Shown one piece after another: positions 1 to 37,646 of a stretch of 37,646 bases of DNA. Position 1 is the first letter of the stretch. Each line of letters opens with the position of its first letter. This DNA comes from Verrucomicrobiales bacterium (GTDB taxonomy: Bacteria; Verrucomicrobiota; Verrucomicrobiia; Limisphaerales; CAIMTB01). Location of the stretch: contig JADLFD010000255.1 in the NCBI GenBank assembly GCA_020845805.1, positions 1 to 37,646 on the forward strand, read 5' to 3'. Under the pieces are notes generated by a model. That model made no database searches and was not told the DNA's origin. It saw only the letters and a program-made list of their open reading frames with translations. Position numbers and translations under genes: made by a program.

Positions 1-2
1 CC

Positions 3-44
3 GACCCCGCCCGCGGCAGCCATCGCTTCTATCGCGTGCGCTAA
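3..44 (+). CDS. C-terminal end of a truncated protein (ends HRFYRVR)
   Basis: Only the last 13 codons and a TAA stop lie in the window; the gene begins upstream. The readable end is DPARGSHRFYRVR. A terminus of the form FYRVR is common in secreted verrucomicrobial multi-domain proteins, where it closes a small beta-sandwich module. The same kind of ending (FIRVRVAP) closes the Ig-domain protein at 24,430-25,650. The gene converges with the ceramidase-like gene on the minus strand. With so few codons the call rests on this recognisable ending and the in-frame stop, and no function can be given. Confidence 0.45.
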   Translation, partial: DPARGSHRFYRVR

Positions 45-73
45 ACCCCGCGCCCACCCGGCCAGGTCCCGCC

Positions 74-2269
74 TCAGCGGGACGTGCCGCTGTCTCGTTC
101 CACTCGGGCCAGCGCGCGGAGCTCCGCGTCGCTCAACACGCGGTCAAATACCGCGATCTCGTCCAACCGCCCCTCCCACGAGTCCTGACCGTCACAGCGC
201 CCGCCCAGAAACCAGGGGTGCTGAGCCCCACCGGTCAAACGGGACGACGGGGCCTCCAACTCCAGCCCGCCGTTCAGAAACATCCGCACCCGCCCAGGCT
301 CCCGGGTCATGGCCACGTGCTGCCAGCTCCAACGCGGTATCACCGTGCGCCCCGCCACCAACGTCGCCCCCGGTTCCCCCGACAGGAAAACCAGCCGCCC
401 CGCATGCGCGGCCGCACCCCCCAGACCGAGATGCTCGCTCCACGCACTCCACCCGTGATCCGGCCCCACCGAGCACAACCATCCCGTGACCCCACGCCCC
501 TCGGTCGGCATGCCATTCCACGCCCACAATGAAACGGTGTATCGCTCCCCCAGCGACGGCATCACCGCACGGAGTCGTCCCCCGGCGAAATGGGCCGCCC
601 GATTCTTCTCTCCCGCCTCGCAGAATGCGGCCGAAGCCGGCCCCTCCAGATAAAACGTCACCCCGGGCTCGTAGATCGCGTCCCGCCCATGACTCGAGGC
701 GTCGGCTGCCCGCGGCCCCTGAAACTCGTCCAACCGCCACCATGCCACCGGTCGGAGCTCCGCCACCCTCCGCGCCGCGGAACCGCGCGACGCGCGAACC
801 GGGCGACGTGCCGCACGCGTCACGGTCTCGAGCAGACTCAACGCCGTGCCCACCAACTTCGGTTCCGCCGTGACTTCCAGCCCCGCCGACCGCGCGGCCC
901 AGGTATTGTACCCACCCAACGGATGCTGCTCCGGCGGCGGAACGTAGCCATCGCCGCCGTTGGCCAACTCGATCACCATGGTCTGCGCCAGCGGACTCGC
1001 CGCTTTGAGCTTCAAGCCCGTGATCGCATACGTCTCTGTCGGCAGCGCCACGATGCCGATCGATCCCACCCGCACGGCCTGCACCACCACCTCCGTCTGC
1101 TGCGCGTCGTGCAACAAAACCTGCTCGCGCGCGTACACTTCCGTGGTGTCCTTCGGCCCCCGATCCCCCATCCCGTCGACGATCCGCCTCGCCCATTCCA
1201 GCCGCTGCCGATCCGGCACCCGGTACCGAAGCGTCACCCTCTGCTCCTCCATGCCCAGCTCGGCCGGCACTTCGTGACGGATCCCCGACTGCGCCTTCAC
1301 CGCCAGGTCCAGCAACCCCTCGGTATACGACGCCATCGACAGGTTCGGATCCCACTCCGCCGCCGGTCGCGTGTAGTCGCGCCTCCAGATGTCGCCACTG
1401 CACCCGTGCGACAACAGCCCGACAAACGGCGGGTAGCCCTCCGCCGTGGTGGCCGCCAATCGCCTCTTCAGGCCCTCCGAAAACAAACCAAAATAGTCCG
1501 CACTCACCGGCGCATCGGAAAAGTAGTGCATCGAAAAGTTCCCCAACACTGCCAGGGGCCGCCCGTCCATCGCCTGCACCGAAACCAGACTGAGATCGGG
1601 ATCCTCCGGCCCCGCCTCACCCGTGACATCATCCCAATTCGCCGCCGCGTGCATGTTGGCCCGCACTGTGCGGTTCCCGAACGGATCCTCTACCACGCGG
1701 TCCGGACGACGAATCCACTGCCTCGGCGCCGTGAAACTCGCCGCGTCGATCACGCCATACCCCACCCGCGCGGGTTCCAAATGACGCTGCGCCGCGCGCA
1801 TCGATTCCACGATGCGCTCGCGTAACACCGGCAGATATCGCGGATCCGCCTCGGTCCCCAGGCAACCCATGGTCGCCGGCGCGGAATGCGTGTGCGTGGC
1901 GGAAATCAACATGCGCGACGCCGAGATCCCCGTCACCCCCGCCGCCCGCGCCTTCACGTCGTCCAGGAAAACCCGCGACATCATGCAGCTGTCCACCACC
2001 ACCACCGCCACCTGCGTGGATCCCATGGCGAACACCAGCGCCCGCACCATGATGGGCGTGCGCACATTCGTCGCCGACTGGCTCAGCATCCCGCCGTTGA
2101 TCAGCACCGGAAACGCCTGAGGCGAAGCCTCCACCGCCGCCGCTCCCGCACGGAATTCGTTCCCCGCCTCCGCGCGCCCCACCCCGACCAAGAGCACCAT
2201 CGCCAGACTGATCAGAGTCGAGTACCGAGCCGGAACACCGCCCTGCCAATGCCGCGTCGCTTTCATCAT
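74..2269 (-). CDS. Secreted neutral/alkaline ceramidase-like protein with C-terminal LamG domain
   Basis: This 731-residue protein has an N-terminal signal peptide (hydrophobic stretch about residues 19-31, cleavage near AEA-GNEF). Residues about 38-480 resemble the neutral/alkaline non-lysosomal ceramidase family. The stretch SATHTHSAPATMG gives the family's His-x-His zinc motif, NFSMHYFSD resembles the second metal/substrate segment, and SHGCSGDIWRRD aligns with the active-site region. Residues about 500-725 form a LamG/concanavalin-A-like domain, beginning AWWRLDE and ending RLDEIAVFDRVLSDAEL. Family members cleave the amide of ceramides, but many verrucomicrobial and planctomycete homologues are uncharacterised and may act on other amides. 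The protein is probably periplasmic or secreted. Two adjacent ATG codons (2267-2269 and 2264-2266) can serve as start. Function is inferred from motifs only. Confidence 0.8.
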   Translation of the reverse strand: MMKATRHWQGGVPARYSTLISLAMVLLVGVGRAEAGNEFRAGAAAVEASPQAFPVLINGGMLSQSATNVRTPIMVRALVFAMGSTQVAVVVVDSCMMSRVFLDDVKARAAGVTGISASRMLISATHTHSAPATMGCLGTEADPRYLPVLRERIVESMRAAQRHLEPARVGYGVIDAASFTAPRQWIRRPDRVVEDPFGNRTVRANMHAAANWDDVTGEAGPEDPDLSLVSVQAMDGRPLAVLGNFSMHYFSDAPVSADYFGLFSEGLKRRLAATTAEGYPPFVGLLSHGCSGDIWRRDYTRPAAEWDPNLSMASYTEGLLDLAVKAQSGIRHEVPAELGMEEQRVTLRYRVPDRQRLEWARRIVDGMGDRGPKDTTEVYAREQVLLHDAQQTEVVVQAVRVGSIGIVALPTETYAITGLKLKAASPLAQTMVIELANGGDGYVPPPEQHPLGGYNTWAARSAGLEVTAEPKLVGTALSLLETVTRAARRPVRASRGSAARRVAELRPVAWWRLDEFQGPRAADASSHGRDAIYEPGVTFYLEGPASAAFCEAGEKNRAAHFAGGRLRAVMPSLGERYTVSLWAWNGMPTEGRGVTGWLCSVGPDHGWSAWSEHLGLGGAAAHAGRLVFLSGEPGATLVAGRTVIPRWSWQHVAMTREPGRVRMFLNGGLELEAPSSRLTGGAQHPWFLGGRCDGQDSWEGRLDEIAVFDRVLSDAELRALARVERDSGTSR

Positions 2270-2423
2270 GAGTGCTGGGTGACCTCCCGATCCTCTCCCA
2301 CCGCGCTTCCGCGCACAACGGGGTTGGCATTGCTCGACGCCACTTTCTCCGCATCATCCTCCCCCCATGCAGGACCGCTCCCCCGCCTCTCCCCACCACG
2401 CCCCGTCATGGTCCGGACTCCTC

Positions 2424-3833
2424 ATGCGGTGGCTCGTGATGACCCTGGCCCTGGTCCTCCCCTTGGCCGCGCGGCCCGCCGAACCTCCCGCCCTCCAGCT
2501 CCAAGCCCTCCCCAACCAACAGCTCCGACTCACCTGGAGTTCACCCTCCGCCGGCCAGAACTCCACGGTCCAGTTCGCCACCCGCCTCGTGGACGCAGAC
2601 TGGAGCTCCCTTCCAGGCCCGGTCACGTGGCCGACCTCCGGCACCGAATGGACCGGCCCCCGCCCGATCTCGGACACCGCCTTCTTCCGTGTCCTGGTCA
2701 CCGAAGCCGCCGGCCGCGGCTCCGTGGTGAGCAACCTGCCGTTGCGCTCGTTTGACCTCGCCGCGCTCAACAGCCTTTGGCAGTCGCGTCTCGTCCCCGG
2801 CTCCCCCACCCACGCCGTCACCGCGTGGCGCCTGGTCTACCGGACGATCGACGCCGCTGGGCAACCCACCATCGCTTCCGCCCTGCTCGTCGTCCCCACC
2901 GGCGCCACCAACGCCCTGCCGATCACCTCCTACCAGCACGGCACGGTGACCCGCCGCGAGGACGTGCCGTCCCGCCTCAACTCCGAAGCCGACCTCGGGC
3001 TGATCCTCGGCTCCACCGGTTACCTCACCCTGCTACCCGACTACCTCGGGCTCGGAGATTCCCCCGGGTTCCACCCCTACCACCACGCCGCCACCCACGC
3101 GTCCGCTGTGGTCGACGCGCTGCGCGCCGTGCGCACTCTCGCCGTCGAGGGCGGGCCCTATGGCGCACGCTGGAATCAGCAACTCTTCCTCACCGGCTAC
3201 TCCCAGGGCGGCCATGCCACCCTCGCCGCCCAGCGCGAACTCGAACTGCACCATGCCGACGAGTTTTCCATCACCGCCTCCGCCCCCTGCGCCGGCGCGT
3301 ACGACCTATCCGGAACCATGGCCAATGACCTGCTCTCCACCCGACTCCCCCCCAATCCGTACTACTCCGCTTACCTCCTCCACGCCTACGTGCACGTATA
3401 CGGGAACCTCGCCCCCTCGCTGGGCGATCTCCTCCGCCCGCCCTACTCCAGCACGGTCCCGCCCCTGTTCGATGGCACCCATGACAGCGGCGAGATCAAC
3501 GCCGCCCTCCCCGCCCAACCCGCCCTCATGCTCAAACCCGAGGTGCTCGAGGCGCTGCGTACCGACCCCCAGCACCCCATCCGACTGGCATTGAAAGACA
3601 ACGACCTCCACACCGGCTGGATCCCGCGCTCCCCCACCCGGCTGTACCATTGCCCCGGTGACCAGGATGTCCTCTTCGCCAACTCGCAAGTCGCCTCCGA
3701 CACCTTCAAAGCCGCTGGCGGCGCACCCGTGGAGGTGATCAACCCATGGCCCTTCTCCGATCTGGGCCACGGGGAATGCGTTCCTTTCGCGTTGCTCGGA
3801 GCCAAATTCTGGTTTGATGGCCTGAAGCATTGA
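2424..3833 (+). CDS. Secreted alpha/beta-hydrolase, secretory lipase-like
   Basis: The ATG at 2424 gives 469 residues starting with a clear signal peptide (MRWLVMTLALVLPLAARPAEP). An in-frame ATG at 2367 would only add 19 residues before it. Residues about 20-95 form a small beta-sandwich of the type verrucomicrobia attach to secreted proteins (LRLTWSSPS ... W ... FFRVLV). The rest is an alpha/beta hydrolase with nucleophile elbow GYSQGG (Ser about 260), an acid in CPGDQDVLF (Asp about 413 or 415) and a histidine in DLGHGEC (about 449). TSYQHGT provides an oxyanion-hole-like segment. This pattern fits secretory lipase/esterase-like enzymes; the substrate cannot be read from sequence. It is followed by an outer-membrane barrel gene on the same strand, possibly co-transcribed. 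Confidence 0.85.
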   Translation: MRWLVMTLALVLPLAARPAEPPALQLQALPNQQLRLTWSSPSAGQNSTVQFATRLVDADWSSLPGPVTWPTSGTEWTGPRPISDTAFFRVLVTEAAGRGSVVSNLPLRSFDLAALNSLWQSRLVPGSPTHAVTAWRLVYRTIDAAGQPTIASALLVVPTGATNALPITSYQHGTVTRREDVPSRLNSEADLGLILGSTGYLTLLPDYLGLGDSPGFHPYHHAATHASAVVDALRAVRTLAVEGGPYGARWNQQLFLTGYSQGGHATLAAQRELELHHADEFSITASAPCAGAYDLSGTMANDLLSTRLPPNPYYSAYLLHAYVHVYGNLAPSLGDLLRPPYSSTVPPLFDGTHDSGEINAALPAQPALMLKPEVLEALRTDPQHPIRLALKDNDLHTGWIPRSPTRLYHCPGDQDVLFANSQVASDTFKAAGGAPVEVINPWPFSDLGHGECVPFALLGAKFWFDGLKH

Positions 3834-3964
3834 GCCGCCTCCGGCCACCGCAAACCGCCCCTGATTTCCGCCAATTCACCACGGTTTTCCAGCAGCTCAC
3901 CCCGGGACTATGGGGTCGCACCGCGGGAATCGCGTATTCCAACCGGCCGCACACCCAGCAGCCT

Positions 3965-5092
3965 ATGGAATACACTCCATCAGTCCCACCCTTACTGCGC
4001 CTCGGAACCACCCTGCTTGGCGCAATTCTTGTCCTGGCCCAGGCCAATATCAGCGCGTACGGCCAGGGATGCGTCGCGGCGCGCGGGGGCGCCTGCTTCC
4101 ACCTCCCCGGCATGGAACTCAAACCCCACGAGGGCTTCCAGGCCGGCGTCGGTTACCGCTGGTTCACCTCCGACCGGCATTACGTCGGCTCCCATGAGGA
4201 GACCCAGCGCCAGGCCGAAGGCAGCGAGGTCATCAATAAGTCGCACTTTGTCGACCTGAGCGTCAGCTACGCCTTCAACCCGCGCTTCAGCGCCAATCTC
4301 GCCATACCGTTCGTGTTCCACGACCGATCCCAGGTCATCCGCTCGAACGACGTCGCCCGCTCCATCCTCCAACGCTTCCACACGCAAGCCACCGGACTCG
4401 GCGATGTCCGCCTCACCGGGACCGGCTGGCTCCTCGATCCCACCAGCCAGCCCCGGGGCAATGTGCTCCTGGGCCTGGGCGTGGATATGCCGACCGGCGA
4501 GGAGGATGAAACCGACACCTTCCAGGTCTTCGACGCGGCGTCCGGTCAGATCGTCGCGCGTGAGCGGACCGTCGATCAGTCCATCCAGCCCGGCGATGGC
4601 GGCTGGGGCTTGATCACGGAGATCTACGCCTTCTACCGCATCATCGACCGACTCAACCTCTACGCCAACGGCTCCTACCTCATCACACCCGAGGAGAAGA
4701 ACGGCGTGCCCACCTTCCGCGGCAACCCGTTCGAAGCCATCATGTCCATCGCCGATACCTACATGGGCCGGGTGGGACTCGACTACACTTTGCTGCCGGA
4801 ATGGGGACTGACCCTCTCCTTCGGCGGCCGAATCGAGGGGGTTCCTGTCCATGACGCCATCGGCGAGAGCGAAGGCTTCCGGCGTCCGGGCTTCTCCATC
4901 GCCGTCGAACCCGGCATCTCCGCCAGCCGCGCCGGCTGGATGTTCAACCTGAGCGCCCCGGTGGCCGTGCATCGCAACCGCGAACGCAGCGTGCCCGACG
5001 AACAGTTCACCCAGTCCTCGGGCGTCTATCGCCACGGAGACGCGGCGTTCGCCGACTTCGCCATCCTCGCCACCATCACGCGTCAGTTCTGA
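3965..5092 (+). CDS. Outer-membrane beta-barrel protein (transporter-like)
   Basis: The protein has 375 residues from ATG 3965, with a signal peptide up to about residue 33 (cleavage near AYG-QGC). A TTG at 3830 opens the frame further upstream but adds no signal-like sequence, so the ATG is preferred. The mature part alternates polar and hydrophobic residues in about ten or more strands (for example FQAGVGYRWFTSD, NVLLGLGVDMPTGEED, GLDYTLLPEWGLTLSFGGRIEG) and ends in phenylalanine (ATITRQF), the usual C-terminal signature for outer-membrane assembly. The segment GLGVDMPTG resembles bacterial 'transporter' or phenol-degradation meta-pathway barrels. Cargo is unknown. The gene lies 131 bases after the lipase gene on the same strand and is followed by two hairpins, the second a good terminator. 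Confidence 0.75.
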   Translation: MEYTPSVPPLLRLGTTLLGAILVLAQANISAYGQGCVAARGGACFHLPGMELKPHEGFQAGVGYRWFTSDRHYVGSHEETQRQAEGSEVINKSHFVDLSVSYAFNPRFSANLAIPFVFHDRSQVIRSNDVARSILQRFHTQATGLGDVRLTGTGWLLDPTSQPRGNVLLGLGVDMPTGEEDETDTFQVFDAASGQIVARERTVDQSIQPGDGGWGLITEIYAFYRIIDRLNLYANGSYLITPEEKNGVPTFRGNPFEAIMSIADTYMGRVGLDYTLLPEWGLTLSFGGRIEGVPVHDAIGESEGFRRPGFSIAVEPGISASRAGWMFNLSAPVAVHRNRERSVPDEQFTQSSGVYRHGDAAFADFAILATITRQF

Positions 5093-5104
5093 GGCCGGAT
5101 GGGG

Positions 5105-5123
5105 CGCCGCCAGAACGGCGGCG
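5105..5123 (+). other. GC-rich hairpin after the barrel gene
   Basis: A 7-bp perfect inverted repeat (CGCCGCC / GGCGGCG, loop AGAAC) begins 12 bases past the stop codon of the outer-membrane barrel gene. No T-run follows, so it is not a convincing terminator by itself. It may stabilise the 3' end of the mRNA upstream of the stronger hairpin at 5195. Confidence 0.4.
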
Positions 5124-5194
5124 TGATTCCTGCGCCCGACGCCCACGAGACTGCCCATCAGTCTCCGAATGGCTCCGGAGCGGGCGCAGCAGAG

Positions 5195-5240
5195 GGAGGC
5201 CGGGCGTCCATCAGGATGCCCGGCCTCTTCTCTTCGCGTT
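5195..5240 (+). terminator. Intrinsic terminator downstream of the barrel gene
   Basis: GAGGCCGGGC (5195-5204) pairs perfectly with GCCCGGCCTC (5217-5226). The stem continues inward through GTCC/GGAT with one wobble pair, leaving a four-base ATCA loop. A T-rich stretch follows (TTCTCTTCGCGTTT) on the + strand. It sits between convergent genes, so it may stop + strand transcription before the minus-strand hydrolase gene. No T-run is seen on the minus side. Confidence 0.75.
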
Positions 5241-5309
5241 TCGCGCTCGTCCCTCCGCCTTCGTCCCCGAAACCTGTCGTGCCTCCGAATCCGCGAAACG
5301 CCTCGCCTC

Positions 5310-7970
5310 TCAGCGGACCGGAAACCAGCCGCGCAGGAACTGCTCCTCCGTGCCGTCGTAGACCGCCTCGGCCAGATGCTCGACCCCCAGCTGGTTGCCC
5401 CAGGAGTAGGTGATGGCTAGTCGGCCCTGCCACTCCACAAAGTCGATGTCCGAGTTGTTGAGATTCACCGCCTCCGCCAAGCGCTTGCGCTGCGCCTCGG
5501 TGAAACTGCTCGCCGCCGGCTGACGGTCCGCGGGCGATGCGCGCAGCACCGGGTTCAACGGACTCGCCTCCCAGGCCACCAGGTCCCTCGACCGCACCAC
5601 GCGCATCTCGTAGCCCTGGTGCGCCTCCAAATAGAAGTCGTAGAACCATCCGTCGCGCCAGCGCAAGGCGTGCGGGGCTGTGTACCGATCCTTGGAGTAC
5701 TGGCACTCGGGTCCTGTCATCGTCCACAACCGCAAATCAGGAGAACGCGCAAACCGCGCCGTGAACGCCACCCCGGCCTCCTCCGCCGGCTTGTCGATCT
5801 CGAACATCACCACGAAGTCGCGGTCGGTACGGCACAACGAGGTGTTGAAGATCCCATACCGACCTGGCGCGATCACCGGACGCTGCTCCCAGCTCTGCAG
5901 ATCGCGGGAAACGAACAGGTTCACCCGATCGCGCCCCTGCGTGCCGGTAACCCACACCTGCCCCTCGTACGCCAGCACGCTCCCGAACTCATGGCCGTCC
6001 GCGAAGGGCGGACTCACCTCCCCGGTCGAGGGATCGCGAAACCGAAAGTAATTCGTGCCGCGACGATTGTCCCAGTAGCTGTCCCGCACCCACTCGAACC
6101 GCCAAAGCCGGTTCGAGATCACCACCGGCGTGGTCTCCACGAGATCCAGATCCACCGTCCCCAGCTTCCGAATCAACGGTCGTCCGTCCGTGTCGACCGG
6201 GCCACGGTCGGGTCCCGAGGCCACACCGGAGTGTTTCAGGATGAACTCCACGATGGGAGTCGAGTCGTCGAGCCCGTGCGGATGATGCTTCACCCCGGGC
6301 TTGGCGATGAGCGTGATGTCCCCGCCCAACTTGCGATAGCGCTCCGCCACCACTCCCGTGTTCTCGTCCCAAGGAACCACCTCATCCGCGTCACCGTACA
6401 CGTGCAGCAGCGGCACCCGCGCCTCGGCCAGCACGGCCAACTGGTCAACGGGATTCCGGCCATAGGCCATCGCCTCGGCATCGTCCCGGAATCCGTACTG
6501 CTGCCGCACCAACTGCCAGTCGCGCGCGCTCCCCGGCCCCTTGCCCTTGCCCCCCGGCCAACTCCGGAAATCACAGACCGGCGCGTCTCCATACAGGCAG
6601 GCCACCCGGGTGGGATTCGCAATCGCCCAGTTGTAGCAATACAAGCCGCCGCGACTCAGCCCCACCAGCGCGACCTTCGGGGCCAAGCCGTGCTTCGTTG
6701 TCAATTCGGTGTACAGAGCGTCCCAATGCTTCACCGCCCCGGGACTGCCCAACATGTCCGGCACCGACAACGATACGATGTGAAAACCGCGTCCCAGCAA
6801 CGCGAGGTCGGGAGCCGGTTTGTGACCAAAAAACTCTCCGTGCCAGACCCAGGGCTTGCCCGGCGCCGCCCGGTGCGGCACCACCACCATCGCCGCGCGC
6901 CCGTCCACCTCGAAGTCGTAGCGGTCAAACCCGTACCACGCGGACCGCTTCCCCGGAAAATCCACCCCCAGCACCCGGCGCAACTGCGAGCCCAGATCGT
7001 CCGCCGTCGACTGCGCCTCGGCCAGCGGGCGCCCCTTGTTCATCCCCGGCCGCACGTGGCCGGTCTCGGTCAACCACGCGTCCTTCAACAACCGCTGGCG
7101 CTGTTGCACCAACGCCAGCACGTCCGCGGCGCGCGGGTGCAGGGTGTTGAGGATCTCCGGTGACTCCGAGGCCACGACGGCCGCCGCCGCCCCCCACTGC
7201 CGCAGGACCTCGCGTGCGATCAGCCAATGCCCCGTGGTGTTGGCATGCACGCCGTCGCCTGCGAGCAGGAACTTGGGATCCGTCTGACGCTTCGTGGCGA
7301 GGAACTGGTTCATCGGAGTGTGCGTTTCCACCACCACCCAGCCCTCGGCGCGACGTTCCACCAGCCACTCGGAGTAGCGATCCAGCACACTGTTGTATCC
7401 GACAAAGGGTTGGCGGTATTCCGCCAACCCCGCCGGCAGCGTCCCCCCACCCAGCGGCATTGGATCAAAGACCGGCGGAGTGAGATGAATCACTCGCGCC
7501 CCCGCCGCCGCCGCCCGCTCGCGCAGTCGCTGAATCCCCGCCCGGAATCGTGCGAAGCGATCCTCCGCCAGTGGGTGATAAATGCCGTCGTTCATCCCAT
7601 AGCAGGCAACCACCACGTCCGGCTTCAACTTTTCCAGCACCCGACCCAGCCGCTCATGCACGTCCGGACGCGGAAACGCGCCTCCCGCATGTCCCGGTTC
7701 GGACAGCCCCGAGGCCGTTTCGCTGGGAAGCCCGACGTTGATGAACTCCACCCGGGACGCGGGGTGCGCGAGACGCAGCCAAGTCTCCAGGAACTCCACG
7801 TACTCGCCCGCATACGTGATGCTGTCCCCGAGGAACACCACCCGCCGCGCTTCGGCCGGCGCGAGGTCGGCCGCACGCGCTTCGGCGACACGACACGCAA
7901 CACCGACCACGCAGGCCACCAGCAGGGCGCGCGCAAGGAACAAGCCGTCTCGGAAGGACTGGGATCGCAT
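5310..7970 (-). CDS. Three-domain secreted hydrolase: SGNH + alpha/beta hydrolase + beta-propeller
   Basis: The ATG at 7970 gives 886 residues with an N-terminal signal peptide (cleavage near AEARA-ADL). A TTG at 8009 would add 13 residues. Domain 1 (about 40-265) is an SGNH/GDSL hydrolase: block I FLGDSITYAG (Ser about 50), block III YGMND, block V GDGVHAN (Asp about 239, His about 242). Domain 2 (about 340-585) is an alpha/beta hydrolase with nucleophile elbow VGLSRGG (Ser about 439), acid in VYGDADEVVP and a late histidine in HHPHG. Domain 3 (about 600-886) resembles the five-bladed propeller of GH43/GH32-type proteins (RDSYWDNRRGTNYFRF, APHALRWRDGWFYDFY, YEMRVVRSRDLVAWE). The first two parts suggest deacylation of an esterified polysaccharide, with the propeller binding or cleaving sugar. 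Substrate is unknown. It follows the secretin gene on the same strand by 116 bases and could be read with the secretion operon. Confidence 0.85.
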   Translation of the reverse strand: MRSQSFRDGLFLARALLVACVVGVACRVAEARAADLAPAEARRVVFLGDSITYAGEYVEFLETWLRLAHPASRVEFINVGLPSETASGLSEPGHAGGAFPRPDVHERLGRVLEKLKPDVVVACYGMNDGIYHPLAEDRFARFRAGIQRLRERAAAAGARVIHLTPPVFDPMPLGGGTLPAGLAEYRQPFVGYNSVLDRYSEWLVERRAEGWVVVETHTPMNQFLATKRQTDPKFLLAGDGVHANTTGHWLIAREVLRQWGAAAAVVASESPEILNTLHPRAADVLALVQQRQRLLKDAWLTETGHVRPGMNKGRPLAEAQSTADDLGSQLRRVLGVDFPGKRSAWYGFDRYDFEVDGRAAMVVVPHRAAPGKPWVWHGEFFGHKPAPDLALLGRGFHIVSLSVPDMLGSPGAVKHWDALYTELTTKHGLAPKVALVGLSRGGLYCYNWAIANPTRVACLYGDAPVCDFRSWPGGKGKGPGSARDWQLVRQQYGFRDDAEAMAYGRNPVDQLAVLAEARVPLLHVYGDADEVVPWDENTGVVAERYRKLGGDITLIAKPGVKHHPHGLDDSTPIVEFILKHSGVASGPDRGPVDTDGRPLIRKLGTVDLDLVETTPVVISNRLWRFEWVRDSYWDNRRGTNYFRFRDPSTGEVSPPFADGHEFGSVLAYEGQVWVTGTQGRDRVNLFVSRDLQSWEQRPVIAPGRYGIFNTSLCRTDRDFVVMFEIDKPAEEAGVAFTARFARSPDLRLWTMTGPECQYSKDRYTAPHALRWRDGWFYDFYLEAHQGYEMRVVRSRDLVAWEASPLNPVLRASPADRQPAASSFTEAQRKRLAEAVNLNNSDIDFVEWQGRLAITYSWGNQLGVEHLAEAVYDGTEEQFLRGWFPVR

Positions 7971-8086
7971 GGGTGCGCCGAACCTGCCGTCCACCCCGCG
8001 TCGGAGCAAGCGTCACGCGGCCGGAGGCCCCGATCAGTCAGCACGATTTCGTTATCGAGCCAGTCCCCCAACCCAGCGCGGCGGAT

Positions 8087-11000
8087 CTATTCCGTCCCGG
8101 ACTTAGGCTGCGCCTCGGCTTCCCCGGTCTCCTTCTCGACCTTCTTCCCACGCTTGTGGCGCTCCTTGGATTCCACTTCCGGATCAGGCGGCACGTCCTC
8201 GCGCCAGGCCTTCAACAGCGGCGCCTTGCGGTCGAGATCGCGCAGCAGCTCGCGAGCCTGTTCCGGCGTGCGCGTGATCTTCGGACGCAAAAACACCATC
8301 AACTCCACGTTGCGCGCGGTCTTGTCCTTCTTCTTGAAGGCCCAACCGAGGCCCGGGATGTCGCCCAGCACCGGCACGCGGCGCACGGTATCCGAAATCT
8401 GCTTCTGAATGATCCCGCCCAACACCAGCGTCTCCCCGCTGCGCGCCGTGACGTCCGTGCGGAAATTACGAGTGTCCAGGATCGCGCCGCCAAACAACGT
8501 CTGTCCCGGCTGGATGCCGGAGGACTCCGCGCGGATGCGCAGCGCGACATCCCCCGAGGTGTTGATGTGAGGAGTGACCTCCAGGATGATGCCCACTGAC
8601 TTGTAATCAAACCCCTGCACCAGTCCGTTGATGGTGTTCTGGCTGCTGTTGATGAACGGCACCTGCTGTCCCACAAAGAGCCGGCCCATCTCGTTGTCCG
8701 AGACGTTGATCTGCGGCTCGGCCAGCACCGTGGCGTCGGTGTTCTTCCGCAGGAACTGAACCAGGACATCGAGATTCACGTTGGCATCCAGAAGCCCCGA
8801 CCGCAGCTGGGACAACGTCTGCGCCACGTTCCCGAACCCCGGCGTGTTGACGGCCGTCTGGCCGCCAAAGCCCTTCTGATACCGGCCACCCCCGGTCCCC
8901 AGGATGGAACCGTCGTAGTCCTCGGAGGTGAACACCTTCGAACCGTCGGGCGACCAGCGCACTCCCATCTTATCCAGCTTGTCCGTGCTCACTTCGATGA
9001 TGCGCGCCTCGATCAACACCTGGGCCGTGGGCGCATCCATGTCCTCCACCAGCTTCATGATCTGCGGCAGCAGATGCATGTTGGCGGAAACCAGCAGCGC
9101 GTTGCTGCGTTGGTCAGCCACGATGCGCACGCGCCCCACCAAATCACTCACCTGTCGCGTGGTCGTGCGACCGTCGTTCCCACGCGGATTGTCCGGTTGC
9201 CCGCCGATCCACGGGAAATAGCCTTCGTCCTTCGACTCCTGACCCAGCTCGAAACTCGCGTCGCGCGGTCCGGTGCTCTGCTGCGGATTCTGCGGCTGCC
9301 CCGGGTTCTGCTGCGGTTGCTGCGGATTCTGCCGCAGTGGCGGCGAACCGTTCTTGGCGAACAGGATGTTCAACGTGGTGGACAGGTTCGCCGCCTTGGC
9401 GAATCGCAGCGGGATGCGCAGCGTCGTCTCCCCCGCCTGGGAGGGGATGTCGAGCTGCTTCAGGATCTCCTCCACCACCGCGAGATTCTCCTTCGAGTTC
9501 GAGGTGACGATGATGGTGTTGGAATACGGTTCGCTGGTGATGCGCACCTTGCCGTAGAGACGACCGACGTCCCGATCCGCCGATTCCGGCTGCCCCTCGT
9601 CGTAGTACCAGTACGGCATGCTCCGCGTCTGCTTCTTCAGAAACAACTCGTTGAGCACGTCCTCGATGTCCACCGCACTGACGAACTTCAACTGATAGAT
9701 GCGCGGGGCGAGGCTGTCGTCGTCCACCGGCTCGTCCAACTCCCGCACCATCTTCTCGATCGACGGCATCTGCGCCGGCGGCGCCTGCACCACGATGGAG
9801 TTCCGACGCCGGTCCGCGACGACCGCCACCTTCTTTCCTGACCCGGGTCGGTCGGAGGAGAAAAAGATGTACCGATAAGGACTGTTGTTGTCGTTGCCCG
9901 ACTCGCTCAACTGCTCCAGTTGCTTGGCCACGTCCTGCGCATCCGCGTGCTTCAGCGCAAAAGTCCTCGTGATCTTCTCCAGCGCATCCACGGTGTCCAG
10001 GGAGGCCACGAACTTCGCCACCGACCGAAAATTCGCTTCGCTGGAAAGAATGATCAGGGAGTTCGATCGGTCGTTGGCCGCCACTTCGACGGTTTCCTTC
10101 TGCGACCGCGCTCCGAGTTTCTGGTAGAGCGGCTGAACCTCCTTCACCAAATCCGTCGCCTGCACGTGTTTCAGCGGCAGCGTGCGCACGGTGAAATCGT
10201 CCGGCTTGTCGGTGTCCAGGATCTCCACCAGCTTGCGCACCTCCTCCAACCGCGACTTGGGCGTGGTCACCACCAAACGGTTGGCCGATTTGTCCGGCCA
10301 GATCCGCACCTGCAGCCCCGAACCGCCGGTGCTGCTCGCACCCCCACCTCCGCCACCGCCACCTCCCCCGCCTCCCGGCATCCCCGGCATGCCGGGCATC
10401 GGACCGCCCCCCGACGAGGATCCCCCCATCGCGCGCCCGGTCGAGGCCGACCCCGGCGATTGCGCATTCAGAATGAGCCCCACCAGATTCCCCACCTCCT
10501 CGGCGTCCCCAAAGCTCAAAGAAATCACCTCCACCACCGAATCGCCGATGGAAGTCACATCGAGCTCGCGGATCATCTCCGCCGCCAGTCGCAGGTTGTT
10601 GTTGTAGTCCGTCACCACCAGTGCGTTCGCACGGTCATCCACTTCCACCGTCGCCTTCTCCGAAAGAACCGCCCGCACCTTCTCCCGCAGTTCGACCGGC
10701 GATACGCGCGTGAGCGGAAAGATTTTCACCAGCCGCTGGCGGCCCTCGGGAATGGACGTCTGGGCGGCATTCAGGATCTCGGGCGGCAGCTTGGCGTCCT
10801 GGCCCTCGGGTAAAATCAGGATCGAACCGCTGGTCTCCACCGCGTTGAACCCCTCCAAAGCCAACGCACGATACACGAGCTCGATCGCTTCGCGCGTGGA
10901 CACCTTCTTCGAACTCACGATGGTCAACTGACACTGCACGCGCGGGTGCTTCACCACGCTCTTGCCCGTGGTCTTCGCCAACCACTGCACAATCATGTCG

Positions 11001-11392
11001 ACGTTGGCGCCCTGAAAGCTGACCTGGATCTCCGTGGGTGGAACCTCATTGGTGGCGACGTTCGGCGGGCCTCCCGCTCCCGGAGGAACTCCCGGACCGG
11101 GAAGGCCTGGCACCGCCCCCGCCACCGAAGGCGGCACCGCGTTGGTGGGCGCCGACGACGCCCCCGCCACGGGATTCGTCGATGACCCTGCCGCCGCATT
11201 GGTCGACACGGTATTGGTCGACGCGGGTGCGGCGCTCGGCGGAGCGGCTCCACGCCGGTCGCACGAGGCCAGCCCCAACGCCATCAATAGCGTCAGCGTC
11301 AGAACCAGGCCCATGCCCGAAGCGGGATGCGGCGACGTCGGAGCGGGTCCGGATCGATCCCCCGCCGAGGCCGTTGGTAATCGTGAGTTCAC
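8087..11392 (-). CDS. gspD: Type II secretion system secretin GspD, extended form
   Basis: The product is the outer-membrane secretin through which folded proteins leave the periplasm. It has 1101 residues, against about 650-700 for typical GspD. A hydrophobic segment ending LASC (Cys 44) suggests a lipoprotein, followed by a Ser/Ala/Pro-rich linker to about 118. An N0 domain (about 120-197) precedes six N1-like modules at about 219-278, 286-395, 399-467, 473-553, 562-648 and 655-786; usual GspD has three. Module 2 carries a Gly-rich loop (about 326-359) and module 6 a Gln/Pro-rich loop (about 687-707). The secretin core (about 788-1043) ends with the signature VPVLGDIPGLGW, and a charged tail follows. 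The GTG start overlaps the gspC stop (GTGA). ATG 11314 is an alternative start, but it leaves a signal without positive charges. Confidence 0.95.
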   Translation of the reverse strand: MNSRLPTASAGDRSGPAPTSPHPASGMGLVLTLTLLMALGLASCDRRGAAPPSAAPASTNTVSTNAAAGSSTNPVAGASSAPTNAVPPSVAGAVPGLPGPGVPPGAGGPPNVATNEVPPTEIQVSFQGANVDMIVQWLAKTTGKSVVKHPRVQCQLTIVSSKKVSTREAIELVYRALALEGFNAVETSGSILILPEGQDAKLPPEILNAAQTSIPEGRQRLVKIFPLTRVSPVELREKVRAVLSEKATVEVDDRANALVVTDYNNNLRLAAEMIRELDVTSIGDSVVEVISLSFGDAEEVGNLVGLILNAQSPGSASTGRAMGGSSSGGGPMPGMPGMPGGGGGGGGGGGGASSTGGSGLQVRIWPDKSANRLVVTTPKSRLEEVRKLVEILDTDKPDDFTVRTLPLKHVQATDLVKEVQPLYQKLGARSQKETVEVAANDRSNSLIILSSEANFRSVAKFVASLDTVDALEKITRTFALKHADAQDVAKQLEQLSESGNDNNSPYRYIFFSSDRPGSGKKVAVVADRRRNSIVVQAPPAQMPSIEKMVRELDEPVDDDSLAPRIYQLKFVSAVDIEDVLNELFLKKQTRSMPYWYYDEGQPESADRDVGRLYGKVRITSEPYSNTIIVTSNSKENLAVVEEILKQLDIPSQAGETTLRIPLRFAKAANLSTTLNILFAKNGSPPLRQNPQQPQQNPGQPQNPQQSTGPRDASFELGQESKDEGYFPWIGGQPDNPRGNDGRTTTRQVSDLVGRVRIVADQRSNALLVSANMHLLPQIMKLVEDMDAPTAQVLIEARIIEVSTDKLDKMGVRWSPDGSKVFTSEDYDGSILGTGGGRYQKGFGGQTAVNTPGFGNVAQTLSQLRSGLLDANVNLDVLVQFLRKNTDATVLAEPQINVSDNEMGRLFVGQQVPFINSSQNTINGLVQGFDYKSVGIILEVTPHINTSGDVALRIRAESSGIQPGQTLFGGAILDTRNFRTDVTARSGETLVLGGIIQKQISDTVRRVPVLGDIPGLGWAFKKKDKTARNVELMVFLRPKITRTPEQARELLRDLDRKAPLLKAWREDVPPDPEVESKERHKRGKKVEKETGEAEAQPKSGTE

Positions 11393-11958
11393 TTGGTTTC
11401 TCCCTTCGCTTTGGGCAGGAGGCTCTCGCCGCCGTAACCCTGAAAGATCGTTAGTTCCTTCTCCTGTCCGTTTTCCCGCACCAGCACCCGATTGGTGCCG
11501 ACGCGAACCAACTCCACCGACCCCAACCGGTCCCCTTCCCGAATCATCCCCACCTGGCCCTCAGGGCTCCGCAGAATCACGTCCCGCCCCACAATCCCCA
11601 TCAGCGCCATCGGCGGCGGACGAATCACCGGCCCCAACAACCCACTCTGAACCAAATGCCCCGCCTTCACTCCACCCGGCCCCGATGGCGCCGCTCCCGG
11701 CATACCAGGCATACCAGGCATACCAGGCATACCAGGCATACCAGGCATGGGCATCGCACCCGGCGGAGGACCGCCCGGGTCCCCCGCGGGATTGCCTGAC
11801 TCCGCCTTCGGCGCCGGAGCCGACCACGTTGGAACCCGCGGCACCGTGACCGACTTCAAGGGCTGGGATCGTCCGAAGCCTCGCACCACCTGCTGCGCCA
11901 GCACGACACACAGCACGGCACACAGGATCTTCAACCCAAGTTCTGCTCGATCACGCAT
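11389..11958 (-). CDS. gspC: Type II secretion inner-membrane protein GspC-like
   Basis: The 189-residue protein has a single N-terminal membrane segment (about 9-25, LKILCAVLCVVLAQQVV), a Pro/Gly-rich periplasmic linker, and a C-terminal HR-like beta domain (about 115-175: LMGIVGRDVILRSPEG, GMIREGDRLGSVELVRVG, VLVRENGQEKEL). In GspC this domain contacts the N0 domain of the secretin and links the outer and inner membrane parts. No PDZ or coiled-coil domain follows, so it is shorter than proteobacterial GspC and somewhat PilP-like. The linker holds a PGM tripeptide repeat encoded by a perfect 9-bp tandem repeat at 11699-11743. It overlaps gspM by 8 bases and gspD by 4. The symbol is assigned from position and architecture. 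Confidence 0.7.
   Translation of the reverse strand: MRDRAELGLKILCAVLCVVLAQQVVRGFGRSQPLKSVTVPRVPTWSAPAPKAESGNPAGDPGGPPPGAMPMPGMPGMPGMPGMPGMPGAAPSGPGGVKAGHLVQSGLLGPVIRPPPMALMGIVGRDVILRSPEGQVGMIREGDRLGSVELVRVGTNRVLVRENGQEKELTIFQGYGGESLLPKAKGETK
11699..11743 (-). repeat. Five perfect 9-bp tandem repeats inside gspC
   Basis: On the + strand the unit GGCATACCA occurs five times without a mismatch. The next unit, at 11744, is GGCATGGGC. On the coding strand each copy encodes Pro-Gly-Met. Synonymous drift is absent, which points to recent expansion or slippage. Copy-number change would leave the reading frame intact and only alter the length of the periplasmic linker. Confidence 0.9.
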
Positions 11959-12514
11959 CAGGCCTCCTCTTCGAGCCTCGCCAGGGTTCGAAATTCAGAA
12001 TCATCACCGTCACCGTCAGACGCGCGGATCCCGGCTGGGTGCGGTCCGGCGCCAGTTGCACCGTATCGGCCACCAGCGGATAACCGAGCGTCCCCATGCC
12101 GTGTAGGAACCCTAGAACCGCCCCCACGGGTCCCACGCCCTCGATCTGCACGGTCGCCAACTCCCGCGCCGCCGAACGCGACGCGGTCTCGCGCACCGGT
12201 CCCAGCTGGAGGCCCGCGCTCATGGCGGCGTTGTGCATCGCCGCCACCGCTTCCGCGATGAGGGTGTTGGTGGTCTGTTTCGCCGGGTCCATGCGGAACT
12301 GCTCCATCAGTCCCTCCAGTCCGGCCGCCTTGTCCGCGGTGACTTCGACCCGGGTGCGGAGCGCCTGCGCGTCGCGTACCAGCCGCAGGTACGCGGCCCG
12401 TCGCTTCTGCAACGCGCTCCACGTGTCGAAGCCGAAGAACAACACCAGATACACCGCCAGCCCGATGGCGGCGTAGCGGATCGTGCGCTTTTCCTGGGGT
12501 GATAAGGATCGCAT
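11951..12514 (-). CDS. gspM: Type II secretion protein GspM/PilO-like
   Basis: The 187-residue bitopic protein starts with a short charged cytoplasmic segment (MRSLSPQEKRTIR) and a membrane helix at about 12-31 (YAAIGLAVYLVLFFGFDTW). A coiled-coil-like region with heptad spacing follows (about 35-75), then a ferredoxin-like periplasmic domain (about 85-175, including TVQIEGVGPVGAVLGFLHGM). This is the usual architecture of GspM and PilO, which pair with GspL in the inner-membrane platform and connect the ATPase to the pseudopilus. The position directly after gspL and the 8-base overlap with gspC support the call. Sequence conservation in this family is weak, so the symbol rests largely on operon context. 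Confidence 0.7.
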   Translation of the reverse strand: MRSLSPQEKRTIRYAAIGLAVYLVLFFGFDTWSALQKRRAAYLRLVRDAQALRTRVEVTADKAAGLEGLMEQFRMDPAKQTTNTLIAEAVAAMHNAAMSAGLQLGPVRETASRSAARELATVQIEGVGPVGAVLGFLHGMGTLGYPLVADTVQLAPDRTQPGSARLTVTVMILNFEPWRGSKRRPDA

Positions 12515-12525
12515 GCGTGACAGGA

Positions 12526-14043
12526 TTAGGATCCGCGAGGTTTCGGTGCCTCACCCGGGGCGGAGGTGGCCCCCGGATCGTCGAGTTTGAGAATGGGCAG
12601 CCCCTCACGTAGCGAGGCCTCTTTCCAGTGCGCCGTGATGCGGTAATTCACCTGCTGCCGGTCCGGTGTCGGGGTCTGCTCATCCACCACCACCGTGGTA
12701 AAAAAGCCCGACTCCACCAGCTTGGATCGAAAGCCCACCACGTCCTGCGACGTGCGTAGCGCCCCCCGCAACACCAAGTCCCCACGTCCGTTCATCGAAA
12801 CCGACTCCAACTGCGTGCCCTGAGGAATGGACTTCGAGATCACCACCAACGCGTCAAGGTACGGCGGTTGGCTCTGCTTCAGGTTCCGCATGAACTCCCA
12901 CTGCTCCTCGATCTGCGCCAACCGCGGTTCCTCCGCTTTCAAGGCCGCCACCCGCCGCGCCAATCCTGGCTGAAGTAAGGCCACCTCCACGTGCGGCGCC
13001 GCCAATGCCAGCCCCAGGAGTATTGCCGCCAATACCGCCCACCGGCGCGGGATCCCGCGGGCCAGCGCCGGATGCGCTTCCACCACCGGCACGCGCAATT
13101 CGAGCACCGCCTCGGAATCCCCGTGGTGCGCCCAACGCTCCAACCCGCGCAGCAGGGCGGTTCCTCCCGCCGAGATCGTCGGAGCCACCCGCCACCCGCC
13201 CGCGCGCGGGCACGTCCGGCGCAGGCCTTCCACCAAAACCTCGCCCGTAGCGCCCTCCACCATCACCGTGGCCGGGAGATCGGCGCGCTCGCGCGCAACC
13301 TCGCCCAGTGCCTGCGCCAGCACCGCATCCAGCACGGAATCCGCCTTCCCCGTCTGCCACCACTCCCGCACCCGCCCCGCCGCCTCATCCATCGAAACGA
13401 CCGCGCGACCCGCATAGTCGGCCGCCAACCGCTCCAGTCCCCAGGGCACCACCCGCACCGACTCGAGTCCGTGCGCGTCAAACGCGGCCCACTCACTCGC
13501 CCGGCCCTCCACCACCAGCAGGCAGCCCGCGCCACTGATCTCTCCGCTCTGCCCTCGAACCCACGCCGAAAGGGTGAACCTTGGCTGGAGCCCGCACGCC
13601 TCCAGCAACACGCGATAGTCATCGATCACCTCGCGTTTCACCGCCGCCACCACCACCTCCTGGGCCACCGCCCCAGCTCCTCCACTCACCCGGGCAAATC
13701 CCCAGGCCAGCTGCTCCGCCGGCAAGGGAAACTCCGCCTCCACTTGCATGGCCACCAACGCCTCCAGATCCGCTCCCCCACCACTGGGCAGGGAAAACCG
13801 CCGTACCGTGACGCCACGTGCCGATACCGCGCACCAGGCGTGCAACCTCGGCTGCCATGCCGCACGCCCGATCCAGGCGGGCAGTTCCTTCGCCACCAAC
13901 TCCCGCGTCGCCTCCCCCAGACGCCCGTGCGAGGAACGTTCCAGTCGCCACTCGCGCACCGCGCCTCGATGATGCACCCGCATCGAGTCCTGACCGCACT
14001 CGATCAGCACGGGATTCGAAGTCATCCACGCCGGTCGACTCAT
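12526..14043 (-). CDS. gspL: Type II secretion protein GspL-like (PilM-PilN type fusion)
   Basis: This 505-residue protein has a cytoplasmic actin-like domain (about 10-305; segments such as VRRFSLPSG and VAMQVEAEFPLP are typical of the PilM/GspL fold), a single membrane helix at about 335-350, then a coiled-coil-like stretch and a PilN/GspL ferredoxin-like periplasmic domain (about 395-475, including LESVSMNGRGDLVLRGAL). GspL recruits the GspE ATPase to the inner membrane and dimerises with GspM. The ATG overlaps the stop of gspK (ATGA), indicating translational coupling. The tail beyond about 480 is Pro-rich. Confidence 0.8.
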   Translation of the reverse strand: MSRPAWMTSNPVLIECGQDSMRVHHRGAVREWRLERSSHGRLGEATRELVAKELPAWIGRAAWQPRLHAWCAVSARGVTVRRFSLPSGGGADLEALVAMQVEAEFPLPAEQLAWGFARVSGGAGAVAQEVVVAAVKREVIDDYRVLLEACGLQPRFTLSAWVRGQSGEISGAGCLLVVEGRASEWAAFDAHGLESVRVVPWGLERLAADYAGRAVVSMDEAAGRVREWWQTGKADSVLDAVLAQALGEVARERADLPATVMVEGATGEVLVEGLRRTCPRAGGWRVAPTISAGGTALLRGLERWAHHGDSEAVLELRVPVVEAHPALARGIPRRWAVLAAILLGLALAAPHVEVALLQPGLARRVAALKAEEPRLAQIEEQWEFMRNLKQSQPPYLDALVVISKSIPQGTQLESVSMNGRGDLVLRGALRTSQDVVGFRSKLVESGFFTTVVVDEQTPTPDRQQVNYRITAHWKEASLREGLPILKLDDPGATSAPGEAPKPRGS

Positions 14044-15422
14044 AAGTCATCCTCCCTGTAAGCCACAGTTCTGACTTCGCTCCCGGTCACGCGGACCACC
14101 ACCTCCACCCGTCGCACCGCCCCCGTCCCCGGCATACGCCCCTCACCCAGGATACGATGCGTCTCCGATCGCGCCGTCACCCGCGGCGCCAACTGCTTGA
14201 ACGTCTCCTCGGTGATCCCGGGCACGAGCAGAAGGTGGGCAATGTTGGGAAGTGAACCGTTGGAGGACCGATAGGAGATCAGCGCCTGTGCCAACTCGCG
14301 AGTCATGCCCGGCAAACACCTCAAGACCTCCAACCCTGCGCTGTTGACGTTCACCACGCCCACCAACTCCTCCTCGTCACTCGTCGTCACCTCATCCGCG
14401 ATGTCCCGCAGCAGATTCGCATCGATCACCTTCGGTCCGTTGTTCTCAGGCGGTCCCCCAGGCCTGGGTGCCTCCGCAGCTGGATTCCCCTCCGGTCCTC
14501 CCGGCCCCCCTTGACCCGGCCCCGCCGCGGGCGCCTGCCGGACCTCGAGCAAATCGGCCACGCTGTCCAACGAGCCACGACCCCGATGCGCCACGATCGC
14601 CTTCGCAATCTCCGCCGTGATGCCCTGCACCCCGGTCAGGGCCGATTCATCCGCCGTCTTCAGATTCACTCGGGATCGTCCCGACGCACTCACATTGGCC
14701 ACCGCCGAACGCACGGTGAGTGACCCGGCCCAACCGCGATCCGCCGCCGGTTGCCGGATGGGCTCAGACTCCCCCTCGACTTCGCCCTCGACCGAATCCA
14801 CCTCCCGGAATCCCGTGCCTTGCGTGTCGTCCCCAAACAGGTCCTCCGACCTCACGCCGCGCACCATGAGCAACTCGCGGATCGTTTCGAGCGGACCGTC
14901 GCGGATCCGCACCGGATTGCGCCCCACGGCATAGTAGTCCGCCTCCGCACCTCCCGGCCCGGGCGACTGATCTCCATCCCGCCAGTCCAGAATCGCGGCC
15001 ACCACGTCCGAGGTCATCCCTTCGAGGCGCAGCAACTCCTCCGCCGAGGCGACGTTCACATTCAACCGGCTCTCCTCATCGCTCACCCCGTACACCATGC
15101 CGCCGCCTTCGTCCGCGCGCGCCGCCCGCACCACGCTGTATCGCCCGCGACCCAGTGGAATGTCTTGGAACTGGTCCGGGGCATCCGCCAACGCCCGTCC
15201 ATGGCTCTGCGCTGATCGGCTGCGCTGGCGGGCGTCCTGGTACAGTAGCGCCTTCGCCTTCTCCACTCCCGCCAGGGCCAGATAGCGCGCCTGCACGGCG
15301 TCCCCATGATGCCGCACGCTCATCAAACCCATCCGCGACGAATGCAGCACGCCGATCACCAACAGCGACAGCAACGCCATGCACCACAACAACGCCACCA
15401 GGACTGAGCCACGCTCGCGCAT
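14040..15422 (-). CDS. gspK: Type II secretion minor pseudopilin GspK
   Basis: The 460-residue protein starts with a short leader and hydrophobic helix (MRERG then SVLVALLWCMALLSLL). The likely prepilin peptidase site is after Gly 5. There is no Glu at +5, which is normal for GspK. Three helix-hairpin-helix-like segments follow: LNVNVASAEELLRLEGM, VNLKTADESALTGVQGI and VNVNSAGLEVLRCLPGM. GspK caps the pseudopilus tip together with GspI and GspJ. It is longer than typical GspK (about 330), mainly because of a third helix-hairpin-helix and a Gly/Pro-rich insert at about 295-330. It lies 3 bases downstream of gspJ and overlaps gspL by 4. Confidence 0.85.
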   Translation of the reverse strand: MRERGSVLVALLWCMALLSLLVIGVLHSSRMGLMSVRHHGDAVQARYLALAGVEKAKALLYQDARQRSRSAQSHGRALADAPDQFQDIPLGRGRYSVVRAARADEGGGMVYGVSDEESRLNVNVASAEELLRLEGMTSDVVAAILDWRDGDQSPGPGGAEADYYAVGRNPVRIRDGPLETIRELLMVRGVRSEDLFGDDTQGTGFREVDSVEGEVEGESEPIRQPAADRGWAGSLTVRSAVANVSASGRSRVNLKTADESALTGVQGITAEIAKAIVAHRGRGSLDSVADLLEVRQAPAAGPGQGGPGGPEGNPAAEAPRPGGPPENNGPKVIDANLLRDIADEVTTSDEEELVGVVNVNSAGLEVLRCLPGMTRELAQALISYRSSNGSLPNIAHLLLVPGITEETFKQLAPRVTARSETHRILGEGRMPGTGAVRRVEVVVRVTGSEVRTVAYREDDL

Positions 15423-15425
15423 GCG

Positions 15426-16250
15426 TCAGTTCCCTCCCCCTTCCGGCGTCGCACCAGGGGTGGCTGCCCCCGATCCGCCGGAGGCGGACGGCACCGAGGC
15501 CAGGACCAGCCTCGCCACCGTCTGAAACACCATCGCCGGCTCGGGTTCCACCGCCTCGGACTCGCTCCCCGCGCTGTCTTCCCCCCGCCGCCGCCTGGGA
15601 TTGGGATCCAACGCCAGCGTGATGCGCACCGCTTCGGGCATCCCCGTCAGATTGGAACGCTCCCGCCGCGAACTCTCCGCCTTGCCCCGGCCTTCCGTGT
15701 CCCCCCAACTCTCGTACCACTCGAACCCGTCATAGTGCTCGATTCGCAGGGCCCGGATCCCCGTCACCATCACGTCCTTCCGTCCCCCGCGCGGTCCCTC
15801 CAATGGCAGGCCGGGATGACTCCGCCGACACAACGCCAGCAAGCCCGTGCGCTCGTCCTGCTCAATGAAGTAACTCACGGCGCAATAGTCACCCTCCCCC
15901 TCGCGGGTGGGGGTGAAATGGTGCGTCGCAAAATCCAGACTGTCCGCTTCCACCCCGCCCACGGTCCGATCGACGCCCAAAAACTCGGAATCCCCCGGCA
16001 GGGCACACGCCGATCGCAACTCGGCCGCCATGCGGTCCAGCACCACCCGCGCCCCTTGCGCGGCCTCCAACCGCGGATCCATCAGCTTCTGAGTGGCGAG
16101 CGCGGCGCTCAGACAGGCGTACCCCGCCGCCAAAATGACTCCCATCAGCGCCGCGCTGATCATCAACTCCACCAGCGTGAACCCACGCCGGGAATCCCGG
16201 AAGCTCCCGCCCAAGGCCTCTCTTGTCCCCTCGCGACACCGCCACCTCAC
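15426..16250 (-). CDS. gspJ: Type II secretion minor pseudopilin GspJ
   Basis: The 274-residue prepilin-like protein has a 23-residue basic leader. The cleavage site SRRG|FTLVELM has Gly at -1 and Glu at +5, and the hydrophobic helix ISAALMGVILAAGYACLSAAL follows. GspJ forms the pseudopilus tip complex with GspI and GspK. The globular part includes AQGARVVLDRMAAELRSA, a typical GspJ/PilW-like segment that follows the helix. The C-terminus is rich in Glu, Arg and Pro/Gly and likely disordered. The start codon is GTG at 16250, which overlaps the gspI stop (GTGA), so translation is probably coupled. Confidence 0.85.
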   Translation of the reverse strand: MRWRCREGTREALGGSFRDSRRGFTLVELMISAALMGVILAAGYACLSAALATQKLMDPRLEAAQGARVVLDRMAAELRSACALPGDSEFLGVDRTVGGVEADSLDFATHHFTPTREGEGDYCAVSYFIEQDERTGLLALCRRSHPGLPLEGPRGGRKDVMVTGIRALRIEHYDGFEWYESWGDTEGRGKAESSRRERSNLTGMPEAVRITLALDPNPRRRRGEDSAGSESEAVEPEPAMVFQTVARLVLASVPSASGGSGAATPGATPEGGGN

Positions 16251-16762
16251 GAGCCACCGCCTCTCCGCGCACGCCGCTGCGCCTCGCGTTCCCGCCGTGA
16301 TTCCGTCTCGGTGGTGCCCAGCGGCACTTCGAACAACAACGTGCGCAACTCGTACACCGCCCCCCCGTCATCAGCCGATTCAATGGTCACCGCCACCTCA
16401 TGCAACCCCTCGATGCCCGCGTCCGAAATGCGCTGCCTCCACCGGTACTTCGTCAGATCCCCACCACACGTACCTTCCGTCTCGCCATCAGTGAGATATC
16501 CCTCCGCCCGCAACAACTCCACCTGGCCCGCCGCAAAAAGTGACGCCGCCGTCTGCAACTCGGTCTCCTTGGCCGACTTCAACGCCGTGGCCAACCCCTG
16601 CGTCAATCCCACCACCCCCACGCCAAGCACCAGAATGGCGCACATGACCTCGACCAACGAGAAACCCCGCGCACCACCCAGCCGCCGCCAACCCGCGTTC
16701 GGTCGCGCCGCACCACGCCGCGCCGCACCAAACCGACCCCCCATGTCCAGTGGCGAGTTCAT
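16247..16762 (-). CDS. gspI: Type II secretion minor pseudopilin GspI
   Basis: The 171-residue pseudopilin has a long basic leader of 33 residues and the site GARG|FSLVEVM (Gly at -1, Glu at +5), followed by the hydrophobic helix CAILVLGVGVVGLTQGLATAL. The globular domain is short, as expected for GspI, which nucleates the pseudopilus tip with GspJ and GspK. The ATG at 16762 overlaps the gspH stop (ATGA). An internal ATG at 16744 would shorten the leader by six residues. The last 20 or so residues are strongly basic (RREREAQRRARRGGGS). Confidence 0.85.
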   Translation of the reverse strand: MNSPLDMGGRFGAARRGAARPNAGWRRLGGARGFSLVEVMCAILVLGVGVVGLTQGLATALKSAKETELQTAASLFAAGQVELLRAEGYLTDGETEGTCGGDLTKYRWRQRISDAGIEGLHEVAVTIESADDGGAVYELRTLLFEVPLGTTETESRREREAQRRARRGGGS

Positions 16763-17379
16763 CGGCGGGGAACCTCCGTCACACGCATTCGCCCGGTCAC
16801 CGGATTCACCTGCACGGCCAACCCGAACCCGCTCCGGTCGCGCAACACGATGTCGTCCCCCTCCGCCGTGCCGTCCGGATGGAAAACCAGCGCCATCGGC
16901 GGCGCCGACTCTCTCCCCTCCTGCATCCCCCTCGGACGCGGCGCGTCCGCACCCTCGGCCTCGCCCCCGGCCTCCAACCCCGGAGGACGGCTCTGAACAC
17001 TGATCCGGTCGTCAATCTGACCGTGGCCGTCCGGAACATCCCGCACCCTCACGAACCCCCCGCCCCCGCGCGCGCCCCGCACCCGGCGTTCCAACTGGAA
17101 GTGTCCCGTGACCGGGTCGAACCGGATGCGATGCACCTGGTTCAGACTCACCGCGCGGCTCTGCGCGATGCCGCAAGCGTCCACGACCTCCCGCGCCGAA
17201 GCGCGTAATAGGGCGTCCTCCAGGCTGCCCCGCATCTCGGGAATGACCAGCGCGGTGAGAATGGCCATGACCACCACCACCACGATCATCTCGACCAGGG
17301 TGAAGGCCCGCGCCCGCACCCTCACTCGGGACCACCGCGCTGGAGCCAGGATTCGCATGTCGTAAAACTCGAATCGCAC
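16759..17379 (-). CDS. gspH: Type II secretion pseudopilin GspH
   Basis: The 206-residue pseudopilin has processing site RARA|FTLVEMI, with alanine rather than glycine at -1 and Glu at +5, followed by the helix VVVVVMAILTALVIPEMRG. The segment ALLRASAREVVDACGIAQSRAV is typical of GspH, and two beta-rich stretches follow (HRIRFDPVTGHFQLERR and MALVFHPDGTAEGDDIVL). A Gly/Arg-rich loop lies between. The GTG start at 17379 is 3 bases past the gspG stop; ATG 17358 is an equally possible start that shortens the leader to 18 residues. It overlaps gspI by 4 bases. Confidence 0.85.
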   Translation of the reverse strand: MRFEFYDMRILAPARWSRVRVRARAFTLVEMIVVVVVMAILTALVIPEMRGSLEDALLRASAREVVDACGIAQSRAVSLNQVHRIRFDPVTGHFQLERRVRGARGGGGFVRVRDVPDGHGQIDDRISVQSRPPGLEAGGEAEGADAPRPRGMQEGRESAPPMALVFHPDGTAEGDDIVLRDRSGFGLAVQVNPVTGRMRVTEVPRR

Positions 17380-17382
17380 CGG

Positions 17383-17814
17383 TCACCAGTTCCCAATATC
17401 CGCCCCCTCCCCCTCGCCCCCGTCCGAGCTGTCACTCCCGCGCGACCAGAGATCGTAACCCTTGGGATTGCGCGTGCCGGGACTGCGATACTGGTAGGGA
17501 TTGCCCCAGGGATCCGGGATGGCCTTGTCGATGTAAGGCCCCCGCCACTTCTTGTCGTCCCCCGATGGAGCCTCCACGAGAATCTTCAGGCCTTCGTCCG
17601 TGGTGGGGTAGCGATCCAGGTGGACGTTGAAGCGCTCGAGCGCTCCGCGGAACTCGGCGATATGCGCCTTCGCGGCGCCCACCTTGGCGTCATAGGTGGT
17701 GCTCACGAACTTCGGGATCACCGTCGCCGCCAGGACGCCGATGATGATCACCACCACCATGATCTCGATCAGAGTGAACGCCGATTCCGGCGTCCGTTTG
17801 CTTTGGGTTCTCAT
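17383..17814 (-). CDS. gspG: Type II secretion major pseudopilin GspG
   Basis: The 143-residue protein is the main subunit of the pseudopilus. The leader is 12 residues and the cleavage site is ESA|FTLIEIMV, with alanine at -1. The helix VVIIIGVLAATVIPKF follows, then the conserved segment FNVHLDRYPTTDEGL and the calcium-site region DPWGNPYQYRSPG. The C-terminus (WSRGSDSSDGGEGEGADIGNW) matches the usual GspG ending. Length and motifs are normal for the family. It begins 50 bases after gspF, the largest internal gap of the operon, which may carry a separate translation signal because the major pilin is needed in excess. Confidence 0.95.
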   Translation of the reverse strand: MRTQSKRTPESAFTLIEIMVVVIIIGVLAATVIPKFVSTTYDAKVGAAKAHIAEFRGALERFNVHLDRYPTTDEGLKILVEAPSGDDKKWRGPYIDKAIPDPWGNPYQYRSPGTRNPKGYDLWSRGSDSSDGGEGEGADIGNW

Positions 17815-17864
17815 ACGGAAAGGGTTCGATCTGGGTCTCAGTCCGGAAATGAGCTCAGGGGGAG

Positions 17865-19109
17865 TCAGCGCATCGTTCGACTGATGTTCAGGATGGGCAG
17901 CAACAACGCGATGACCATGAACCCCACCAGCGCGCCCACCACCAGGATAAGCACCGGCGCGAGCAGCGACACCAAGGTCTTCGTCCTGCCCCGCGTCTCA
18001 CGCTCCTGGATCTCCGCCACCTTCAGCAGCATGTCATCCAACCGACCTGTCTCCTCGCCCACCTCGACCATCTGCACCACGCCGCGAGGGAAAAGCCCCA
18101 GCTTGCGCAGCGGCGTTGCCAGGGAATCCCCGCCCTTGGTCTCTTCGGCGACGCGTGCAATCTGGGCCGACAACACGCGATTGCCGATCGTCTCCTCCAC
18201 GATGCGCAACGAGGGCAGCAGCGAGACGCCGGCGCGGACCAGAGTGCCCAGCGTGCGCGCGAATCGCGCCAGTGCCGACGCGCGGAACACCGCCCCCACC
18301 AGGGGCAGGCGCAGTTTCCATCCATCCCAGGCCGCCGCCCCTGCCGCCGTCCCAAGATATCGCCAGAGCGCAAACCCTAGACCAAGGCCCGCCACCAGCA
18401 TCAGTCCCCAGTGGTCTCGGAAAAACCCGCTCACCCCCAACAGAATCCGCGTGGGCAGCGGCAAGGTGCCCATGTCGCGCAGCATGCCCGAGAGCTTCGG
18501 CAGTACGAAGGTCAACAACACCACCACCGTGACCAGTCCGAATCCCAGGACAAACACGGGATACGCCACCGCGGTCACCACCTCGCTCCGCACCTCGTCC
18601 TCGTGCTCCATCAGCGCCGCCAGATCGTCCATGACCTTGGGCAGCACCCCTGCCTCCTCCCCGACACGCACCATGCTGATATAAAGCCGGCTGAACATCG
18701 CCGGGTGCTCCTCCAAGGCTCCAGATAGCGATATCCCCTTCCTCACCGCCGCCGCCATTCGCGTCACCGCCTCGCGCATCGCCGCGTTCTCCTCCTCCTC
18801 CGCCAAACTGTCCAACGCCTGCGGAATCGGGATCGCCGCCCCCAACAACGCGCTGATCTTGCGCGTGAACGCGGTGATCTCCTTCCTCCGCACACGCCCC
18901 CCCGGCCTCGACTCCACCACCACCACTCCCGTCGCGGCTCCCGCTCCCGCCGCCTCCGGGACTCTCGTTCCACGCACGGGCTCCAGACGCGAAGGAAACA
19001 GCCCGCGCTGCCCCAGCAACCGAAGCGCGGTGCGACGGTCCTCGGCCTCGATCACCCCCTCCACGGCCGCGCCGTTGCCCTGCATGGCCTGGTACTTGAA
19101 GGCACTCAT
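17865..19109 (-). CDS. gspF: Type II secretion inner-membrane platform protein GspF
   Basis: The 414-residue protein begins MSAFKYQAMQGNG, the usual GspF/PilC start, and contains two copies of the T2SSF domain (about 80-205 and 285-405). Family segments are visible: FTRKISALLGAAIPIPQALDSL, MVRVGEEAGVLP, FARTLGTLVRAGVSLLPSL and MVEVGEETGRLDDML. Three hydrophobic stretches cross the membrane: about 175-200, near 225-250, and at the C-terminus (LVSLLAPVLILVVGALVGFMV). GspF is the polytopic platform that the GspE ATPase turns or pushes to assemble pseudopilins. The ATG overlaps the gspE stop by 4 bases. Confidence 0.95.
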   Translation of the reverse strand: MSAFKYQAMQGNGAAVEGVIEAEDRRTALRLLGQRGLFPSRLEPVRGTRVPEAAGAGAATGVVVVESRPGGRVRRKEITAFTRKISALLGAAIPIPQALDSLAEEEENAAMREAVTRMAAAVRKGISLSGALEEHPAMFSRLYISMVRVGEEAGVLPKVMDDLAALMEHEDEVRSEVVTAVAYPVFVLGFGLVTVVVLLTFVLPKLSGMLRDMGTLPLPTRILLGVSGFFRDHWGLMLVAGLGLGFALWRYLGTAAGAAAWDGWKLRLPLVGAVFRASALARFARTLGTLVRAGVSLLPSLRIVEETIGNRVLSAQIARVAEETKGGDSLATPLRKLGLFPRGVVQMVEVGEETGRLDDMLLKVAEIQERETRGRTKTLVSLLAPVLILVVGALVGFMVIALLLPILNISRTMR

Positions 19110-20704
19110 TCCAGCAGATCCCCGGATGACACCCGCAAAATCTCCTCCAACGAAGTCATGCCCGCGGCCGCCTTGCGCAGGCCATCCTGGTGCATGGTCA
19201 ACATGGTGCGCTGCGCCACCGCTTTCAGCTCGGCGTTCGACTGCTTGTGCAGGATCAACTCGCGCAACTCCGTGCTGATGGCCAGCAACTCATAAATGCC
19301 CACCCGCCCCCGGTACCCCGTTCCCCGGCACTCCTCGCACCCCGCCCCCGTGTAGTAAGCGTCCACCAGCGGCCGGCCACTCAAGGTCTCCATGCGTTCC
19401 CGCACCGCACTGGTGATCGCCGCCTCCACGCGGCACGCCGGACACAACCGCCGCACCAACCGCTGCGCCAGCACGCCGTCCAGCGAGGAGGATATCAAAA
19501 AGGCCTCCACTCCCATGTCCAGCAGACGCGTGACCGCCCCGGTCGCGTCGTTCGTGTGCAGCGTGCTGAACACCTGGTGCCCGGTGAGCGCCGCACGAAT
19601 GGCAATCTCCGCCGTCTCTGAATCCCGAATCTCCCCCACCATCACGATGTCCGGATCCTGCCGCAAAATAGCGCGCAGTCCGTTGGCAAAGGTGAAATTG
19701 CGACTCGGTCGCACCGGAATCTGCGCCACGCCCGCCAGCTCGTACTCGATGGGATCCTCGATGGTGATGATCTTCTTCTCGGTGGTGAAAATGCTCTGCA
19801 GAATCGAGTACAAGGTGGTGGTCTTGCCGCTCCCCGTCGGACCGGTCGCCAGAAACAACCCGTGCGGCTTTTCCACCAGCCTCTGCATCAACTTCACCCG
19901 CTCGACGTCCAACCCAAGCTCCTCCAGGGTGAGCACGCGCGACCCCTTCTCCAGGAGCCGCATCACCAGACTCTCCCCGTACTTGGTGGGCATGGTGCCC
20001 ACCCGAATATCCACACGGTGCCCGCGGTGATGAATCTGGATGTGCCCATCCTGCGGCATGAATCGCTCGGCGATGTTCATGTCCGCCATGATCTTCACGC
20101 GCGACACCAACGCGGCATGCAGATGCTTCGGCGGCGGCGGCTGGACCTGCAACAGACCATCACTCCGGTAGCGGAGCTCAATCGCCTCTTCGTACGGCAC
20201 GAGATGCACATCGCTCGCACGCTCGCGCAACGCCGTCGCCAGAATCACGTTCACCAGGTTGATGACCGTGGGCTCGTTGGCCATCACCTCGATGTCGTGG
20301 AGGTTCTTCCCCTCCACCACCGCCCCCCCGTCCGCATCCAGGTTCTCGAGCATCCGCTCGACCGTCACCTGATAGCACTCCCCCACCCGCTCGCGTACCG
20401 CCTCCGCCGGATACCGAACCAGCCCCACCTCCAGTCCGGTCAACAGCCGGACATCCTCGATCACCCGCGATGCCTCCCGCTCCGCGGGATCCCCCAGCGC
20501 CACCCGCAACACGCCCTCGCGCACGGACAACGGCAAAGCGTTGTTCTGTTTGGCAAACTCCGCCGGTAGCAGTCTAAGAACATCCGTCGGAACCACGGCC
20601 TCCAGCTCGGGAATCAATAGCCCGTTCCGCTCCGACGCGCTGCGCCGTGACGTCGCCCCGAACGCTTCCGGGTCGGACTCCGGCAATGGGTGGATGGTGC
20701 TCAT
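19106..20704 (-). CDS. gspE: Type II secretion ATPase GspE
   Basis: The 532-residue protein (ATG at 20704; a GTG at 20710 would add two residues) is the cytoplasmic hexameric ATPase that powers the system. It has the N1E-like domain (about 30-110) that binds GspL, then the ATPase core with Walker A ATGPTGSGKTTT (about 287-298), Asp box IIITIEDPIEYE-like segment, Walker B DPDIVMVGEIRD (about 350-361) and His box STLHTNDA. A tetracysteine zinc motif is present as CPAC (421, 424) and CEEC (456, 459), the GspE hallmark. It is the first gene of the operon; about 310 bases of non-coding DNA lie upstream and should hold the promoter. Confidence 0.95.
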   Translation of the reverse strand: MSTIHPLPESDPEAFGATSRRSASERNGLLIPELEAVVPTDVLRLLPAEFAKQNNALPLSVREGVLRVALGDPAEREASRVIEDVRLLTGLEVGLVRYPAEAVRERVGECYQVTVERMLENLDADGGAVVEGKNLHDIEVMANEPTVINLVNVILATALRERASDVHLVPYEEAIELRYRSDGLLQVQPPPPKHLHAALVSRVKIMADMNIAERFMPQDGHIQIHHRGHRVDIRVGTMPTKYGESLVMRLLEKGSRVLTLEELGLDVERVKLMQRLVEKPHGLFLATGPTGSGKTTTLYSILQSIFTTEKKIITIEDPIEYELAGVAQIPVRPSRNFTFANGLRAILRQDPDIVMVGEIRDSETAEIAIRAALTGHQVFSTLHTNDATGAVTRLLDMGVEAFLISSSLDGVLAQRLVRRLCPACRVEAAITSAVRERMETLSGRPLVDAYYTGAGCEECRGTGYRGRVGIYELLAISTELRELILHKQSNAELKAVAQRTMLTMHQDGLRKAAAGMTSLEEILRVSSGDLLE

Positions 20705-21015
20705 GGGCACAGGCCCGGCCCGGCTCCCGGGAGCTCAAAGTCGTGCCTAGGCGACCGCGAGCCACGGAGACACAGCGCCCACGGGGGATCCCGCGGAGGC
20801 CGTTGGGTACGAGCCATGGACGGAGTTAACCCCACTCCTGTTCAAAAGTTTCTTCCGGAACCAACGGCCCGGTGCTGAGGGGATCACGAACGTCTGAATA
20901 CGTGTGCCCACTTTTGTAAGCAATCCCAAAGGAGCCCGCCGAGCCATTCGTCACCGAAACCGATGCCCCCCCGCCGGCGCTAGTCGGTCCTGACTTCTCT
21001 TCGGTCACCCCCCCG
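20705..21015 (-). promoter_or_regulatory. Intergenic region upstream of the secretion operon
   Basis: About 310 bases separate gspE from the glucoamylase-family gene; both genes are on the minus strand. No convincing gene is present: the short open frames here lack start signals and recognisable content. The part at 20840-20940 is less GC-rich than its surroundings, as expected for a promoter. No box pair close enough to a consensus could be assigned, so the promoter is inferred from position only. No terminator for the upstream gene is evident. Confidence 0.35.
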
Positions 21016-23250
21016 TCACCGCACGCGACTCTCGTCCGGCACGAATCCGATGGCGTCCAGCATGGGCTTGATCTCCGGATTCGACATGAACAGACGCCAA
21101 ATCAATCCGGTCCGGTGGTTCTCGATCATGACCACGATCGGCGCCTGGTTCAGTCCCATGTTCACTTCCTCGAACCAGTTCTCCGCCTGATTGAACCCAT
21201 CATAAAAACCATGAATCCCCCAGATCTTCGCGCCCAGCATCCGGTAAAAATGACGCAGCACGACCATCGATTCCTCCGGGGTGTAGGGCATCGACGCCAA
21301 GGCGGCGTGACATTGTATCGTCCCGTTGTCGTCCCGGGGCTGCGCCTTCCCGCCCCCGGCGTGAATCCCGGCGGAGAAACCCCAGCAATTCGCCCCGTAC
21401 CCGGCATGGCGCCGTGGATTGGCGATCGCATGCGCGCGTTGGATCAACGCCAGGTTCCGGTTGTTGCGTGCGTAGTTGGTGTAGCGATCGCGCTTGCCAC
21501 GCGGATCGAATCCCAGAAAGGAGAAATGCGTGAAGAACAACTCACCACCCGGCCCCACCCCGACCTCCACCGGAATTCCATAATACGAACCCCCGTTGGT
21601 ATACCGATCCCCCTCCGTGGTCCGTCCCCAACCCTGCCGATACCGGATGGCCATCTCCGACTGCCCCGCCCAGCCCGTGTGATAAAGCGAGGCCGGCACG
21701 CTGTGAGTGGGAGAGGCGATCGCCAGCAGATAGACGATCATGGTCTCGTTCCATCCCACCAACGGATGCGAGATGTGCCAGGTGTGATCCGGGGACCAGT
21801 GCCAATACAATACCTCGCTGTCGGGGGTCTTCCGGAACCAATCCCACTCCACCTCGTTCCAGAAACCGGTGATGGCTCCCCGAATCTCCCGCTCCTCCGC
21901 CGTGTCGCGGTCGAAATACTGGCGCGCCACCAGGAGGCCCTGCATCAGAAACGCTGTCTCCACCAGGTCCGCGCCATTGTCGTACTTACCGAAATACGGA
22001 ATCACGCGGCCCGTGCGGCCATCCAGAAAGTGCGGCCAAACGCCATGAAACCGATCCGCGCCTCCCAGGAATCTCACGATCTTCAGCAGGCGTTCGGCGG
22101 CCTCACGACGCGTCACAAACTGCCGCTCCGCGGCGACCACCAGCGCCATCACCCCAAACCCCGAAGAGCCCACCGCCACCAGATCCGGATCCCCGGGAAG
22201 GATCTCCAACGCCATCCCCGCGTTCGGATGCGCCGAATCCCAGTAGTACCGGAAGCAAGCCTCCTGCACCATGCTCAGCAGGTCGTCATCCCCGAACTTG
22301 CGGGTCGAAGCCTGGGCCACCGCGCTCGGTTCCGACATCCGACCCGCCGCATCCGCGGCGCGCACCCGGTACCACGCCGTGCGCCCCGGCGCGCCCAGCC
22401 AGTCCACATAGCGGTTCAGGTGCCCGGCCTGCGTCCCCAAGGGCTGAAACTCGCGGCCGTCCATCGACCGCTCAATCCGATAGGTCAACACATTGGATGC
22501 CCCGGACCCCGCCCAGCGAAGATCCACATGACTGTCCGCGCCCTGGGCAGTGAGCGCCGCTGGCGCGGACGGCACCTGCCCCACCCCCTCGGCCTCCGCC
22601 GCGTTCCCCACCTGCACCGAGTCGAGATAAAGCAGATGGTCCCCCGCGTCGTCGAGCCCCTGCACAAACGTCACGCTCACCAACTTCTTCGGGTCGAGCC
22701 GCGAGTCGTCGGTGGATCCAAAGGGAGCGGCGAAACCGCTGAAGGGGAGCCGCAGTCGCGTCCAGGTCCGTGCCGGCAACTCGGCGCCCCGCGCCACCAG
22801 CCGAATGGTCGGAGTCGAGAAGCCCGCCGAGTCCTGCACGGAAACCAGCGGGGAGGCATCGGACTTCAGTCCGCGCTCCGAGTACGCCCACAGTAAAAGC
22901 GCGTCCCCTTCGTACGAAAAACGCCGGCCGTAACGCGCCGGTGCCTTCAGGACCATGCGCCAGTCCCCACCCCGCGCCGACTTCCACTTCAAGCGCAGCG
23001 CATTGGGGGCAGTCACCACGTGCTGGGTGTGAACCGGGAAGCGTCCCTCCGAAAGCTCCAGCGTGCTGGGCGCTACCACCGAGCCCTCGCTGTGGAAATA
23101 CCCACGATCAGCGAGGCTGTTCTCGAACACGACGGCACGATCGAAGAGGGTCTGAGCCAGGATTTGCGGGCCGGACCCAGCCACACTGAGGAGCCACACC
23201 ACGATCCACGCAAACGAGGTTTTCATGCCGGGGAAGGAAGGAGATTTCAT
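21016..23250 (-). CDS. Secreted glucoamylase-family protein with N-terminal beta-sandwich and FN3-like domain
   Basis: The 744-residue protein has a signal peptide ([19 protein letters not shown] from Met 9, cleavage near LAQ). Residues about 35-216 form a jelly-roll carbohydrate-binding-like domain ([30 protein letters not shown]). Residues about 228-318 look like fibronectin type III ([28 protein letters not shown]). The remainder matches the glucoamylase-like family (Pfam 'Glycoamylase'), with [55 protein letters not shown], and the diagnostic ending [19 protein letters not shown] ... [12 protein letters not shown]. Members are alpha/alpha-toroid glycoside hydrolases, some acting on beta-glucans, so the 'glucoamylase' name is not proof of substrate. 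The ATG overlaps the stop of the upstream MBL-fold gene (ATGA). Confidence 0.88.
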
Positions 23251-24332
23251 CGTGTCCGCTGCCGCACCGGATACGTCCGTTCATGGCCCCGCGCCGGGAT
23301 GCGGAAGCTGTAGGAAGCTCCGTCCGAAGCGACGCTCGCCTGGATAAAATGACCTTCGCATTCCGCAGCCGCCCCCAGGTTGGCCATGAACTCGTCCGCC
23401 ACGTTGTTGGTGGCACCATCCGGACGCGTATTCTGATGGACTTGGTACTGCGCCCGGAGGTCAGGCAGCGCCCGCAGGGTTTGCATGACCTCGGCCATGG
23501 TCCCCTTGGTGGGACCATTGTTCATGATCGTGACACGAGGGTTGAGCGCGCGAAGAAGATCCGGATGGTTGCTCACGTCGAGCCCATGATGTGTCACCTG
23601 ATAGACGTCCACCTCGGGGACCAGAATCTCGGGATGAACCAGGGAGGCCTCGGCGTTCCAAGTGAGATCGCCCCCGTCGTAGAAACGGAACCCACCAAAA
23701 CCCAACACCCACGCCGAGCTGTTCGCATTGTCAGAGGTGTCCCGGGCCTTGGCGGGAATCGTCGAGGCCGCCGCCACACGTGGCGACCAGGTCGCGACTC
23801 CCTCCGGGGTTGGTTTCCACACCTCCTGCCTCGCGATCACGCACCGGAGAAAAAGCGGCGTCCCGGCGCTTCGCAACGGCACCAGGGTCCCCGGGGAAAC
23901 GCGGTGACGCTCACGCACGTTCAACTCCCGATAACTCTTGCTGGTCAACGGCCAGGTGGACTCGCGTCGACCGTCCGGGTCCGTCTGGGGAAGCCCATTG
24001 TCCCAGATTTCGTCGATCGGCATGAGCCCGGCCAGCTCGGCCGCGCCACCGAAATGATCGAGGTGAAAGTGAGTGACGATGAGGTGATGGATGCGCGTCA
24101 GCCCCGCCACCTGAGTCGCCACCCGGTGAATACGCGCGGCGTCCCGGCCGCCCGGATTCCCAGCGTCAATCAGCACCGACTCGCCCGTCGGGGTCACCAC
24201 CAACGTCGAACCGCCCCCCTCCGAATCGATCCAGAAAAGGTGCAAGCGCCCGTCCGTCGCGGCCCGGCCAGCAAAGCCGACGACGAACACCAGAACCACC
24301 AAGCAGGAACGCCAGACCAGTCGCCAGGGCAT
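23247..24332 (-). CDS. Exported metallo-beta-lactamase-fold hydrolase (ComEC-type domain)
   Basis: The 361-residue protein has a signal peptide (cleavage near AGRAA-TDG) and the MBL fold. It contains LLIDAGNP-like strand [13 protein letters not shown], the metal motif [10 protein letters not shown] (His 88, His 90, Asp 92, His 93), a later Asp in FYDGGDLTW, and the histidine segment [13 protein letters not shown]. The opening [20 protein letters not shown] resembles the extracellular MBL domain of ComEC and related stand-alone enzymes. Substrate is unknown; hydrolysis of phosphodiesters, lactones or other esters is possible. It is translationally coupled to the glucoamylase-family gene, which implies the two products act together or share regulation. 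Confidence 0.85.
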
Positions 24333-24429
24333 CCCCGCGATCTACCTCAAAGGCTCCGCCCCAATCGAGACGGAAATCCGTTCCCAGCGGAATCGCGAGG
24401 CGATGCCCCCGCCTCAATCGCACCATCGG

Positions 24430-25650
24430 CTACGGCGCCACCCGAACCCGAATAAAGCCACCACCGTCCGCAGAGGTGATCGGCACTTCCACAGTCTGGG
24501 CCCCGGACGCCACAGAAGGCCCCAGTGTCTTGTGATTTTCCCAGGCTACGAAGTCGCTCGATCGCTCCACGTGGTAAACCCCGCCGGCGACCGCGTCGAA
24601 GCGCACCTCCAAAACCCCGGGAGACGTCATCCCCACGGTGAGGTGCGGCGCCGTCACCACCGGCTTCACCGTGACCTCCACGTTGGCAGCATGACTCGTG
24701 ACCGAGCCCGCCGCGTTGCGCACGATCACCTGGTACGCTCCAGCCTCATTGGTCGTCGCTGCCGCGCGCGCCAGCACCGCCGCAGTTTCCCCGGTCAAAT
24801 CAGTTCCCTGGAACTGCCACTGATAACTGAAAGGTGCCGTCCCCGTGGCCTCGACGCTCAACTGCCAGGCCGCCCCCTCCTGGACAGTCACATCCAATGG
24901 CGGCGTGCTGATCGTCGGCGGAACCAGGACCGTGAGCGTCGCCGGTTCACTGGTCACCGCACCTCCGGAGCCGGTCACGATCACATCGTAGACCCCGGCC
25001 GCGTCGGCCGTGACCGCGGACAACGTCAGGGTGGGAGCGACCGCACCCGCGATGGCCGTGCCATCCTTGCGCCACTGATAGGTCAGACTCTCGCTGCCCG
25101 CAGCCGTCACTTGAAACACGGCCTCGGCACCGAGCACCACCTTCTGCCCCAGGGGCTGGGTCGAAATGGACGGCGGTGCCACGCCCGCCAGGACGTTGAT
25201 CACCATGGTGGCGCTCACCACTCGATCGCCCTTGCTGGTCGATTTCTCCTTCGCCGTAAGCTTCACTTGAAACTGTCCCGTCTCCGTCGGCGTTCCCTGG
25301 ATTCGCCACAACGGCTTGCCGGACGTGCCGGAAAGCGAAAGACCGAGGGGCAGCCCTGACGCCGTCCAGTAGCCCGCCTGGTCGGGCGCGGTCGTCAGGC
25401 GAAAACTGAACGGGACTCCGTTCGTGCCCTTGGCGGTCTTGGCGCTGGTCACGGTCGTCGAGGCGCCGGAAACCGCTTGGATTCCCCCCATCGCCGCCGC
25501 CGCGCCCGTCGCCCAGCGAAACACGATGGCCAAGACCTGTCCCGCCGACCGCGCGAAAGGCAAGGCGGCTCGGGTCAGCGGCAGAACCTGAAGCGCCACC
25601 GCGACCACCAACGACGGAAGTCGCATGCTCCGATACATCATTGTGCTCAT
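24430..25650 (-). CDS. Secreted Ig-domain protein
   Basis: This protein has about 406 residues from ATG 25650 (an ATG at 25719 would add 23 residues without signal character). After a signal peptide (MRLPSLVVAVALQVLPLTRA) comes an unusual helical segment (ARSAGQVLAIVFRW then ATGAAAAMGG). A putative Ig domain of the He_PIG kind follows (GLPLGLSLSGTSGKPLWRIQG, PTETGQFQVKLTA), then two Ig-like domains with the YQW core (SLTYQWRKDGTAIAG, APFSYQWQFQGTDLTG) and the AGVYDVIV / AGAYQVIV strand. The C-terminal module (YHVERSSDFVAWENH ... GFIRVRVAP) matches the recurring verrucomicrobial ending. It is likely an envelope or extracellular binding protein with no visible catalytic residues. It lies 97 bases downstream of dsbD and 97 bases upstream of the MBL gene, so it could belong to either transcription unit. 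Confidence 0.8.
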   Translation of the reverse strand: MSTMMYRSMRLPSLVVAVALQVLPLTRAALPFARSAGQVLAIVFRWATGAAAAMGGIQAVSGASTTVTSAKTAKGTNGVPFSFRLTTAPDQAGYWTASGLPLGLSLSGTSGKPLWRIQGTPTETGQFQVKLTAKEKSTSKGDRVVSATMVINVLAGVAPPSISTQPLGQKVVLGAEAVFQVTAAGSESLTYQWRKDGTAIAGAVAPTLTLSAVTADAAGVYDVIVTGSGGAVTSEPATLTVLVPPTISTPPLDVTVQEGAAWQLSVEATGTAPFSYQWQFQGTDLTGETAAVLARAAATTNEAGAYQVIVRNAAGSVTSHAANVEVTVKPVVTAPHLTVGMTSPGVLEVRFDAVAGGVYHVERSSDFVAWENHKTLGPSVASGAQTVEVPITSADGGGFIRVRVAP

Positions 25651-25747
25651 GGGTAAAACTGAGGTTGGGAATCGTGGCGCCGCTTCCCCGTCTCCCGACA
25701 GGGACCCGGCACAGCGCATGGCCCGCGCGTCGTGAAGGAGATTAAAA

Positions 25748-27502
25748 TCATGGGCGACGGGGCGGGGTCATCGCAGCTCCCGGCAGGGGCGCTCCCGCAG
25801 CCGCAAGGGGGCCCGGGGTCGCCGAATCCTCAGGCACCAGCAAAATGAAGGTCGGGAGCCCCAATACACCAAACTCCTCGAGAACGGGTTCCAGTTCCGC
25901 GTCGCCCAAATGCTCCGCCTGAAAACGAACCAACCGCACTTGCTCCAGGCGCCGCTGCACGCGTGCCTCGGCGAAGGTGGAATGCTCCATCGCCGAACAG
26001 TTCTTGCACCAGCTCGCCCAGAAATCGAGGACCACCGGGACCCTGGTCCGACGTGATTCCGCCAACGCCGACTTCAGCGTGCGCAGGTCCGCAGCCACAC
26101 CGCGGCGCGCGCCGTCCCCATAATCCAGCAAGCCCCACGCGAGCCAGCCGTACCAGGCGGCAAATCCGAAAATCACCACGCCGAAGGCCTGCTTCACCCG
26201 CGTCATCCAAGCCCCAGGCTTGGGTAACAACGACAATCCCGCCCCGGCCATGGGCCAGGGCAAGGCCATCCCCAATCCCAACAGAAAAGGCAGTCCCAGG
26301 CCGGTCCACTCGCCGCGCTGATACGCGGCCGTCGCCAATACCAGCACCGAGATCACCACCGGCGCGACGCACGCCCCCGCCAACAACGCGGAAACCCCTC
26401 CCATGGTCAACGCCGTCGCCATCGAACCCTTCGGTCGCTCCCTCCGCGGACCGCCTTTCTGGAGATTCGAAAAATCCAGAGACCATCGATCAAACATCGC
26501 CAGGCCGAGCAGCACAAAGACCCCCGCCATCGCCGCATTGAACCACATCGAGGATTGCAGTTGCCCAAAGCGCGCCCCCGTCAGCACCACCACCACGCCC
26601 ACCGTGCCATACGCCACCGCCATCCCTGCGCCATACGCCGAGCCCAGCAGAAACCCACGTCGCCGATCCCGATTCCCGCTCCCCACCCCCAGGATCGCGA
26701 GATTCACCGGGATCATCGGCAACACACAGGGCGTCAGATTGAGCAGCAGGCCACCGAGAAAGATCGCACCCATGGTCATTCCCAACTCCACCGCCGCACC
26801 GGCATCCCCAGGCACCGCCGGCGCCCCCAAAACCGGCCCCACTCGCTCGTGGTCCAGAAAACCCAGAAACTCGTCCGCACCAAGAAATCCCGTCGCCTTC
26901 GCGGCCACCCGGAATCCTTCCGCCAGCCTGGCCCTTCCCCCCACGCCCGGCACCCGGCCGCCCTCGACCGATTCCTCCGCCGCGCCGGACTGCCACACGC
27001 CGTCCGCTCCCACCCTCCACTCGCGTGTCTCGGGAAAGAAGCACTCGGACTCGTTGCAACCCTGGAACGTCACCTTCAACGGGCCCCCCGCCGAGCCCGG
27101 AACTTGTGCCCGCACAGTAAACGTTCCCTCGAGCACGAGACGTAACTTGCCGCTGAATCGATCCTTCACTTCCTCCGCCTTCGGCAAGCTGACCGCCAAG
27201 GTCTGCGCTCCCCACTCCACTCGCAGCGAATCCGCATACACGTGATGCTCGGCCGGCATGTTGAAACGGATCCCAACCTCCGACGTCTCGGCTGCCAAAC
27301 GCCGCCCTTCCACCATCACCACGAACGGATTCTCCGCCTCGGACTCCTCCGCTTCGCCCGCCACGGCCGTCGGTGACCAGGGGCTGACACCACCAACCGC
27401 CACCATGATCCCCAGCCAAGCCACCGCCCGCAGGCAGCCCATGACCGGGAATGCCACCTTCGCCCAACCCCACCCCCGCCACCCCTGGTACGCCTTGGTC
27501 AT
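25748..27502 (-). CDS. dsbD: Thiol:disulfide interchange protein DsbD
   Basis: The 584-residue protein has all three DsbD parts. After a signal sequence, the periplasmic alpha domain (about 55-170) has a cysteine pair in QGCNESECFFP (149 and 154). The membrane domain (about 240-455, roughly eight helices) has the cysteines of LTPCVLPMIP (259) and LLAGACVAPV (378). The C-terminal thioredoxin domain has FWASWCKNCSAME (499 and 502). DsbD carries electrons from cytoplasmic thioredoxin across the membrane to periplasmic thiol proteins. Length is near the E. coli protein (565). It starts 8 bases after the DUF4266 gene and ends the operon, so it is well placed to keep the TlpA-like protein, and perhaps the Cys-x-Cys lipoprotein, reduced. 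Confidence 0.92.
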   Translation of the reverse strand: MTKAYQGWRGWGWAKVAFPVMGCLRAVAWLGIMVAVGGVSPWSPTAVAGEAEESEAENPFVVMVEGRRLAAETSEVGIRFNMPAEHHVYADSLRVEWGAQTLAVSLPKAEEVKDRFSGKLRLVLEGTFTVRAQVPGSAGGPLKVTFQGCNESECFFPETREWRVGADGVWQSGAAEESVEGGRVPGVGGRARLAEGFRVAAKATGFLGADEFLGFLDHERVGPVLGAPAVPGDAGAAVELGMTMGAIFLGGLLLNLTPCVLPMIPVNLAILGVGSGNRDRRRGFLLGSAYGAGMAVAYGTVGVVVVLTGARFGQLQSSMWFNAAMAGVFVLLGLAMFDRWSLDFSNLQKGGPRRERPKGSMATALTMGGVSALLAGACVAPVVISVLVLATAAYQRGEWTGLGLPFLLGLGMALPWPMAGAGLSLLPKPGAWMTRVKQAFGVVIFGFAAWYGWLAWGLLDYGDGARRGVAADLRTLKSALAESRRTRVPVVLDFWASWCKNCSAMEHSTFAEARVQRRLEQVRLVRFQAEHLGDAELEPVLEEFGVLGLPTFILLVPEDSATPGPLAAAGAPLPGAAMTPPRRP

Positions 27503-27510
27503 CAGAAAAC

Positions 27511-27747
27511 TTAGTTACAACCGCAACCCCCGCCTCCCACCCCCTTGCCCCCTGTGGCCGCCTCGCGGGAAAACCACATGTGCTCCGACATCCCATTGCC
27601 CAGCGGATCCCGATCCGCTCGCATGACGCGGTCCGCCAAGTGCCCTCGATCCCACGGACTCACGTGCGCGCACCCCGTGGCCACCAGCGCCAGGAGCGCC
27701 CACGGAGCCAGGCGCCAAATTGTCCCCTGCCAGTTGCTCGCGTTCAT
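27511..27747 (-). CDS. DUF4266 small lipoprotein ending GGGGCGCN
   Basis: The 78-residue protein starts at ATG 27747, preceded by a good Shine-Dalgarno at 27757-27762; the GTG at 27798 that overlaps the tlpA-like stop is a weaker choice. It has a lipoprotein signal (WRLAPWALLALVATGC, lipobox Cys 26). The short mature part contains HVSPWDRGHLAD, MRADRDPL, a segment with His 56 and SREA, and the conserved C-terminal Gly-rich tail with a Cys-x-Cys (75 and 77). This matches the DUF4266 family, whose members are all this small and whose function is not known to me. The tail looks suited to binding a metal or forming a redox pair. Neighbours (DUF3570 barrel, ApbE-like, TlpA-like, DsbD) point to an envelope redox role. 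Confidence 0.88.
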   Translation of the reverse strand: MNASNWQGTIWRLAPWALLALVATGCAHVSPWDRGHLADRVMRADRDPLGNGMSEHMWFSREAATGGKGVGGGGCGCN

Positions 27748-27756
27748 TCCGGTCTT

Positions 27757-27762
27757 CTCCCC
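27757..27762 (-). promoter_or_regulatory. Ribosome binding site of the DUF4266 gene
   Basis: The minus strand reads GGGGAG, 9 bases before ATG 27747. Clear Shine-Dalgarno sites are rare elsewhere in this window. This one decides the start in favour of the ATG, which places the lipobox cysteine at residue 26, a normal lipoprotein signal length. Confidence 0.65.
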
Positions 27763-27794
27763 ATCAGATGGTTGTGGGCTCGCCGCACCTGGGC

Positions 27795-28301
27795 TCACTT
27801 CAGCAGAGCCTCGATCTCCTCCAGGTACTTCCGCTTCGTCTCCGCCCCTTTGAATCCGCGATGCACTGCGTGCACCTTTCCCTCGCGATCGATGAGGAAG
27901 GACGTGGGCATGGTGGGAATCTTCACCTGGCTCACCAACCGGTTGCCTGCATCACGCACGATGATGAATCCCGCGGTGTGCTTCTTGAGAAAGAGCTCCA
28001 TGTCCTCCTTCTTCTGATCCTCGTTCACCGCCACCACCACCAACCCTCGCGCACCGAACTTCTCGTGCAGCTCCTGCATGACCGGAAACGACTCCTGACA
28101 AGGCCCACACCAGGAGGCGAAGAAATCCACCAACACCACCTTCCCCTTCAACTCCGGCAAGGCTCCCTCCAAGCCCATCGCGCTCAGATCGGGAAAGGTC
28201 TCCCCCACCTTGGGCGTCGCCGCACGCGCCTGGTCGGTGAGAAGGGTAAGGAACAATACTGCCGCGACCAGCCGGCTAACGCGTCGTAACCAGGTATTCA
28301 T
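27795..28301 (-). CDS. TlpA-like exported thioredoxin
   Basis: The protein has 168 residues from ATG 28301 (a GTG at 28328 would add nine residues before the signal peptide). The signal peptide is MNTWLRRVSRLVAAVLFLTLL, with cleavage near QARA-ATP. The mature domain is a TlpA/ResA-like thioredoxin with VVLVDFFASWCGPCQE (Cys 65 and 68), VVVAVNEDQKKEDMELFL and the cis-proline segment IPTMPTSFLID. Such proteins reduce or isomerise periplasmic disulfides and receive electrons from DsbD or CcdA. The start lies inside the end of the ApbE-like gene (26-base overlap), so the pair is coupled. The operon also encodes DsbD, the likely electron donor. The client is unknown but may be the Cys-x-Cys DUF4266 lipoprotein. 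Confidence 0.88.
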   Translation of the reverse strand: MNTWLRRVSRLVAAVLFLTLLTDQARAATPKVGETFPDLSAMGLEGALPELKGKVVLVDFFASWCGPCQESFPVMQELHEKFGARGLVVVAVNEDQKKEDMELFLKKHTAGFIIVRDAGNRLVSQVKIPTMPTSFLIDREGKVHAVHRGFKGAETKRKYLEEIEALLK

Positions 28302-29271
28302 AAAATCTCGGAGTCGTGTGCGGACCACGTTCGGTGATCATCACGCCGTCCACTCCAAACTGACTCGAAAGCAATCGAAACCCCTCCTCCGGACCTAGCA
28401 CGAAGGCCGCCGTGGTCATCGCCCCCGCCTGCGTGCAGGTCGGCGCCACCGCCGTCACCGACAAGGCCCCTTGAGAGACCGGCTTGCCGTCGCGCGGATC
28501 GATGATGTGCCCATACCGCCGCCCCTCATGCACGAAATGCCGCAGGTAATCCCCCGAGGTGGCGACCGCGCGATCACATAACCCCACGCTCGCCCAACAA
28601 CTCCCCGGCTGACGCGGGTCCTCCAGTCCGATGTGCCAGGCCGGTCGACCCGGCGGTCGACCCAAGGCTCGAATGTCCTGCCCAAAATCCACCATCACTG
28701 CGGTCACTCCATGACGCTCGGCCAACAGCACGGCCCCATCCACGGCGTGCTCCTTCCCCACCCCACCGAGATCCAGCGCCATCCCCGATTTCGGCAAAAA
28801 GACCGCCCCCTCCCGACGCTGCAACATCCCCCACCCCACCAGTTCCTTGGCCCGCGCGATCTCGCTCTCCGCAGGAATCCGCGGTGGCTGCGCCTTCCAA
28901 TCCCAGAGTCGCAAGAGCGGCAGCGACGTCGCGTCGAAGGCCCCGCGCGTCAGGTGATGCAGGTGGCCGCACAAATCCAACAACTGCGAAACCTCCTCGT
29001 CGACCTCCACCCAGCGCACCCCCGCCGCCCGGTTGATGCGACTCACCACACTGTCCTCCAGAAAACGCGAACACTTCGCCTCGAAGTCCGCCACCCAGTT
29101 CAACAACTCGTCGAGAAAACCATTCGCCGCCTCCCTGCTCGGCTCCACCAGACTCACGCTGCAACGCGTGCCCAACGCGTGAAAGGTGAGGTGCGAAAGT
29201 CCGCCCTCCTCGCGAATCACCGCCGATCGACGAACCCGAGCCCGAACCGGATGACTCATGTTCAAAACCAT
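28276..29271 (-). CDS. apbE: ApbE-like FAD:protein FMN transferase
   Basis: The 331-residue protein shows the ApbE fold: FHALGTRCSVSLVEP, GAFDATSLPLLRLW, ALDLGGVGKEHAVD, VMVDFGQDIRALG, AVATSGDYLRHF (about 236-246) and RYGHIIDPRDGKPV (about 252-265). ApbE transfers FMN from FAD to a Ser/Thr in Dxx(S/T)GA(T/S) targets, with Mg2+. Two things are odd. The usual ADA(L)ST segment reads AGAMTTA (282-288), so the metal-binding Asp is Gly 283. No signal peptide or lipobox is visible, although most ApbE enzymes are exported; ATG 29259 is an alternative start but does not help. It overlaps the DUF3570 gene by 10 bases. The adjacent barrel carries a matching target motif. Family is certain; activity is less so. 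Confidence 0.85.
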   Translation of the reverse strand: MVLNMSHPVRARVRRSAVIREEGGLSHLTFHALGTRCSVSLVEPSREAANGFLDELLNWVADFEAKCSRFLEDSVVSRINRAAGVRWVEVDEEVSQLLDLCGHLHHLTRGAFDATSLPLLRLWDWKAQPPRIPAESEIARAKELVGWGMLQRREGAVFLPKSGMALDLGGVGKEHAVDGAVLLAERHGVTAVMVDFGQDIRALGRPPGRPAWHIGLEDPRQPGSCWASVGLCDRAVATSGDYLRHFVHEGRRYGHIIDPRDGKPVSQGALSVTAVAPTCTQAGAMTTAAFVLGPEEGFRLLSSQFGVDGVMITERGPHTTPRFYEYLVTTR

Positions 29272-30461
29272 ACCGCCACACTTCCACTCACCACATCCGC
29301 GGAGGGATACTGCGAGTCCGAGGTCACTCCATCCGTCCCTTCCATGACATAACGCTTGTAACCGACTTCCAACGACACGCGCTCATGCACGCGGGCGTTC
29401 ACACTCACCCCAAAGGTAAACGTGTTCAGCTCGGACAACCGGAAGTCGGCCGAATAGTGCTCCGGCAACGGAATGTCCGGACACCCAGGCTCGCCCTCCG
29501 GACAGGACGGATCGCCCCCGAAACTCGTACCGTAAAACTCGGCCGCCGACTGGGTATGGAATCGGAACAACGGCGAAATCGTCACGATCCGCCCCACCTT
29601 CTGATGCCACTCCAAACTTACCGTGTGCGCCCATATCCCCCAGTCGTCGTGGTGCCACCGGTACCCCACCTCCACTGCAGCGTCCAGCGTCTCGATGAAA
29701 TGACTTCCTCCCAGATAAAGCACCTGTCGGAACCGACTCCCAGGCCGCGACTCGGGAAACACGGTGTACGGTTCCCCTGGGGTGTAGGGAAAATCACGAA
29801 AGAGAACTCGCTTATATGGATCCGCTAGAAAGCCGTCGGTGTATCCCAAGGTCAGATTCGCAGTGACAGTGGTCTTCGGACCCAACAACTGGTTCACCCC
29901 GACCAGAAAATCCAGCGTATCCTTGTCCTCGACGTCCTCCAGCCGCGTCCCTTCACTGGGCAAGACGCGATCGAATGCGTGACTCACCCCCCAGGTCAGC
30001 GTGGTGTTCTTCTCATTGAAATCGATCGCGTGAGTCAGCGAAACACCGGTGGACTCGTAGTCCTGCTCCGCGCTGTAGGAAAACTGCGGCGTCAGCGTGT
30101 GCCGGTCGAATCGGAACGACGGCTCGACATAGCCGGCACGCCGGATGTCCTCAATGGTCACCGTCGCCACCTCGTTCTCCCCCGGCAACGGCGGCGCGCC
30201 GGTCGGCGTGGCACCCGAGATTGCGTCGTAAACGAAGTTTCCCTTCACCGACACCCACGGCGCCAGCCCCACCTCGAAAAAGGCCCCGTGCGTGCGAATA
30301 TGGATCCGCCCGTCGTCCTCCGCGTAATCCTCGTACCGGTACTCGACGCGGTCCTCCCCACGACACTTCCCAGCCAAACCCACGGCCACCAACCACGCGC
30401 CCAGCACCCAGGGTCGCCGCTGACTCAGCACCCCGCCCTTTAGTGTCCTCGTTGGTCTCAC
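29262..30461 (-). CDS. DUF3570 outer-membrane beta-barrel with a flavinylation-like motif
   Basis: The protein has 399 residues from GTG 30461, chosen because AAGGGAG ends 7 bases before it; the GTG at 30467 lies too close to that site. A signal-like hydrophobic stretch (WVLGAWLVAVGLAG) is followed by a chain of amphipathic strands (VSVKGNFVYDAISGAT, TLTPQFSYSAEQDYESTG, VSLTHAIDFNEKNTTLTWG, AAVEVGYRWHHDDWGIWAH, VSLEVGYKRYVM) ending in Phe (VAVWF), as outer-membrane barrels do. This pattern matches DUF3570. Residues 79-85 read D-A-I-S-G-A-T, the consensus modified by ApbE enzymes, and apbE is the next gene. A CxxxxxxC pair lies in DPSCPEGEPGCPDIP. First gene of the operon. Function unknown; a role as a redox-active or transport barrel is inferred. 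Confidence 0.85.
   Translation of the reverse strand: MRPTRTLKGGVLSQRRPWVLGAWLVAVGLAGKCRGEDRVEYRYEDYAEDDGRIHIRTHGAFFEVGLAPWVSVKGNFVYDAISGATPTGAPPLPGENEVATVTIEDIRRAGYVEPSFRFDRHTLTPQFSYSAEQDYESTGVSLTHAIDFNEKNTTLTWGVSHAFDRVLPSEGTRLEDVEDKDTLDFLVGVNQLLGPKTTVTANLTLGYTDGFLADPYKRVLFRDFPYTPGEPYTVFPESRPGSRFRQVLYLGGSHFIETLDAAVEVGYRWHHDDWGIWAHTVSLEWHQKVGRIVTISPLFRFHTQSAAEFYGTSFGGDPSCPEGEPGCPDIPLPEHYSADFRLSELNTFTFGVSVNARVHERVSLEVGYKRYVMEGTDGVTSDSQYPSADVVSGSVAVWF
30207..30227 (-). other. Flavinylation-type motif D-A-I-S-G-A-T in the DUF3570 gene
   Basis: The minus strand reads GAC GCA ATC TCG GGT GCC ACG, encoding DAISGAT. ApbE-type transferases attach FMN through a phosphoester to the final Thr/Ser of Dxx(S/T)GA(T/S), as in NqrC, RnfG and FMN-bind domains. 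Here the motif sits early in the mature barrel, just before a Pro/Gly-rich loop, in the gene immediately upstream of apbE. Modification is predicted, not shown. Confidence 0.55.
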
Positions 30462-30468
30462 TCCCACT

Positions 30469-30475
30469 CTCCCTT
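30469..30475 (-). promoter_or_regulatory. Ribosome binding site of the DUF3570 gene
   Basis: AAGGGAG on the minus strand precedes GTG 30461 by 7 bases, which is near-ideal spacing. The alternative GTG at 30467 is only one base from the site. This fixes the most likely start of the redox operon's first gene. Confidence 0.6.
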
Positions 30476-30741
30476 AGCATGTTCGAGGCCAGAGCCGCCT
30501 CCCGCCCGCATGGCACCCTCGTTTGGGGAACCATCCCCAGTTTCACCCACCTTTCCACCCCGCGCACGGTCCCCATCCGGACCACCGCCTCGGGCCGGGA
30601 CCACTCGCGCGCCAGGATCGTGAACGGCAGGGGCAATTCTTGCACGCCCTCCCAAGCAGGTTGTGCACACCGCCATGCCCAAAAGCCCGCCTCGGCAACA
30701 CCACTTGCACGCCCGTCCGGTCCCGCCCATCGTCTCCCGCT
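30476..30741. promoter_or_regulatory. Divergent intergenic region between the redox operon and larBC
   Basis: About 270 bases lie between the DUF3570 start (minus strand) and larB (plus strand). No gene is recognisable. Both transcription units must start here or read in from elsewhere, so promoters for both are expected. I could not assign -35/-10 boxes with confidence in this GC-rich stretch, and no strong operator-like palindrome stands out. Confidence 0.35.
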
Positions 30742-31515
30742 GTGACTCCGGACCAAGCCCGAAGCCTGCTCACGTCCGTGCGCGAAGGACGCCTGACCAT
30801 CGAAAAGGCCCTCCAAGCATTCTCTGCCCCACCCGTGGAGGATCTGCCCTTCGCCGCGGTCGACCTGCATCGCACGCTCCGCAAGGGCTTCCCCGAGGTC
30901 ATCTTCGGCGCAGGGAAGACACCCGAGCAAACTGTTTCCATCGCCCGCAGAATCCTTTCCCAAGACGGCCAACTGCTCGTGACCCGCATCACTCCCGCCC
31001 ACGCCACACGCCTTCGCCGCACCTTCCGCAAAGCCGTCCACCACGAACTCGCTCGCTGCGTGACCGTGGAATCCCCCGCCCTCCCCAAGCGCCCTGGCCG
31101 CATCGCCGTCGTCGCCGCGGGCACCAGCGACCTGCCCGTGGCCGAGGAGGCCGCCATCACCGCCAGCATCATGGGGAATGAGGTCGTACGTCTCTACGAC
31201 GTGGGCGTCGCCGGAATTCACCGCCTCTTCCAACGGCTCGAGGACATCCGGTCCGCCCGCGTGGTGATCGTCGTGGCCGGCATGGAAGGCGCCCTCCCCA
31301 GCGTGGTCGGAGGCCTCATCCGTCGTCCCCTCATTGCCGTGCCCACCAGCATCGGCTACGGCGCCAACTTCGGCGGCCTCTCCGCCCTGCTCACTTCGCT
31401 CACCTCCTGTGCCAGCGGCCTCACGGTGGTGAATATCGATAACGGCTTCGGCGCCGGCTACGCCGCCAGCCAGATCAACGCGCTGGCCCAAGATGCCGCC
31501 GCTGGCCACGCCTAA
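30742..31515 (+). CDS. larB: Nickel-pincer cofactor biosynthesis protein LarB
   Basis: The protein has 257 residues from GTG 30742 (VTPDQARSLLTSVREGRL), which aligns with the normal LarB start. Earlier in-frame starts would add a Pro/His-rich stretch that looks non-coding. LarB carboxylates and hydrolyses nicotinic acid adenine dinucleotide to start pincer cofactor synthesis. The C-terminal half resembles PurE: IAVVAAGTSDLPVAEEAA, YDVGVAGIHRL, VVIVVAGMEGALPSVVGGL and PTSIGYGANFGGLSALL. The N-terminal region has DLHRTLRKGFPEVIFGAGKTPEQ. Length and motifs are those of the family. larC follows after 9 bases, so the two are co-transcribed. larE and larA are not in the window. Confidence 0.93.
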   Translation: MTPDQARSLLTSVREGRLTIEKALQAFSAPPVEDLPFAAVDLHRTLRKGFPEVIFGAGKTPEQTVSIARRILSQDGQLLVTRITPAHATRLRRTFRKAVHHELARCVTVESPALPKRPGRIAVVAAGTSDLPVAEEAAITASIMGNEVVRLYDVGVAGIHRLFQRLEDIRSARVVIVVAGMEGALPSVVGGLIRRPLIAVPTSIGYGANFGGLSALLTSLTSCASGLTVVNIDNGFGAGYAASQINALAQDAAAGHA

Positions 31516-31524
31516 TCTCCCCCA

Positions 31525-32844
31525 ATGCCCACGCTCTATCTCGACATCTTCAGTGGTATCAGTGGCGACATGTTCCTCGGTGCCATGCTCGACCTCGGCG
31601 TCCCCCTCGCCAACCTCGAGCAGGAATTACGCAAACTGCCTCTTCACGGCTACCACCTGCACGCCAGGCGCGCCTCCAAGGCTGGCATTGAGGGGGTGAA
31701 ACTGGATGTCCACATTGATCATGGCCCCGGCCAGGATCACGACCATCCACACGAACATGGTGAGGATCATGCGCACTCCCACCCGCACGGGCACACACCT
31801 CATCTCCCCCATTCCCATTCCCATTCCCACGACCCTCACCACGCCGCCCACGGACGGAGTTTCGCAGACATTCGCGACATGATCGCGCGCAGTGCGCTTT
31901 CCGAGTGGGTGCGAACCAAGGCAATCGCGGTCTTCCAACGCCTCGCGGTCGCGGAGGGGAAGATCCACGGCAAACCACCCGAATCCGTGCATTTCCACGA
32001 AGTGGGCGCCTTGGATTCCATCGTCGACATCACCGGGGCCTGCGTCGCGCTGGAACTCCTCGGCCGGCCCTTGGTACGTGCCGGCACGGTCGTGGATGGC
32101 ACCGGATTCGTGCGCTGCGCGCATGGGCGCATGCCGCTTCCCGCACCCGCCACGTTGGAGGTCTTCGCGGCGCGCGGCATCGGCGTCACCCAGTGCCCCG
32201 AGCCCCACGAACTCATCACGCCCACCGGGGCCGCATTGCTCGCCGAATTCGCCGAATCGTTCGGCCCGCTCCCCGGATTCGCCCCCACGCGCATCGGATA
32301 CGGCCTCGGTACTCGCGAAAACCATACGCGCCCCAACCTGCTCCGGGCCATGCTCGGCCAGGATGCCACGCCCAGCCCTGCCCCCGCGGTGGCGCACGAT
32401 TGGGAAACCGACGAAATCGCCGTCCTCGAAACCAATCTCGACGACCTCCCTGGCGAAATCCTCGGCCACGTCATGGAACGCGCGTTCTCCTTGGGCGCGC
32501 TCGACGTCTTCCACACTCCGATCCAGATGAAGAAGAACCGCCCAGGCACGGTCCTCACCATCTTATGCCTCGCCGATCAGGCGGACGCCTTCACCGCCCT
32601 GATGCTGACCGAGACCAGCGCCTTCGGAGTCCGTCGCACCCTGGCCTCGCGACGCAAACTCCGGCGCTCGCATCGCACCGTCGAGACCCGCTACGGCCCA
32701 GTGGAAATCAAGGAAGGCAGCTTGGACGGACACACCGTCCAAGTGGCGCCCGAGTTTGAATCGTGCCGCCTTCGTGCCCTCGCCACCGGAGCCACGGTGA
32801 AAGCCGTCTTCGAAGCCGCAAGACACGCGGCAGGTGCGCCCTGA
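31525..32844 (+). CDS. larC: Nickel-pincer cofactor nickel insertion protein LarC
   Basis: The 439-residue protein begins MPTLYLDIFSGISGDMFLGA, a clear LarC start. LarC is the CTP-dependent cyclometallase that inserts nickel into the pincer cofactor. Recognisable segments are HFHEVGALDSIVDITGACVALE, ELITPTGAALLAEFAE, IGYGLGTRE and, in the C-terminal part, LETNLDDLPGEILGHVMERAF and FHTPIQMKKNRPGTVLTIL. Residues 63-109 hold 19 histidines with Asp/Glu between them, presumably a nickel store or delivery segment. In Lactobacillus plantarum LarC is made by a ribosomal frameshift between two frames; here the gene is one continuous frame. It lies directly after larB. Confidence 0.95.
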   Translation: MPTLYLDIFSGISGDMFLGAMLDLGVPLANLEQELRKLPLHGYHLHARRASKAGIEGVKLDVHIDHGPGQDHDHPHEHGEDHAHSHPHGHTPHLPHSHSHSHDPHHAAHGRSFADIRDMIARSALSEWVRTKAIAVFQRLAVAEGKIHGKPPESVHFHEVGALDSIVDITGACVALELLGRPLVRAGTVVDGTGFVRCAHGRMPLPAPATLEVFAARGIGVTQCPEPHELITPTGAALLAEFAESFGPLPGFAPTRIGYGLGTRENHTRPNLLRAMLGQDATPSPAPAVAHDWETDEIAVLETNLDDLPGEILGHVMERAFSLGALDVFHTPIQMKKNRPGTVLTILCLADQADAFTALMLTETSAFGVRRTLASRRKLRRSHRTVETRYGPVEIKEGSLDGHTVQVAPEFESCRLRALATGATVKAVFEAARHAAGAP

Positions 32845-33031
32845 AAACGCCTCCCCGCCACCCGAGAGCCTTGAGGCGAAGGAAGTTGCAAACCACTCTC
32901 ACCGCTCCTCGCGTTCCCGACGAAATCGTGGACACGCCGCCCCCAACTTGGTTTGCTTCGCCCATCGCCCATCGCCTCCGAATTCCGCGCCCGCGGGATC
33001 CGTCGAACGGGCCTCCAACCAGGAATCTGTC

Positions 33032-34402
33032 ATGACCCCATCCTCCGTCACTTCAGCTCCCCTCACGCGTCGTGGTTTTCTCAAGAGCTCCTCTACTGCG
33101 GTGGGCGGAATCGCCCTCGCCAACCTGGCCGCCGAGCGATTTGCGCTGGGTGCCTCGCCCGGCGACACCGTCAAGGTGGCTCTCGTCGGCTGCGGCGGGC
33201 GCGGTTCCGGGGCGGCCAATCAGGCCCTCAGCACCAGCGGAAGCACCAAACTCGTGGCCATGGCCGATGCGTTCAAGGAACGCCTCGATGGCTCCCTCAA
33301 CAACCTCAAGAACGCACACAAAGACAAGGTCCAGGTTCCCGACGAATGCAAGTTCATCGGATTCGACGGCTACAAGAAGGCCATCGAACTCGCCGACGTC
33401 GTGATCCTCGCCACGCCTCCCGGCTTCCGCCCCATCCATTTCGAAGAAGCCGTCCGCCAGGGCAAACACGTCTTCATGGAGAAGCCCGTCGCCGTCGACG
33501 GCCCCGGAGTGCGCCGAGTCATCGCCGCCGCCGAGGAAGCCGTGAAGAAGAACCTCAAGGTCGGCGTCGGCCTGCAGCGTCATCACCAGCCCGTCTACCT
33601 GGAAACCATGAAGCGTCTCCACGACGGCGCCATCGGAGACATCCTCTCCATGCGCGCTTACTGGAACGACGCTGGAGTCTGGGTCCGATCCCGCGCTGAA
33701 CTAGCCCAGAAGCTCGGCCGCCCACCCACCGAAATGGAGTACCAGATGTACAACTGGTACTACTTCGTCTGGCTGTCCGGCGATCATATCTGCGAACAGC
33801 ACATCCATAACTTGGACGTCATCCAATGGGTGAAGCAGGGCAAACCCTACGATCCGACCGGCAAAACCCCCATCGTCCACCCCAAACGCTGCATCGGCAT
33901 GGGCGGCCGCCAAGTGCGCACCGGCAAGGAAAACGGCGAGATCTTTGATCATCACGCCGTGCAATTCGAGTATCCGGACGGCACGTACCTCTTCAGCGAG
34001 TGCCGCCACATCCAAGGTGCCTGGGCCAGCGTCTCCGAACATGCCGTGGGCACCAAAGGCTCATGCAACATCGGCGGCGGCACCATCACCGGCGCCAACT
34101 CATGGCGTTTCCGCTCGGAGAAATCCACCGATGCCTACCAGCAGGAACACGACGATATCTTCGACGCGATCCGCAACGACAAGCCCTTCAATGAGGCCTT
34201 CTACGGAGCCCATAGCTCCATGCTCTCCATCATGGGCCGCATGGCTACCTACTCCGGCAAGGAAGTGAGTTGGGAAGACGCCTACAACTCCCAACTCGAT
34301 GTCATGCCCAAGACCTACGCGTGGGACGCCCCCACGCCGGTCAACCCCGACAAAGACGGCTTCTACCCCATCGCCGTCCCCGGCAAAACGGTGACGTTCT
34401 AA
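33032..34402 (+). CDS. Tat-exported Gfo/Idh/MocA-family oxidoreductase
   Basis: The protein has 456 residues from ATG 33032; the open frame extends upstream without coding character. A twin-arginine signal (LTRRGFLKSSSTAVGGIALA) is followed by the Rossmann motif VKVALVGCGGRGSGAANQAL, the family's EKP motif (HVFMEKPVAVDGPGVRR), GVGLQRHHQPVYLE, and the C-terminal-domain segment HICEQHIHNLDVIQWVKQG containing a likely catalytic HNLD. These NAD(P)-dependent enzymes oxidise or reduce sugar-like substrates; the Tat-exported subgroup is abundant in Verrucomicrobiota and Planctomycetota and carries its bound cofactor across the membrane. Substrate cannot be read from sequence. It stands alone between larC (187 bases upstream) and a perfect terminator. 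Confidence 0.9.
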   Translation: MTPSSVTSAPLTRRGFLKSSSTAVGGIALANLAAERFALGASPGDTVKVALVGCGGRGSGAANQALSTSGSTKLVAMADAFKERLDGSLNNLKNAHKDKVQVPDECKFIGFDGYKKAIELADVVILATPPGFRPIHFEEAVRQGKHVFMEKPVAVDGPGVRRVIAAAEEAVKKNLKVGVGLQRHHQPVYLETMKRLHDGAIGDILSMRAYWNDAGVWVRSRAELAQKLGRPPTEMEYQMYNWYYFVWLSGDHICEQHIHNLDVIQWVKQGKPYDPTGKTPIVHPKRCIGMGGRQVRTGKENGEIFDHHAVQFEYPDGTYLFSECRHIQGAWASVSEHAVGTKGSCNIGGGTITGANSWRFRSEKSTDAYQQEHDDIFDAIRNDKPFNEAFYGAHSSMLSIMGRMATYSGKEVSWEDAYNSQLDVMPKTYAWDAPTPVNPDKDGFYPIAVPGKTVTF

Positions 34403-34425
34403 GCGTCTCCTCCTCCGCTTCCGCC

Positions 34426-34460
34426 AGGCGCCGCGGCCCACCGCGGCGCCTCTTTCATTT
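34426..34460 (+). terminator. Intrinsic terminator after the Gfo/Idh/MocA gene
   Basis: AGGCGCCGCGG (34426-34436) and CCGCGGCGCCT (34441-34451) form a perfect 11-bp stem with a CCCA loop, followed by CTTTCATTT. It lies 23 bases past the stop codon of the oxidoreductase gene and just before the 3' end of the convergent minus-strand gene. Confidence 0.85.
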
Positions 34461-34462
34461 CG

Positions 34463-35710
34463 TCACCCGGCTGATTCAAACGGCTTTATCCGCCGCTGAC
34501 GAAGCATCTCCAAATACCACGGGGTGGATGCCAACCCTCCCCACCCCCCCGGCTCATGGTTCACCTCAAAAAGTTCGCGGAGCTTGGCGGAATAAGGAGC
34601 CAGCGCTGTCCACAGCACCCCCGGCGAATCCTTCCACCGGGAATCCACCGGCCCTCCATCCAAACGTGAGAACTTGGCCCCCCTCACCCGCCCATCCCAC
34701 ATGAAGTCCAACTGCGTCGTCACCAGCGAGTCGAGATCCGCGCGCTCGAACACCAATCCGTGCTCAAACGCCTCCACGATTCCTTCCACGTCGATACCAT
34801 AGTACCCCCCATTGGGATGAACCCCCACCCAGTGACGAGGCTTCCCGCTCGCCTCGTAGTCCCAAGGACCCGCCGGATCCCAGTAGTTCCATACCCAGCG
34901 CCGCCCCTCGTCCACCCTGCGGATCCGGGACTTCATCACGCGCCACCAGGCTGCGGCACGATCTCGGTAAACCTCCTTACCCGTGGCCCGATACAGGGCC
35001 AGCAGACTGCGGGCGATATGGTTCTGCTTGTTCGCCGGATGCGTAAACCCCGTCGATTTCCTCCGTTCATACCCCTTCGTCCACTGCTTGCCGTCGTCTT
35101 CCAAGCCAAACTCCGGGACCACCCACACCCCTCCCAGCGCAACCTCCCGCCACGCGCCACGAGCCTCCCACTTCGCGAAACAACGCTCAGCTGCCTCCAC
35201 CCACCGCCCAGCCTCCATTCCCCACCGCTTCTTCCACACCTCGTCCCGCTGAATTCGTGCCGCCATCGAGACCAACGGCCGAAACGCCATCGCCTCGCCA
35301 AGCAAACTGTCAGTCCGATAACCCTGCTCCAAACTTCCGCCCGAACCTCGCTTCGGCCAGCCCACCTGACCGTCCGGCTCAACAACCCCACGTTCCAACC
35401 AGGCCCGCGACCAATCTGACAGCCTTTCCATCCAGCGATCCTCCCCTGTGAATCCAAAGCCGCTCGCGTACCCCGACAGGAAAGGGGTCATCAACCAGCC
35501 CAACTCCTCCCCGGTCTCGGTGTCGCAGTATCTCCGCCTCGAACCCGAAAGAATCGCGCGCTCCCAAGCCTCCATCCACTCGGCTACTTTAGCCCGGGTA
35601 AGCCCCTCCCTCGGCGCATCCCTCAAATCTGGGGGCGGTGCACCGGTCGCAGCCCAGGCGCCTGCAAAAACGATTCCCGTACCCTTAAGAAACGTCCGGC
35701 GACACCACAT
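34463..35710 (-). CDS. Exported protein of unknown function, likely alpha/alpha-toroid fold
   Basis: The protein has 415 residues from ATG 35710 (a TTG at 35716 is less likely). The start MWCRRTFLKGTGIVFAGAWAATG carries a twin-arginine-like motif (RRTFLK). The rest is rich in Trp, Arg and Gly with helix-pair segments such as YASGFGFTGEDRWMERLSDW, YRTDSLLGEAMAFRPL, NKQNHIARSLLALYRATG, YRDRAAAWWRVMKSRI and WNYWDPAGPWDY. The pattern recalls alpha/alpha-toroid enzymes (glucuronyl epimerase-like, pectate lyase or unsaturated-glucuronidase-like proteins), but I cannot place it in a named family. Context (Gfo/Idh oxidoreductase, SMP-30-like protein) fits sugar-acid metabolism. It is divergent from the SMP-30-like gene and convergent with the oxidoreductase gene. 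Confidence 0.7.
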   Translation of the reverse strand: MWCRRTFLKGTGIVFAGAWAATGAPPPDLRDAPREGLTRAKVAEWMEAWERAILSGSRRRYCDTETGEELGWLMTPFLSGYASGFGFTGEDRWMERLSDWSRAWLERGVVEPDGQVGWPKRGSGGSLEQGYRTDSLLGEAMAFRPLVSMAARIQRDEVWKKRWGMEAGRWVEAAERCFAKWEARGAWREVALGGVWVVPEFGLEDDGKQWTKGYERRKSTGFTHPANKQNHIARSLLALYRATGKEVYRDRAAAWWRVMKSRIRRVDEGRRWVWNYWDPAGPWDYEASGKPRHWVGVHPNGGYYGIDVEGIVEAFEHGLVFERADLDSLVTTQLDFMWDGRVRGAKFSRLDGGPVDSRWKDSPGVLWTALAPYSAKLRELFEVNHEPGGWGGLASTPWYLEMLRQRRIKPFESAG

Positions 35711-35886
35711 GACCAAACCATGCCTCCCCTGGACCTAAGAATATAGGCAGATCTAGACCCGCCCTCCGCGCCACCCCACCACGCGGAACGTCTCCGATCA
35801 CAGAAGGTCCATGGCGAGGCGCCGCTTCGAATTCCCCATTCACCACGAAGCTTGTCCCCCTCCTAAGCCGGGCGTATCAGAGCCCG

Positions 35887-36807
35887 ATGCCCCGACGTCT
35901 CACACTCGCCCAGCTCGCCACGGCCCTTGCCACACTCGCGCTGATCCCGGCCCTCGGTGAAGAACCCCTCTTCCAAGCCAAGCCACTCACCGCCCCGGGA
36001 TCCTTCACCCCTGGCATCGAAGGCCCCGCAGTGGACGCTTCCGGGCACATCTTCGCCGTCAATCTCTCACGCCAGCAAACGATCGGCCGTGTCGATCAAC
36101 TCGGAACGGCGGAAATCTTCGTCACCCTACCAGGGAAAAGCACTGGAAACGGGATCCGCATCGGCACCGATGGCACGCTGTACGTTGCGGATTACGTGGA
36201 ACACAACGTCCTGCGAATCCACCCCCAGACCCGTGAAATCAAAATCCACGCGCACAACCCTCATTTCAATCAGCCCAACGACCTTACCCTGGCCACGGAC
36301 GGCACCCTCTTCGCCAGCGACCCAAACTGGAAAGAAGGTACCGGTCAGATCTGGCGGATTGATCCGGATGGTTCGACCCATCGACTGGCCGAAGGCATGG
36401 GGACGACCAACGGAATCGAGCTCAGCCCGGATGGCACCCGCCTATACGTTAACGAGAGCGTCCAACGGAACCTTTGGTTCTTCACCGTGACGGCGACGAA
36501 AACCCTGTCCCACAAACAACTCCTCCGACGTTTCGCTGATTTCGGTTTCGACGGAATGCGATGCGACGTGGACGGAAACCTCTACGTCACGCGCCACGGG
36601 AAAGGCACAATCGTGAAGCTTTCACCCTCCGGAGAGATCCTCACGGAGATAAAGATTCCGGGAGAAAACCCGACCAACCTCTGTTTCGGCGGTGAAGATG
36701 GACGCACGGTCTACGTCACCGAAGCAAAGCAGGGACGTCTGATTCAGTTCCGAGTCGATCGCCCCGGCCTGGAGTTCGCCCGACTCCAGCGGAAATCAGA
36801 CCGATAA
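35887..36807 (+). CDS. Exported SMP-30/gluconolactonase/LRE-like beta-propeller
   Basis: The 306-residue protein has a signal peptide (MPRRLTLAQLATALATLALIPALG, cleavage near ALG-EEP). The six-bladed propeller is visible from repeated DGTLYV-type strands: IEGPAVDASGHIFAVN, GNGIRIGTDGTLYVAD, PNDLTLATDGTLFASD, TTNGIELSPDGTRLYVNE and FDGMRCDVDGNLYVTR. The Glu in IEGP and the Asn and Asp in PNDL and FDGM positions match the divalent-metal site of SMP-30/gluconolactonases. The usual reaction is hydrolysis of sugar lactones; exported homologues are often annotated without proof. There is no close partner gene on its strand. The minus-strand gene upstream is divergent and the rRNA operon converges on it. 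Confidence 0.88.
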   Translation: MPRRLTLAQLATALATLALIPALGEEPLFQAKPLTAPGSFTPGIEGPAVDASGHIFAVNLSRQQTIGRVDQLGTAEIFVTLPGKSTGNGIRIGTDGTLYVADYVEHNVLRIHPQTREIKIHAHNPHFNQPNDLTLATDGTLFASDPNWKEGTGQIWRIDPDGSTHRLAEGMGTTNGIELSPDGTRLYVNESVQRNLWFFTVTATKTLSHKQLLRRFADFGFDGMRCDVDGNLYVTRHGKGTIVKLSPSGEILTEIKIPGENPTNLCFGGEDGRTVYVTEAKQGRLIQFRVDRPGLEFARLQRKSDR

Positions 36808-37164
36808 AGGAATGGCAGCTCGAGCGCGCCCCCCGCAGATGTCTCGAAACCCGGGGACTTGACCCCCACCCCGCCATCAATCGCTGAGAGCCCAACCGAA
36901 AAGTCAGTGCGGATCCTGCTGTTAAGCAAAGCGGCAGAAGGCAAGGCACGAGGAGAGATCCCGCAATCACGGGACGCCTGTGAACTCTGACCGACGAGCA
37001 CCAAAGCCCGCTGCCCCTGTGCTTGAAAACCCGCAGATCGGCGTTTTCCTTCGGTTGGGCCCTTCATGGGTTCGCTCATCATTCCGCGGCTGACGGATCC
37101 CACCCAAAATCCCTCGACGCAGGATCTCACTCACGTTTCAGGGGCGTTTTAGAAAGAGAAGGTA
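36808..37164. other. Intergenic region between the SMP-30-like gene and the rRNA operon
   Basis: About 360 bases contain no gene that can be supported. Short open frames on both strands have no start signal or family resemblance. No clear terminator for the + strand gene is visible here; the rRNA terminator at 37165-37200 forms a symmetrical hairpin that could serve both directions, though the T-run is on the minus side. Confidence 0.4.
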
Positions 37165-37200
37165 TAAAAAGCAGAAGGCCGCCCTTGTTGGGGCGGCCTT
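37165..37200 (-). terminator. Intrinsic terminator of the rRNA operon
   Basis: AAGGCCGCCC and GGGCGGCCTT (37175-37184 and 37191-37200 on the + strand) form a perfect 10-bp stem with a 6-base loop. On the minus strand the stem is followed by CTGC and then TTTTT. It starts a few bases after the 3' end of 5S rRNA. Confidence 0.9.
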
Positions 37201-37206
37201 CAGAAA

Positions 37207-37321
37207 ACAGGCGGCTACCTACTCTCGCGCAAGCTATACATGCACTACCATCGGCAACGCTGCGTTTGACGGCCGAGTTCGGGATGGGATCGGGTCGGAC
37301 CGCAGCTTTAGAGCCACCAAA
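37207..37321 (-). rRNA. rrf: 5S ribosomal RNA
   Basis: The minus strand begins near TTTGGTGGCT and ends AGTAGGTAGCCGCC. The terminal helix pairs GGTGGCT (37318-37312) with AGCCGCC (37216-37210). The interior has the conserved CCCATCCCGAACTCGG and GCCGATGGTAGT segments of bacterial 5S. Length of about 115 bases is normal; ends are approximate by a few bases. It lies about 85 bases after 23S rRNA and is followed by an intrinsic terminator. Confidence 0.93.
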
Positions 37322-37407
37322 AACTTGTTTTGAAAGAACCGCGGGCGGTTCTCTGAAAACTATACATGAACCAGAGACAGGCAGAATCGTCAGGAAATCG
37401 TCCAAAG
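37322..37407 (-). other. 23S-5S intergenic spacer with two hairpins
   Basis: The spacer contains the inverted repeat AGAACCGC / GCGGTTCT (about 37336-37353). At its 23S border lies a 7-bp perfect hairpin, ATCGTCC / GGACGAT (37397-37413). They are probably processing sites or part of the 23S terminal stem. No tRNA is present in the spacer. Confidence 0.55.
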
Positions 37408-37646
37408 GACGATCAAGCCTCACGACATATTAGTATCAGTCCGCTGAACGCTTTACAGCGCTTGCACGCCTGACCTATCAACCGGGTAGTCTACCCGGAG
37501 TCTTTAGGGCCTTACGGCCGGGAAACCTTATCTTGGGATGGGCTTGGCACTTAGATGCTTTCAGCGCTTATCCCTTCCGCACATGGCTACGCAGCGATGC
37601 CCCTGACGGAACAACTGCCACACCAGAAGTGCGTCATTCCCGGTCC
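37408..37646 (-). rRNA. rrl: 23S ribosomal RNA, 3' end (partial)
   Basis: About 239 bases of the 3' end are present and the gene continues beyond the right edge. Conserved pieces on the minus strand include GTGTGGCAGTTGTTCCGTC, AAGGGATAAGCGCTGAAAGC, ATCTAAGTGCCAAGCCCATC, GTTGATAGGTCAGGCGTG and, near the end, ACTGATACTAATATGTCG and TGAGGCTTGATC. These match the end of bacterial 23S domain VI. The exact 3' terminus was placed by analogy with E. coli and may be off by several bases. Confidence 0.95.

Follow-up and report, generated by a model that had tools for sequence, protein, structure and literature searches.

Gene content of the locus

Five genes on the minus strand of contig JADLFD010000255.1 from a Verrucomicrobiales bacterium lie head to tail within the 37,646-nucleotide stretch that we analysed (referred to as the window in the rest of the text). 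Neighbouring genes overlap by 10 and 26 bases or leave gaps of 47 and 8 bases, and our gene calls agree exactly with the layout proposed in the initial annotation. Pfam matches were likewise obtained for all five of the families that it had named. The first gene (29262-30461, with an alternative start at 30467) codes for a DUF3570 outer-membrane β-barrel ending in WF, a predicted flavoprotein (PF12094, 1.6e-67), and is followed by a gene coding for an ApbE-type FAD:protein FMN transferase of what we call type 1, without signal peptide and with an altered metal site (28276-29271; PF02424, 4.2e-72). The next two genes code for a TlpA/ResA-like periplasmic thioredoxin carrying a WCGPC motif (27795-28301; Redoxin, 1.5e-18) and for a small DUF4266 lipoprotein with a Gly-rich tail, identified by profile and alignment (27511-27747; PF14086, 1.8e-19). 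The last gene (25748-27502) codes for a DsbD protein with three domains and six cysteines (DsbD_TM, 5.4e-40; DsbD_N, 1.3e-9; Thioredoxin_7). None of the five translated proteins contains a CxxCH heme motif, and a scan of the operon for promoters and terminators returned nothing above chance. Divergent larB/larC-like genes (AIRC domain; nickel insertion protein) occupy positions 30523-32844 of the plus strand, 55 bases from the first gene of the operon.

Gene clusters coding for DUF3570, ApbE, thioredoxin-like, DUF4266 and DsbD proteins are already described in the excerpted passages of Meheust et al. 2021 (PMC8238504), the sole match for DUF3570 or DUF4266 in the collection of full-text papers that was searched. 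According to these excerpts, the DUF3570 protein of Chlorobium luteolum was shown to receive flavin from its cognate ApbE at two [S/T]GA[S/T] motifs, a hybrid thioredoxin/flavin system with a DsbD feed and an uncertain function was proposed, and 227 DsbD clusters with DUF3570, 316 clusters without DsbD and 25 clusters with iron transporters were reported. All members of the DsbD systems portrayed there, including a DUF4266 protein with a C-terminal CxC, are found in the window, where apbE also lies beside a DUF3570 gene bearing a [S/T]GA[S/T] motif. The five genes are a Verrucomicrobiota copy of a published, functionally unexplained redox system in which an outer-membrane barrel is furnished with flavin. 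The earlier remark that no function is established is right for the physiology but not for the system and its biochemistry, which appeared in 2021 (PMC8238504). The window departs from the excerpted description in that its DUF3570 protein has one [S/T]GA[S/T] motif instead of two; its ApbE without signal peptide and with an altered metal site, and an extra gene coding for an Ig-domain protein, have no counterpart in these excerpts.

Conservation of the gene neighbourhood

A scan of 388 Verrucomicrobiota genomes found DUF3570 in 42 of them, from which 44 loci were drawn. Same-strand partners of DUF3570 were DUF4266 in 41/44, ApbE in 40/44 and a TlpA-like protein in 38/44 loci, some of the absences falling at contig ends, which bears out the recurrent neighbourhood anticipated by the initial annotation. 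DsbD, which it had counted as part of the set, proved to be no constant member, since a full DsbD lies beside DUF3570 in 0/44 loci of the phylum scan; adjacency of DsbD was confined to the window, the close relative L002 and a Vibrio (L045). Two more DsbD_TM proteins are encoded elsewhere in the host genome. One DUF3570 contig scan gave Verrucomicrobiota loci only, and the loci outside the phylum came from Vibrio and Hymenobacter plasmid records, with DUF3570, DUF4266, ApbE and a thioredoxin in Hymenobacter. The five-gene set occurs far above chance and recurs across Verrucomicrobiota, in Vibrio and in Hymenobacter. Because the core set spans these lineages, it forms a real unit across phyla, in which DsbD is optional.

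Wider clustering of neighbours at 62 loci revealed a single broadly recurring extra family, that of the Ig-domain protein (34/62); it yielded no metal-handling genes as recurrent neighbours, and iron transporters did not recur among the neighbours at the loci clustered. A type II secretion cluster (secretin, pseudopilin-like genes, T2SSF and T2SSE) lies downstream of the operon at 8087-20710 of the minus strand. A general link with type II secretion was rejected, pseudopilin-like genes being near DUF3570 in four loci only (about 5 kb upstream in L067, L076, L085 and L086). Some genomes contain two complete operon copies about 10 kb apart (L083/L084; L052/L053), each with its own Ig-family gene. 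A second lineage (L068, L069, L070, L090 and L091) has DUF4266 preceding DUF3570 and DUF3570 motifs of the SSAS and [ST]GAS forms; its ApbE is canonical and begins with a hydrophobic stretch in the four copies that were read.

The DUF3570 barrel and its flavinylation motif

An AlphaFold model of DUF3570 built with 11 sequences has 16 strands at a pLDDT of 77, and its best rows in structure comparison are the outer-membrane barrels PelB, AlgE-like, BcsC, BamA and OmpF (Z 16-21; 17-21 to solved barrels), a shared fold that carries no message on the function of DUF3570. Assuming the usual orientation with a periplasmic C-terminus, turns of 2-4 residues face the periplasm and all long loops (11-39 residues) are extracellular. 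The prediction thus has the even strand number, the short turns opposed to long loops and the terminal aromatic residue of an outer-membrane β-barrel.

Flavinylation follows the rule Dxx[S/T]GA[S/T], in which replacement of the Asp was tolerated in one tested protein (PMC12052999). The window protein contains the matching segment DAISGAT (residues 79-85, 30207-30227 of the minus strand) with Thr85 as predicted acceptor; a second TGA precedes Pro, leaving one motif in total. The acceptor Thr/Ser is kept in 57/57 readable homologues. Since DAISGAT closes strand 3 and is followed by the extracellular loop 87-99 (13 residues), the model would place it at the extracellular rim of the barrel, in a region where pLDDT is only about 59-68. 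The suggestion of a flavin-bearing barrel is therefore supported, both by the model with its clean motif and by the demonstration that DUF3570 is an ApbE substrate elsewhere (PMC8238504, excerpts).

Two types of ApbE

The window ApbE scores 243 bits against PF02424 (cut-off, 25.6) and 121.8 bits against the NCBIfam equivalog PRK10461, under its curated cut-off of 498. Alignment to Treponema pallidum Ftp (4xdt), from which the Ftp numbering below is taken with Gly166 placed four residues after Ala162, combined with covariation, singled out two positions. Gly283 (28423-28425, minus strand) stands at the place of Asp284, an Mg-binding ligand of Ftp, and Glu174, within a GKE segment (28750-28752, minus strand), stands at the place of Gly166. 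The same pair, Gly at the metal Asp (Ftp D284; FmnB D301) and Glu at Gly166, occurs in 49/56 aligned ApbE proteins with the metal Thr kept, and the catalytic Ser and His are retained within invariant SGDY and GHI segments. Every aligned type-1 sequence that has a residue at the position of the Asp has Gly. We infer that the Glu takes over from the Asp as metal ligand. Vibrio ApbE belongs to this Glu-containing 'E' type. The combination of Gly and Asp is found with the metal Thr, i.e. as a normal site, in L068, L069, L070 and L091 but without this Thr in the Hymenobacter protein L047, and both further ApbE genes in the genome of the host carry the usual AKG and AD.

The two types also differ at their N-termini. 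'D' copies start with a hydrophobic stretch, as in an export signal, whereas 'E' copies have no clear one and in most cases start within the DUF3570 stop region or shortly after it, with the exact 10-base overlap present in 14/55. The window ApbE likewise overlaps the DUF3570 stop and contains no hydrophobic N-terminal stretch, hence neither a signal peptide nor a lipobox, and for this reason FMN transfer by type-1 ApbE probably occurs in the cytosol, prior to export of the target. Cytosolic ApbEs are known, for example in Klebsiella pneumoniae, where the enzyme also lacks a signal peptide and its target is a soluble fumarate reductase (PMC12052999), whereas the proposed target here is exported. 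Periplasmic ApbE of Salmonella and Vibrio cholerae and T. pallidum Ftp belong to the same sequence family and have the catalytic Ser and His and the metal Thr in common with the window protein, which differs from them by its Gly, its Glu and its missing export signal. The assignment of this gene to flavin transfer calls for caution, as the protein has neither a signal peptide nor the Mg-binding Asp.

An Ig-domain protein accompanies the operon

Next after DsbD comes a gene that the initial annotation did not include in the set (24430-25650, minus strand); it codes for a protein with He_PIG and Ig_3 domains, which we propose as a sixth member. Its homologues were found at the 34 loci mentioned above, in most of them directly after DUF4266 and nearly always on the same strand. 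They share an N-terminal part, covered by no family in Pfam or NCBIfam, that consists of L-Q-x-x-P, a hydrophobic stretch and then xGA[TS]. In the 388-genome scan, strong matches to this part occurred in 25 genomes, two matches near E 1e-3 being left out of the count, and all were among the 42 bearing DUF3570. They represent 25/26 DUF3570-bearing genomes of its class, compared with 0/346 genomes without DUF3570 (Fisher, 1.7e-28, not corrected for kinship). The few copies on other contigs keep the motif as well. The Ig gene belongs to the conserved locus.

The corresponding segment of the window protein, QAVSGAS (25459-25479, minus strand), could be either a flavinylation motif or a signal-peptidase site. 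In 41 copies this segment has the pattern [HDNQ]-x-x-[ASVT]-G-A-T/S, apart from one tandem copy with SAAT (L133:2732-3754, minus strand), whose motif is DAYSAAT in place of xxxSGAT. Compared to the Dxx[S/T]GA[S/T] rule, the Asp is replaced by His, Asn or Gln in 30/41 copies and position 4 is Ala in 20. The residue at position 4 (A or S) covaries with the DUF3570 protein of the same locus (7:0 versus 4:8 distinct motif pairs, P = 0.013, not corrected for kinship). AlphaFold is uncertain at the motif, with residues 22-70 at pLDDT below 50. The Ig protein may be a second target of ApbE.

Alternatively, xGA[TS] could be no flavinylation site and instead the A-x-A site of signal peptidase I ending a long signal peptide, to which we assign an even chance. 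The motif comes after a basic residue and a hydrophobic stretch, and -3 is small or Val and -1 is Ala in 41/41 copies, all of which suits cleavage. However, cleavage requires neither the Gly found at -2 (40/41 copies) nor the Thr/Ser found at +1 (41/41 copies), yet both are kept in a segment otherwise 14-38% identical to the window copy (its nearest relative excepted), and the family tracks a flavinylation operon. We regard the signal-peptidase and flavinylation readings of the motif as equally good.

A proposed electron path and its alternatives

The DUF4266 protein has a lipobox and its chain ends in GGGGCGCN, which places a CxC pair, CGCN (27514-27525, minus strand), at the very C-terminus. 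Aligned copies terminate in GCGCN or GCGC[FY], with the exception of L046. The TlpA-like protein matches a ResA-like family at 7.1e-29, below the family cut-off. Unlike the window copy, the TlpA-like proteins of L005-L012 begin with a sequence of twin-arginine type (RRRFLR and similar).

We hypothesize that the operon provides a thiol-fed, flavin-based and cytochrome-free electron path to the outer membrane, a proposal that we hold to be as probable as its negation. Type-1 ApbE would attach FMN to Thr85 of DUF3570 in the cytosol, after which the protein would be exported and inserted in the outer membrane with its FMN near the extracellular mouth, as the modelled topology suggests. Thiol electrons could cross the inner membrane through DsbD or another reductase and reach the TlpA-like protein, which may hand them to the C-terminal CGC of DUF4266, the Gly-rich tail of the latter acting as a putative swinging arm between the periplasmic thioredoxin and the barrel. 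The FMN might then reduce an acceptor that lies outside or is bound to the barrel, perhaps Fe(III); both this acceptor and the direction of flow are conjectural. This path is proposed because the gene set and families match the system in which C. luteolum DUF3570 is flavinylated (PMC8238504, excerpts) and because the core is on the same strand in nearly all 44 loci. It also draws on the invariant acceptor, the 16-strand model with its motif before a long loop and the barrel matches, as well as on the terminal CGC, the adjacency of DsbD here and in Vibrio and the lack of CxxCH in the five proteins. We count against it that DsbD is usually not adjacent, that the ApbE has lost its metal Asp and that the model has low pLDDT at the motif. 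MtrCAB-type porin-cytochrome conduits, in which a barrel plus carriers pass electrons across the outer membrane, resemble the proposed path by analogy only, heme serving there where thiols and covalent flavin are envisaged here.

The thiol proteins could instead form a maturation branch, in which the cysteines of DUF4266 are held in the reduced state by DsbD and TlpA, ready for metal binding or docking to the barrel, just as TlpA/Sco proteins act for copper sites. Reducing the cysteines of a maturing site is the usual role of TlpA/ResA-like proteins, the terminal CGC could bind a metal and the optional nature of DsbD would fit; nevertheless, the constant pairing with ApbE and a flavinylated protein family, without any metal-handling gene recurring nearby, makes this branch rather unlikely in our estimate, albeit the strongest competitor of the electron path. 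Electrons could also run the opposite way, the flavin barrel oxidizing the CGC of DUF4266 as part of a disulfide-forming or quenching system of the outer envelope. Flavins do act as oxidants in sulfhydryl oxidases and the sequence does not fix the direction, but both the TlpA/ResA-like protein and DsbD belong to reductive types, and we consider such a reversal improbable.

Similarly low is the probability that we grant to a type-1 ApbE no longer efficient at FMN transfer, which would bind FAD or act as a chaperone while DUF3570 acquires its flavin otherwise or has none. Gly replaces the metal Asp in nearly all type-1 copies, and in FmnB, whose ligands include D301, replacement of the residues that bind the metal by alanine 'greatly reduced or even abolished' activity (PMC8906456). 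Against such a loss, the site keeps its Thr, Ser and His, the acceptor Thr/Ser of DUF3570 is retained throughout its homologues and a new conserved Glu has appeared near the metal site.

Meaning of the locus

DUF3570 systems make up hundreds of gene clusters to which no physiological role has been assigned. While their core is already published, the variant form of ApbE, the topology of the barrel and the Ig protein that co-occurs with the operon are new here. With a flavin predicted to be exposed at the surface, a thiol feed line and a further candidate substrate, the system is open to test. We tentatively suggest, as an idea with clearly less than even prospects, that an ApbE variant whose metal site has been rebuilt acts in the cytosol and flavinylates both the DUF3570 barrel and a class-specific Ig protein before export, giving a cytochrome-free, thiol-fed route to the Verrucomicrobiota surface. 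If true, flavinylation prior to export by an ApbE with a replaced Mg-binding Asp would alter the understanding of flavinylation, and a cytochrome-free route would be added to those by which electrons reach the cell surface.
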